DNA from: Physcia stellaris
Lineage: Eukaryota; Ascomycota; Lecanoromycetes; Caliciales; Physciaceae
Assembly: GCA_018902385.1 (NCBI GenBank)
Contig: JABSSW010000014.1
Location: forward strand, 62,001 to 126,000
Length of the DNA: 64,000 bases
Reading direction: 5' to 3'
The translations under genes and the position numbers were made by a program. The first letter of the stretch is position 1, and each line of letters opens with the position of its first letter. Positions 1 to 64,000 of the stretch are shown here, in pieces. The notes under the pieces are model-generated. The model made no database searches. It had not been told where the DNA came from and saw nothing but the letters and a program-made list of their open reading frames with translations.

Positions 1-2106
1 TCCTTCCTGACGAATGGATTACGACAAGTCGCAATCTACTTTGCCAGGTGACTTCACAGGGTTTCTTGGTGTTTGTCAGACACCACTCCTTAGCCATAGT
101 CCATCGAGGTCTGAAATTCGAGGAAATCATTTCTGGACCGACGTTGCAGAGACCGCGAGGTACACTGCCTTTACTACACCACAAGGCACAGAGTGCACCT
201 TCATGAACGGTGAGGAAGCGCCTGCGCAAAAACAAATACAATTCTGTGGGAGTGGGAAACCTGACGACAAAGGAGGTCAGGTTATCAAAGGCCTACGAAC
301 ACCAGACTGTAGAACTGTTAAAGCCTAAGCATGGGCGAACGCTTGATAAGAGCTCTCGTTGCATTGGCAATTTCTTGCAAGATTGTATGCTGTCTGTGGA
401 GAACATGGCCACTACGATTTGCTGTCACAAAGCTCTCCTGTCTACATGTTTTTGGTATCCAAAGACGTGTGAGGGTCTACGATCTCAAGATCCAGGTCTT
501 ACTCAGGGGCGTTTTTCGGGAGTACTCAAAACTAGGCTCATATAGGCAAAGCTTGAGTACTCCCGAAAAACGCCCCTGAGTAGGTCCAACATCAGCGATG
601 AGCGGGGTCGAGGGTTGGCAGGGTCCGGGAGCTACAGCCCGCCCATTAGCAGCACCAGTAGGGGGCGGCCGGGCGGCGACGGCGCAATCTCCGCCGGGGA
701 GCTACTTGATGGGGTGAAACATTAGCGTGCTTGTGGCGGAGAGGGGCTCATTGAGGGGCACCTCCATCTGGTCCTGGAGGGTACTTGGTGCTTAAGGTAG
801 GCAAGAATGCATCATACTAGAGTATATTGTAGAAAAGCTAGCGATTATTGTCTCATCCATCAAGCCCTGAAATCATGTGAACTTGAGAATTAGAACAGTA
901 CACTCACAGTTGACGATATCGTAAGGCAGAAGGACGTGGACAATGGTCACCCAATGACTGAGATGCCTCCAAAGACTATGCCAAAGATAGTTGAGATCTC
1001 GGCATTGAGTTCTCGTGAGATGATTATCTTGAGTCCCCTTTCAACTGCTTGAATTGCCAAAAGTTTCCCGGCCCAACTCTTCGGCGAAGTTAATCTGGAA
1101 AGGCCGCCTTGATTGGTGCATAACCCGAGCTTTTGACTTCACGATCAACACGCACAAGTCTTTCACCCTTATTTCCTTCCGAAACAATGCACCTTTGCTC
1201 TTTCGATTGCTCTTAAACCTAATACCTGATACCACTCGGAACTCATAGACCTCTTCATAGCTGCAAATACGTCCTACACCTGGGTGCCACACCTCGCATG
1301 TGCAAATGGCGGTACTCCTACCGTAGGAGCTTGGTCTTTGCACGGTTCGGTCATCGAAACAAGACGACAGTCGTCAGCTCCTCGGACGCCAGGAGCATTT
1401 GGTGATCGTCGTCTTTGGCTTACGATCAACCTCCCGTACTAAGGTAATGCATTTTGCTCTTCGCCCAGCACGAGGGCACCTTGTCACCATTCACCAACGA
1501 CCTGCAAGCATCCCGTTTCCCGACGAAGCCAATGCGCCGGCTCAGGATACCCTGCCGAGCCTGCTCGCGCGGTATCACATCACTGAGACTGGTTAGCAGG
1601 CACTTTGGGGATCGTGCTTCCCGTCACACGCTAACCAGCTATTGGTCCATACCCCCATTCATGACCTTGCAAACCTCACCACGTTATTCTCGTGCGAAGT
1701 CACTCTTCCTCGCTCACTGCAAGTCTCGGCCTCTGCTCTCGAGAATAACCCTCTCACCCCTCCTGATACCTCCTCTTTCTCCTCCTCGTCTGTCAGCACT
1801 ATCAATTGTTGTTCGCCTTGTTCGAGCGGTGTAACCGTCCTGCGCCGTCGTCGTGTGGAGAGGAACATCCCACGTGTGAGTTGCCTCATCCTGTGAGCTG
1901 CCTCATTTGTGACCTACTTGTGTTGCATTGTTGCACTACATCAAGATAGTAGCGCAGAGACCTCCGTGGCTACTGTACCGCAAACCTGCTTGAGCAATTT
2001 TTATTTCATCTCTCAAAGACCCCCTGTCCTTTTCCTCACATTTCTCCTGTATCCTGATACTAACGAGCGGTATAGACGAATTGAAACATCAGCTACGAGG
2101 ACGGTC
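1..2106. other. No convincing gene; hairpin, then upstream region of the DENN gene
   Basis: Several short open frames occur on both strands, but none has recognisable domains, and several start only at GTG or TTG. A 30-bp perfect inverted repeat lies at 500-582 (listed separately). It is followed by a G+C-rich stretch at about 595-780 that I could not identify. The last few hundred bases are pyrimidine-rich (runs of cct/ctc at about 1680-1800), as is common upstream of fungal genes, and probably include the promoter and leader of the DENN gene. Confidence 0.5.
500..582. repeat. 30-bp perfect inverted repeat with 23-nt loop
   Basis: Positions 500-529 and 553-582 are exact reverse complements. 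The arms begin tactcaggggcg and run into agtactcaa. The spacer is 530-552. The stem could form a cruciform or an RNA hairpin. No gene spans it convincingly and no target-site duplication is evident. Confidence 0.9.
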
Positions 2107-5095
2107 ATGGCACCTTCCCTCCGTGATCGTGCCTTCCGGCCTACGACCCGCGATAGACCTACATCCACGCCGCAAGATCGCCCTTCAACATCTACGAGAG
2201 ATCATGGCGACCACTCCCTTATTATACCAAGCCGAACCTCGTCTCTTCACTCACGTATCACTCAGCCCATCCCGTCTACTTTGAGTATCAAACCAAGCCA
2301 GAGAACGCCCAAGACACTCACACATGCCTACATGGTATGTGGTGTTGGACGGGAGCCGTCACAATGGGTACGAGCACCCGCGCCCCTTCAGGGAAAGATC
2401 GCGCACATGAAGGGTGCCATTGGACAATACTGGCTGCCAGAGATACTTGGTAGCAGCCCCAGGCTCGACCAGGACAACGAGATTGCACGGTCGCTGCACG
2501 CAGCAATGCGAGTAAGCTCACTCCACAGATTGACCATAGGTATATTACTAATATCCCTTGTTCTTAGACTTGCTTTCCTCATGACGTGGAAGTGTGTATC
2601 GGCCGTAGCCAGCCACACTGTGTGCACCACTCATTTGTCCTCCAACAAGACTCATCTCACACACTCTACGGCATCGCTCTACGCGTCTGGTCTCGAGCTG
2701 ACGAGAAGCGGGCCGAGACAATTCGAGACCTACGAAAGCGGACAGAGTCAGACTACTATGACTCACCAGACGATACCTACTGGATTCCCTATTGCCTGAG
2801 CTTTTTATCAAGATATCCATTGTACGATCTGCTTGGAGACTATTTACGCGGAATGTGGATCCATTGGAACAAAGCTACCAATTTGTTCCATGCTGAAGAG
2901 GTTTCCCGTATTCTGAGCTTCCCAGCACCTAGACTCAATGACTTGGTACGCATCGACATGAAAGACTACGCATTGTGCTACCAATTCCCATCGTCACCTA
3001 CCGGGTTCCAGAATTTTGCGCTGTGGCCATTGTTTACCTGTTTGTCGATACCAAACATTGTCGGGGTCATTGAAGCCGCTGTTTCATCGACGAGACGCAT
3101 CATCTTCGTCAGCCACTACCCAGCCATGCTCACGGTAGCTTCAGAAACGATACGTTACTGCGTTCGAGTGTATGAATGGAGTGGCTTGTACGTACCAGTA
3201 GTGCACGCCCGCCACGCCAAGGAACTTGTACAGGAACCCGGACCTTATATGCTTGGTATAACGTCCGAGTGCAGATCTCTGTTCACAGCTCCCAGCGACG
3301 CACTTGTCATTGATCTAGATCGCAACTTCGTTCTTACCTCGAGTCCACCGACTGTGCTTACAGCAGGCCAACGGGCTAAGATGATCAGCCGGCTTACTAA
3401 TGCCTTGAATGGCGATGTCGCGCCTTCTGGAGTACCTCCTCATCTGAGATCTGCATATGGTGGAGGAAAATTGGTTCCTGCTGGGCAAATTATTGTCATG
3501 AGAGGTGAAGTTGAGAGTGTGCAGAATCCGACCTGGTGGAACCAAGATATGGTCATGGGTGTCATGGATCACGTTTGCGAGAAGCTTGTAAGTTGATCGT
3601 CACAATTTTCTATATTCAGCCGATGCTTACCGGTTCAAAGGGTCGCAACACTGGTATGAAAGCAGTCTTTGGCGGCGCAGTCAAAAAGCCGTTGATGACC
3701 AAAGTATCCATGCGCCATCTGAATGAGATTGTCCGTGAACGCAATCAATACTCGCGAGATGCCATGGAAGCTTGGCAAGATTTCATAAATCTCAAGGGTA
3801 GAATGGACATGGATCTGTCCAAGGTTACCAAACGCAATAATTTCCTTGTCGAGGAGCTGGAAAGTTGGAAGCAACAGGTAATTCAGATCTGGAAGGATTG
3901 CGTGATATGTCCTGACAGCAAACAGTTTCTCAAATTTCAAGCGTTTGCTGAACAACTCACAAAAGAGACTCAAGATCTTAAAGTTAAAATTGAATCGCAT
4001 AAACGCGAGAACCGCCGCATCACATCGCTCCTTGACCAACAGAAAGACGATGCTGCACGTCTTACGTTGCGTCTTTCGGGCACCGAGCGGCAACGCGACG
4101 ATGCCCTCGAGGCTCTTATAATGCAGCAAGAAGTCGCCGAAGAATTGGAGCGAGAAAGGAAGCGCATTTCGACGGAATTAGCGGCTTTGCAGCACACCAA
4201 CACTACGATTGTACGTCAACGCGATGAATCGCAGAGAGTCGTACTCCATCTCCGAAGTCTCATCAACGGTCAAACACATCACATGGAGCATATCGTGCGC
4301 TCTCTGAACGAAGGCCAAGAACTCAGTAATTATGTTGGTGAAGGCTACGAAGACGTTTCCGATGGCGACACCCATGGTTTGGCAATCAATGGTAGCGACG
4401 ATCAAGCCACCAAGAACGGTTTGGCCCCGGCGGAGGAGTCTCAGAGATCGCACAGCCGTGCTAGTACGATCGATGGTACCGAAGCCGAGAAAGTCACGCC
4501 GGAGATGGAGACGTCTCTCTACGGATCTTTCCATGGTGGGGCGAGCAAGCGGAGCAGCCGCCTCAGCTTGGGAGATGTCGCCGACAGACATCTGCGAGAC
4601 AAGACCGATGCCATAGCCGACATTATTCGCAATATATCCGAACAATGCGCCGCAGCCGTGGAGGGTCTCCAGCTTGCGCACGATGCCGACGAGGATGGTG
4701 ACATCATCGATGAGTACAGGGATCATGACAAGTCACTCGGAATGCCAGATGAGGACCGAGAACATTCTCGGCGAAATGAAGGCAGTGAGATGGGAGCTTC
4801 CGAGAATGATTCCAGTCTGCTCAACCCCAGCGTAAGGAATTCCAGTATCCCGCCAACGCCCGATTTGGTGCACAATCGGTCAAGCACATCGATGAGCGGC
4901 GTCAGCGAGAGCACTGGTCGCGACCGAGCCTCAGGCCATTACAGTACCCACAGCGACAGTGACATCAAGGTCGTTGACGACAATTCTGCACATGAGAACC
5001 AAGCGGATGCCGACAATGCAGTGTCAGGGATCGTGTCCAAGACAGCCGGAGCTGATGTGCTTCGACCAGCAACGGCCAGATTGATACAGTCGTAG
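2107..5095 (+). CDS. DENN-domain protein with long coiled coil (Rab GEF-like)
   Basis: Four exons fit: 2107-2511, 2568-3587, 3641-3877 and 3926-5095, giving 943 residues. The introns are 56, 53 and 48 bp, all phase 0. The N-terminal part carries a uDENN-like block (MVCGVGREPSQW, WLPEILGSSPRL). The cDENN core follows across exon 2 (FLSRYPLYDLLGDYL, FVSHYPAMLTVASETIRYC, DALVIDLDRNF). Exons 3-4 encode a long coiled coil (LTKETQDLKVKIESHK to about LINGQTHHMEHIVRSL) and an acidic, serine-rich tail. DENN proteins act as exchange factors for Rab GTPases, so a role in membrane traffic is expected; which Rab is unknown. The third intron (3878-3925) has no stop and a length divisible by three. I remove it because the family reads SWKQQ directly into FLKFQAF and because it has a gtaatt donor, a ctgac branch and a cag acceptor. 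The start at 2107 is the first ATG that leads into the conserved part. The first 70 residues are poorly conserved and could be wrong. Confidence 0.85.
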
Positions 5096-5706
5096 GATAT
5101 CGCAGGGTTTGCAAGCATCTATGGCGTTTTGTATCTGGATGGGCAGGAATTCTGTGGGTGGAATGATACCAGAAGCAAGAGGTTGAGGTGGCTATCGTGC
5201 AACATCTGGGGCAACAGTGTTTCCATGATGCGTGATTTTTGATCGCCTCATACTACTGCAGAAGAATAATATGCCATTTTCCAAAACAGAAGTGCGCCCA
5301 TTAATATTGCCTTTACGTGAGTGATGTATTATATCCTAAGCGGTAATTGGGTGGACGAACGCGTTCTTGTGTCTCGGGAGAAATGGCCCGACTCGCTCCA
5401 CTGTGAATCCTTTCAAAACATGCTGCAATGCTGATAGAATGGAACCGTGTCATCGCAAATGTCTTCTCTTGGCCTTCCATCTAGCACCTATCAGACTCAA
5501 CCGCATCAACTCTGCCCCGGCAAAAGCCATCTTACAGGGAGCGTCCGAGAGGGTGAGACCGGTCCGCAAATTATGACGAAAGCTCTTGATCCTGATTGAC
5601 CGCCAACACTGGCCTGAGGTGCCACGTCAGATCACTTCGCACCCGTTCTTTCGGTCTCTACTTCTACAACTCTACCGACTACTTTCCACTGCCGGCTTGT
5701 CTGGGC
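5096..5706. other. Intergenic: DENN 3' end to TBC gene promoter
   Basis: No coding sequence is recognised. The stretch holds the 3' region of the DENN gene and the upstream region of the TBC gene. The frame of the TBC protein is open back to 5596, but only through a TTG. The first ATG, at 5707, fits a fungal start better. Confidence 0.5.
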
Positions 5707-8700
5707 ATGGACACCAGCAACGACGGCCGCCTCGAGCGGAAATCCTCACAGATGTCCAATAAAGAACACAGACCGGGCAATGGCCGCTCAAGATCAAGAA
5801 AACAATCATTAGTCACCCCAGACTCTGCAAAATCACTTGTGTCCTTCCCATCTTTGTCGCCGGATAACTCGCCCGGCCCTATTGTCAATGGTTCCTTTCT
5901 CATGAGCCCAGGTGCTCAGACCGGTTCCGCCCCTCACACGCCCCGTCGAGGCTCTTCGCAAGCTCCTTCGATAGTACAGACCTTAATACAGCGAAGTGCA
6001 TCTTCTCGAGGGCGTACCGCGCTGTTTGACGATTCGCCGAGAAACGCCGTGACAGAGGCGCCTGGTGCCCTTAATCATGCCAGCGATGAACACATTCAGC
6101 ATTTGATTGCCAAGACAGGAGCTGTGACATTGGTTCGGCAGCTCGCAGATGATCTAGCACAACGCGATGCAGAGATGACAGCTCTCAGACGTCGGGCGGA
6201 GGAGAGGGAGAGGGAGCTTAAAAAGATGCTCAGAGAAGTGGAGGTATCAAACCTGGACATCGAGACTAGACTCCATCGTGTTGGTAACTTGGTCGATAAA
6301 GCAGCTACAGGGCCGAAAGACCTGACTATCAAGATTAGCCGGAAGAATAATGGAAAAGCTGAGAGAGCACTCAGCGTTCCGAACGGCATAGACCAGATGA
6401 TGGGTGAAGCCATGAAAGATGATGTTGGGGCTACCCTGGAACTCGATGAAGGATACCTCGACTCCCTGGACATTAGAGACAAGGATGCTACTGTTAAGGC
6501 AACAGACATCGTCCCTAACGATTTTGATAGAGCATCGATTACGTCAAGCGTGGAGTCACAGGGTAAGACAGGAAGCACTGTCAGAGGATGGAAAGACTAT
6601 CTATGGAGTGCAAAGGGTACGAGCAAAAAAACCAGCCGTGCAAGCAGCATGGTCAGTGATTACAACGAAGAGGCGGAAGCGGCCTTGAGATCTAGAGCCT
6701 CCAGCGGTAACATTGGACGGCGAAAAGCTTTGGATGATGATCTCTTCAACCCTTTAGAGCGTTCAAAGACGACACAGAGCGTAGATGACACTGACGCTCA
6801 ATCACGCAAGTCTTCCTCTTCGGTGGCGTCTTGGACCATGAAGCTTTTTGCAGGCAATCCACAAGCCAGTAATACGAGTACTGTGAGGGGGAGATCAGCA
6901 ACCACTGGAAGTGGGGCCACAAAGAATTCAAGAGCTCCCTCTAATGCTTCCGTGCAGGCAGCAAGCTCGGCAAAGGCAGCTCTGATGAGAGTGAACAGTA
7001 TGGCGCCAGATAATCGAGCAACGAGGAAAAACATTCCACCTGTACCGCCAATCCCGGCCTCCTTGAAAACCTCTGTTCCACAGGCACCGGCTGTTCAGCT
7101 TCCAAGCAGTCCGAAGTCAGTAAGCTCTGCAGCAAACCTAGGTCCAGTTGAAATGGATACTATTCTTCCGCCTGAATCGAGACCTCCAACCGATCAGACT
7201 TACATCAACAACTCCGCCAACGTTCTCACTGACCGCTATGGTTTCATCTACGATCAGCGTCGCAGGAAGCGAGAGTCAGACTTGTTAAGAGCTGGGAATC
7301 ACAAAGGCAAGCGGAACAGTGGTGTGGAATCGATCAGCGGCATTAGAGACACCGACCGAATGAGTACACACTCGCGTACAGACTCATTACAGCGCCCCGA
7401 CACTCCGGGCTCGGTTGACGATAAGATCGAAGGAAAGCCTACGAAACGCTGGCAGGACTATTTGAAGAAGGCTACTTTTCCAACCGAGCTTCTTTCCCAT
7501 ACACCCACCGCAAAGCCGAACACGGCTGTCATTACCGCAGGATCCCCAACCGCATTAAAGCGCTCACTTACTTTCGGCGATGTGCGTGGCTCTCTCCCAT
7601 CAACGAGCCTCAACCCTGAACCAGCCGCCTCCCCAATTACAGCTTCCAAGGCCGAAATCTCAAAGCCTATTGCCAGTGCTTCAGAATCACTATCCGACAC
7701 ATCACCCACAGAAGCGGAGCCCGTCAAGCTCCTCTTAGCCCAACTCACCGAGTTGCACGACACGCTCCAACGTGAACGCACTGTGAAGTGGAATGAGTTC
7801 CTCCGGAAAGTACGCGCCGAGCGTCGAAAGGAGGGCGAGAACTTATCTTCTTCAGCTCCAAACTCGACAGCGATGCCAGAAGTAGCCCTCACCGATGGTG
7901 AAATGATTGGCGTCGCCGGCCTAGGTAACAAGGGCAAAGTTGGCCGAGCGAAGTGGAAAGAGTTCAAACAGTTCGTCTTGGCTGGTATTCCTGTTGCGTA
8001 CCGCGCAAAGATCTGGGCCGAATGCACGGGTGCTTCTGCTCTACGGGTTCCCGGGTACTACGAAGACCTTGTCAAGAACGGCATCGACGACCCAGAGATA
8101 GTGGCGCAGATCCAGATGGACATCAACAGAACCATGACCGACAATGTCTTCTTCCGCGCTGGACCGGGCGTCGTCAAGCTGAATGAGGTCCTCCTGGCCT
8201 ACTCACGCCGTAATCCAGAGGTCGGCTATTGCCAGGGTATGAACCTCATCACAGCCTCCTTACTCCTGATCATGCCAACTGCCGAAGACGCCTTCTGGCT
8301 GCTTACGAGCATCATCGAGAATATCCTCCCAACAGGCTATTATTCTAACACCCTCCTCGCCTCCCGCGCGGATCAGCTCGTGCTCCGACATTACGTGTCC
8401 ACCCTCCTCCCCAAGCTCTCCGCACACCTAGATAATCTAGGCATCGAGCTCGAAGCCCTCACGTTCCAATGGTTCCTCAGCGTATTCACAGCCTGTCTAA
8501 GCGCCGAAGCTCTCTTCCGCGTCTGGGATGTCGTGTTGTGCTTCAACGACGGCTCCACATTCCTCTTCCAGGTCGCGCTGGCGCTGCTGAAACTTAATGA
8601 GCAGAGGCTGTTGGCGGAGGAAACGGCTGGTGGGGTCTACAATGCGCTGGGAAGCGTGAGCGATCATGAGGTTGGCATTGATGGGCTGCTGAGAGGGAGT

Positions 8701-8952
8701 GATGCCCTGAAGGGGGAGGTCAAGACGGAGGATGTGGATGATTTGCGCGTTGCGGCTGTGGAAGAGGAGAAGAAGCGGATGGGCGGGGCTAGGAATGGAA
8801 CTGGGACTGGGAATGGAACTGGGACTGGGACTGGGACTGGGACTGGGACTGGGACTGGGACTGGGACTGGGACTGGGAGAAAGCGAGGGGAGAGCGGGGC
8901 GACGGATGGCAGTGGATTGGAAGTGCAGGTGCCGATGCCGGTGGAGGAGTGA
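5707..8952 (+). CDS. TBC-domain Rab GTPase-activating protein
   Basis: A single exon encodes 1081 residues. The N-terminal 700 residues are mostly disordered and serine-rich, with a coiled coil near residues 120-190 (rich in arginine and glutamate, about 6160-6250). The TBC domain lies at about 750-970. It has the arginine-finger motif IQMDINRT near residue 800 and the glutamine-finger motif YCQGMN near 840, so the dual-finger catalytic set is intact. The later blocks EDAFWLL and LEALTFQWFLSVF resemble the TBC1D2 branch more than the small Gyp proteins, though that placement is from memory. Such proteins accelerate GTP hydrolysis on Rab GTPases at membranes. The C-terminus contains a Gly-Thr tract encoded by a hexanucleotide repeat. 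The DENN gene just upstream is on the same strand and in the same broad pathway, but the two are separate transcription units. Confidence 0.9.
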   Translation: MDTSNDGRLERKSSQMSNKEHRPGNGRSRSRKQSLVTPDSAKSLVSFPSLSPDNSPGPIVNGSFLMSPGAQTGSAPHTPRRGSSQAPSIVQTLIQRSASSRGRTALFDDSPRNAVTEAPGALNHASDEHIQHLIAKTGAVTLVRQLADDLAQRDAEMTALRRRAEERERELKKMLREVEVSNLDIETRLHRVGNLVDKAATGPKDLTIKISRKNNGKAERALSVPNGIDQMMGEAMKDDVGATLELDEGYLDSLDIRDKDATVKATDIVPNDFDRASITSSVESQGKTGSTVRGWKDYLWSAKGTSKKTSRASSMVSDYNEEAEAALRSRASSGNIGRRKALDDDLFNPLERSKTTQSVDDTDAQSRKSSSSVASWTMKLFAGNPQASNTSTVRGRSATTGSGATKNSRAPSNASVQAASSAKAALMRVNSMAPDNRATRKNIPPVPPIPASLKTSVPQAPAVQLPSSPKSVSSAANLGPVEMDTILPPESRPPTDQTYINNSANVLTDRYGFIYDQRRRKRESDLLRAGNHKGKRNSGVESISGIRDTDRMSTHSRTDSLQRPDTPGSVDDKIEGKPTKRWQDYLKKATFPTELLSHTPTAKPNTAVITAGSPTALKRSLTFGDVRGSLPSTSLNPEPAASPITASKAEISKPIASASESLSDTSPTEAEPVKLLLAQLTELHDTLQRERTVKWNEFLRKVRAERRKEGENLSSSAPNSTAMPEVALTDGEMIGVAGLGNKGKVGRAKWKEFKQFVLAGIPVAYRAKIWAECTGASALRVPGYYEDLVKNGIDDPEIVAQIQMDINRTMTDNVFFRAGPGVVKLNEVLLAYSRRNPEVGYCQGMNLITASLLLIMPTAEDAFWLLTSIIENILPTGYYSNTLLASRADQLVLRHYVSTLLPKLSAHLDNLGIELEALTFQWFLSVFTACLSAEALFRVWDVVLCFNDGSTFLFQVALALLKLNEQRLLAEETAGGVYNALGSVSDHEVGIDGLLRGSDALKGEVKTEDVDDLRVAAVEEEKKRMGGARNGTGTGNGTGTGTGTGTGTGTGTGTGTGRKRGESGATDGSGLEVQVPMPVEE
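8797..8877 (+). repeat. GGGACT hexanucleotide microsatellite inside the TBC gene
   Basis: Nine uninterrupted GGGACT units occupy 8821-8874, preceded by four imperfect units (ggaact, gggact, gggaat, ggaact). The unit is two codons long, so length changes keep the frame and only alter a Gly-Thr run in the disordered C-terminus. The G-triplet spacing is compatible with a G-quadruplex on the coding strand. The other frames across the repeat are open too (Leu-Gly forward, Val-Pro on the reverse strand), which makes spurious ORFs there. Confidence 0.95.
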
Positions 8953-11665
8953 GACCTGGAAAAAGGAGAGCGAGAAAGTAAAGTGGGTGAAGGGCTCGGA
9001 TTGTGCTGGGCCCCTTTTCTTCCTCTCATGGCTTTTCTTGTTGTTGTAGCTGCGATGATACCCAGGGTTTTTGTATCTCGATCATGTCCATTTATTACCC
9101 CTTTTTCTCTCCCTTTTCCATGACGTGACATGAGAAATTATTGAATTGGTGTCTGCTGACCTTTGTTGCTTCGCTTGATAATTCTAGAGCGAGGGCGCGT
9201 GGGCGTACACTACCAGCTTCTTCCTGCAAGGGAGACGAAGGACCGACAGAAAAGGTCGAAAATTAGCTAGCCTTCATACCAGGCTTCTGACGGGTTCATG
9301 AAAACTGAGCATGTTTCTACGGACGAAATAGGATTTCAGAAACCGGTCGTCTGTTTCGAATCCGAACAATGCCCCCACGCAAAGCCCTGTTGTCTAGTTG
9401 GTTCATTACTACGATGGGAGAATTATGGGAGGATCACCCTTTCATTCCTTTTTCGCTTTTCTTTCAACATTCCTTTTTCGATTTTCTTTCAAAAAATCCT
9501 CGCTTCTTTGGTACCGCATATAAATATACAATCCCGTTGCAGTATGCTTCCAAGTTACTTTCGAAGGAAGTAGAGAAGGAAAAGTCAGGAAATGAGAAAG
9601 AGGGGTGGGTTTCGATATCCGGATTGTCTATATGTTCATAGACGGGGCTAGAGTTGGGAGGTGTTCTTTCTTTTTCTTCTTCTTCGTAATCTTGATCTCG
9701 TCTCCTCTTATCCATCTGAACTACCATTTACTAGCAATCCATTGATAACATCACAGTTCTCACAAAAATAAACAACTCCAATCCAAAACGAATCCATTGA
9801 AGAAATTTCAACTCAGAGCTCTTCTCTCTCCGGAATTCCAATCCGATTCTTGATTTGTGTGGCATTTGCTACTGGCTTTTTTCTGTGCTTTGTATTAATC
9901 CTAGATGGTGAGTTAGGTTTTTGAGATTGAGGTTGGTAAAGCTGTGAGGGAGGGATGGGGGGGGGGTGCATGATCGAGAAGAGGAGGGGATTGTCTAGGG
10001 ATTTGGGAATGAGGGAGAGAGTAGGGTTAGATGAGATAGATATAGATAGATCGAATTAAACAAAAATCAAAAGAATGAATAATCAGACATTCCCCCGCTT
10101 CAATGCACAAATCTCCCCCACCCCCAACAAAACCATCCCAAAATACTCCTCTTCTTCCCTCTCCCCTAGTAACTATCCAATTCTCAAGAGTCAGAAAACC
10201 CGGAAAAAAAGCGAGATTGCAAAAAGGGGTTAAAAAACTAGAAGACGTGCTATCGCACCCGAATAAACCATACGAAAAAAAGAAAATGGTTGATTAAGGT
10301 GTTTTTGGGTTTGAGATATATTTTTTTCTTTTTGGAAAGGGGGTTTAGCGTGGTAAGACTGGAAGTAGAGGTTGTTGTTCCAATCTAGGTATGATAAAGA
10401 CATCTACCATATAGGGGAAAAAAGAGCAAATGAGGTTGGCGAAAGGTGTGGGTATCATAGTTGGATATAATTTGTCTGTTTAATTGGCAAGATGGATTTC
10501 CATTTCTCGATCTCGTTTATCCTGAGTCGTTGGATGTAGACCTACCGGACCTGGTTCTTGGTGTGGAGAAGTAGGTCTATACCTTTGGTTTTCGCTCCGA
10601 GAAAAGGACGGAAGATATAAGATTTCACCTATGTCTTGGAATCAAAGAAGAGCAGCGATTCCTGAAGTTTTGGGGGTTGGGGCTTGAGGCGTTTTTTCTC
10701 ATGGTTTCAATGCATTTGGTTAGGGAATTAAGATTACGTAAAGTCGTGAAGTTAGCATTCAAGACTATATTATGTAGCGAATTACCTTGAAATGGTTGCA
10801 ATCTGGAGAAATTAGGGAGAAGTGGGAATGGGGGACGAGAGAACGAGTCATCCTGACCGAGAGTTAAATGGAGGTAGATTTTCCAATGATTTATGGCAGT
10901 CTTGACATTGCTATGTGGGTCCTATGTCGGTTTATCAGTGGGTTGTTGTTGGAGTTGATGGGTCTTTAGAGCAGTGTGCTGGCAGTGGAGCTGTAGAGGG
11001 TGAATTTACTGAAGAGTGTGGGGGAAATGGATAAATGCGATGACATTCTTCAGCAAGGGGATAGGTATGGTTCAATTAGATCTTTAGTTTAGAGATACAG
11101 TGTCCTGCTTTGCTCTATGTGACTCCTTCTCCGAGATCTCAATACAGTTTATCTCAGAGCTTGACAGAATATCGGCATAGCCAATTGTGAGATCTGGGTC
11201 CAACGTTTGGACATTTCTTAGGTAATCGTAGGTCAGAATCTCCACCAACACTCTCTGAACCCTTCACCCTATCAAAGTATTGCGCTCTTAACCCCCAATT
11301 GTATAGAGTTGGGATTTGCTGTTTACTCCCGTTTATGCTTGGAATTCGAGTAATACGTTTTCGACCGGGTTGTCACTTTGCCAGTATGAAGGATGTGGTT
11401 GCCAATGCCAGGAAGCTGCCAGGAAATTGATTGGAAGAGCTAAGTGTAGTATCAAGCATACCATAGGTGCATCCCCAATCGAAGTGAGATCTCTCATTTT
11501 CGCTTCAACGACCACAATCATTAGTTGTCAGAAGATGTAACAGGTTACCAATTCTTACCAAGTGCCGAGTAATAGGGAATTCTCAGATATCTCAGCTTTT
11601 CCTCCTTGTTGTTTTCTTATGCATCAAATGCTTGGGTGGCTCGCTCCAGCCCTTGAAGACGTCTT
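8953..11665. other. 2.7-kb gene-free stretch with low-complexity sequence
   Basis: No ORF on either strand has a recognisable domain or fungal-like codon usage. The sequence holds T-rich and G-rich runs (for example a run of G at about 9959-9967), a short gata-rich stretch near 10035-10055 and purine-rich blocks. It lies between the 3' ends of the TBC gene (+) and the F-box gene (-), so it must hold both terminators. It is long for such a tail-to-tail gap, and a non-coding transcript or decayed sequence cannot be excluded. Confidence 0.5.
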
Positions 11666-12958
11666 CTAAACGCCAGCACATATACGTCCCCAAGGATTGA
11701 CGTTGGACTTCCGTAGGAGATAATCGTAGAGTGGCTGAGCATCAACGTCATTAATCCGTTCTCCAATAACTGGACCCCTGATGATGATGGGAGGTCCATC
11801 TTGAAATACGGAGCACAGTAAGGAAATCTTGACTCTTTTCAGTTTTGGAAGGCTGTGAATAGCATCAAATATTGCTGTCGAAGAATCATGTGATACATAC
11901 ACCCTATCAGTGTTGAGCGAGTGTAGATTCTGGCCTGACTGGCGCATAAACTCGACGAAGTGCTTTTGATCTAGGGTGGCCCCTTCGATCACCAAGGTCT
12001 CGAGATGGCGAGGACCTCCAAGCCCAGTGATACTCTGAAAAAGCCCAGTCCACTTTGAAAGCAGGCTTAGACTTTGGTTCTTTACCCGTAAGCTCTTTAG
12101 ATCTACAGCTGCTTGGAAGATGATTGACAGAGCAGAGGATGTGGGTTTTGATGTCGAGAAACGCCCATCGTCAACGTGATACAAGTCCAAGTTGAGGCTT
12201 CTCAACCCTGCGAAAGCCGCCAGAGCAAGTCCTTGTTCATACGGGTTCAAAGGTGCCAAAAGGCCGCGGCCGTTCGTCTCAAAATTAAATGGATGCAAGC
12301 AAAGATGCTCAATGGGTTCAGGTACATGAGCCAAGGCTTTTACCATTGTACTCAATTGCCTATTACCTCGAGGCACACCCAATGAAGGCTGATAGAATAA
12401 CAACATATTATGCTCTAGCCTAGGCTCCTGTCGCAAAAGCCTCAACCCATGCTCAGGATCATGCCTGTCGAAACCACCGCCGTCAAGTTCTACGGAATTC
12501 AGATTCGAAAAGGCTTTGAAGCACTCGCAAAGCATGGTATGCCCTTGACCGGAACTGTCTAGGCGTCGCTGCTTTATAGTGTAGGAGTGATAAACCTGCC
12601 AACTAGCTTCCAAGACTTTCACTGTGGCATCCGTTGACCCTTTTCTCAGCCCATGGAGGTAGAGTTGCATCTTGAAATTATCGGAAGATAGATCGCGGAA
12701 TTCCTCCATCCCGCATGCGATCTGCCTGACATAAGGAGCAAGATGAGGCTGCCCTGCAATCTTGACAATATCTGAAAGACGCCCTTCTTCTAACCAGAGC
12801 GTGATACGTCTGAAAGCCCCTGGAGTGGCATGGGAGCTTAGAAATTTGCATGAAAGTCTGACTTGTAGTAGTGACCTTTGCTCGAGGTGACTGAAGATCA
12901 TTTTGAGAAGTTCAGATGGTAGAAAGGTCAGACCACAAGCCTGCGTCGGGGTTGCCAT
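11666..12958 (-). CDS. F-box protein, paralogue of the gene at 16900-18285
   Basis: A single exon encodes 430 residues from ATG at 12958; the frame is open 16 codons further upstream but only to a TTG. The F-box lies near residues 11-50 (FLPSELLKMIFSHLEQRSLL). It is followed by a conserved block RRITLWLEEGRLSDIVKIAG. The remainder is irregular and leucine-rich, as in substrate-binding parts of fungal F-box proteins, and ends with a PLYDYLL motif. Such proteins link substrates to the Skp1-Cul1 ubiquitin ligase; the substrate is unknown. The second F-box gene shares the F-box, the WLEEG block and the PLYDYLL end, so the two come from one ancestor though they are strongly diverged. A 5' UTR intron ending at a tttcag site just upstream of the ATG is possible. 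Confidence 0.8.
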   Translation of the reverse strand: MATPTQACGLTFLPSELLKMIFSHLEQRSLLQVRLSCKFLSSHATPGAFRRITLWLEEGRLSDIVKIAGQPHLAPYVRQIACGMEEFRDLSSDNFKMQLYLHGLRKGSTDATVKVLEASWQVYHSYTIKQRRLDSSGQGHTMLCECFKAFSNLNSVELDGGGFDRHDPEHGLRLLRQEPRLEHNMLLFYQPSLGVPRGNRQLSTMVKALAHVPEPIEHLCLHPFNFETNGRGLLAPLNPYEQGLALAAFAGLRSLNLDLYHVDDGRFSTSKPTSSALSIIFQAAVDLKSLRVKNQSLSLLSKWTGLFQSITGLGGPRHLETLVIEGATLDQKHFVEFMRQSGQNLHSLNTDRVYVSHDSSTAIFDAIHSLPKLKRVKISLLCSVFQDGPPIIIRGPVIGERINDVDAQPLYDYLLRKSNVNPWGRICAGV

Positions 12959-13456
12959 GGTTATGGAAGGGCGAGAATCCACAGATGGAAAGAAGCTGAA
13001 ATTCAATAGAGTACATCAAGAGGCGGATTGCTTGATCGCGTCGCGTGTCGACAAGTGACTGTATCTAGCAACTGAGAATCCCTTTACTCGCAGATGACGT
13101 GCACGTAGAGTCACGCATGAGCAGGATACATGTTTTGGTAGCTGTCTTCCTGAAGTGAGATAATCGAAGTGGAGGCAAAGGTGAATGAGCATACGGAACG
13201 CTTAGGTAAGTAAGGCAGTGCGGAATTGAACCGCAAGCGCGTAAAGTGGATTTTGGTTTTCACGGTCGTGACGGGCAACTGCCTGTCAAAGCTTTACCTA
13301 AGGATGAAGCTGTCACCATGCCAATTTTCAGTCCATCATGACTCACATTTTCGACTCGAGAAGCCGCTCCTCAACAGTTCAGATGCTGATATTTACGGGA
13401 GCAGGCTGCAGAGCTCGCATTCTCACATTGGATGTTAGCCTTCACTGGGAGCCCAG
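12959..13456. other. Divergent promoter region between F-box gene and 814-residue gene
   Basis: About 500 bp separate two divergently transcribed genes. No ORF or RNA gene is supported. An isolated tRNA-like B-box match on the minus strand (13222-13232) has no matching A box. Confidence 0.5.
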
Positions 13457-15901
13457 ATGCTGTTTTCCGGCGAACAGCCTAATATGCCGACACCCTTTGT
13501 CAAGAGGCCCACGTCACCTCTTGAAGCTGAACCGTTAAGGGCTGCTCCGGAAGATGTCTTGCTCCCAGGCTCAGATGATGAACTTTCAGCGGAATTTCAC
13601 AGGAACAAACGACGGCGGATAGAGGCTCATGGGCAGAAATACTTGGAAGGGAAACCACTATTTATACAGTCTGCTAGTTTACGGGGCCCTTTGGACACAG
13701 GATGGATCAATCCTTGGAAGCGAAAGCCACGCCAAACAAAGGGTGGCATTCTCAGAATACCACACCACAAAGATATTGTGGATCTTACAGAATCCCAAAT
13801 GCAACATGTGCCGCCGGCGCTTGATATCAGACCGAGCGCTGCGAACCTCACAAGTCGGGGTAATCGAGCAAGTGTGATATCTGATTTGGGGCCTCGGGTC
13901 ACCCGGGCTTTTGAGACAGTTGAGCGGAGAGCCAGAAGTACCGAGGATGGAGGGAAGCCCATTTTAAGAGGAGGCATACAATCAAAAGCAAAACAAGTGC
14001 TGCCCCGGGCTGAGGAATGGATTAAATCTGATACCAAATACCTCATCGGTGGCCGAAAGCCGACTTCGAATTCACCAACACCTACCCCCGGGGCAAGGCA
14101 ACCAAAAGGGCCTAGAAGTCCTATTGATGAGATAGCGCCTAGGACGCCGGGATCTCAAGAGGCTCAGAGGCCGCCGATACTTCTTGGGCAGCGCTCCGAA
14201 ATATCACCAGAAAGTACTACACCTACCAACCCTGCAAGACCTCCAACAGCGAAAAGTCATGATATTGAGCCGGACGCGGACATTGTACCTAGCCCTCAGC
14301 TTCGAACGGAAGCATGGGTGCGTCAAAACACAATGAAGCCTCCAAAACCTCCAAATCGTGGCCGGGTTGGGTATATCGAAACTGTTCTCGACCAAGTCGA
14401 TGAGACAACTAGGCTTGGCTTCTACGGTGCCAAGACCCTTTCTCAGGAAGCAGTACGAAAAACACTGGATGAGGAAGCACATGAAGAGGCTCGACGATTA
14501 TCCCAAGAAGCGGCCTTCCTTGCTTCTCAATCAGCAATTGCACCTGAGCCGGTAGAGCAAGGTCCTAAACAATTTTCGGGTGCTGATTCGAAGCCACCAT
14601 CATCGATGCAAAAGGCCGTTTTGTCGAGGGACGCAAACGGTGTAGCCGAACGGCTCAAGCTCAAGCTTTCCAAGGACACTCCTCGAGCAGTCCCGCCATC
14701 GTCCAACTTGTCTGAGTTCCAATACAGAAAGGCACGAAAGGAGGCTCAAAGACTGGAGACTACAGCAAAGCAGAGCCCATTCGCTCAAGCGCTTCAAGCG
14801 GCTAAGGCCAATGCAGAGGCCAAAACAATCAAGCACCTGAGCTTCACCGCGTCTGGCGGCATAAGGAGCTTCGGTTCTCGCTCGACTTCCCGTGCTTCCT
14901 CAGTGGAAACGGCTCGATCAAGAGCCAACCGAGACCCAACTTTCTCTCAGGAAGACGGCCGCCGGAAATCTGGATTAGCAACCAGCGCTTCAGACTCGCG
15001 GTCGAATGGTGAAGACCGCAATCCGCCGTCTAATGTTCTACCGGAGGGACCTGAAGCTCAAATTCAACCACTTCCTGTACCTTCCGGCCCATCGACCAAC
15101 GTCCTAGAGACCGACAAGCAGTCTCTCCTGTTTCCTAGCACCGAAGAAGGCGAGGGAGACTCTTATATGAATCTATCAACACAGGCTGCATTAGCAAAAG
15201 CGCAGCAAAGCTTTAAAGACAATATAATCTCACCGGTCAAAGACTCACCGAAAAGTGCGATCCACCCCAACACTTCTCAACCGAGCCCAACAGCCTACAA
15301 AACGCCGAACGTTAATCTGCGAGGCCTACCGAAAATGCTGACCGAAGAACTTACCGACAACGACCAGCTTGTGACTCTCAAAGAGGCGTTAAATACGCAA
15401 GCTATGATAGATGCTATATCGCCGTTCGCCCTGACGACCGTGAAGAAGCAACTGTCATCCCATATTAAATCAGCACAGCTTTCAAAGAAAGCTTCATTCG
15501 CGCATTCACCGCTGCCCTCTCCATCTGAAGCATACGGCGCACCTCGTCGATCTTTGTCAATGTCTACTTCATCTAGAAGCCCCTCTCCAAGTCCTTCGCG
15601 CAGATCGCCGAAGCGAACGCCGGCGAGTAGACCGCCACCCCTATTGTCCAAAGCTTCTACTGGGATTTCCAAACCAGTGTCAACTTCAACATCGACGATA
15701 TTTTCAATTGCACCCAACGGTACTCTTACCGAGGTCTACCAACAAGACGGACAACAGCAGCATGACGTCGGAATTGGGCCAGACAGTAGCTGGGATCTCG
15801 ATCAGGCGCTCGAGGAGGCGGGGAGCTTCCTTGAGACGTTAGACGTAGAGGCTGAAGCTAAGAAGGGAGGAACGGCGCTGGTCAACGGCAGTAGGGCTTA
15901 G
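13457..15901 (+). CDS. Uncharacterised 814-residue disordered fungal protein
   Basis: A single exon begins at ATG 13457. The N-terminus holds the only clearly ordered-looking block, near residues 45-85: a basic KRRRIEAHGQKYLEGKPLF segment, then LRGPLDTGW and NPWKRKPR. This looks like a nuclear localisation signal followed by a conserved fungal motif. The rest is rich in Ser, Pro, Lys and Arg, with SPSPSRRSPKRTP-type stretches near residue 710-730 and a short helical segment rich in Glu and Ala near 330-360 (EEAHEEARRLSQEA). I do not recognise an enzyme or binding domain. A nuclear, possibly chromatin- or RNA-associated role is only an inference from composition. It sits between two F-box paralogues and is divergent from the first. 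Confidence 0.8.
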   Translation: MLFSGEQPNMPTPFVKRPTSPLEAEPLRAAPEDVLLPGSDDELSAEFHRNKRRRIEAHGQKYLEGKPLFIQSASLRGPLDTGWINPWKRKPRQTKGGILRIPHHKDIVDLTESQMQHVPPALDIRPSAANLTSRGNRASVISDLGPRVTRAFETVERRARSTEDGGKPILRGGIQSKAKQVLPRAEEWIKSDTKYLIGGRKPTSNSPTPTPGARQPKGPRSPIDEIAPRTPGSQEAQRPPILLGQRSEISPESTTPTNPARPPTAKSHDIEPDADIVPSPQLRTEAWVRQNTMKPPKPPNRGRVGYIETVLDQVDETTRLGFYGAKTLSQEAVRKTLDEEAHEEARRLSQEAAFLASQSAIAPEPVEQGPKQFSGADSKPPSSMQKAVLSRDANGVAERLKLKLSKDTPRAVPPSSNLSEFQYRKARKEAQRLETTAKQSPFAQALQAAKANAEAKTIKHLSFTASGGIRSFGSRSTSRASSVETARSRANRDPTFSQEDGRRKSGLATSASDSRSNGEDRNPPSNVLPEGPEAQIQPLPVPSGPSTNVLETDKQSLLFPSTEEGEGDSYMNLSTQAALAKAQQSFKDNIISPVKDSPKSAIHPNTSQPSPTAYKTPNVNLRGLPKMLTEELTDNDQLVTLKEALNTQAMIDAISPFALTTVKKQLSSHIKSAQLSKKASFAHSPLPSPSEAYGAPRRSLSMSTSSRSPSPSPSRRSPKRTPASRPPPLLSKASTGISKPVSTSTSTIFSIAPNGTLTEVYQQDGQQQHDVGIGPDSSWDLDQALEEAGSFLETLDVEAEAKKGGTALVNGSRA

Positions 15902-16899
15902 AATTCTGAGATTAAAAGGGTAAAACGACGTGATGTATAAAGTTGCTTTTGGGAGGATTATGCAGAACATGTGGCGTAAGGATTTTGAAGTGGTTTCCTA
16001 TCATGTCGAAAAGCGGAAATATACCCCTATTGTGAACTTTTTCATACTTTACGTACGAGTATGTGCTATTTGATAGAGAGCTGGCAGATTATTTAACTGG
16101 AACCTTAATCTCTAAGCATATTATGTCGAGATTGAACAATAGCTGAAGCACTGGGTAACGATGACAGCAGTTTTCACACTGTTCGATGGCACAAGATCGT
16201 CTGTGTTCCTTTTCCAGCCTTGATGGTATACCGCAAATCGTACGATCTATATGTAGATGCGATCATGCGCGATGTGGAGACGCTGGATGGGAGAAACACG
16301 GGAAAATCTCTGCGAATCAATGAGATAATTAATGCTTATGTAATCAACCAAAGGTATCAGCTACTAGTAGAGGAAATGGGAAATCAAAGCCATAGGCATG
16401 AGCACAATATCGAGACCTAAACGGCCTACAGAATAGATATGATGCAATTGTGGTACGAGGGTCTTATTTGTAATTCGCTATGAGTGCAGAATCTCGTCTG
16501 CAGAAATGATAAAGGTCTGTTGCCAAGTCAGGAGGCTGATTACATAAGCAATCTCTGATACTCTTTTTGGATTTTCGCGTTTCTTCGAATCTTCCCCTGG
16601 TACAGATCTTATTGACTACGGAGTCTACGGTCCCTATCGCCTTGTAGACCTCGATATTGCTGCGTACGCCGCCGTAACAAAAAGTTTCAGGACCGAGCTC
16701 AATGCACAAGACGTCTGGAGATAAACCCGCAGCAACAAAACGCACCTCGACGCGTCAAATTCGCCTTCCTCTGCGGGATTTATCTCACCATCTCCCCGTG
16801 GATATCTAGTAAGATCTCATTGTGGACCTCGACGCCTGCTCCTCCACCAATTGAGACGACCGCATCTGGACAACCGAATCCCCAATTCCATTTCCGGCC
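15902..16899. other. Intergenic, no gene seen
   Basis: About 1 kb between two plus-strand genes. Short ORFs at 16220-16420 (+) and 16464-16745 (-) have no recognisable content. It contains the 3' end of the 814-residue gene and the promoter of the second F-box gene. Confidence 0.45.
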
Positions 16900-18285
16900 A
16901 TGATGAGCTCCACACCAACTCTGCCGCCAGAGTTGATCGAGCTTGTGTTGGCCAATTCAGATCCTCAGTCACTCCGCAGTATACGTCTGACATGCCGAGC
17001 ACTTTCGCTCCGTCCAATCCCTTATCTGTTCCGACGTGTCGAGTTTTGGTTGGAGGAGGGTAGTTTACAGAAGCTTCTTGATATCGCAAAAACGCCCTAT
17101 CTCGCCAAGCATGTCAAGCATGTCTCCTGTGGGACTGAAAATTTTTTTAACATGAATCTCCAAAATTTTAGATGGCTCGTACTATATAAGCGTCATCGTT
17201 TGTATGATAGGCTTCAGCATGAGAACCCAGCTGCAGGCGAGCTCCGAGATCTTCCCAAGGAAGAGCAAAATCAGCAGAAAGCTGCATGGTCTGAGTATCG
17301 GGACTGCTACAAGAAACAGAAGCGTCTGTACTCAGACAACGTCGCCCTGAAGTCCCTAATACTGGCTTTCTCATCCTTGACAGCCTTGACTACTGTGGGT
17401 GTCATTGACCCAAGTGAAGATCGGTGCTGGTCTGGTAGTGGTTACTCCCCTCGAGCACTGTTCAAGAAATTGAGGTTCCTTCGCGAAGATATGCTCCTAC
17501 TTCCTTATTTTGCGGCTCTGCTTCCAAGAGGCGGCCGTCAATTGAGAACACTTATACAGGCCTTGGCAGATTCAAATCGGCGACTCGAGATCTTTGGTAT
17601 CACCTTATTCTCCTATGGCACAGGTGGCGAAAACATACTGTCCCCATTGTCTAAAACCTTGAGGTCATCGGCCAAATGCGTCTTTTCCAATGTAAAAGAA
17701 CTCTCTCTAGCGCTACCAGACTCACCACCCATGGCATCCGACAAGCTACCACTGCAAGAACTCTCAACTTGTACAATTGCACAGGCAGCTCACCGTCTTG
17801 AGCGTCTCTGGATCGAAATGCCTGATGTCGGAACTGAAACATTGTTTCTACCACGATTCGTTAAGGTTTTTGGAGAACGTAAAATTGGAAACCTTAAGGA
17901 GGTGAGGATCTCACGCGCTACCCTGTTCGAGGCCGACTTTGAAGCATTCCTGATCACGTCGTGTCTTGGCTTGCAAACCTTCCATTTATACGACGCTAGG
18001 CTTATCGAGGGCTCATGGGATCCTATCTTCAAGGCTATTCGAAGGATGCCAGGACTCAAACAGCTTAGCCTTGAGTGGCTGCGGTACGATATGGATGAGA
18101 ATGGCAGTTTCTCAACGCTCTGCACCCCAGGTATGCCACCCGAGCCCTTGTATGATTATCTACTTGGGAGGTGCGACATCAATCCAGTGGCTCGGATGAT
18201 CGATGAGGAGAACGCAAGGTATGATGAAGAGGAAGCTCAACAGAGCAAGAATGTTTTGGAACGAGACCGTCAACATGAGAACTAG
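16900..18285 (+). CDS. F-box protein, paralogue of the gene at 11666-12958
   Basis: A single exon encodes 461 residues; a second ATG directly follows the first. The F-box is at about residues 6-45 (LPPELIELVLANSDPQSLRS). It is followed by FRRVEFWLEEGSLQKLLDIA, clearly the counterpart of the block in the other F-box gene. A central basic and coiled region (EEQNQQKAAWSEYRDCYKKQ) and leucine-rich segments follow, then EPLYDYLLGRCDINPVARM near the end. The highly charged last 35 residues are absent from the paralogue. It probably acts as a substrate adaptor of an SCF ubiquitin ligase; the target is unknown. Confidence 0.8.
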   Translation: MMSSTPTLPPELIELVLANSDPQSLRSIRLTCRALSLRPIPYLFRRVEFWLEEGSLQKLLDIAKTPYLAKHVKHVSCGTENFFNMNLQNFRWLVLYKRHRLYDRLQHENPAAGELRDLPKEEQNQQKAAWSEYRDCYKKQKRLYSDNVALKSLILAFSSLTALTTVGVIDPSEDRCWSGSGYSPRALFKKLRFLREDMLLLPYFAALLPRGGRQLRTLIQALADSNRRLEIFGITLFSYGTGGENILSPLSKTLRSSAKCVFSNVKELSLALPDSPPMASDKLPLQELSTCTIAQAAHRLERLWIEMPDVGTETLFLPRFVKVFGERKIGNLKEVRISRATLFEADFEAFLITSCLGLQTFHLYDARLIEGSWDPIFKAIRRMPGLKQLSLEWLRYDMDENGSFSTLCTPGMPPEPLYDYLLGRCDINPVARMIDEENARYDEEEAQQSKNVLERDRQHEN

Positions 18286-18452
18286 TTGGGAGGTAGATGC
18301 GACTAATGTCTAAAAGATGTACTCGAACAAAAGCCTTGCGCAGCGGGCTAATGAATCACATGGGAGTTAGCATCGGATTTTCTACACGAAGATTATGCAA
18401 GACATGTACGTCGCTTCGTCTGTAGGATCGATCTTTCTCATTCTTGGCTTGA

Positions 18453-19177
18453 TCAGTCGTACTGCCATGCCGCAGGCCCCGGCAAAGTATAGTTCGTGGT
18501 CAGAAAATCAAGCGCGATACATTCGCTGATGTTCTTTCGTGGCAAATTGCTCTCCTCCAACTCGACATTGGCGAATGCCTGAAGCACATTCGATGGTGGT
18601 GCATCGACTGGACATGCCAACCAACCGCTCGCTTTCCCCGTGCCTGAGTAAGTGAAGCTGTGGAAGACAGGAGAGGCATGGTTTCCATTTGAGACTTTGT
18701 CAAGCGCAAATGATTTCCGATGTGCTCCTTTCGGGATGACGTTGGAGTGTGCAACTGTATAGGCAAGAGCGCCTGAAGCAGCGACATACACCTGTTGACC
18801 GGCTGGAACTAGAACGTCCTGGAATGGTAATTAAGTAACGACTCTTCATAGCATGCCGCGGAACAGAAATGTGAAAAACATACCAAATTACAAGTTCCAC
18901 TCGCGGTGGTCTCCAAGACAGTCGTGTTCGCCGGACTTGGACACGGCACGCCGGCCGCATTGGAGCAAGAAGTCTCCGTGGTACCATTAACGTAAAAGTA
19001 ACCTCCCTGAGCATTGACGGGTGAGTGAGAGAAGCGATCTTCAACACTTGTTGCTAGCATCGTGAAGCGACCTGAAGCTTTGGGCTTCACCAGCTGTTTG
19101 AGTGGCATCGGGGTCGCGGACGCCAGAATCGATGAGGAGACGAGGAGCAGCGACGATAAGACATACGGCGAAAGCAT
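18453..19177 (-). CDS. Small secreted protein of the fungal 'IgE-binding protein' type
   Basis: Two exons, 18884-19177 and 18453-18818, with a 65-bp phase-0 intron (gtatgt donor, ttccag acceptor), encode 219 residues. The start at 19177 opens with a classic signal peptide (MLSPYVLSSLLLVSSSILAS, cleavage near ASA-TP). The mature protein has NGTT and NTT glycosylation sites, a cysteine pair around SCSNAAGVPC, then VPAGQQVYVAASGALAYTVA and SGWLACPV, ending AWQYD. This order (QQVYVA..GAL.YT.AHS, GWLACP, AWQY end) matches the family annotated in Aspergillus as secreted IgE-binding or cell-wall protein, recalled from memory. It is probably a small extracellular or wall-associated beta-rich protein. 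No enzymatic function is implied. Confidence 0.8.
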
Positions 19178-20506
19178 CTTGTCGGAGTGTGTGTCTGGTC
19201 GGAAGGATATCAATACTGTGGTGGTTACTGGAGACGGTAAATATGTAGGCGTCTTAGGAAACGCTTGGGAAGAGCTTTAGAAGGTGATATCTCAATGCTA
19301 ACCTTGATGTTCACAAAGCATGCATAGGGTGCTCATATATATTCTATCAACGTCCTAGCTTCGGACCCAGTACGCATCTCCGCATCGTGGACCTGGGGTG
19401 ATGTCTCACTCATAATCTGCCACCTCGTGGCTCGTGCTCTTCCCAACGATGTCCATTGGTCTGTCGTACTTTCCTGGTCGCCTCTGGTCGCCTGGGGGTC
19501 AATACTCCTGGAAATGACACAATAGCCCTAAAACACAAGCCAAGCGCACCGGCCACATGTCAAAGCATGTCGCAAATACGTATCTAGGAGATTAGTCCAG
19601 ATATGCGCGACACCACTCAAGCGCGATTGGAAACATGCGCTTCTTGCTAAAAATACTATCGAGAGTACATACAGATGTTTCATGGTCAAGGAGCACCTCG
19701 ACTTGCATCTTTCTCCGGTGCCTATGGTGATAGTCATGGGCATTATCTGTTGTGAGTAGAATATACAAGAACGGCAGTCCACATGCGAATATACCAGCAC
19801 AGATGCTAGCAGGTTACAACTGTCACCACCAAATTCAACAGGAACACCACTCAGTCGATGGATCGCCCATCGACGTAGGCTGTAAATTGGGTTTACCGTA
19901 GTGATCCATGAGATCCAGTACACCTTCTATTCTTCCTGGCAGCCTACGACTGCTCGTCTCTATAGGTATAACGGGACCACAACGTCGAATTATATTTGGT
20001 TGTTCTACAGGGAGCCTCCACCTTAGTAGCCTGCCCGGAAGGCCCCGCGGAAAAGCCCCCGGAGATCTTCCGACCTCCATTTCCTGTCAAAGTTCGATCT
20101 TAATCAGAACATCTTTCCATCAGTAGTGAGATTTCAATCAATCTAAAAATGGTGTTACCTGCTATTATCGTTCAAGATAAATGACGAGACAAAAGCTTTG
20201 GTCAGGTATAACATGCATTTTCGATGAAGCTACTCTCAATCCTCATACCAATCTATCGGCTATCTCTCCTCCACACCTCCATGACTCCGAAGATCTTCCT
20301 GCCTAGTCTGCTCTGCCAAATCGGCTAAGAAAGGAAGGTTTCGTGAAGTCCTTTTGACATTATTATTACTATACCTCTGGGTAAAAGATTAATGAGATAC
20401 TACTTTGTACTTCGACTTCCCAATAGCCTGCTCTGTTCAGAGTCTGTCTATTATCTACCAATTTATCTCATTACTTCACAATAGAATCCGCTACTGCGCA
20501 ATCACC
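19178..20506. other. Intergenic, no gene seen
   Basis: About 1.3 kb with only short overlapping ORFs and no domain. It holds the promoter of the secreted-protein gene at the left and the 3' region of the 273-residue gene at the right. Confidence 0.45.
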
Positions 20507-21379
20507 TCACTGAATGATGGATGGCAGTGACGACTCGGATCGCAGCTTTTTGCCTTGTGTTGTAAAGACTTTGGAGCCCACTCTCCGCACAGTCCAATCC
20601 TTCCCAACCCTCAGCGTCAACGCCTCCACTTGCGCGGTTTTCACTGAGAGTATTAGCATGATGTGCGTATAAGTGTTGTTTTTTGATCACTTACCAATGA
20701 GTATCCTCTGTATCGCCTTCTTGACATCATCAACCCCAAGGCCGGATTCCACAAAAGCAATTGCCAGATATTCCTGCGGCTTCCGGTAATACCATCCGGC
20801 CCTTGACGCAGGCGTATCGAAGATAGTGGCTTCGACGATTAAGGTCAGGTATTGATTGAACTTCTTCCACATCGTATTGGACTGCCGGGGAGAAGAAGTT
20901 CGATCTTCTGTACTCGTGACGTCCCGCCATGACTCTACGTCGAAAGCGTCGCAATCTGGATACGACAATCCCAGCAAATCCTTGTACTCGGACGCTAGCT
21001 TCATGACGGCCAACCGATAACGGAGCGCTGCTTGTAACATGTGGAGATGGTAGGTTCCGATTTTAGCTTTCTCTCCTTGTACAAGTTTCGTAGCGTCGTC
21101 GTGACATCTCTTGTTGTCCGCGGCGTTGGGGCTTCCGGGGAGGCTGTGTAGATAGCTCATCGCCATGTCTGTGATGACCGAGATGGATTGGCCCTTGTTC
21201 AGCTTTCGATGCAGCCCGTACGGGTTCTGGACATCGGTCTCTTCTCCTTCGCCTTTACTCAATGATGGAAATCCCATATTCAAATTACCTGTCTTACTAG
21301 GCCCACGACCTGCTCCTTCCTGAGCCGCATGCATCGGTAGCTGGTTCCATCGAAGGCATTTCATGACAATTTGCCACAT
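20507..21379 (-). CDS. Unrecognised 273-residue protein
   Basis: Exon 1 is 20695-21379 from ATG at 21379; exon 2 is 20507-20643. The 50-bp intron has strong signals: gtaagt donor, gctaatac branch and ctcag acceptor. Removing it changes the C-terminus from a stop just after the splice site to a 45-residue extension ending in SSLPSIIQ. The protein is soluble, with a helical middle (GTYHLHMLQAALRYRLAVMK) and a block around AGWYYRKPQEYLAIAFVESG. I do not recognise a family. Further 5' exons upstream of 21379 are possible. Confidence 0.55.
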
Positions 21380-24300
21380 TCTATAATCCTGTGATCGGTC
21401 ATTTTAAGCCCACTGTATATCATAAACATACTGTGTACCATATCAGAATTAGCTGGCTTAAACATCCACATGATGCCATTGTTGAGTCATAGGTTTTTGT
21501 TGGGACCAAAGCGGAGTTCGACGGAGAGTTCAGAGTTTGGAACATGATCTGTTAGTAAAACGTCGAACTGTGATTTGAACCATCATTGAGGTTAGGTATC
21601 CCATGGTCTGGCCATAAGTGGTGCTAAATTTTATGATGCACCGACAGATCTGCCATTACCCGACCTTGGACGAACTTAGAAAATGATGTTTAGATTCATG
21701 TGACCTTCATGTGCTTTGTGTCAGAGACGAATAAGCGTTTTGTCATAATGAATGTGTTGATGACGATGCATCAAGGGCAGGACAGCATCACAGCAGACCA
21801 TGGAATATTGAGACATTTGGACCATCGATTGGTCTAAATGTCTGAATGTCAAATTTTCAAAAGTGATGCTGTATTGAAGTCGAAACGTTCCCAATACGAC
21901 ATTTTCAACGAAAGGATAGAATGGGAAAAAATCTTCTGGGTTAAGGGGTAGGCACCTGGAAATGCTCCAGATTTGACGCCACGTGCAGACGCGCCCACGC
22001 GAAAATCACGCTAGCGAAGCCGCTGTTGAAAACCGCCAGCCACGCTTTTAATTGCTTTCTCTTTCTCTTCCCTTATGCTGCAGCATGCTTCCTTCAATAA
22101 CGTCCTCTTCTTCCGTCATGGAACGATTCTTGACATAGGATTGCTACTTGACCACCAGCCATACCTATTCCGCCCATCCTCCACCGTATCCGCCAGTCGC
22201 TCAACCATCTGCCAAACGCGCTTGATCTCCTCTCCGTTTCCCTCTCCTCCCGATCTCTCGCTCTTCTAGAGCAACACAAAACAACGCAGCGCACCTTCCC
22301 TACAGTCTCCCGAAGCTCATCTTCTTGCCTCGCGCAGGAATGTTTCACGACCTCTCGTACGCACCTGCGGCTTCAGCCTGGACGTCACTTCTCGAGCCTC
22401 ACAGCATGGTCTCACATGGGATTTTGACAGCTCTGGACCTGGTTTCGCTGCGATCGCAAGATTGTAAAGGGTAGTGCGACGAGGATGGGTTTTCGGAACT
22501 TAACCCTAAGTTATCGTCGGTTTTAGTTTCGCGGTCATAGCTGTCAATTCTCTTATTAGTTTCTTGTCGTTCTTGTCTTGCTGGTTTCGGCCGGCTTGAT
22601 GGGGATGGCGAGTTTCGAAACGGGATTCTGACGTCCAGTGTCTCTTGTAGGCAGTGATGTGAAGGTTCTATGCGCCGGAATTGGTCAGACCTCCAGTTTG
22701 GAGGCGCGCGTCAGTCTCTTCTGCTGGACATCATGCTCTGGTAATTTTATGGGATGTTTTGTTGATTCTTGTGGAGTGTCGGTTCGGAAGACAGTAGGTG
22801 GGGTGTGTCAGGCCCTTTTGCTAAGGTCGTCTCTGGGTTCTTCATTTACTGTCGAAGTCCTTCGTTTGGTGTTGGCTCAGCCTTTCTTTGCAAAGCCATC
22901 TAAGATCATGCTTCTGTCGTTGAGAGTCTTCGCTAGTCACTTTCCACCACTGTCTGCGAGAGGATGCTAGGATTTTCTCTTTCCGAATTGCAATCTGAAT
23001 GTATGAAAAGCTATGAGCATGTTGGTGTCTACACTCGGGCTGTAAATCGATGTACACTTCACCAGGGTCTTGTGCCCTTTGAAGCAGAGATCATCTCGTC
23101 AGCACCTGTATATCTTGATCGCCAGCCAATGCTGTTTGCAAGATTACACAACGAGGTCTCCTAGCTCACAACAGGAGTGTACATCCTTTGCAACCGCTCG
23201 CGAGGTCGTTGCTGTATCAGTAACCGCCTCGTTGAGCTTATGGCACAACAGCCGCTCCGGCAAGCTTTGAGTCAGCCAGAAAGCATTTTGTCGACCGGAG
23301 AATCCGAAACAAGTCACGCAGACAACGGAAAGCGTCAACGCTGACATACACCCTCCTCGTCTGAAGAAAGCATTTTCGGGTTAAGCAAGGGTACCTGATC
23401 TTGCATCGAGTAAAGTACATTCAAAGCAGCGAAGACGTCCCGTACACATCCCCTCCTCCCAGCCTCCCCAGTCGGAAGCAGGGACCTCCTGTCCACTCCC
23501 CCATACCCCTATCTCGCTCACAAAGCCCGCATCACGGCACCAGCCACCGATGCCGAAGCTCCCCGCTTATCCCGACCAGACGCGTCAATTGTCTCCTCTT
23601 ACGTCTGAGCGTAAGGGTCGATCGACGAGCGCCGATACCCTGATCCTGCATCCTGCTCTCCTTCCTTTCGGGGTTGGGGCCGTGGCGTGTGGGATCACTA
23701 TACCTCCCGCCGAGGAGAAGAAGTACGATTTTTAAAGATGTTGTTTGTTCGCTTTCATGCCCTCCTGCCTTGACCTCTGTCTTTTTTTCGATGGGGGAAG
23801 AGGTGGGAGAGGAAACAAAGACTTGTCTCTGAGGGTACTGCATTACACACTGAGAGGTTTTCATTTCCCTTGTAGGGAGTTTTGGAGAGGGCGACCTGGA
23901 GATCTTGCGCGCTGAGGCTTTTGGGAGAATGGTTGGGAGGGATACGACCGGTGAGGCGGGCTTGGTTGGTGGAATGACGGTTAGTATCCCCTATCCAAGT
24001 ACCCTCCACGACTGAAAGAAGAGCGACACACTCGAAGCACAGCAGCTGCAGCCATCAACAACAAAGATCACCAGTCTCCACCCTCACACCTCCTTTCCAC
24101 CTCTTCCACCCCCATCCACCCCCACTATCCTCTCAACAATTCTAGCAACCCTCCAGAGCTACCGCAGCACACCCACCTTCCCACCCTCTCTAACCACCTC
24201 TCCCAAAACTTTCCCACCCCACCACCACTCCCCCCACCCCCATCCCACCCCAAGCCCCCACAGCACGCTTCCCACACACCTTGGAGAGTTTTGCACCGGA

Positions 24301-25355
24301 TCCCCAGACGCAAGGAGCAGGGCCTCTCCAGAGTGAGGATCAAAGCTTAGCGCTTGTCTGCCTCCCTGTATCTGCCGCTGTGCAAATCCCCCTCTCTCTC
24401 TCGGCCCCACTGGAATGGCCTCTGCTACTGTTGGTGCTTGGGATGCATTGGGATGGGAGTTCGGTGGGGAGTGACGGGGATTGGGAAGGGCGAGGCGGTG
24501 AGGAGGAAGGGGGCTCGCTGGGAGGACGCTGGGGTTTTGGGAGATTGTGGGTGTGGTGGCGGGGAGGGGAGGGGGAAGGGGGTGCTGTGGTAGGGGATGG
24601 GGTTCGGGGGCGGGGAAGTAGTGGGGGATAGGCCGAGGAGGCGGGCGCCGTCGTTTCTTGCTTCGGTGAGACGGCGGTGCGGGGGGCTTTTTTATAAGTC
24701 TTCCCTAATTTCAGGGGAATGAGAGGGGTGGCTGACTACGTCGTAGGAGTGCGGCGGGAGGATCCTGCGTCGGCGGGCGGTGGGGGTGGGGATGGCTTGC
24801 TGGCATTGAGGTGAGAGACTTTTGGGGTCATGAATTACTGGATGTTGGAGCTTGGGGCCTGGGCGGTGCGGTGAGTGATTTCTTTAAACTGATTCGTGGC
24901 CGGGGGCTCACTATGCACCTAGCAAACGACCTGGAAGACAGCTACAAACCATGCTGTTGCTGCAAGTACGGTTCGGTAGCTGGCAAATGGAGATTGCAGT
25001 AAATGGAGGCAACATTGAAGCAAGCAGGGATTGAAGCCAGCGAGTCCAAGCCCATGTTGAAGCAAGAGTACTCTCGACGAATGGCACGAATTAACTACGA
25101 AGGGAACACTCGTTGGTGGTTTTGATATAGCTCCAAGCACTGTACGGACATAGAGCCAACCTCTAATCTCCTAGCACTATCGCGTCAACATCTGCACAGC
25201 TGAAACAACCCCCGAAGCAAACTACAGACAACGATGAAAAGCAGCATGCCATGCCAAATGGGGTATATCATCGCCTCGTCCCGCTCCTCCCAAAACGCCC
25301 TTTCTCGTCCCGCCCTCTGTAACCCTTTTCCACTCCTTGTAAGGAAGCCATGAGT
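21380..25355. other. 4-kb stretch without a convincing gene
   Basis: No ORF has a recognisable domain. A nested inverted repeat lies at 21782-21872. From about 21960 to 22340 the sequence looks promoter- or leader-like (G+C-rich, CT-rich, with a cacgtg E-box). It is followed by a 44-codon ATG-started ORF at 22340-22474 that I cannot judge. From 24030 to 24340 the plus strand is C-rich; from 24440 to 24660 it is G-rich. A long non-coding transcript, or a gene with many short exons, could be hidden here. Confidence 0.4.
21782..21872. repeat. Nested inverted repeat
   Basis: The outer arms, 21782-21791 and 21863-21872 (acagcatcac / gtgatgctgt), are perfect. The inner arms, 21811-21823 and 21831-21843 (agacatttggacc / ggtctaaatgtct), have one mismatch and a 7-nt loop. 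The layout suggests a decayed miniature transposon or an RNA hairpin. No target-site duplication was identified. Confidence 0.6.
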
Positions 25356-27529
25356 TCATTTCCTCACGATCTTCAGCAACGGCGCAATCCTCGCCCTTTT
25401 GCTGAGCCCCACCCTAAACTTGACCTGCGAGCTGTTGAGCGGACTATGCACCGGTTTCGCCGTCTTGGGCGGCGTGGTAGGGGGTGTTGTGAGCTTTGCT
25501 GGTGAGACAGGAGGGGGAGGGACATTGGTATTGCTGCCTTTGCTTTGGGACAGGATTTTTGGAGGCGGATCCGTGGGTTCTGCGTCGTTGCCGGGTTGGA
25601 GAGGGTTTTCGTCGTTCTCGTCTGGGAGGATGACGGGAGCTAATTCGGATTTCTTCTTGCGGCCTCGTTTCTTGGGCGGGGCTTTGGTCGATTGAGGCGC
25701 GTCGGTCACTGTAGTCTCGTGATCGCTGTCGGCTGGAGCGGTTGCTTCGTCTGTTTTGCGCTTTTTGCGGCCTCGGGGTTTGGGGACTGTTGGTGTTGCT
25801 TCTTCAGGTGCTGGCGCTTCTGTGTGCTCGTCGTCCTCGTCGTCGGACGGAGCTGGCATTGTATTCGCTTTCCGCTTTCTCGAGCGCTTTGTAGGCTCCT
25901 CGTCGTCCGCTGAGTTCTCATCGAGGTCTTGTTCGGCGGGAGCTTCGTCGGTTGGCAAATCACGCTTGTTGCCATCTTCTTGCACTGATGGTATTTTCGC
26001 GGCATCCTGAATAACTTCAAGGACTTTGTCGCGCTCTTGGTCATCTATGGTTTCCACAGGCTGGGTATCTTGCTTCTTTGGTCTGCCTCTGCCTCGTTTC
26101 TTGGGAGAGGGGTCTGCTTGTGCTTGCTTGGCCTTCATCTCCTCCTCTTTGGCCCAGTACTGCTCCCATTGCTGATCTACAGCGGCTGCTTGACCGGGAT
26201 TTTTCTTCTGGCCCTTTAATCTGGGCCATAGCTTCGGGATAGCAGTGGTTGGCATCTTTGCTTCTTCCTCGTCTTCTTCATCTAGCTCGACCTTGGGCGT
26301 GGGTTTCTCAAGCGCGGTTGTTTTGCGTCTGTTCCTGGCCTTTCGCTTCCCTTTGACTAGGTCTTCGGGTCTTTTGGAGAAGTTTTCGGGGATGAGCAGA
26401 TCTTTCTCGTTATGGGTACCCCTTGATCGACTCGGCCTCGGCTGGTATTGGTCTTCCGGTAAGTCGATCGCTGGGCCATCTGAACTTAGTTCGTCGACGG
26501 CTGGCAAAACGCGTGCTTGCTGCTTCTGTAAGCTCCGTTGGGGATCTGTCTTTGAAGAACCGGCTGGTGGGAAGGAAAGTTCGTTCTGAGCGTCGACTTG
26601 ACCCGAATCATCCTTTGTGGACGACGTCGGCTTATCATCCAGATCATTGCTGCACTGGTTTTGGGGAGAGACCTGATGATCCGCCACCACAGATTCCTCA
26701 TTCGTGTAGTTGAGGAAGTCGTTTGTGCCGAAGCTGTTTCCACCTGACAGGTCGGTTGATGTAGGTTTAGTGGGTGTTGTATTTGGTATAGTGGGCCAAG
26801 TACTTGGATTAGACTGTTGACTCCGTGCACCGATGACGACTGCTGGAGTAGAAACTTTTTGTATGGACGTTTCAACCCTGAAGTGGCCTCCGAAACCGCC
26901 AGTATCAAGAACTGGGGTCTCCGCTGCTCCATAGCTGTCGAGCATAGCGTTCACCCTGCTGGCAGCAGCGCTGTCTTCCAAGGGGCTCTGTTCATCTTGT
27001 GCCTCTCCGTCTACGTGGTCATGCTTGCCTGACTCATAGGATAGCGACGATCTGCCAAGCTCATCTTCACTGTGTTCATAGATATTATCTCGATCCCGAG
27101 TGCTCTTGCCATATTTCTTCTGCTGCTTCTTCTCCTTGCCTCGTAGACTCGATACCGTAGCCCTTCGACCCTGACTTTTTGTCCACTGGGGTGAAAGTGA
27201 TGGCTGTTCGGATGAATGCCGAGACCTTGTCGTTGAAGGGTTCGACTCTGGTGTCGGCTCAAGCAGGTTTTTGTGCGCTTCTCTCAATTCGCGACTAAGA
27301 CGATCTAAATGCCGATGTCAGCTTCAGCGTCATGGTTTCGAGATCGAGACGGACCCGTCGAGCTTGTACTTGGCTGCTCTGATTGTTGCATGATCTTGGG
27401 AGGGGACGAGCTTGGAAGGTCAATGATCGTATCAAGGCTCAATTGAAGTGGCTCATCTTCTGGTGGCGGTGGACTGCCGGCTTCGTTGGACTCGTCATCC
27501 GAGTCTTGAACGACCTTGCGAGCTGCCAT
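25356..27529 (-). CDS. AT-hook DNA-binding nuclear protein
   Basis: Exon 2 is 25356-27304. Exon 1 begins at ATG 27529 and ends at 27355 (gtccgt donor, 50-bp intron, 707 residues) or at 27370 (gtacaa donor, 65-bp intron, 702 residues). Both keep phase 1; the branch ctgac and acceptor tttag are shared. The protein is charged and mostly disordered. It carries at least three AT-hook-like cores: KKRGRGRPKK, KPRGRKKRK and PPKKRGRKKK. AT-hooks bind the minor groove of A+T-rich DNA, so it is nuclear and chromatin-associated. A YQPRPSRSR motif sits mid-protein. The last 20 residues form a basic, hydrophobic motif (FRVGLSKRARIAPLLK) that looks conserved and is discussed as a finding. The precise role is unknown. 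Confidence 0.8.
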
Positions 27530-27908
27530 CACTGTAGCTTCTCGTCGACTTCCTTGGCAGAGGCAGTTGTGGACAAATACTTAGGTGACGCGAGAACATC
27601 GCGCTTTGCCGCGTGACACGTGATGCCAAGCTTAATACACAGTATGTAAAGTACCTAAGCCTGCAGATGTGACAGTGGCAAATGTATGTACAAGCCCGAT
27701 ACACTCACTGCTCCAAGACGAAACCGGGGCGCAAAGAAGGTTGAGACCAACATTCCAAGGCTCCATTCGAATCAATACTTCCATTGTTTTCAATCCTACA
27801 TTTCGATTGTTCTACGACAAGAGAAGCCCGCATTTCCGATGCTTACGGGTTTTTACAAATGACAGTTCACACGCCAACGCTTGCCTGACATTCGGATGAT
27901 CATCTAAA
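27530..27908. other. Intergenic between AT-hook gene and HeLo pseudokinase gene
   Basis: 379 bp that contain the AT-hook gene promoter and the 3' end of the HeLo gene (both minus strand). No ORF or RNA gene is supported. Confidence 0.5.
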
Positions 27909-29666
27909 CTATATAACACATCGACTGAGCTCCCGTACAGCAACATCTAAGATGTTCGGTGCAAATATTTGCCCTTCCTCTTTAGTCATCGCTGGTGACT
28001 CATATATCTCCCCACTGAGCATCATCTTCGTCACGGCTGCGTATGTGTTTCCCATGCGAAACCGTAGCGATGCGAGGCCCCCTTTGGCACTTTCATCCAG
28101 CAGAAAAGGTTGGATTTTTGCCAGCTGAAGCAGAGACACATCACCTTTTCCAACATCTACGACCCTCTCCACCAAGCTTCTTAGGGAACGCCACTCGCCG
28201 ATCTCAAGGAGGATCGTACCCAGTGCATAAACATCTTTCGCTGCCGAAAAAGATTCTGAGGGTTCTCCCATAGCTTCAGGATGGCGATAGATGTCTCGTT
28301 GAGGATCAGCAGAGGGCTGTTCTGAGACCTCTGACGGTGAGTTTAGCCTGGAGAAGCTAAAGCCCGCGAGCATCGGAAAATTTAATGACGGCCCCGCAGA
28401 GTTATTCTTTTCTTTTGATGGAAACAGCAGGATGTTCTCTGACCGGAGATTCTTGTGCAGCCACCCTGCCATGTGGAAGAACCTGACGCTTTCTGTAATG
28501 CTGAGGGCAAGCTGTAGCCTCTCCGTCAAACTCGGAGAACCTCCAAATGCCGTACGCAGCGGCCTTGGTGGCTGAAGAGCCGATGATAAGGGCCATTCAA
28601 AGATGCAAGCAATTCTGGATGTATGGGCATCGGAAGCTATCCCTCTACACCTTAAAGAGCGAAAATTGGGGTGTTTGGGAGCTCCGAGTAGAATTGCAAG
28701 ATCCTGCACCCGTCCCATGATCTTACTACGGGAATAAACTGGCAACTCTTTCCACTCGACGAAGACAGCTTCTCCTTCATAACTGGCCATACCCATCTCA
28801 GAATTGCCTTTGACTGCGGCAAAATCGCGAATATTACCACCAACCAGCTTGACAGCAGCCTTCCCTTGCCGCTCCTGGTGCGTATACAGAGAAGAAGTTT
28901 CCGGATACGTCTGGGAAGGGGTAGCACCCATGCCCATGCCGATCGCCTTGATTGTAGCCACACTGGCAAGAGAGGCACTTTCGCTGCCGAAATTCGCTGA
29001 GCCCGAGCTCATGGATGAGTGCTCAAGTGCGTCTTTAAGAGCATGAAGTTCCTCAACCTTGTAGCTCATGTTGATTACATGCGAGAGGACCATTTGAAGT
29101 CCCGAAGCCATCTCATCCTGCCTTAGAGGATCCAGAAGACGCCACAAGTCTTGCACGAAAATTCGAATTTGGCTCACATAGTCTTCGAATTTCGACTTAT
29201 CAATAGTGGCCCACCTCAGCCGCTGAGGATAGGCGTTTCTATCTTGGATGAGCCTGGCTCTGAGCAAGATATCTCTTCGCGCATCGTCAGATATTGCAGC
29301 ATTGAGAGCGCCGACGGCAGGCTGTGGGCTCACATCATCATCGGCGATCTGCAAACCAAGCTTGTAGCGCTTCTTGAGTTTTTCGGTATCCGACAACAGA
29401 CTTTCCAGCTCTCTCAGGGCAGCTTCCACGACTGTGGAATTAAGCCTCCTGTCAAGCTCATTGCTTCCAGATAGTAGACCCGCAAGCCTGGCCCATTGTG
29501 TCAATTGAACTTCCTGTAAATTGAGCATGCATATCAGAGTAGTACTATCTTTGCCTAGATTCTGTGCTGTTGACAGCAGCATGAAACCTTTGATACAGCC
29601 AGCGAACAGCTGGAAGGACAGAGAAATCACCCCCAAGCCTAGGCCAGCAACGGAGAGCGGGTCCAT
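27909..29666 (-). CDS. HeLo-domain pseudokinase (MLKL-like architecture)
   Basis: A single exon encodes 585 residues from ATG at 29666. Residues 1 to about 215 fit the HeLo (prion-inhibition and propagation, HET-S N-terminal) domain: MDPLSVAGLGLGVISLSFQL, then a glycine/aspartate turn, then VQLTQWARLAGLL. The hydrophobic N-terminal helix is the part that inserts into membranes in HET-S. A Ser/Gly/Met-rich linker (about 218-295) follows, then a protein-kinase fold to the end. The ATP-site lysine may be K306 (VFVEWK). The catalytic loop reads WLHKNLRSEN (404-411), so the HRD aspartate is asparagine. DFG is replaced by AGF (434-436). An APE-like HPE (462-464) and the subdomain IX DVYALG remain. 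The catalytic residues are therefore lost, as in pseudokinases. HeLo proteins are known executors of fungal regulated cell death. Its divergent neighbour is an active-looking kinase with ankyrin repeats. That this protein kills cells is an inference. Confidence 0.85.
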   Translation of the reverse strand: MDPLSVAGLGLGVISLSFQLFAGCIKGFMLLSTAQNLGKDSTTLICMLNLQEVQLTQWARLAGLLSGSNELDRRLNSTVVEAALRELESLLSDTEKLKKRYKLGLQIADDDVSPQPAVGALNAAISDDARRDILLRARLIQDRNAYPQRLRWATIDKSKFEDYVSQIRIFVQDLWRLLDPLRQDEMASGLQMVLSHVINMSYKVEELHALKDALEHSSMSSGSANFGSESASLASVATIKAIGMGMGATPSQTYPETSSLYTHQERQGKAAVKLVGGNIRDFAAVKGNSEMGMASYEGEAVFVEWKELPVYSRSKIMGRVQDLAILLGAPKHPNFRSLRCRGIASDAHTSRIACIFEWPLSSALQPPRPLRTAFGGSPSLTERLQLALSITESVRFFHMAGWLHKNLRSENILLFPSKEKNNSAGPSLNFPMLAGFSFSRLNSPSEVSEQPSADPQRDIYRHPEAMGEPSESFSAAKDVYALGTILLEIGEWRSLRSLVERVVDVGKGDVSLLQLAKIQPFLLDESAKGGLASLRFRMGNTYAAVTKMMLSGEIYESPAMTKEEGQIFAPNILDVAVRELSRCVI

Positions 29667-29946
29667 TCCGATACTCAGCGCTTCTGCTGGTATCTGTGCC
29701 TAGACTCACATTTGATCTTTCGTTGACTGTCCAGTCGTTCTTCGTGCGACGACAGACCCTCAATTGGGTTGAGAGAGATGCATGGGTTATTCTTAGCTCC
29801 CAGCAAGTCTTGGCGAGCCTTCTAGATCACACAGCCGGTTCCCCAACCTCGGACTCCTCAGAAACTTTGGTGCTAGAGATACGCGGCCTCTCAAGTCCAT
29901 TTCATGTACAGAGCTTGATCCATGTACATGTAGACCAGCGAACTCA
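29667..29946. promoter_or_regulatory. 280-bp shared divergent promoter
   Basis: The start codons of the HeLo pseudokinase (-) and the kinase-ankyrin gene (+) are separated by 280 bp, so both promoters must lie here or overlap the genes. No TATA box or well-known operator stands out. The compact head-to-head layout suggests joint control. Confidence 0.6.
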
Positions 29947-32900
29947 ATGTCATCCTACCGGCCTCGTACACCTCCTCGGTCCACAATCGGGTACTCTATC
30001 GACGTCTCAAGCGACTCAAGCCGAGGGGTATCAAACCGACTTGTAGGTGGAAAAGCTACTCTGAACCGATCGACTTACGTTCCTCATGTCTTCGATCTCG
30101 TATATCCGGCTCGTGATGCTGTCAATTTGTCCAGCAAATACATTCCTCCAATCTCCCTGGAAGCAGAAACTGTGGACTCTTCGGTCCTTCTCGGTCATGG
30201 TGCGTCTTTTACTGCAAGCTTGCAACGGATCCCAATAGGCCCAAAAACAATTGAGGTCACCACGCAATTGCCCGGATGGTCAACAACATCAGTCAAACTT
30301 GCCCCACCGAGGCCAGCATATGTCGTCTATAAAACAGCCAGAATTGCCTTTGGTAAAAACGGAGAACCTTTACCGCAATACCAAAGGGCTATGCAGAGCG
30401 TGCTCACCGAATTTCACTCCTTAATCAATCCTTCGCTATTCAAGCATCCCAATGTAATCGACTTCCTTGAGATAGCGTGGGGATCTAACCCTTTCTCGTC
30501 GCTACATAAGCTACCTGCTCTTGTTGTTGAGTACGCAGATCATGGGACGCTCTCCAAACTTCTAGCAACCCATAAGGATCTTGACTTTGATATCAAGCAT
30601 TTGCTTTGCCTGGATGTTGCCCGCGGTTTATCCGCGCTTCACGAAGCTGGCCTTGTCCATGGTGACATAAAAGCTGATAATGTTCTGATATTCACTGGTT
30701 CCGACCGCAAATTTCTGGCCAAATTATCAGACTTCGGCTTCTCGATCATTGCAGCTACAGAGTCTAGTGAGGTCTGGATGGGAGGAACAGATCCATGGAG
30801 GGCACCTGAAATAAGAAATGGGCCCATTAAGCTTGATAATGCGGTGAAGACTGATATTTACTCATTTGGATTGCTAGCCTGGCTGATTTCCTGTAACGGC
30901 CAAAAACCTTTTGACTTTCTTGCAGACGGAGGACTAAAAAATGAAGACGTGGAATTACTCAAACAGAGCGATGCGCTTCTCCCAGAGGCGAAAGGAAAGC
31001 CCTGGCTACTCAGGTATCTCAAAGCGCAACAGGGTCCTGGATTCCATAAACGCTTTGAACAAGCTGCTACGACCGTCTTTAACCAGCAACAAACGGCTGA
31101 TACTGTACGCGCCCAAATTATGGGCCTCTCGCCGATGGTGCGCGATCGGTTTTTCACTGAACTTTCTGCTCGAACCCTGGAAAAAAGGCTTGTGAGAAGC
31201 CTTGACGACATCTTCGACTTTTCTCTGACACTGGACTCGGAGTCTCGTGATCTGGATGTCATAGTAACAGTCCTTGAATCTAGCCTCTACCCTAGCGCCG
31301 ACAGCTTATCTTCACAGAAAGAGAACAGCGATCCTAATGGACAGCAGCTCATCAAACACCAGACAAATATCACTAATGACTCCAGCGAACCCCAACATTT
31401 TATTGTGACCCCCCAGCAAACTCAAGTTGACCAATTCGTCAGTAACTCTCCAGGTGCTGCTAGCTCTCACACCGGGGATCGATCAACATCATCAAAATTC
31501 GAAAGTCGAGCGGGGAATGGTGCACAGATTTCGGCCTTTTGGACCGAAAGAGGATTCAAGGTAAGGCTGATTACCACATCAATTATGAAGAGCAGTGCTG
31601 AGCCATGAAAATTCCAGAAACATTGGTTCTCCTGGCAGAAGACTAGGGAGCTCCAGCCATCCGTGCAGAATTTCGTTTTCGACTCATTCAGAGGTACAGA
31701 CAACACAGCCAAAAGTCCGGAGCTTTTCATGATCTGTGCCTATCGTATGAATGGATATGGGTGTAAGCAAGATACAGATGAGGCTTTGCGCTTCTTGCAG
31801 CAGGCTGTCGCGCTTGGACATCACCCTGCTCGAGCGTTCATGTACCGGATATGGAGAGCGTGCCGACCTGCAGAAGTAAATCCAGGCCTCCAGTATCTTG
31901 AGGACTATGCGAAGGCAGGATCACGGCCAGCACTTGCAGATATCCAGGAATCGTTCCGCACAGATGAGGTTGAACGGATCTGGCGCTGGATAACCGATGC
32001 GAGCGGTGGTGTTGGCGCTGCTTGGCTTTCAAATTCTGAGATGCTGGACGGTCATACCCAAAGTCAATGGATCGGCGATGCTTGGCTAATGGACAAAGTC
32101 CGTGAATGTATACCTCTAAAGCCACTTAACCAACTCGTGGTCAACAAACGGGGCGACAGCGTCCTTCATTTCGCGGCTATGTGCGGTCGGTGGAAGCCGT
32201 TCAAAGCCCTGATCTTGGACTACGAACTGGATATTAACCTCCAAAATCCCCAGGGTGAGACGCCTCTGCTAAGCGCCAGTCGCGCTGGACACGGTGGCAT
32301 AATCATCTTATGTCTACAGAAGTTCAATGCAAACGCTTCTCTCGCGGCCATGAATGGTGAAACACCCCTTCACTGGCTGGTACAATTCGATGATGAGTGG
32401 ATCGAGCCAATCATTAAAGACATGATTGCCAGAGGAGCCAACATCGATGCCGCAACGCAAGAACGAGTCAGTCATTCTGTATATCCTGGGCACATTGATG
32501 TAGACTTTCAATTACCAGGGACTGCCCTTAGCTGGGCGGTTCACCACAATAGACCTCACATCGTTCAGATGTTGCTCAGATACGGTGCAAACCCAAATCC
32601 TACCGTACGTGGAAGGACCCTCAGCACTGCTGAGATGGCAGCTTATTACCATCACCACGAATGCTTAAAAGCTATCATCGAGTTTCTTGAATCTAAAGTC
32701 ACTCGCACCACTTCAGACGGTCAAATCGACAAACGACACGCAGTATTGTTTGGTCCACTCGTCATTGAAGCCGAAAAAGCAGCCGATAAATTTTCAATGA
32801 TCCTGCGTGGGGGGGCCGATTATCTGAATCGCTTGCATGCTACTTTGGATCTTTTGCAACAAAAAACCGAATTCGCGAATTTCCAAGGTCAGATGGAAGG

Positions 32901-33966
32901 CAGTATGCTTTATAGAGCTGTATCAAATGCCCATGATGAATGTGTGGATTATATGTTTGCAAATAGTTGGCTGGTTGAGACAATTGATTTACCTATAGGT
33001 GAGGCGAGGAGAACACCAATATTAGAGGCTATACGATGGAATCGAGAGACACTTGTTCAAACCCTGGTTGATCATGGAGCAGACATCCACGCCCTCGCAG
33101 CGAACCCCTTCGCGCCTGCAGAATCCAATTGGTCAGCGCTGCACATCTACGCCCACGAAGGCCATGACAGAGACCTTTCCTTGGTACATCAAATCGTCGA
33201 AATGGGCTTTCCAGTGGAAGGGCCGTCGGAAGCCGGTAGTGCTCAAAACATGCCTCCTGATATTAGCACTCTGTCCATTGCCGGCAAGCAAGGACCCAAC
33301 CAGATTAATGAAACTCCGTTCGCTGTGGCCATTCGTCACAATGCTTTCAATCTTGCAGACACCCTTCTGTCACTAGGCGCCGGCGCTAATAGCCTCTCGA
33401 CCACCTCAGGCTTATTCCACGTTGTCAATCCTTTGACTGTGCTTGGCCACGTCATAGTCTCAAACGCGCGCTATTGCCACGCTAGATTGAATTACCTCCT
33501 CAACCTCGCGGGAGATTCAAGCGTTTCATTTATTGTCGAGCCCAAGCGAAATCTCAGTGCACTCCACAGATGCGCCATGGCTCACCTAGAAGTGATGAAA
33601 AGGACTGATGGTGGAGCACTAGTATCAAGACAGGAATTTGACACGGACACCAACGCAGATATCATGTACGAGCTACTTAGAAAATGGTCCAGACCCGAGG
33701 AAATAGATGCCAAAAGCGGTATTGATGGTAACACAGCTCTTCATCTAGCAGTTATGGTCCAAAATCTAGGGACCGTGCAGAACTTGCTAGAAGCCGGAGC
33801 TTCTGCAGCTATCGAGAATGAGCATGGAGAGACGCCGCTACAGCTTGTCAGGAAGATTCTTGAGCGTACGTCTGAGGGTCAGCAGATTGAAGCTCTTCTG
33901 GCGAACCACGTGCTCTTGCGGAACTTCGTCGAACAGCAATCGACTAGCGAGGATCGGACTGCATAG
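29947..33966 (+). CDS. Protein kinase with Sel1-like segment and ankyrin repeats
   Basis: Exon 1 is 29947-31560 and exon 2 is 31618-33966. The 57-bp phase-0 intron has a gtaagg donor, a ctgag branch and a ccag acceptor. The product has 1320 residues. The kinase domain spans about 80-400. It has a glycine-rich loop LLGHGASF (81-88), a candidate VAIK lysine K129, catalytic loop LVHGDIKADN with D240 and N245, DFG at 262-264, APE at 286-288 and KTDIYSFG. All catalytic residues are present, so it should be an active Ser/Thr or dual-specificity kinase. Around residues 570-610 is a Sel1-like unit (GYGCKQDTDEALRFLQQAVA). From about 716 to the end come several ankyrin repeats (GDSVLHFAAMCGRWKPF, GETPLLSASRAGHGG, GETPLHWLV, GNTALHLAVMVQNLGTVQNL). 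Kinase followed by ankyrins recalls animal RIPK4/ANKK1, although orthology is not claimed. It is divergent from the HeLo pseudokinase, 280 bp away. Confidence 0.88.
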
Positions 33967-36169
33967 ACTGTGCGGTTGTCACACAAGACTATCTGCCTAT
34001 TCTGCTTCCACTCTCATCGATGGCTGGAAATGCCACGGAGAAAGAACTCCGCAGAGTTCATGGCTTGATGGCCTGGAATTATGGCCACCACCTCATACTA
34101 TGACTGTCTTCTCTGGGGACGGCGTTGCTGAGCACAACTCCTTATCAACTTCGGTCTCACTCATCTGCTTAGTTGGACTTAGTAGAATGGCTTTAGATCA
34201 GGAATTTCCACGAAGGGCTCTAAATTCGCCTATCAAGAGATGTCTACCAGGTAGAAGCTCCATTTACATACCTACCTAGCGACGGACGTGCCAATTGATT
34301 AACGGGCATGGTCGCAACGGTTTCTATGCTTCGACTTAATGGGAAAAAAACCATAGGGGCTGAACGCGTCCTGCATGATTGAATCTGGGGTTACAGTCAT
34401 GCTCGTATCGTAGATATATATGTGGCATCAACGACTCAATCACAACCGTAAAGTCAAAAATCTCGCCTGTCCCAAAGGCATTGGAAAGGATATCCTTGAA
34501 TACCAGATGGTCGCTGTGCTTATCCTGCAACCATCTGATACAACGATTTCCTGGAGTTTTGAATGTCATAGGATCCGCTGCGCTGACGAGTCCTCAAATC
34601 GCTTGATATCTCAAATCGTCATATTGTCAAGTCCCCAACCATAGCATCCAATCCTCAACTTTTCAAACCGTCTTACCGAGGTAGTGATCATCGCAACGTA
34701 CTATCCCGGATGCCTCAAGTTCCGGTATCCTCTAGCTGATGACACACAAGTGCAGCTTACCCATCCTATCCTATTAAATCTGGATGCAAGATGAGGAATG
34801 GAAATACTACGTCGTGGGAACCATAACGTCGCTGGCAGCATGGAATCCGAGAAAAATGGGGATGGATGGAATTAAGAATGGGTTAGCGAGGCTCTCCCAC
34901 CAAAAACAAGAAAAAAGGCAAGAAAAGACATTTATGGAAGAGAGGAAATCAAATAGCTAAAACAGAACCCCTAGCTAGGCTGAGGGTCTGGCCTTAGAGA
35001 GTATCGGTTTGTCCATCTTATCTGGCTGACGGTGTACTCCTCTCGCTAGCCGGCCGTAGACAGATGTGTCGATTCAGTGCAAAGTTGTGGTTGGACATGA
35101 AATGTGGCTTTGATTTTAAATTTTCTACTCGACTTCATCAACAGTCTCGGAAGTCTGCAGCTTGTCGTCTTCTCTTCTCTGCTCTTCTCTTTCCTCCCAT
35201 CGACAAGGCAGATCGTTGCCACATCCTCCACAAATTCGCATACACCTCACCTCACATTCACCAAACCCCCAACCAACCAACCCTTACGCGAATCATTTCA
35301 TTCCGCCCCGCCCCAATTTCCCTCTTTTCTGATTCCTGCCCTCTCATGAATGAATACAGGACTCGAGTCATGGAATGAAAAGAGTCGAATTTTTGAATCG
35401 AGGCAGTTTCTTTGCCCCCCCCCCCGCTTTTCTTTTCTCCTCTTTCTTTTTTGTTTGGTACTGTCGATGTGTCGATTGTAACTGCTTGAGATACTGGATT
35501 TTGAGGATGGGAGGTGGGGGCTGGGGGATGGGGGATGGGGATGGGATGTGCGATTGGGGGTTGGGGGGGGAGGGAAGGGGGAGCTGGGGAGCTGGGATGA
35601 GGAGGAGGAATGAGGAGGGGAAATGAGGTGGGGAGATGGGGAGGAGAGGAGATAGTGGAGGTCAGTCTGGGGAGGGGAGTTTGAGTGGGAGGTGAACGAG
35701 AACGAGGAGAAGAAAAATGACAAAAAAAAAAAAAAAAAAAAATGAAAAGGACAGAAGATAGTAGTCAGATCAGCTCGAGTCGAAATTGAGATGAAAAAAG
35801 AAGAAGAAAGAAGCAATAGTAGATACAGAAATGGGAAAGAAGCGGTGAAGGAGAAGAAGACAAGAAACTCGAAAAAAAGACCGTTGCCGCTCTCGTCCTG
35901 TTTCTGTAGGGAAGTTCTTTGGCTGTGTGTGATGGAGGGTTGCTTTCGATTTTGGAGACCATCTGCGAAGTGACTGGATGAATGTCGTACTCTGGGAGAT
36001 GGGATGCAACATGGCTGACCGTCATTTGTTATTTTCCTAGTACTTGAAGCAAACGAAAGTCAATCTCAGCAAACTACATACATACAACCAAAAAACAACC
36101 TCCTTCCCCGCGCTATCAAAAACCCATCATTCTGCCACCACCACCTCCTTTTCGAACACAGGGGCCTCT
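33967..36169. other. 2.2-kb intergenic stretch, low-complexity right half
   Basis: No convincing gene. The left part is the 3' region of the kinase-ankyrin gene. From about 35150 to 35450 the plus strand is pyrimidine-rich, with an 11-C run at 35415-35425. From about 35500 to 35880 it is strongly purine-rich, with GGGGATGGG-like tracts and a 21-A run at 35722-35742. It ends at the 3' end of the aldehyde dehydrogenase gene. Confidence 0.5.
35500..35885 (+). repeat. Polypurine tract with G-runs and poly-A
   Basis: About 385 bp are mostly A and G on the plus strand. G-runs of 4-9 dominate 35510-35680; gaagaa-type runs and 21 consecutive A residues dominate the rest. The tract is capable of G-quadruplex or triplex formation. 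It is not a tandem repeat with a fixed unit. Confidence 0.75.
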
Positions 36170-37959
36170 CTACCCAAAAAGCGCATCCCCAAGCCTAATC
36201 GAAACCGTCTTCGTCTGCGAATAATTCGCCAACGCCGCCTCCCCCAGCTCCCTCCCAATCCCACTCTCCTTAAAGCCCCCAAACGGCAACTGGTGATGCA
36301 AAATATTATACTGATTAACCCAAACCGTGCCGGCCCTCAACGCATTACTGACACGGATAGCGGTGTTGAGGTTGCTCGTGTGGACGGCGGCGGCGAGGCC
36401 GTAGGTGGTGGTGTTGCCCACGCGGATGGCGTCGGCTTCGTCTTTGAATTTGGCGATGGAGCACACCGGGCCGAAGATTTCTTCTTGCATTATTTTCATG
36501 TCTGGGGAGACGTTGCTGAAGATGGTGGGCTGGATGAAGTAGCCTTCTTTGCCGTGGCGTGAGCCGCCCACTTCGAGTTTTGCGCCGTCTTTTTTGCCGC
36601 TGTCGATGTAGCTGTTTTCTATTGTTAGACTGTTTTTGTTTTTTTGTTGTTTTTGTGGTTGAATAGGTTGGATAATTAGGAGCGAAAAAGAGAGGGAAGA
36701 CTCACCCCATAATGCGGTCATACTGCAGCTGGGAAACTTGTGGTCCTTGGAAGGTATCCTTGCCGAAAGGATCGCCAATGACGTTCTTCTCCGCCCTTTG
36801 CTTGAACCTCTCGACGAACTCATCATAGATGTCTTCCTGGACGTAGATTCTCGATCCCGCGCAGCAGCATTGTCCCTGATTGAAGAAGATTCCAAAATTG
36901 ACCCACGAGATCGCGTTATCGATATCCGCGTCCTTGAACACGATGTTCGGGCTCTTGCCACCAAGCTCCAGGGTAACCTTCTTGAGATTCGACCCGGCGG
37001 CAGCCTTCATGATCTGACGGCCTACGACGGTGCTGCCGGTGAAAGCCACCTTATCCACGTCCATGTGCGCGGATAGAGCGGCGCCGGCGATCTTGCCAAA
37101 GCCAGAAATGACATTGATGACGCCTGGGGGAAAGCCGGCTTCTTTCACCAATTTGGCCGCATATAAACCGCTCAGGGGAGTTTGTTCTGCGGTTTTGAGG
37201 ACGACGGTGTTGCCACAGGCGATGGCAGGTCCAATCTTCCATGCCCACATGAGCAATGGGAAATTCCATGGGATGATTTGGGCGCAGACGCCGATCTGGG
37301 CCTCATCAGCATGGTAACCATATTCAATTGCAATTGTATTCTACCCACAGGCTCCTGTCTGGTGTAATTGAACGTCTCTGAATTAACCTCAATGACTTTT
37401 CCCACGATCTTGTCCGCCCAACCCCCGTAGTATCTCAAGGTTCCAGCACACATGCCAATATCGACCTTGGCCAAGCTCAAGGCCTTGCCGTTATCTAGAG
37501 ACTCGATGGCTGCGAGCAAATCGCTGTTCTTTTCGAAAAGATCGGCCAGGTTGACAAGATACTTGCCACGCTGCTCTGGAGTGACTTGTCGCCAGGTTTC
37601 CTCGAAGGCTTTGCGCGCTGCGGATACGGCGATGTCGACATCTTTCTCGGTGGCTTCGTGGACGGCTGTGATGGGCTTCTCGTTGGTGGGATTGATGGTG
37701 TCGAAGGTTTTGCCATCGACGCCTTTGACGAATTCATTGTTGATGAACCTGGGCAGTCAGTGGAAGCAGATGGGATTGCAGGTGGGACAGAGTAGGACGA
37801 GGCGGGGTGGGGTATTGTTGTGGGATACACGAAAGCGAGTACCCGGGTGAAGAAGTACGACAGATGCAGGCGCTGGTTGAAAAGGTCGAGGACTTACAAT
37901 CCAGTAGGTTGTTCATACTTCCCCGTCTGGGGTGTTTCTAGAGTTGTAGAAAGAGACAT
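36170..37959 (-). CDS. aldA: Aldehyde dehydrogenase, AldA type
   Basis: Four exons fit exactly: 37898-37959, 37349-37748, 36706-37295 and 36170-36611, with introns of 149, 53 and 94 bp. They give 497 residues, the length I recall for Aspergillus nidulans AldA. The start [11 protein letters not shown] leads into [15 protein letters not shown] across the first intron. The Rossmann block ([14 protein letters not shown] across intron 2, then [20 protein letters not shown]), [11 protein letters not shown], the glutamate in LELGGKSPN and the catalytic cysteine in [12 protein letters not shown] near residue 300 are all present, followed by EEIFGPV and [14 protein letters not shown]. It oxidises acetaldehyde and other aldehydes with NAD(P)+ and serves ethanol and threonine catabolism. 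The donor of intron 2 is gtgggt rather than the overlapping gtagaa, because only that keeps the EPIGVC motif. Confidence 0.95.
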
Positions 37960-38924
37960 GATAGATGTATTGTGAGAAGAGACGAGTGGTAGCAGGGTCA
38001 GTAGAAGGAAGTGTAACAAAGATGGAGAATGGAATTGTAGTCAAAGAAAATAAAACGTCAAGTCTTGTTGACAGTGAGGTGCCTTCTCCGCACGGGGTGG
38101 ATTGACGCAACGGTATGGATTGGATGGAGGGGCATTGTCCATTGAGAGCCGAGGGGCAAACGGAAGAAGGGCAACCCCTCATCGGCAAAAGAGAGGTGCG
38201 TTCGTCCGCTTTGCGCTTATTTCCTATTTCCATTCTTCCTGTTCTAGAACATCAGATGAAGCGCTACCTCGTCCTGACTTGGCACCCATGCATCGAGATC
38301 CAGCCTGCTTGCCTGACATAACATGCAGCATCGCTCAACCAAGCATGCGTCAGATGCACTGTCATCAGCTTCCCGATGCCCGTATCTACTACCGCACCAA
38401 AAGAACATCTACAAAATCTTTGAAAAATGCAGACAGAAATTTTTCTAGAAAATGGACTGAACTCGGCAAGGCAGGAGACTAAAAGATACTCACGCTAAGA
38501 ATTGACCCCTGACGAATGTCATCATCAGTCGGGGTCAAGGGAACCGAGTCGCTGAAGATCACCTCAGTACGCTGCTGGGTCATGGCCCACAGCTGCGACT
38601 GAGATGGAGTCGACCTGCTGCAGACCCGGTTTGCGGATCGAGATACCGATGTATCTCAGATCAGGTCTAGATAATGTACATAAGGTAATTGTCTGAGATC
38701 AGTAGCATCACAAGGGTAGTAGCATGACATTAACAATGAAAGTGATTAGACAGACCAATGAGGCCTTGATACCTCAATGTTGTAAGTACATTACCTCTAG
38801 CACCATAGTAACCACTCTCAATGTATATCGACCAACTCTGGGGGGTATCTTTCATGTACAAGCACTCTCAGCTTCCTGTACGTACGTTGCTAGATCGTCA
38901 GTTCGTCAAGGCTTAAAGTGGCTT
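37960..38924. other. Intergenic between Mre11 3' end and aldehyde dehydrogenase promoter
   Basis: About 965 bp without a recognisable gene. Both flanking genes are on the minus strand, so this is the promoter side of the dehydrogenase and the terminator side of Mre11. An ethanol-regulator site was not identified. Confidence 0.45.
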
Positions 38925-41185
38925 CTATCTCCTGCCTCTGGACTTTGCCGTCGAAATCGGCTCAAAGGCGTCGTCGTCGTCGGAGATGTCATCGCTGATC
39001 TCGTGAACCTTCTTCCTCCCGTTGCTTTGCGTAGCCGGCTGTGAAAAGGTCAACTGGGATTGTTTAGACGCCGCCTTCGCCGTCGGTCGAGCAGCTGTAC
39101 GCCTAGCCGGAGAAGCGACTTTTCTCGCAGGTGCTTTGCGAGCCGGTTTGGCAGCTGCCTGCTTCACAAAGAGCGCGTTCTCATCGTCGTCGTCCTCGTC
39201 CAACATCTGCACATCGTCATCCTCCTCCTCGCTTTCTTCTTCCACGCCCTTCTTCTTCCCTCGACCGGTCGTTTTGGCAGGTACGGCTTTCTTTGTTGCT
39301 GCAGCGGTCTTCGACGTTGCTGCCTTTCCGCGGCCTTTTGTAGGCTTCGTGACTGTCTCGGCATCGTCTCCATCTTCATCAACATCATCACCCGTATGGT
39401 CAATGGCAGCCTCCTGATCTTCCCACGGGCCGAGTAACTCTTCGTCATAGTCGTCGGGCTGAGGCTTGAGCTTCGTTCTCCTTAATTTTATTTGACCGCT
39501 TGCAAACATCTCTTCGAGCCTTGCTTTGCACGCTGCCATTCTCTCTGCGACATCGTCATCGTCGCCATACTCTTCGTTGAAGAGGAAGCCAACCTGCTTC
39601 TCGAGACTATCGCTGACGAAACTCTCCATCGAGTGCTTATCGTCCTTCTTGACAAATTGAGCAACGGCATCGCCGAACGAGTTCTGGGGTAGTATCGTGA
39701 GAGACTGTGCCTCCAGGAATTCCTCAACAATCTTCTCCACTTTAACGCCAGGATCCATGGACAACTCCGCCAAAATGGATCCCTCTGGCATGTCCGCACC
39801 CTTCGTTTGTCGTGTGGCCCCCTTTTTCTTTCGGTGATACTGGATCACGTCGTTAACATTAGCAACTTTGTCGATGAATCGATTAGAGAAGCGTTGCGGA
39901 TTCTCGCAGTCATAGCTTCCACCGTTTGGCATGCCGTACTCAACTCGGAGTCTTACCAGCGGCAACGGTGGCTTGACTTCTTCATCGTCATCTTCAGGCT
40001 CATCTTGAGCTTCCATCCACTCCTCATTTGCCTGCTGAATTAATTTCTCGACAATATTCATCAGATATTGTGTGACCTGCGTTCGGTTGTTGGGTGATTT
40101 GATGTGTTTCTTGGCTTCCTTGTCATCGGACAAGACGATCTCTTTCATTACAAATGGACGAACAGTCTTCAGTCGGATACTTTCTGACTTAAAGTCTTTT
40201 CCCGTGATACTGAGGATGGCAACGTGTTTCGCAACAGCCTCGCCAGGCGAAAGTGATGTGGCAACCGAAGAGCCTGGTTGCATGACATGGAAATCCATTT
40301 CGGGATTGTATGTTGGGTCGATCTTGCATTCATGTTCATGGCCCCAGATAACGAAATGCAGAAATGAGGGCAAAAACTCTTCTGGAAGGTATCCTTTTTC
40401 AGTATACGCATGACTGAAGATGGATTAGTTGTATTGAACGCTCGACCATATCCTAGTACTCACTGATTTTGGTGGACACTCATGAGATTAAACCAATCAT
40501 CTTTCTGTACACCAGGCCTGAAGAACTTGACTTTCTGGTCGCGAAAAGTCCTGAACAATCGCTCGTCTCGCACATTGCTCATGCCATAAAGAGCCAGCTT
40601 TGTATTACCCTTTTGTAGAAGCACCGGCTTGACCTCGATGTTGTCTGATTCTGGTGTTCGTCCGTAGTAGTTGACCAAGCCGGCCGTCTGTAGCAGGTCG
40701 AGCGCCGCAAGATGGCCTTCTCCAGTAGGGTCATCGTGATTACCATGGATCGAGAATATAGGTATAGCGATGTTGATGTCGGGATCCTCATAGTTGACGT
40801 GATTGAAGGCGCCTTGGAAAGTCTCACTTCCGTCACTGAGCATCTCTAATTCGCAAGGCTTTTCTCCGTAGCAATTCATTCTCATCGACCTCATCACCTG
40901 GAACATTGACTTTCGTGAAGGCTTGTTCTCATGGAACAAGTCCCCTGCCAAAAGAATCATGTCCACATCCCGGTCTTTTGCCAGACACATGACTTCGTGA
41001 AAACTCTTCCAGCTATCGTCACCCCGTATAGGGTCTCTCTCGTTGTAGCCAACATGGCTATCCGTAGCAACGAGGATGCGGATGGTATCTGCTACTAGAA
41101 GCCCAGACGTATTAGGCTCAGATGCTGGATCAGACTTGATCGTCATCGACGAAGCATTGCTGTGCTCACCGGTAAGTGCAGGCAT
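38925..41185 (-). CDS. mre11: Mre11 DNA double-strand-break repair nuclease
   Basis: Exon 1 is 40464-41185 and exon 2 is 38925-40413. The 50-bp intron has a gtgagt donor and a ttcag acceptor. The product has 736 residues. The calcineurin-like phosphoesterase motifs are complete: TDSHVGY (D42, H44), GDLFHE (D82), IHGNHDD (149-152), VHQNHHAYTE rebuilt exactly across the intron, and GHEHEC near 265. The DNA-binding/capping domain follows ([20 protein letters not shown]). The C-terminal 200 residues are acidic and basic tracts with an SQLTFSQP stretch. Mre11 works with Rad50 and Nbs1 to sense and resect broken DNA ends and to maintain telomeres. The catalytic set is intact. It is divergent from the uS19m gene. 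Confidence 0.96.
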
Positions 41186-41544
41186 AATTGCTGAATCAGT
41201 CCTGAGGGACCTTCACCTGTTGCGAGCACTTCCTTAGCTGACAACCTGCAACAGGAATTCATCGTGTCTAAATACCTTGAGATTATCCACTCCATTATCA
41301 CAAGCTTTGGTGACACACCGCTGTGTCGCGAGACGGTTGGAAGTAACTCAGCTCTGCAATCGTCTAGGTAAAACCTTGTCACGCAGGCACGTGAAAGGAG
41401 GTGTGACTCGATCGCGCTAGCTAGATCCTGCATAATTTTGTGCAGCACACTTAGATCTATGTGTTAACGCACAATTCCAGCACTTCGTCACATACTCGTA
41501 GTACCCCGTACTTCGATAGATTATCGGGCCCATAACCAAGCATC
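41186..41544. promoter_or_regulatory. Divergent promoter region of mre11 and uS19m
   Basis: 359 bp between the start codons of the two divergent genes. No ORF is supported, and no specific factor site is claimed. Confidence 0.5.
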
Positions 41545-42060
41545 ATGAATCAGACGAGAGCGCTAATGGCACGCTCGGTGTGGAAGGGTACGTTCCCCTC
41601 AATGTGTCTAAGATGCCTACTGATCTATAGAATGCAGGGCCAAATATCGTACCGTAAGTCTATCGCCCCTATCGGAACGATTCCACATCAGAACGATACA
41701 CAGCATGAGTGTGGATTGTCTGTCTTGGCTCATTGCTGAGCGCCTACAGCCTTCCCATCGTCCGCCCAAAACCTGGCGAGCGAGCACCACCTATCAAGAC
41801 TATGGCACGATCCGCAACGATACTCCCAAATTTCGTTGGACTGAAGTTTCAAGTACACAATGGGAAAATATACCATGATGTGACCATCACAGGAGATATG
41901 GTGGGACATAAACTTGGGGAATTCTCACCGTAGGTTCTGCTTGTCTCAACTCGTAATACCGAGGCGCTCCTGAGCAACTCGTATTCAGTATCAATGCTAA
42001 TGGGTATTTCGTTGTAGAACACGGAAACCATTCTCATTCAAACAAAGCAGGAATAAATAA
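41545..42060 (+). CDS. rsm19: Mitochondrial ribosomal protein uS19m, four exons with a 16-nt microexon
   Basis: Exons 41545-41587, 41638-41653, 41750-41929 and 42018-42060 (43, 16, 180 and 43 nt) give 93 residues. Introns are 50, 96 and 88 bp with gtacgt, gtaagt and gtaggt donors and gcag, acag and gtag acceptors. The spliced protein reads [19 protein letters not shown] across the microexon, then [41 protein letters not shown] and ends KQSRNK. This is the uS19 fold of the small-subunit head, with the conserved RSATILP and GHKLGEF motifs. No single reading frame covers the protein, so it is easily missed. It is expected to work in mitochondrial translation. Other choices of the first acceptor give the wrong frame. 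Confidence 0.92.
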
Positions 42061-42212
42061 ACCTTCCCCATCTGGTACTGCAGATATTCTGCAGTCAGAC
42101 GCGTTGCTCTGCACGGCAATACTGGGACTGAAGACGGCAATCAATCAATTGGACCACTACAAGCCATTCTGCCCGGTAGTATATCTTCGGCTCATCCAAT
42201 TCATCCAGGCCT

Positions 42213-42659
42213 TCAACCATTTAATCCCGCCAACACATTCATCCCCGCCATCCCCGCCGCACGCCTTCTGGCTTTTTCCTCCCTCCAACGCCTTTCACAC
42301 CCATCACACCTCACAGCCATCCATCCCTCCGTCCGCATTTCACCTTCCTCTCCGCACGTTTCGCATGTACGCTCGGATTCCTCGACCGCCTTTCCCCTTA
42401 CCTCATCTGTGGCCTCCCTGTCACCAGTTAGACCAAAGCGGAGAAGACCGAATTTCTCCTTGATATGAGTAAAGTAGTAGGCTTGTGGGTCAAGCCCCTG
42501 GTCTGTGATGATCCCGGTAAGAGAGAGGCAGAGGTTACGCAGGATCTGGTACCAGCCGTCCCCGATCGGAATTGGCTCGGGTTGTTTCGTGGGTAAAGTG
42601 AGGACACGGAAAAGAGGTGGAAAGTCTGCGTGGAGATACTGAACGAGGTGTGGCTTCAT
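42213..42659 (-). CDS. Small zinc-ribbon protein resembling a bacterial family
   Basis: A single exon of 148 residues starts at ATG 42659. The order of motifs is DGWYQILRNLC, HIKEKFGLLRF, then a C-terminal zinc-ribbon-like CETCGEEG with RCDGCERRW (two CxxC pairs). I associate this order (GDGW, then KEKFG.LRF, then CE.CG and C..C) mainly with short uncharacterised proteins of bacteria. Function is unknown; the cysteines suggest zinc binding. It has no intron and converges on the uS19m gene, ending 152 bp after it. Either a widespread family or transfer from bacteria could explain it. Confidence 0.6.
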   Translation of the reverse strand: MKPHLVQYLHADFPPLFRVLTLPTKQPEPIPIGDGWYQILRNLCLSLTGIITDQGLDPQAYYFTHIKEKFGLLRFGLTGDREATDEVRGKAVEESERTCETCGEEGEMRTEGWMAVRCDGCERRWREEKARRRAAGMAGMNVLAGLNG

Positions 42660-43124
42660 GATGATGACGTCCGAAAGAATTCAGCAGAATGACCGAGACT
42701 GCCGAATGGATATTTTCGGGCTTGAATGGAAAGGCACGCAAATGCACTCTCGACCTTCAAGCACCAAAACTCAAAACTGCTACTGCCTACGAGTACCCTA
42801 AAACAATTTTGGCCGTCGGATGACTAAGCAGAACCTTTCCTCGTCGCTATGCAACGGCCTTGCAGCGCTCAGCCAAAGCTTCTAACGCTCATTGCTCACA
42901 TCCTCCCACTCGTTCTCTTCAATCCGCATTACTTTCCGAGCCATATACTTCTCAAGCTTTTTCGCCTCCTCCGCCATCTTCAAATTTATTTTCGTCTGCC
43001 ACATTTGGCTCTCTGGATAAGACCGGAATATTTTTCAACAAGCATGAAGAATATTCGCAATTTGTCGAGGTTTCACAGATGACAACGTTACGAGAGCGAG
43101 ATACAAGTTTCGAATTAGCTGATA
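42660..43124. other. Left flank of transposon: possible interrupted gene, 5' part
   Basis: The plus strand at about 42822-43122 has an open frame (ending in SLDKTGIFFNKHEEYSQFVE and then ERDTSFELAD) that looks coding but lacks an ATG in frame. ATGs at 42820 and 42849 open other frames. Together with the right-hand piece at 45623-45755 it may be one small gene split by the transposon. I found no splice that joins the two in frame. Confidence 0.4.
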
Positions 43125-43150
43125 CAGTAAACCCTCGTTACAGGGAGTCG
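43125..43150 (+). repeat. Left terminal inverted repeat of the transposon
   Basis: 26 bp starting cagtaaaccctcgttac and ending gggagtcg. It is an exact reverse complement of 45593-45618. Confidence 0.97.
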
Positions 43151-44157
43151 GATTATAAGGAGTTTCGCTTTACAAAGAGTGCCAGGCGCCGAAATCCTGA
43201 TTTTTTGGTGTAAACATCGGAATTTCGGTCTACACGGAGTACTCCGATACAATTGGCCAGACTCTCTGTAAGAAGATTAGTAAGAAAATTAGTAAAAAGG
43301 TTAATTAGGCCAAAAATAAGCCAAATGCAAACTTCGCATAGATCTGAAACACGATCTGAATCGTTGATTCGTTGAAAATCGCTTATACAAATCGAACATT
43401 TTCGTGATGTTTTATTTTTTGCACTCGTGCTTTCAAACTTCGTCAATTTCGTTTTCTCAACATCGTTGAATTCGTCATGAATATTTTTTTTTCGATTTTC
43501 TTTCAGATTTCAACTTCTTCTGCTTTTGTTTCGTCGCTGATTCAAAGCAGTCTTATCTCATTCAATACATTTATAAACTTTTCGTCGAAACGAAAACGTC
43601 ACAATTATACCGTGAAACAGCGAAAATTCATTAGAAAATTTTGATTCGATTACTGTTTGAAACAAAATAGACTTTCTTCATACGCAATCGTTAGACAGAT
43701 ATATCGTCGAAAATACGAAAACGACGATTTTTCAAACGATGTAATTCGTCGTTGCATCGATTCGCATGAATTTTGACTTGACGACATTCAAATTCAGAAC
43801 TCTCATTGTCGTAATAAACAAAAAAAATGAAAAGAAATGAAGAATGCGTTGTTTCAATGACAATTGAAAAAGAAAAAACAACGAGTGTCTATAAACGAAA
43901 ATATACTGAAAAAATGAGTTTTGAAGATTTGAAATAAACTTGTCGAACTGATTTCTGAATATCAAAAAATCAAAAACACGATCAAGAAGTTCAAGACTTC
44001 GAATGATTGATTAAACGAATACAAAACTCGTCATCATACGAAAAAACATGTTCGACACGACGAATCAAACGAGATGAATAAACAACAATTGAAACAAGAT
44101 CTTGAAAAGTTACGCAACGAAATCAAAATCTGATTGAATTTTGACTTCTCGCTGCAT

Positions 44158-44640
44158 GATGTATACAATATGAATGAAACAAAATGATTCTGACGAGTAA
44201 TGTCTGATAATATTCTTTCGAGCGAATCAACAGAAAATATCAAAAAAGACAAAGTCAAAATAACGACGACTTTATGCATCAATGTTTCTGACTCGCATAA
44301 ACTCAAATCATGATTGATTGAAATTGTCATGAATTTTCGAGCGTTCGAATTTCATGATGTAAACGTCGAAAATCTACGTATGATGTGACGAAACAATCGA
44401 TTTGCTTGAATGATTGATAAAATATTTGACGAATATCTGAACTGATTTCGAAAAAAAATATTCAACAAAAAATGCGTGCTTTTAATAAATGACTTTTCGA
44501 CGCATGAAATCGATATTGACTTACGAGAATTGAAAAAAAAACGAATTCATGCAAAATATTAAGATTTTGTTTCTGTCGATCAACATCACGAACGTTTGTC
44601 AATCGCTCGATCAGAATATCATTGCGTCATGAAAATTGTG
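44158..44640 (+). pseudogene. Decayed pogo/Tigger transposase (DDE region)
   Basis: Reading the plus strand from 44158 gives DVYNMNET (family: DxYNxDETG, first catalytic Asp now Asn). It continues with CINVSDSHKLK, RAFEFHDVNVENL, RNNRFA-stop-M, IFDEYLN, CVLLINDFSTHE (second Asp kept) and, one frame later, NIKILFL and CQSLDQNIIAS. TGA stops sit where pogo/Tigger proteins usually have tryptophan (A-W-M, L-W-F, S-W-K). Such enzymes cut and paste at TA sites. The copy cannot encode a full protein. Confidence 0.88.
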
Positions 44641-45592
44641 ATATCGAAACAAATGATTTCGATATTGCGTGAAAAAATTCGATGCAAAATTCGAAAAAAA
44701 TTCACATCAAATCATCAACGTTCTGAAAGTCGTCAAGTGAATCGTTGAAATTTGAAAAAATGAAATCATCGTCGAAATCATCAACAACTGTTGAATCAAA
44801 TCAATCGTATTGACTTCGAATATGAGTGTATCAAATGATTCAAACAAACGACGATTTAATCGAAAACATGATCGAACAGTGCAGCAATTTTTTGAATCGA
44901 AACAAACTTTGCAAAACGTTCGATTGCAAATGATCAAAAATATCATTGTTTTGAAACGTAAAAATCGTACGTCTGACGTCAACGACTGATCGATCGCTCA
45001 TTACGATCGTTCAAAAATCGAAATAATAATCGATTCGATTGACAAAGACGACGAAAAAATTGTGAAAAAAATTATTATGAAATATCGATTTGAAAAACCA
45101 TTAACGAAATCAAAGTCGAAAGTGAAAAAAGTGAAATTCAAAATCATCGTCAAAATCGCTATTGCGACTTTAAAATTTATTCAATTGTACGAAAAACAAC
45201 AAAAACATGACGATATTGAAATCATTCGTCAACTTGAACGATATAAACGAGAAGTCGAGCGAAAAAAACAATATGTCGATCAACAAATAGAATTAAATCG
45301 ATGATTAAAATAATTGAATAATTGATTTGCATTTGATTTGCGAAAAATTTTCGCACTCATACGTTGATGTAAAGACTGCAAAAATGAACGAATTGATTCC
45401 TTAATAAATCAAAAGATCTCGCTGAAGACATATGATCGATTTGTATGGAGATTTGGCTCGATATCTCTGGAAATAAGTTGCGATAGTTTGTTCAGAAAGG
45501 TTTAGCTTCTAGGGTTGTAGCATAACCCTAGATTTCAACCATTTGGCTTACAAGGAGTTTCGGGTTACAAGGAGTTTATGCCTTCGAAATTT

Positions 45593-45618
45593 CGACTCCC
45601 TGTAACGAGGGTTTACTG
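45593..45618 (-). repeat. Right terminal inverted repeat of the transposon
   Basis: 26 bp, exact reverse complement of the left end, followed by the TA duplication at 45619-45620. Confidence 0.97.
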
Positions 45619-45620
45619 TA

Positions 45621-46256
45621 CCACCCGCAGCCGAACGCTATGCTAAGACTCCAGATAAAAGCCGATGTAGATACAATAATAATGAGAAGGCTGGGAAAGT
45701 CGTTGAGAAGGTAGTCAAGGAGACGGGACTCCACGTTGGATACGAAGATGTTTGAGTCTAAATCGAGCCGGTGGACTCTGAAGGTATATTAGGTCTGCGA
45801 GGCTATCATGCATTACATGGGTTTTCGTCGTCACTCAATTCCATCTTCAGAAGCTTCACATTTTGTCGCCCACCTCACCGTACCTGCCGGACTCGGATAC
45901 ATGCTGACAAGGGAACGGAGAGGCGCGATCACAGTCCCAATTCGAAACAAAAACCTTTCTGATTCGCACAAGCTCCGGGGCTACTCTGGAATTTCCTTCG
46001 TGAATCTGCTTACGTCTTTTGATTCTCCGTGACTGTGCAAAACATTTGTAGATTCGAGATCTGCAGCTGGTAAATCATACTACTTCAGCCCAATGATATC
46101 CCCACGACATTGTGCCAGCAAAGGTGAAGAGAAGCCTCCCAAATCCTGATAACTCCACCTCCATCCACGAACGCCATCTCCCTCGCTATGCATCCCAAAC
46201 AAGCATGCCTCCCTCCCCACTCCCCATTACATAACCCGCACCCCAACACGCACCCC
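45621..46256. other. Right flank of transposon: possible 3' exon, then intergenic
   Basis: A coding-looking frame on the plus strand at 45623-45755 reads PPAAERYAKTPDKS, then NNNEKAGKVVEKVVKETG, and ends HVGYEDV-stop. It has no start of its own and follows a possible acceptor (ccgcag, ending 45630). It may be the 3' part of the gene hit by the transposon. The rest, to 46256, shows nothing recognisable; it is the 3' side of TAF10. Confidence 0.4.
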
Positions 46257-47020
46257 CTACCGATAAAACTCCCCCCTCTTAACATTAACCCCATACTCCC
46301 CAACCGCACACCCCAAATCCTCCATAGTAAGCACCGCCCTCCCCTGCGCGCCACCCCCGCCCCCGCCCCCATACCCACTCCTCTGCACGCCCAACACATG
46401 CGCCGTGCTCTTATCGCCCTTGCCGCCTCCCGTTTCCCCCTCCTCCCTCCTTTCCGCCCGCGGCAACAACGCCCGGCTGGCCTGGCGCGGTGGTGGCGGC
46501 GGCGGTGGTGTTCGCGGAGCGCATGCGGCTGTATTGGTAGGCGTCGGCGGCGATGTCGGCGATGAATTTCTGGGTTGCGAGACCGAGGAGGCGTTGCAGG
46601 GGGAGGGGCGTGGTGGTGGGGGGGAGGCCGGCGAGGAGGAGGTGGTGCGCTGTTACGGCGTCGGGGATCTGGGTCGGGGTGTTAGTTGGGTTGTTCTTCT
46701 GCTTTTATTCTTTCTTCTTTTTTTGGGATGGGAGGAGGGGAAAAGGGGGGGAGGGGGAGAGGGGAAGGGGAGAGGCATACGATAGGCGCGTAGTCATCCA
46801 TCTTGGACAGGAATTCGCGCAGGCTGATGTCTTTCTTTGTGGGCGCGGGCGGGGGCTCTGGGATTGCTTCGACGGTTGCTTCGGGCGATGGAGGTGCGGG
46901 CTGCGGGTTGAGGTCCATGTCGATGTCTACGTCGAGGGTGCCGTCGAGGGTTTGGTCTGGTCCTGGGTCAGGCGAGGGCTCGGGGTCTGGAGCTTGCGTG
47001 GTTGAGGGTCCGTCTGCCAT
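46257..47020 (-). CDS. taf10: TAF10, TFIID (and probably SAGA) subunit
   Basis: Exon 1 (46781-47020) has an acidic, proline-rich N-terminus, then [16 protein letters not shown] 112-bp intron (gtatgc donor, cccag acceptor) leads to exon 2 with [30 protein letters not shown] and YSRMRS, the TAF10 histone-fold. The last part, [20 protein letters not shown] to EFYR-stop, is the highly conserved end but lies in another frame. A 61-nt removal (46410-46470, gttgtt...ataag) would restore it and give 196 residues. The donor is poor and there is no good branch site, so a frameshift or sequencing error in the G+C-rich loop is also possible. TAF10 is a structural subunit of TFIID and SAGA in RNA polymerase II transcription. 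Confidence 0.88.
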
Positions 47021-47637
47021 TTTGAGCGGTTGGGTTTCTGGATGAAGCTAAAGGGTGAGTGAAGCCTGCGCTTGTGAATGGCGCTTCAAGGAGGGGAATG
47101 GCTTGTGAAAAAGGTACTTGGATGTGATGGCTTTCGTTCAACACCGCAAGCATCTCGGATTTAGACGGATTTAATTACGATAAGCGCGGTAGGCGCTCAC
47201 ATTGATAAGATAAGATGCTGAAAGAAGTAGAGGAAAGGAGTTAAATCAGATTCTTCAATTTTTCACAGGCATTTCACTCTGTAAGCTTCGGACGTAGGTG
47301 TTTCATTTTTGGTTAAAACAACAATAATTCGGGTCTAGGATATATACAAGTCTTCTGAATACTGAATTGATCACGAAATAGTATAAAGTATGTTTCCTGG
47401 AACTCATGTAGTATCTCCCATCCTCCCTACGCTGATTCGGCTCCTACAACAATGCCTATGCAAGATCGGAGGCCAGCCACCGAGTCTCTTATTGCTCGCT
47501 ATCTGATGAGAGGGGACGTGAGAGCTCCGTACCATAGCTGGGCTGCTTGTATTTTTGCACAGAGAAAGGACTTAAGCGAGCATTAATCGCCAGTCGAACA
47601 TAGCGTGCAGATGAGCGAAGAACTTTGCTGGCACTGC
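47021..47637. other. Intergenic: TAF10 promoter and TRF-like gene 3' region
   Basis: 617 bp without a supported ORF. Both neighbours are on the minus strand. Confidence 0.5.
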
Positions 47638-50549
47638 TCATCCACCACCTGATCTGACTCCTTTGGCCTCGGCAACAGCCAAATCAACCATGGCTTGAAA
47701 GTTTGAAGTCACTGGATTCTCAGCACTATAATCAACCATGTTTGCCTCGGGCGCGTAGGAAACTTGTGGAAGTCCGTGAGGAACATTCGTAAGATGTAGA
47801 GGGAACTCGTTCCGACGCGTATGTTCGGCTTCTGCATCTCCCATCGCCATCCCTTGATTCCCACTATTCGATTGCGCTGCGCCGTGACCTGGGTTCCCTG
47901 CGTTACCGTTAAACGCCGCGTTGTTGTCAGAGTCTTGTGCCGAATCAGGCCCATAAGCAAGTGCGAAAACCCCTTCCACATGCGCACGCTCCTCGCTATC
48001 AATCTCCCTCTCCTTAGCCTCGTTTTTAGCCGCTTGGCCAGGCGCTCTCGTTTTGAGTTCGCCTGTGACAAATTGTAAATAATATGGTACTTCTATGCCA
48101 CTCTTGAGGAAGAAGAGTTTCAAGTTCCGGGCTTTGTCTTTGAGCTGGACTTGGTTACGATCTTTCAAGGTCTCGTTGATAGTACCGCCTGGGCCAAACA
48201 TGGCAAGGATTTGACTCCAATGTGGGCCTTTGACTCGGTCTAGTCCGGCCATCAAGGCGTTCTCTTCCTCGTGTGACCAAGGACGCCGCTGGCTAGGGTG
48301 GCCCGTCCGACGATTAGTTGGTGAAGCCTTGGCCGTTGCCGCTTGACGGGCTCGTTCGTACAACACCTGGGTCGGCGCGGATTGCGTGGGGTGAGGATTA
48401 ACAGGCTGATCGCCATAGAATTGCTGCTGCACATTCATATTGACTGGAACTGTGCCAAATTGAGGCTGTGGACTTTGATCAGTGGGAAATGAACCATTGT
48501 TGTAGAATATATGCGGAGGTGGAGGAGGATACTGATATTGCGTATTTGGTACTGTTTGCGGAAGGCCACGGGTTACCTCGTTATCGATCTCGCCAGGGTG
48601 TGTGTCAAGCTGCAAGTCATCCTGTGGGGTATTTTGTTGTTGGGCTTGCGGGTAGGCTGTAACTTCCAGTGAGACGCCTTGATGGAAGCCAGGCTCCTGA
48701 ACATTATGATTGGGAGGATCTAATCCTTTTGCTACTACGTCATCTGAAGGTGCAGTAGAATTGTTGTGTGAGATGATGCCATTGGCGGCCTCTCCTGCAG
48801 AAAGTTGGCCATTATCTGGCTGCTCATTCCGCTGGACGTCCTGAAGATCTGGTTCTTTCCGAGGAACAAAGTAATTAGGTGTTCGTCCTGGAGGTCCATT
48901 TTTCTGGATCTATTACAGGTGTAAGCATGATCCGAGTAAAACCCTGAGAGGACGCACTGGTTGCCCGAGGAGTGACTCAAAATTCTTGCTGATGTAATTG
49001 CTGATGTCTCGCAGGAAGTCCTCCCATGCGTAACGTCTGCTCAATGCGTCCACGTCCTGAAAGTCTGGATCTGTCATCAATGCCTGGCTTCGGTTCCGTG
49101 CTCTTTGCAGGAATTCAGTCTCGCTTGGAGCCAGCAGCCTTGAGCCAAAGGTTGGTGCCCCTTTCCTGGCCAGTAGCCGTTCTTCCATATCAGTAGGGAA
49201 AATATCATTTAATAGCTCTTCCTTCGGATGTTGGTCATAGCTCCGAGCAGATATAAACGCTTGTGTTTTGAGATCGAGAAACAATTGACCCTGATTTTTC
49301 AAAAGTCGTCCACCTTCACCAACAAAAGTATCCAGGAAGTACTCGTTCAGATGGTAAAAGCCAACATCCTGACCACCAAAAACGCTTGAGACAAACGTGG
49401 CCAGGTTTGCTTTACGAATCGTTTCAACCTGAGCACGATCGGTCAATTCCAACTCTTGATGTGAAAGAAAGGGTTCTTGGACAGAGTAAACTTTCTTGGT
49501 GTGATCGAACAACGATTTCAGGGTAGCGTAAGCTTGTCCGGCCTCGGAATCGGGATCCTCGGTTATCGTCACTATCTCCCGGTAGGTTGACTTTGCCAGC
49601 ACATTCAGTATTTGTACAGACTTCACGAATCAGCCAGCGTATATTCGGAGTGTGGTCTCAAATCTCACCAGGTTCTCAAGTATGGGCAGACTCTGAATTT
49701 TGAGATGTGCGCTAGCACCCAATGGTAAGAAGCTCTCCGTATCGACGACGCCTATTCCATTCAGGCCTTTGGTTGCAAAGTGCTCATCGATTGTCTCACC
49801 ATGTTTTATGATGCTTTCAATAACAGTTGATAGGTCCGGGGCTGCTGATCGGATGAACGGTTGGCGAGCCTCAAGGTTGGCGTCTGTCACACTGTCAGCT
49901 CCTTGCGTCAACTCACAAACGATGGCCTTGCCGTACCGTTTGATGGAGGATCGCTCCCAAGGCCAATATCATTCGAGGCCACACTCGCCCTCTGAGTTCC
50001 TCGCAATCTCCGCAAAGCACTTCCAGCTATTGTAGATTGATCTGGATCTGTATTTGTAGCTTGAGACCTGGTTGACGCGTTATACGAGAGAAGAGGGTCG
50101 ACCTGTACGTTTTCCGAAAGATCGGGCTGTTCTCCGCAGCTATCCAGTGTGGGGAGCTCCGATTGACTTAGATTCGCATCGGTACTATGAGTTTTGTGAC
50201 GAGTGAGTCGCTTTGTAGGCTGATGTTGATTGTCATCGTTGCTGGAGTCAATGCGGCGCCTTTTGCGCAATCGACTACCAACAGTCTCGAAGTCATCATT
50301 GCGAGGGGAAGTAGGTTTGGCCGTGGATTCGTTATCCTTCAAATCCCCTATAGGGCCATGAAATCAGCTTGACTAACATGCTAGTAAAATGCCCGGGAAA
50401 AAGTAGGAGTAAAGACGTCGCACGGTTACTGGAAGCGTGATATGGGTAACACTACCTGGATCTGTGGGTCGTCCTCGTCCAGAACCTTTGTTTGGTTGAA
50501 CCGCATCGGTAATAACGGGAGCAGATCGCTTGCCTCGCGTAGTGACCAT
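47638..50549 (-). CDS. taz1: Telomere repeat-binding factor (Taz1/TRF-like)
   Basis: Five exons fit: 50456-50549, 49937-50347, 49669-49883, 48958-49620 and 47638-48909, with introns of 108, 53, 48 and 48 bp. The product has 884 residues. The N-terminus is basic ([10 protein letters not shown]). A helical region from about 190 to 440 ([31 protein letters not shown]) has the look of the TRF homology dimerisation domain. Near 660-725 a C-terminal Myb domain follows ([29 protein letters not shown]) with the telobox [11 protein letters not shown]. The telobox Myb is the hallmark of proteins that bind double-stranded telomeric repeats (Taz1, TRF1/2). It should cap telomeres as part of shelterin. 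Exon borders were chosen for phase and branch signals; the second intron (gtacgg donor) is the least certain. Confidence 0.88.
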
Positions 50550-52781
50550 CGTCAGATCGGCGGACGGGCGTATTCTCGGCTTGCGCAGGATCGAAATGGA
50601 AGTTGATACTGTCGAGACTGTGCACATTTTAGGCTTAGTCTACCCGTGGCTGACTGGAAAGTTTACCCGAAGAAGCCAAGAACTGTCTAACCGATGTTTA
50701 GGTCGGATCATGCTAAGAAGAGAGGACCATCTCGTATCTAAATACAACCTTGAAGTTCCTCACAATCAAAGTCGCCAGAATGAGCATATGTAGTATCATG
50801 ATGGTACAGATATCCTCTCCAAACGGCACATTTCCACTGCGGTAATTGATCCAATGATCCATGGACCCCTCTGCTTCCAGCACGGCGACCTTATCCTTTG
50901 TAATGTCTACGCACAAAGATGATAGGTGCAGTCTCTTTTGCAACTGAAGATCAGTCGTCGGGATAGGGGTAAACCACACTTGAATCATGAGATAGAAACG
51001 AACCGACCAGCAGATCCACCGCATTATTGTATAACTGTAGGTTCATGATATGGTAACAGAGTCTGTGGCTATCCACGATGATAAGGGGCCTAAGATAGTC
51101 CTTTACTTTCATAACTTCTTGAGCATTGTCCATCCTCGAGCTCAAATACTCATCTTACGATGGTTCGTTGCTCGCTACTTGCTATTAGTCAAAGGGACCT
51201 TAGAAGTCGGTAATCCATTCTCCGTGTCTATTAATGACAGAGGTAATGTTGTACAAAGAAACCTAACTTCGTATGATCTTAGAATTGGACTTTCAAAAGG
51301 ATGTGTTATCGACTCTCCTAGGTATCGTCTATCAGATTCCCTGGTCAACCACTGAAGATTGAAAATGCATTAAGTGAGATTCTCAGTCAGTGATTGACCT
51401 AAACCATCGGCGTTGATCATGCTCATATTGATGAAGATGGAAAACCACTTTAGAGGTATTTCCAACTAGATTCCCTTGATCTGGAGATCCGCGAATCGTT
51501 TATGATCATATCCTTCTGGTTAAAATAACACTACTATTATGATTTACTAGGCTTGGACTTGCATCATAGGTCATCATCGCCTGAGCTCTTAATAAAACGA
51601 CGTTTCGAGATAAATGGACTCAGCAATTAGACTATGGTGAGTCTGCTGGGGGTTCGGACCCTCGTGACTTCAACCCACTGTCAAAAGCAAAAGAGATTCG
51701 ACCACTCCTGGTTAAAGTAGTCTATCCTTACAATCTTAAGGTACTCCAGTAGAATAGCACGGCTAGACTAAAGATAGATTTCTGGCATATGGGACTCTGC
51801 ATTGCCCCTTCTTGAACGCGACTTATCCGGTAGGAAAAGCAAGAAGAGGATGTGGCTGAGATCTAGTTTGGTGGTGCTTTCCTTAGAAAATGCGGTCCAA
51901 AATTTCCTTGAAAACTTCCTGCCCCATTCCAAGCCTCAACTCCTCAAACAACTCATCGTCCCCTCCCTCAGCAATTTAACCCACCACTTCCAGCTCCAGC
52001 TTTAGAATCTTGTGCTTTATTTGCTAGCTTTCCGGTCTCCTTTTCCTCCTTCCAGAGGCTGTGATGCTAGTGAGCTGTTGATCCCTGGTGAGTGTTGCTC
52101 TCTCTTTGCTCATGCGGTACGATGACGATCGTCCACATCCTCTATCATGATCACCATCCAAGACTTATCTCCATTCATACTGGAGTTCTCAATGCGCGAC
52201 ATGAAAATGGGCTCTTCTGATAATGGTCCAAAGGCTTTGCTGATTCCACTGGCAGTTACAATACATCTCGCTCTAAATCGGCGTGCTCACTTCTTGATCG
52301 AGCTACTGCCTTCAGCTCTGTGGCATTGGAGCCTCCAGGATTCAAGCCAGATCAAGTTGGTACTCCAGCAAAGTTCGACAACGGCGTCGACAGCCGTTCG
52401 TACAATACCGCGAAGTCTATCCTCTTCTACACTCCAACACTTTCCAAGCCCTCGATTACTGAACAAGGCTGGCATTTCATTGAGATAACAGAGCTTTCCA
52501 CGCGTAACAAACCCTCTCCCTCAGGGTCTTCAATCTGGTCAAGTTTCCAAGATTATGAGAGCTTCAACTCAGGACCTTCCAGATCAGCTATTGTCCAAGC
52601 GAAGCAATACATCCTAGTGGTAGAGCTTCCAAGTTCTGTTTTCATTTAGCGATATCGCTGACACAAACACAAGGTTGGGCTTCTCACCCGGACAGAAGCC
52701 AAAATAATTCCATAATTATCCGATCTCGAGTTGCGTGGTTCCACCTCAAAAGAATTTCATTCTTCCCGAAGGTTGACGAAG
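50550..52781. other. 2.2-kb intergenic stretch; one open block without a start
   Basis: Mostly short ORFs without domains. On the plus strand at about 52223-52649 a frame without ATG reads like coding sequence (Ser/Thr-rich, with EQGWHFIEITELS and QAKQYILVVELP). It could be an exon of an unrecognised gene or chance. It contains the promoter of the TRF-like gene (left) and of the 1234-residue gene (right), which are divergent. Confidence 0.4.
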
Positions 52782-55700
52782 ATGTCTGGACCTACACCTG
52801 CTACCGGCGACACCAAGGTGATGGACTGGGTCGAGCAACAAGCCCTAGGAGACGGGATAGATAGTATCGTAGGCGAAGTGAACAAAACACCCTACCAACA
52901 GCAGACTACGAATCCAGAGGGCAGAGTTTATGACATTCAGACCCTACTGGACATCTGCGCCGCTACAGATTTGAGCAACATCCACTTACGCATCCATCAA
53001 GGTGCACTTCATGGTATGTCGAAGATTCCATTGCCCTCACAGTTGTTTCTATCAAGGGGTACGGTCTGTTTAGCTTTCGAGCCCATTCTCTCTGTATCCC
53101 CTCCTCTGTTTTGTTCCCATATACTTTTCTTTTTGCGCATAAGCCCCAGTACGCCTTGCGTTTGATCCTTTTGAAAAAAGAAATACCTCACGTCGACCGG
53201 TAGAACTCCCTGTAGCCAAGACTAAATCTTACGCCACAGAAAATGTCTTCAAGACTACAAACGTGTTGCCAGTGTCTAGGCGCCATATACGCTCTCGTGG
53301 ATTGTCCGAAGTCTCACGGCCATCCATTGGATCCGATGAAGAAGACGTCCTTCTTGTAGGTCGCTTGTCATATCCTGTGCGACAGCCACATGCTGCACCC
53401 AAATCTTTGGCAGCACAGAATCAAGGCTTTCGACACATGGCCATTCGTCAGCCAAATCGACCACCTCCAAACATGATAGGAGCGAGAGTTGAAGGCTTCT
53501 TGTCCTTCCCACAAAAGCTACCTTCTCGGCAACCAAGCTCACCACCACGTCAACCTTTCTCCACTTCGTCAGAGCTGGCGCAACAGCACGCCGGCTTCCA
53601 ACGTTTCCTAAAGGAACACGCGTCGCCACCTCATCAAAGAGTGACGGCCGGAGGACGTATCGTCCCTGCGAATTGTCCACCACCGGTCTTCAATGTCAAT
53701 TCACTCACGGGAGCTATAAAGTCCCCCCCGCGGTCAGCTACTGGTGCAACTTCGCGCACTGGAAACTTTAATGATGCTTCAAAAGGCGCGGAAAACGCAT
53801 CCGGGCCACGTTTCGTATCAGCAGCTAGTAGACATGGCATTATCGTCTCCGAGGCATCTGAAAAATCCGGTACCACTCAGCCCTCTGCACCGCCGGAGAA
53901 GGTCACGAACCAGAATCTGCAGCAAGATGCAAATCATCAGAACCCGGCACATGACTCCATTCAGTTTCCATACAACCCAGCACCCATCATGCTATTGCAA
54001 GATGGCACCACGTTCGTGATGCAAAATGGGCTTCCGTACAGGGTGTATTCCAATGGTTTCCAAACCTTCACAGAAGCTGCACCTCTCTTATATGCTCAGC
54101 AAAACCCCTCACTTGGCTTTCCTAGTGCCACTTTGTTTCAGCAAAGCGTATCGTCTCAGCCACATCATGCATTACCGTATGAAGCCGTCCAGGATCCTTT
54201 AGTCAATGGCGATTCCATCTTGAACTCCTACCAACTCCACTCGAGGCAGGGAAGCTCCGAGCAAACTCTGCAGCACCAACATACATACCTGCGCAATGAA
54301 TTACAGAGCCTTGATAGATACATTGCTTTACATGGAAAGAAATTTGGGAGACACGAGCATCTTGCTTTTGTCGCCTTACGTAAGCAGCTCGTTCAAGAGC
54401 TTGATCAATATAGACGTCGCTTGAGCCGCGCCTCGAGCTCAGAGACTCGAAACCAGCTTTACCAGTACACCTCTCTGGGCGCTCAACACAGCACAAATCA
54501 GTCGGCCGACCGCGCAGGTGTCCCTGTCGGCTATGGATCAAGTGTTACTGGGCAAGGAAGGCGCCCTTTTAACCCTGACTCACGAACACCAGCACCTCTG
54601 AAAGTGGATGACAGCGGCAAGAACCAGCCTATGCCTGGTTTTTTCAGTAATAATGGAATCAATCAACTTAAGACGCCATCGGTGAAATCTAGTGCCGGAA
54701 CTAGTAGAATCCTTTCTCCAGAAGCACCCCCCTTCGTCCCAGGACAGCTACGTAGAACATCTGCCCGCAAAGTCGAATCTTGTATTCCCGACAACGAAAG
54801 TAAGGATGCCTTCTCAAACACTCAGGCTTTTTCGTCTCCGAGAGATGCTTCAGTGCCTGTTGGTAATGCACGCTCGCCCCAGCAAATGGCGAAAGCAGAA
54901 ATTGCACAGTCAGAGCATTCTCCGTCCTATGATGTGCGAACCGGCCAAGGTCGTCTATCTCATGCAAGGTACGGAACTTCAGGTTCATGGAGTGCCATGG
55001 AGGCTCTTGCGCCTGACGTTCACCAAAAAGACATCGCCTATGTTGAAGAGCTAGGCTTGAACTCTGCTTATGGAGTCAAGAAGTACTGCTCCACTGTCCT
55101 AGAGTTCCAGGAAGTAATCCGCCGGGTACGCGAACAAGCCAGACTCTACGGATGCAAAGGTGGCTCTAGCAAGGATCCTGAATTCGACGCTGAACAGGAT
55201 ATCCGATGGGCTATATCGGACTCGACGCCAGTCCCATTGCCGAAGAAGATACCAGACCATATTGCTTACCCTCGCCCTTGGTGCTGGAATGATAGCACCT
55301 TCAACATACACGCAGATAGGTCCGATTTGCGCAATACCAGTCCCGCCAAAGAGCAGCATGCTATGAACCTCAGCGGGGCCCAAATCTCCAACATCGACCT
55401 GAACAACCCCAAAGCACAGTCTCACGAGACAACTCCCCGAAGTACTGGCTACAGGTCAACGCGTTCTCCAGCTGCCGGACGTAACGATATTCCATCAACA
55501 GTTTTTGATAATGATGCAAGCCCTTCGACGCATGAAATCTCTTTTCAGAGCTCCAGGCAAGCCGCAATACTACGCGAGACTCGTAGCGTTTTAGGCAATC
55601 TTCCTTCGAATTCATTGACAAGAAATTCCGCATCCAAAGACTTGTACAATCGACCGAAGACTGGGTTTGCAAGTCCTGGTAGGCCTCGGGCAGACGAGGC

Positions 55701-56680
55701 TAGTTTGAAGGATCCTTTTCAAACCTTTGAGCCAGCAGGGGTAATCGACCAAGACGCTGCCACAATCAATGCTTCTCCGGGAAATGGACCGTTGGGTTTA
55801 GCTAATGCATCTCCGCCATCAAAGCTCATTGTCAAGCTTCCCTACGCCCAAGCCTCGAAGAGTCTCTTGGTGATAAAAGACTCTAATGAGAAATCCGAGG
55901 CTCGCGCTGGAAGTCGAGATCTTCTAGTCAACGACCAGCATCAGTCAGCCAGTACACAGAGGTAAGTATTGAGGACTCATTCAACACAGACATCCCAAGC
56001 TAATGCATCTACTTAGCAGCTCGATAGGTTTTGGTACCTCTAGTTTCCTTGGAAAGCTGCTGAGAAGCCCCTTGTTCTCCTCCGCCAATCCGAAAAAGAG
56101 CGGTTCGAGCAAGCTAATGGGCGGTCGTTCCGCTAGTAACGCACAAGGAACTACAGATACGACTCAGAAGGAGAATTTGAAATCCGAGCATGGGGTGTAC
56201 AACATGGATCACCCAACGTATCCCCGCCAGGTCAGCATAAGTCTCCATCAAGACAACGGCTTTGGCAAATCCCTCTCCTCGGTCGCACCAACAAATATGA
56301 ACGCTCACGCGCAAATGCATCCACAGCCGAGTAGACCAGGCGGACCGTTCCAGTCTTCCGAATGGCAGATCCGCCATCATCCACCTTCGCCCGCACGTTC
56401 CTCTCATGGTGCGTCCACTACCAGAATATACCAGCAACGTGGAATGCCGCAGTATGATGGCGCTGATGACGAGTCCCCTCGTGGGACCAAAGTCCGCACT
56501 AACGAGCCAGAGAAGGATGGCAAGAAGGCGGGGCGGAATGAGCTCGATCCCAAAGAGTTCCAAACAGGTGGCAATGAACTGCCTGGGGGACATGAATACG
56601 CCGTCAACCGCTTTCTGGAAAACATCAAGAAGGCAGAAGACAAGGACAAGGCGAAGCATCCGCCGAAGAATCACAAGTGA
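52782..56680 (+). CDS. Uncharacterised 1234-residue fungal protein
   Basis: Exons 52782-53013, 53150-55961 and 56020-56680; introns 136 and 58 bp with gtatgt and gtaagt donors. The N-terminal 77 residues look ordered (MDWVEQQALGDGIDSIVGEV, YDIQTLLDICAATDLSNIHL). The first splice joins HQGALH to VRLAFDPFEKR. Long disordered, Gln/Ser/Pro-rich regions follow, with a helical block at about YLRNELQSLDRYIALHGKKF to LVQELDQYRRRL and another near IAYVEELGLNSAYGVKKYC. The C-terminus is basic and ends KHPPKNHK. I recognise no domain; the composition suggests an RNA- or scaffold-type protein. The last acceptor is a NAGNAG site (tagcag), so an extra Ser is possible. Exon 2 has no further introns that I can see. 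Confidence 0.8.
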
Positions 56681-59436
56681 TACCGAAAGCATCCTCTGGT
56701 AACATATCGCAGCCGATGGATAGACTATGGAATGAAAATCAACAGCTTACATCAGGTTAGGATGTATGAAGTCAGCGAGTTGAGACGTAACGTTTTACTA
56801 TCGACATTCATATTTCTGCCCGTTCGAACTTCCATGTTGGACGGAACGAGGACAACCCGCATCGTCGTCTTGTGGAGTTTCCAGTGTCGAACAAGCAGAG
56901 TTTGCGACGAGGATATCTGAGTTTAGTACAGCAGTTTGTACCTTGAGGTCGGAGGTTGCATTATTTGCATCTTTATCAAGTAGGGTAGACCGATCGTGTC
57001 AAGTATTACTCAGTTTAGACAACCTGATCTTTCGACATTGCACCATTTTTTTTAAACTGATGACGAATTGTATCGGATTTTCTCTTCTTCTACTTCCTTC
57101 TTGTAAGGGCTAGGTACAATCTCACGCTTTGGAATGTCTTTCTTTGGGCCGGACTCTTCTCAAAAGCATTGCCTCTTTATCAAATCTTCTCTACTACATC
57201 TTCCTTAGATTAGATACAATTTGATACCCAATAAATCATCCTCTTAGAAATACCACTGACAACACATTCTGAACAGTGATCAACGACCACTGTTCGGTTA
57301 AAACTAAAGAGGATATGCTTACGATGGACGCGTCGAGCTGAGATCTTCAGCCAAAGTACATACTCGTACAAGTAAGACGACCAAGGATATCTGCGATGCT
57401 CTGCGTCTTGGGCTGCGGTGATTTGCTGGCACGCATTGATCAGAAAAGCAGCTGCAAGATGAGCTAAGGGCAGCATCACTGGCCGCCAATGAATGCCAAA
57501 AATACCATCCCAGCGTACGAGTAAGCCGCTAAGGTAGCGGCGCGTTCTTGCGCATCTAAATTCTGGGCAACGCTTAATGTTTGAATTCTGGACCGGCGGG
57601 GAACGAGGTCTTTCTTAGCCCACCAATGACAACAGGTCCAGGGGGATCAGCTCCCTAGCTTGCAGCATCGCTGATCTGGCGTGGAACATGGCAAATGCAT
57701 GCACCCGGCACCGCCGCCTTTCTTTGAATCCATATGCAGCTTAAAGCCAAATCCTCCAGTGGTGTCACGGTGTGGCACAAGATCAGTAAAGTTGCTGTAG
57801 CCGCATGCCTGTCTCTGCCCTGGAACCAATGGGAGAGATATGCTATACGACACCCTAGAGAGGAAGATGATGCGGTGAAGGGGACAGCTCATCCAGCTAT
57901 CAGACCGCAGACAGCGACGAGAGCACTGAATGCAGCCGGCGGCTGGGCAGTCGGCACTGGGCAAAAGGTGGAAATGAAAGTGCACCGTCGCCTCTATAAT
58001 AAATCCCCGAGATCAGCGGAACTCCTCCTTCCCAAATCGTCATACGGACTTCCCCCCCCCCTTGCCGATGATTGCTTTTCCTGGCTTAGTCAGGGCCTGA
58101 ATCTCGGGGGCAGATTGAACATGGAAGGGCGGGAAGAGGTGTACCGTTAGTTCGATACCGATCAAAACACCTGGATATTCCAAGTAGTCATCGCCCTCGC
58201 TGTCGACTCAGAGAGAACACCGAGAGTCACCGACAGCAGAGGGTCTCACTTTACTCGTTGCGAGGCATGTCTTACCTCTCCGGACGACATGCGAGCAGGT
58301 GTAACGAACGGCAGCCAGCGGTGCGACAAACAATCTATCCAGTTGTGATACTCCCAGAACAGAAAAGGAATTCCAGATTGACTCATTGACCATGTCATGC
58401 TCAAGGGATATGGCATAGCTGACTGGATACTTGCAGGACGACTGTCAGCTCCGGGCATGATTAATGTATCAGCCCTGTCGCTGTCGCTGCTGCTGACCAC
58501 ACCTGCAAACGGACTGTAATTATTACTCATCCACACCGGATACAGTCAGCCTTCCAGAAATCGCTCGATCCTTCAAGCAGCAAAGCCTCATGCGTATGTG
58601 GATAGCGCTCACATTGTATTTGTATATTTATTCGCTCCTGTGCCATCAGTGCAGCACAGTCAGATGAATAGGCATTGGTAGAGGGAAGAGTGTTTGCAGC
58701 GACATAGGGCAGCCATACACAGTTTTAACGGCCCAAAGAGTGCATTTCGCTTAATGAACAAGTGGTATCAGGTCTTTTTCGGTCCCAACACCCAAGATGC
58801 AAATGAGATGCCCAGGCTGTAGCAAAGAGTATCCAACGACTCTTTTCCCCTCTTCGTGAAAGTGTAATAGAGCTTTGCGACGCTTGGACAAGGGTGAACA
58901 AGTTGAACGACAGAAAGTCAAGGCGAAAACCCGCCTACCACAGCGCCGGGAAGAAGACTTGGATTTGGTGTTGCAGGCGAACAAAAGCCCCTGGATTTCC
59001 ACTGAGAGGTGCTAGCGGCGCACACTAAAATTGCCCTTACGAAGGGGTACATATCCAGCCACCGCCCTCGCATTTCTCCCTTTGCTCCCTCTCCACCATA
59101 GCTCATATCCATAACAATACCAGTACATATCCTATTCAACATTCCTTTCGGCCGAATCTTCTCTTTGGATCTCCGTAGATCCAATTACCAGGTCCACTAA
59201 CCCGTGGATCTAAGAACTTCCACAGCTTTCCGACACAGCAGCCCATATGTCAGCAGAGAGACAGAGCCAGAAACCCTCTCCTTCCTCCTCCTCTCAACAC
59301 ATTCACAACATCCTCATCCCAAGAGACGCTGCTGAACAATCAATTGGCCTCTACTGTCCATATCGAGGCTGGCCGCCTCACCGTGCTTGTACATAACGCC
59401 GCCGACCGCCCGATGTGAACAACTCGCCACTTCAAC
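56681..59436. other. 2.75-kb intergenic stretch, no gene seen
   Basis: Short ORFs on both strands without domains. Features are limited to a C-run near 58047-58056 and T-rich patches near 57045-57110. The right end (from about 59030) is pyrimidine-rich and is probably the promoter and leader of the next gene. Confidence 0.45.
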
Positions 59437-60642
59437 ATGTATCATTATTCTGTTCCCCCGCCTGGCTATGTTCGTTACAATTACAACACTTCTGCCACTA
59501 CCTCTCCATCCAATTCGCCTCCTCCAGAAGAGGCCTACGATTATTACCGACCGCGACCCCAATATGCGACGCCCACTCGCAACCCATCAAAGCGACATTC
59601 TCGAAATGAGAGCCATGGCAGTCCCCGAGGGCCCGCCGGTTGGCATTCTCCCGCAGGATATCCATCACCAGGCTATTACGTCCCTCAGCCACACTATTAC
59701 GCGTCACCGGTCGCGAACCAGGAATTTGTGAGTAACATAGACCGAGTCAGAGCCCATGCTCGACGCTTCTCGACCTCGGCCGCCCGTGGCGGTGGCAACA
59801 CCCACGTCCGAGAGACTTTGCAATCGCCGACACAGCGTATTATCATTGATACGTCTGACGAAGCAGAAGATTCGCCTACATACACCCACACCAAGCCACG
59901 CACTGGTCACTCCAAGAAGAAGTCGTCCGCCAAAGCTGATCCATACATCTTCTTCCACCAGGTGCCCGTCTACGCTAAAGAGTCTGACTCACAACCCCAA
60001 AGGTCTCGTGCCCGCCGCCCGTCACACTCTGGCAATCCCAAACCTACCACTACGACGCGACCAGCAAAGCAAGCGCCCCCTGCACGCGAGGCAACCGCAG
60101 CTGACGCAGCGAAGGCAGGGGTACCGGCAGGCTATTCGATCAAAAATTGGGATCCCACCGAGGCACCAGTGCTCCTCCTTGGCAGTGTCTTTGATGCCAA
60201 TTCGCTCGGCAAATGGATCTACGATTGGACGGTCTTCCGCAATGGCCCAGCAACACCAATATCCGAGGTCGCAGGCGACCTATGGCTTCTGCTGATCAAG
60301 ATTGCGGGCAAGATGAAGCGGGCTGAGGAATGCTTGCCTCGAATTAAAGCAATGGACAACCAAGAAATGGTGGAGGACTTCATCGAGAGTGGTCATAGGC
60401 TGTGGAATCGCCTAGAGAAACTACTGAAGATTTGTGAGGAGTTCATGTGGAGACATGCGAAGAGGGATGGCAAGAAGGGAGTCACTATGGGGAAGAATAG
60501 TGGCATCGAGTTTGTGGACACCATTTTCGGACGGGACCGGGAGTTGGAGAACACCGAGAGCCTGATGCAGAGCATCCGGCTTTGGAACATGCGATTCGAC
60601 GCGAATTGCGAAGACATCTTGAGGCGGCCTTCGTCTGCCTAG
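59437..60642 (+). CDS. Protein of the fungal 'vegetative cell wall protein gp1' annotation group
   Basis: A single exon encodes 401 residues. The N-terminal 220 residues are disordered and rich in Pro, Tyr, Ser and Thr (MYHYSVPPPGYVRYNY). The C-terminal 180 residues are ordered and conserved: GYSIKNWDPTEAPVLLLGS, FDANSLGKWIYDW, EVAGDLWLLLIKIAGKMKR, MGKNSGIEFVDTIFGRDREL and RFDANCEDILRRP. I recall this C-terminal block from many Pezizomycotina proteins that carry the name gp1. The name comes from the proline-rich part and is probably misleading: there is no signal peptide, so it is likely intracellular. Function is unknown. Confidence 0.85.
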   Translation: MYHYSVPPPGYVRYNYNTSATTSPSNSPPPEEAYDYYRPRPQYATPTRNPSKRHSRNESHGSPRGPAGWHSPAGYPSPGYYVPQPHYYASPVANQEFVSNIDRVRAHARRFSTSAARGGGNTHVRETLQSPTQRIIIDTSDEAEDSPTYTHTKPRTGHSKKKSSAKADPYIFFHQVPVYAKESDSQPQRSRARRPSHSGNPKPTTTTRPAKQAPPAREATAADAAKAGVPAGYSIKNWDPTEAPVLLLGSVFDANSLGKWIYDWTVFRNGPATPISEVAGDLWLLLIKIAGKMKRAEECLPRIKAMDNQEMVEDFIESGHRLWNRLEKLLKICEEFMWRHAKRDGKKGVTMGKNSGIEFVDTIFGRDRELENTESLMQSIRLWNMRFDANCEDILRRPSSA

Positions 60643-63600
60643 AGTGGATGAGATTTGACTGGTCCAGGTTGCCACTGACTCATTCGGACTATGACTGGGA
60701 GGTTTCCATCGGCACATGCCGTTGCGATTTGCGGTTTTTTGTTCTATGATACCCTGTTGCGCGTGCTTTTCCATGTCCTGTTCTGGGGGTCCTGCCTCGA
60801 AGCGATGCATTTCAGGTGCGATGGCTGTACAATTACTATGGGCTCGGCCAGTGTTCTGGGAGGTTGGAGCGTGCTTGGGTATGTGTCGCTCATTTTACAT
60901 TTGGGAGGCGCATTTTAATATGGGTATTGTTTGGAGTTTTGGGTGCAGAAAAGTTGGTCCGCCTGGTACCTTCGGCTTAGATTCTCAAGTATCTATTTGG
61001 AAATTATATACGCTACCTATAGATTGCTATAATACCACAGACTTCGCAGTCATCTTTTACCATATTATTTGCGTAGAAATGAACTTTTCCTTCGAATTTG
61101 CACGTGACCATGGTTCCCTTCAGAAGATTTGCAGTATTACTAAAATACCTGTACCATGTCCTCTTCCCTCTTTGTTCGATGGAACATACCATCTCGCTCT
61201 CACCATACTGTTTGTCAATCATGAAACACTCCTCCAATCCTACCTTTCCCCGCTGGATGTCTCTCGGGCGGCAAAGCAGCCGTATGCACGAGCCCAGCCA
61301 TGCCAACCGTGCCTGGCATGATCCTTCGGTGGGCCTTGCCGTCGGAAAACGCAAGTGATGGTTCGAGAGGCATTTAATGCACAGACATCATGATCCATGA
61401 CCATATCGCTGTGGCATGACTCTTGCACACTTGATACACGGCACCCTCTAATGCGTGGATTGCGTGGATGCCTTTCGGGCTCAGCTCTCCATTTCGTACT
61501 GCATCCTTTACGAGAGGCGACCACAAACAGGGTAAATCCGTTTTCGCAACGCCGGCATTTTCAGCCAGTCGGACGCCATCGTGGACATAGACGCATGATG
61601 TACCCCGGGTCTTATCATAATATGGCAATTAACATGCACGGAGGGATTCAACCTGCATCAGTCTATTTCGCAATGTCATCCTATCAGTCACTGCGTACAT
61701 TACCATACAGGTCGTAGACCATGCAGCTCCCCTTTCCTTTGCAACGCGCACCTATCAGTGTTCAATCGTATCGAGATCCAGCTCTTCTGTAATTTTAAGC
61801 GCAGAGGGACACAGCCAAGAGCACTCGGAGGCAAAGGCGAACTGGGTTCATGCATCCTGCAAGTCATCCACACCACTTCTCAGCCTCAAGAGCAGTCAGC
61901 ACGGTAGGTAATCCGTAGGAATGTGTCATCTGCCTTCAAACAAGCGGCACCCATTCAGCTTGAAACGAGGCATCCATTTCATCTACGATGGTCCGCGGCG
62001 CTTACGGCACGACTTTCATCCTCGATCCTTCGACGCTGGATGTGATAGTGATAAGTCTGGGTGATGGTGGGCTTGGGTTGCATGAACTTTTTTTTTCCTT
62101 TTCCATTTGCTCCAATTGCTCGCACACCAACAGTTTTCCGACTTGATTGATTTCAAGTCTCTCTGAAAAGCTTACGTGTTGAAATCAACGTAATTGGCCA
62201 AATGTTGACGGTGATATCGCAAGCGCGAAATGACAGTCAATGTCTCCTTCCACATCCTATGAACATGGCATCCCGCTGACCACTCCCTCGATCAGGGTGC
62301 CTTGCTGTTGGTGGGCAGCCATGACGCTCCAACACGACCTTGCCACTGTCTAGACCGCTTTACATCAAATGTAATGTGTAAGAGCAGGAAACTCAATGCT
62401 GTGATACCTTGGCCTCCCTATGTCACATGGTAGACGCGGAGGGCTCGATGCATACGCTAGGTCATCAAAGGACATTATCACCATCACAGCCGCTGACATA
62501 TCATGTTCGAGTCTTGCCGCCCTCGTAACGGTGCAGCCTTGTAAGTCGCTTTCTCAAACAATGCGGAAGCTGGCCATGCGAATGATACTCCCATACGTGG
62601 AGTGTTGTTCGCGTAATCTTGTACGTCGGTGTCTTTTTCTCACGATTCTACAATTTCAAGCCTTTTCGCAAGGTACAGGAACATCAGAGCAGTTTCCAAA
62701 GGTTGTACCGCTAGAAGCCTGGCTTCCAAACTCATCTGCTCCCCTAAGGCTACGGTATTTGTTTTCCTGCTCTAAAAGATCAACTTTCCGGATATGTACT
62801 TCAAGTCCTAGTCCATCACAGGGCAAGAATCGCGGAACGGTAGCTCTTGGCTTTTGGTACATCACACACATTAATCATCGTGACAAACATATTTGCAGCA
62901 AGAGCGAGGATACGCCTGGTGAGCACGACAGTTCCCAAAAGCATTGTAGCTCGATCGTATCTTCCATGAGGCCCTGGGGGAGCTTACTACTTTCCTCTAA
63001 AGTGTGCAGGCAACACAAATTACCGATCTCTACACATGGTCTTGAGTAGACTTAAAGTGTATCAAGACCTTTGTCGAGAGTTTCCGCGGCCTCACAGTTG
63101 CTCGCATACCTACAGTTTAGGCTGCTGTTCTCTATGCTTTTCAACGGGTGGCAAAGGGGACCGAGATATCCCTTGGGAGAGGGGATGATTTGACCGGTAT
63201 CGATAATGGCCAATGTCTTTACAAAAAGCCCTGGAGGGCTCCATTGAACAAGCGTTAGGCGTGATAATGATAGCTTTTATTTCTCTACTGCTATCAACTA
63301 TCACATTCTTGACGGTACCTATCCATCCCGGTCACTGACGCGTTGGGTTTCGAATGCATGTGGAACACGCCTCTTTCGTTCGTCCTCGACATACCTTAGC
63401 AACCGGGGCGCTGAGGGTACTCGCCAGCGTTGCGAAATCCTTGTCAAATTCGCCGTCCTTGGAAAGTTGATGATGGTGCGTAGTATAACACCGTTGTCGA
63501 AAGTGTGGAGTCAATCCGTTCGCAGTGATAAGTGATACAGCTTAGGGTTGAAGAAGCGAAGCCGTCCAACCCTAATCTTTTGGCGGGCTTTTTTCTCCGA

Positions 63601-64000
63601 GCGTTACTGGTTCCTGCGTCCCCTCGGTCGCGAGGATCGTACGCAATTGGTGTAGTCTCCGCAAACGTTCCCGGTCTTTGTAGGATGGAGAAAAAGGATT
63701 CAGGATGGAGAAGATTCAATTGTCTCTAATTACCTCTACCTGTCTGCAAGGGCCATGGCCTACCTTCCTGCTCTTCCATCCCCTTCCACCATGAAACGCC
63801 ATTGACCAACGAGAATCCAGCAATCGAGCACGCTCAACAGCGACAAGCATTCACTAGATCGAGTTGCATAATAAGACTGCAACAACACCTGTTGAGCTTA
63901 TTTCAATGGCGCACCGTATAGTCACCATGCCTTGTCTCCATTCTTGCTGTCATGGACCTTAGCAGCCTGCCTGCTCTGTGCCAAAAGTAGGCACAGATGG
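60643..64000. other. 3.4-kb right end without a convincing gene
   Basis: Open frames at 60716-61321 (+), 61013-61354 (-) and 62420-63049 (+, 209 codons from an ATG) have no recognisable domains, and their amino-acid make-up (many Cys, Ser, Arg) looks like chance. No tRNA or repeat was found. A gene of short exons could still be present. Confidence 0.4.

What the first reader, a model, noticed from the sequence alone, without database searches (positions are those of the whole stretch)
27909..33966. Head-to-head HeLo-pseudokinase and kinase-ankyrin genes: a fungal look-alike of the RIPK/MLKL necroptosis module
Seen: an intronless 585-residue gene with a HeLo-type N-terminus and a kinase fold that lacks HRD Asp and DFG. 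It is divergent, over 280 bp, from a 1320-residue gene with a complete kinase and C-terminal ankyrin repeats. Known: HeLo domains execute fungal cell death and are related to the four-helix killer domain of MLKL; MLKL pairs that domain with a pseudokinase and is switched on by RIP kinases, some of which (RIPK4, ANKK1) end in ankyrin repeats. HeLo proteins fused to kinase-like domains are common in fungal databases but hardly studied. Inference: the ankyrin kinase senses a cue and phosphorylates the pseudokinase, releasing the HeLo domain to attack membranes.
Basis: partly seen in the sequence, partly recalled or inferred. Interest (0 to 1): 0.85.

Follow-up and report, generated by a model that had tools for sequence, protein, structure and literature searches.

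The report
Fungal HeLo-pseudokinase beside ankyrin kinase
A fungus carries, back to back, a gene for a likely cell-killing membrane protein tied to a dead kinase and a gene for a live-looking kinase with ankyrin repeats; the layout resembles the mammalian necroptosis pair, but one locus alone cannot show that the two work together.

Summary
Gene A (27909-29666, minus, 585 aa) has a full-length HeLo domain (PF14479, E 1.4e-40) and a kinase-like region reading HKN for HRD and GFS for DFG. Gene B (29947-33966, plus) gives 1320 aa if one 57-nt intron is spliced: kinase, weak Sel1 repeat, ankyrin repeats. The ATGs lie 280 bp apart, divergent.

The segments compared show no shared amyloid-type motif, unlike het-S/nwd2, whose divergent effector-sensor layout is the nearest published precedent seen. 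A 2025 review already mentions HELL domains joined to kinase/pseudokinase domains. Only the pairing with an ankyrin kinase could be new. Chance neighbours remain at least as likely.

The parts
27909..29666 (-). Gene A, 585 aa HeLo-pseudokinase, no intron needed
   Evidence: open frame from ATG 29666 to stop 27909
29037..29645 (-). HeLo domain, residues 8-210; the most hydrophobic 19-residue stretch of A is residues 4-22, at the N-terminus
   Evidence: PF14479 E 1.4e-40, profile 1-205/205; HET-s chain 2wvo E 2.1e-4; hydropathy 1.79
28200..28514 (-). Pfam-matched part of the pseudokinase domain (residues 385-489)
   Evidence: PF00069 24.5 bits, below cut-off 31.7; PF07714 21.9, below 23.1; DUF7580 18.2, below 27
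28449..28457 (-). HKN in place of HRD (catalytic Asp replaced by Asn), residues 404-406
28356..28364 (-). GFS in place of DFG, residues 435-437; a serine-rich loop runs to YRHPE at 460-464
29667..29946 (.). 280-bp intergenic region between the divergent start codons
   Evidence: one imperfect 14-nt inverted repeat only
29947..31560 (+). Gene B exon 1: N-terminal extension and protein kinase domain
30190..30918 (+). Kinase domain (Gly-rich loop LGHGASF at residue 82 to residue 324)
   Evidence: PF07714 E 6.8e-22 on residues 150-324 and PF00069 E 1.7e-21 on 150-323; Gly loop read by eye, motif positions
30658..30666 (+). HGD catalytic motif (non-RD kinase), residues 238-240
30730..30738 (+). DFG motif intact, residues 262-264
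31561..31617 (+). Predicted 57-nt GT-AG intron
   Evidence: only donor in the tested stretch that keeps the frame open; five alternative acceptors; no transcript data
31618..33966 (+). Gene B exon 2: Sel1-like and ankyrin-repeat region to stop
31744..31821 (+). Weak single Sel1-like repeat
   Evidence: PF08238 E 0.0051, 17.8 bits, below cut-off 30.7
32164..33813 (+). Ankyrin repeats, several groups
   Evidence: PF12796 E 1.1e-33, 5 stretches

Best explanation
Gene A most likely encodes a membrane-attacking cell-death protein: a HeLo bundle whose first helix would insert into the plasma membrane, held in check by a dead kinase domain that acts as a switch. Gene B most likely encodes its dedicated partner: ankyrin repeats bind a cue, and the kinase domain then switches A on, by phosphorylating the serine-rich loop of the pseudokinase or with the help of direct contact. 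Shown here: the domains, the loss of catalytic motifs in A, motifs in B that look intact, and the divergent 280-bp arrangement. Inferred from relatives: killing by HeLo. Pure inference: that B controls A, and that phosphorylation is the switch.
For: Full-length HeLo match and a weak best match to HET-s structures. A's pseudokinase has HKN and LAGFS where two MLKL chains of the PDB have HGN or HRN and LAGFE, in a direct alignment. A's loop 435-464 holds six serines; in the alignment to 4m68, A's N-S-P-S (442-445) falls on N-S-I-S of MLKL, which I recall as RIPK3 phosphorylation sites of mouse MLKL. B keeps lysine, Glu, HxD and DFG by eye. Precedent for the layout: het-S and nwd2 of Podospora anserina are adjacent and divergent and work as effector and sensor (PMC3321046 passages); a 2025 review says fungal necroptosis-like pathways are often two- or three-gene clusters and that some HELL domains are joined to kinase/pseudokinase domains (PMC12881547 passages). 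[quoted passage not shown]
Against: One locus in one genome; no second copy of the pair was seen (searches found no relative, in collections of viral, bacterial and archaeal contigs). Another divergent pair with 498 bp between ATGs lies in the same window. The window otherwise looks like housekeeping genes (DENN, TBC, F-box, aldehyde dehydrogenase, MRE11, TRF); no other HeLo, HET or NLR gene was recognised in the 20 further reading frames scanned. Base composition of the pair lies within the range of the other genes measured, so nothing marks it as a unit or an island. MLKL is not among the 60 shown of 155 matches to A's kinase part, and A aligns to MLKL (scores 77 and 80) no better than to B (86 on a similar stretch), so the shared motif losses may be convergence. 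HMMER's own alignment of B to MLKL puts B's HGD on HGN/HRN but does not put B's DFG on GFE. Non-RD kinases tend to low activity (PMC8463890), so B might not phosphorylate anything.
Confidence: 0.33

Rival explanations
1. A is an ordinary fungal HeLo-pseudokinase, perhaps a death effector answering to some other sensor, and B is an unrelated ankyrin kinase. Their adjacency is chance in a compact genome, picked out because both look immune-related.
For: Another fairly short divergent gene pair lies in the window; the recognised neighbours are housekeeping genes; no shared motif was found between the segments of the two proteins that were compared.
Against: If HeLo genes outside NLRs number about 7 per genome as in P. 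anserina (Table 4 of PMC4835503, passages), and kinase-ankyrin genes about 20 (assumed) among some 14,000 genes (Hymenoscyphus, PMC8254937 passages), about 0.02 adjacent pairs are expected per genome.
Confidence: 0.42
2. The pair is a real unit, but B works without catalysis: a cue makes the ankyrin kinase assemble, and it switches A by direct pseudokinase-kinase contact, as a scaffold or as a guard of A.
For: B is non-RD (HGD); in the plant receptor EFR, a non-RD kinase, catalytic activity is dispensable for immunity (PMC8463890 passages). A and B kinase lobes are recognisably homologous (26% over 148 residues; 0 of 500 shuffles reach the score).
Against: The homology is what kinases in general show; the catalytic residues of B look intact by eye.
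Confidence: 0.15
3. Amyloid templating, as in het-S/nwd2: the partner passes a prion-like fold to A.
For: Same effector-sensor divergent layout as het-S/nwd2.
Against: A has a kinase-like C-terminal half. Of six simple RHIM/PP-like or Q/N-rich patterns none occurs in A and only one, a Q/N run, in B. Nine comparisons (A 1-40, 209-300, 500-585 against B 1-78, 345-560, 1280-1320): eight are at chance, and the ninth (A 209-300 against B 345-560, 81 of 2000 shuffles) is not notable among nine.
Confidence: 0.03
4. A no longer kills and acts as a regulator or decoy: HeLo and pseudokinase serve as binding modules.
For: Pseudokinases are often scaffolds (recalled); the HET-s allele shows that a HeLo protein can lack killing activity (PMC10197012 passages).
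Against: The HeLo match is full length with a hydrophobic N-terminal stretch.
Confidence: 0.07

Closest known systems
MLKL-RIPK3 necroptosis module (mammals)
   Same: N-terminal helical killer domain of the same superfamily (PMC12881547 section 18) joined to a pseudokinase; HxN and GFx at the same two sites in a direct alignment; a kinase as neighbour.
   Different: No RHIM-like pattern found; the pseudokinase of A is not specially close to MLKL; B is not specially close to RIPKs; B has Sel1-like and ankyrin repeats, RIPK3 does not (recalled); activation not shown.
HET-S / NWD2 (Podospora anserina)
   Same: HeLo effector next to a repeat-bearing sensor, divergently transcribed.
   Different: That sensor is a STAND/NLR protein with an amyloid motif shared with HET-S; here a kinase-ankyrin protein, no NOD domain matched by Pfam, no shared motif found, and HeLo is joined to a pseudokinase, not a prion domain.
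Fungal HELL proteins with kinase/pseudokinase domains (PMC12881547)
   Same: Same idea of protein architecture; the review calls it reminiscent of MLKL.
   Different: The review speaks of HELL; A matches HeLo PF14479. The passages seen do not mention a linked ankyrin kinase for these.
RIPK4 / ANKK1
   Same: Kinase followed by C-terminal ankyrin repeats (recalled).
   Different: No RIPK among the 60 matches shown of 1635; B has an extra Sel1-like region.

Membership tests
HeLo domain proteins (PF14479) | full-length match to the HeLo profile above cut-off | tested here: met
   139.8 bits against 23.2, profile 1-205/205
HeLo domain proteins (PF14479) | fold like HET-s HeLo | tested here: inconclusive
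   2wvo E 2.1e-4 by sequence; own model mean pLDDT 40.4, no fold search made
HeLo domain proteins (PF14479) | membrane insertion and killing | not testable with these tools
   needs experiment
Pseudokinase | kinase-like domain with loss of catalytic Asp and DFG Asp | tested here: met
   HKN and GFS; the kinase match itself is below Pfam cut-offs
MLKL family | helical bundle of the HeLo/4HB superfamily followed by a pseudokinase | tested here: met
   as architecture only; the superfamily link rests on the literature
MLKL family | pseudokinase closer to MLKL than to other kinases | tested here: not met
   MLKL absent from the 60 shown of 155 matches; ULK, PERK, KSR, RIPK1 and others lead, all weak
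MLKL family | activated by phosphorylation by a partner kinase | not testable with these tools
   needs experiment
RIP kinase family | kinase domain closest to RIPKs | tested here: not met
   best matches EGFR, MLKL, CTR1, LRRK2; no RIPK in the 60 shown of 1635
RIP kinase family | RHIM (some members) | tested here: not met
   simple patterns only, no RHIM/PP-like pattern in A or B
het-S/nwd2-type amyloid pair | motif shared between effector and sensor | tested here: not met
   nine segment comparisons, not the whole proteins
het-S/nwd2-type amyloid pair | adjacency conserved between species | not testable with these tools
   no fungal genomes; searches found no relative

The most novel reading that the evidence does not exclude
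Fungi have a kinase-switched branch of necroptosis-like death: an ankyrin-sensing non-RD kinase encoded divergently beside the HeLo-pseudokinase that it triggers, a counterpart of RIPK3-MLKL that needs neither an NLR nor amyloid templating, with the trigger serines at the same place of the pseudokinase loop.
Probability: 0.2. Interest if true: 0.78.

Novelty: new variant of a known kind. Interest (0 to 1): 0.45.

Why it matters
In the passages I read, fungal HeLo killing is switched on through NLRs and amyloid templates or sits on NLRs themselves, and the 2025 review asks how far fungal death and necroptosis correspond. A linked kinase and HeLo-pseudokinase would add a kinase-based route and make that question directly testable in a genetically easy organism. 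If the adjacency is chance, the locus is merely one more HeLo-pseudokinase.

Tried and rejected
Relatives: the search for related loci with A and with B's exon 1 or part of it, in viral contigs and genome contigs: patterns matched 0, 4, 29 and 33 stretches, none a relative by tblastn. B's ankyrin exon was not searched. Two degenerate motif scans of viral contigs gave 0. These collections hold viral, bacterial and archaeal contigs, so the failure says little about fungi. The window's own genome is not held.

Structure: A whole (mean pLDDT 34.2) and its HeLo part (40.4), each as a single sequence, are too poor to use. I made no fold search with them and do not count the predicted helices as evidence. 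B was not modelled.

Amyloid templating between A and B: not supported. Island or recent acquisition: GC and third-position GC of A and B lie within the range of the other genes measured, B's exon 1 at the low edge for third positions (0.454, shared with one neighbour); the aldehyde dehydrogenase row of that table was cut out of frame (5 stops) and is dropped. The substitution index used for RIP is higher in the two 1-kb blocks over A (1.54, 1.65) than in the other 13 (1.21-1.46); I draw nothing from it.

It does not: there HMMER places GFE a few residues before DFG of B. I therefore aligned A directly to the two MLKL stretches, where GFS falls on GFE.

Literature: ten searches; two returned no papers. 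None of the listings or passages seen describes a HeLo-pseudokinase paired with an ankyrin kinase, but only open-licence papers are held; the 2016 PNAS paper on HELL is not. Papers were seen as passages (PMC12881547 also section 18), none whole. In PMC8254937 the word match was to Helotiales and similar words; I use only its gene count.
Full report
What is there. Between 27909 and 33966 lie two genes transcribed away from each other, with 280 bp between their start codons. Gene A (minus strand) is one open frame of 585 codons. Gene B (plus strand) consists of two long open frames that join into 1320 codons if the 57 nt from 31561 to 31617 are removed as a GT-AG intron. That is the only donor found in the tested stretch that keeps the frame, with five alternative acceptors giving 1303-1313 residues. 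Chance open frames of 585 and 767 codons are very unlikely (about 1e-12 and 2e-16 at the GC of gene A).

Gene A. Residues 8-210 match the HeLo family PF14479 over its whole length (139.8 bits, E 1.4e-40). Against solved structures the best match of this part is HET-s HeLo (2wvo, E 2.1e-4). The most hydrophobic 19-residue stretch is residues 4-22; the reviews place the inserting helix of HET-S at the N-terminus. The second half is kinase-like but below Pfam's cut-offs (PF00069 24.5 against 31.7 bits). The alignment to ULK2 puts HKN on HRD and GFS on DFG; the Asn of the catalytic loop (SEN) is kept, and VEWK at 303-306 looks like the beta-3 lysine motif by eye. The loop 435-464 holds six serines.

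Two MLKL chains (6vbz and 4m68) turned up as matches of gene B. Aligned directly to gene A, they show HGN or HRN where A has HKN, and LAGFE where A has LAGFS. So both proteins lost the same two Asp in a similar way. In the alignment to 4m68, A's N-S-P-S (442-445) also falls on N-S-I-S of MLKL, which I recall as RIPK3 target sites in mouse MLKL; that recollection comes from no call, and the loop alignment holds gaps. None of this shows descent: the score (77 and 80; 0 of 1000 shuffles reach it) is what kinase homology gives, and A aligns to B about as well (86). By sequence search A's kinase part is closest, weakly, to ULK1/2, PERK, KSR and RIPK1 among others (E 0.003 to about 0.1), and MLKL is not among the 60 shown of 155 matches.

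Gene B. The kinase domain scores E 6.8e-22 (PF07714) and 1.7e-21 (PF00069). Its best solved matches are an EGFR chain with two kinase copies, MLKL (6vbz, 3.4e-16), CTR1 and LRRK2; I read this as TKL-like. No RIPK is among the 60 shown of 1635. Glycine loop, lysine (129), a likely alpha-C Glu (155), HxD and DFG are present by eye, so 'complete' is fair. But the motif is HGD: a non-RD kinase. [quoted passage not shown] Exon 2 holds a weak Sel1-like repeat (below cut-off) and several groups of ankyrin repeats (E 1.1e-33).

Surroundings. Pfam recognised DENN, TBC, F-box, aldehyde dehydrogenase, MRE11 and TRF genes among 20 further reading frames scanned, out of 36 frames listed, which include overlapping frames and those of A and B. 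No other HeLo, HET or NLR gene was recognised among these 20; the rest were not scanned. MRE11 matches a 730-residue solved MRE11 best (7zr1, E 1.8e-109); I recall this as Chaetomium, so a filamentous ascomycete is likely, but the species is not identified. Composition does not set the pair apart.

Does the pair act together? Not shown. Structure prediction from single sequences failed. One mechanism could be examined: the amyloid hand-over of het-S/nwd2 needs a motif shared by effector and sensor. Nine comparisons (A 1-40, 209-300 and 500-585 against B 1-78, 345-560 and 1280-1320) gave eight at chance level and one at 81 of 2000 shuffles, which is unremarkable among nine; no RHIM/PP-like pattern was found. 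So, if the two genes form a unit, it is probably not by that route, which makes a kinase-type or contact-type switch the likelier link.

What is known. The het-S and nwd2 genes of Podospora are adjacent and divergent, and the linkage is kept across the species analysed while orientation changes (PMC3321046, passages). [quoted passage not shown] So the architecture of A is not new. I recall that HeLo-kinase-like proteins and kinase-ankyrin proteins are each common in filamentous fungi; that comes from no call. In my ten searches I saw no description of the two as a pair.

Judgement. Works like MLKL/RIPK: possible, about one in three for a functional unit with B upstream, with further weight (0.15) on a non-catalytic variant. 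Is a member of those families: not on the sequence evidence, since A is not closest to MLKL and B is not closest to RIPK. Chance neighbours are at least as likely as the preferred reading (0.42 against 0.33); I state the unit as the mechanism because it makes testable predictions and has a close precedent in layout. One comparative-genomics run over fungi would settle most of it.

Noticed in passing
30658-30666 (+): Gene B's catalytic motif is HGD, so it is a non-RD kinase, a class linked to innate immunity in plants and animals.
   Followed up: partly
28449-28457 and 28356-28364 (-): A's HKN and LAGFS align with HGN/HRN and LAGFE of two MLKL chains, and A's NSPS (442-445) with NSIS of one of them; convergence or descent not resolved.
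   Followed up: partly
38925-41212 (-) and 47638-49629 (-): MRE11 and a TRF-type telomere-binding protein gene lie within 10 kb of each other in this window.
   Followed up: no
25356-27317 (-): Long, strongly charged open frame (653 aa stop to stop, with a GRGRPKK stretch) directly downstream of A on the same strand; no Pfam match at E 0.001.
   Followed up: no
28000-29999: (CpA+TpG)/(ApC+GpT) index is 1.65 and 1.54 in the two 1-kb blocks over gene A against 1.21-1.46 in the other 13 blocks from 24000 to 38999; perhaps coding bias.
   Followed up: no
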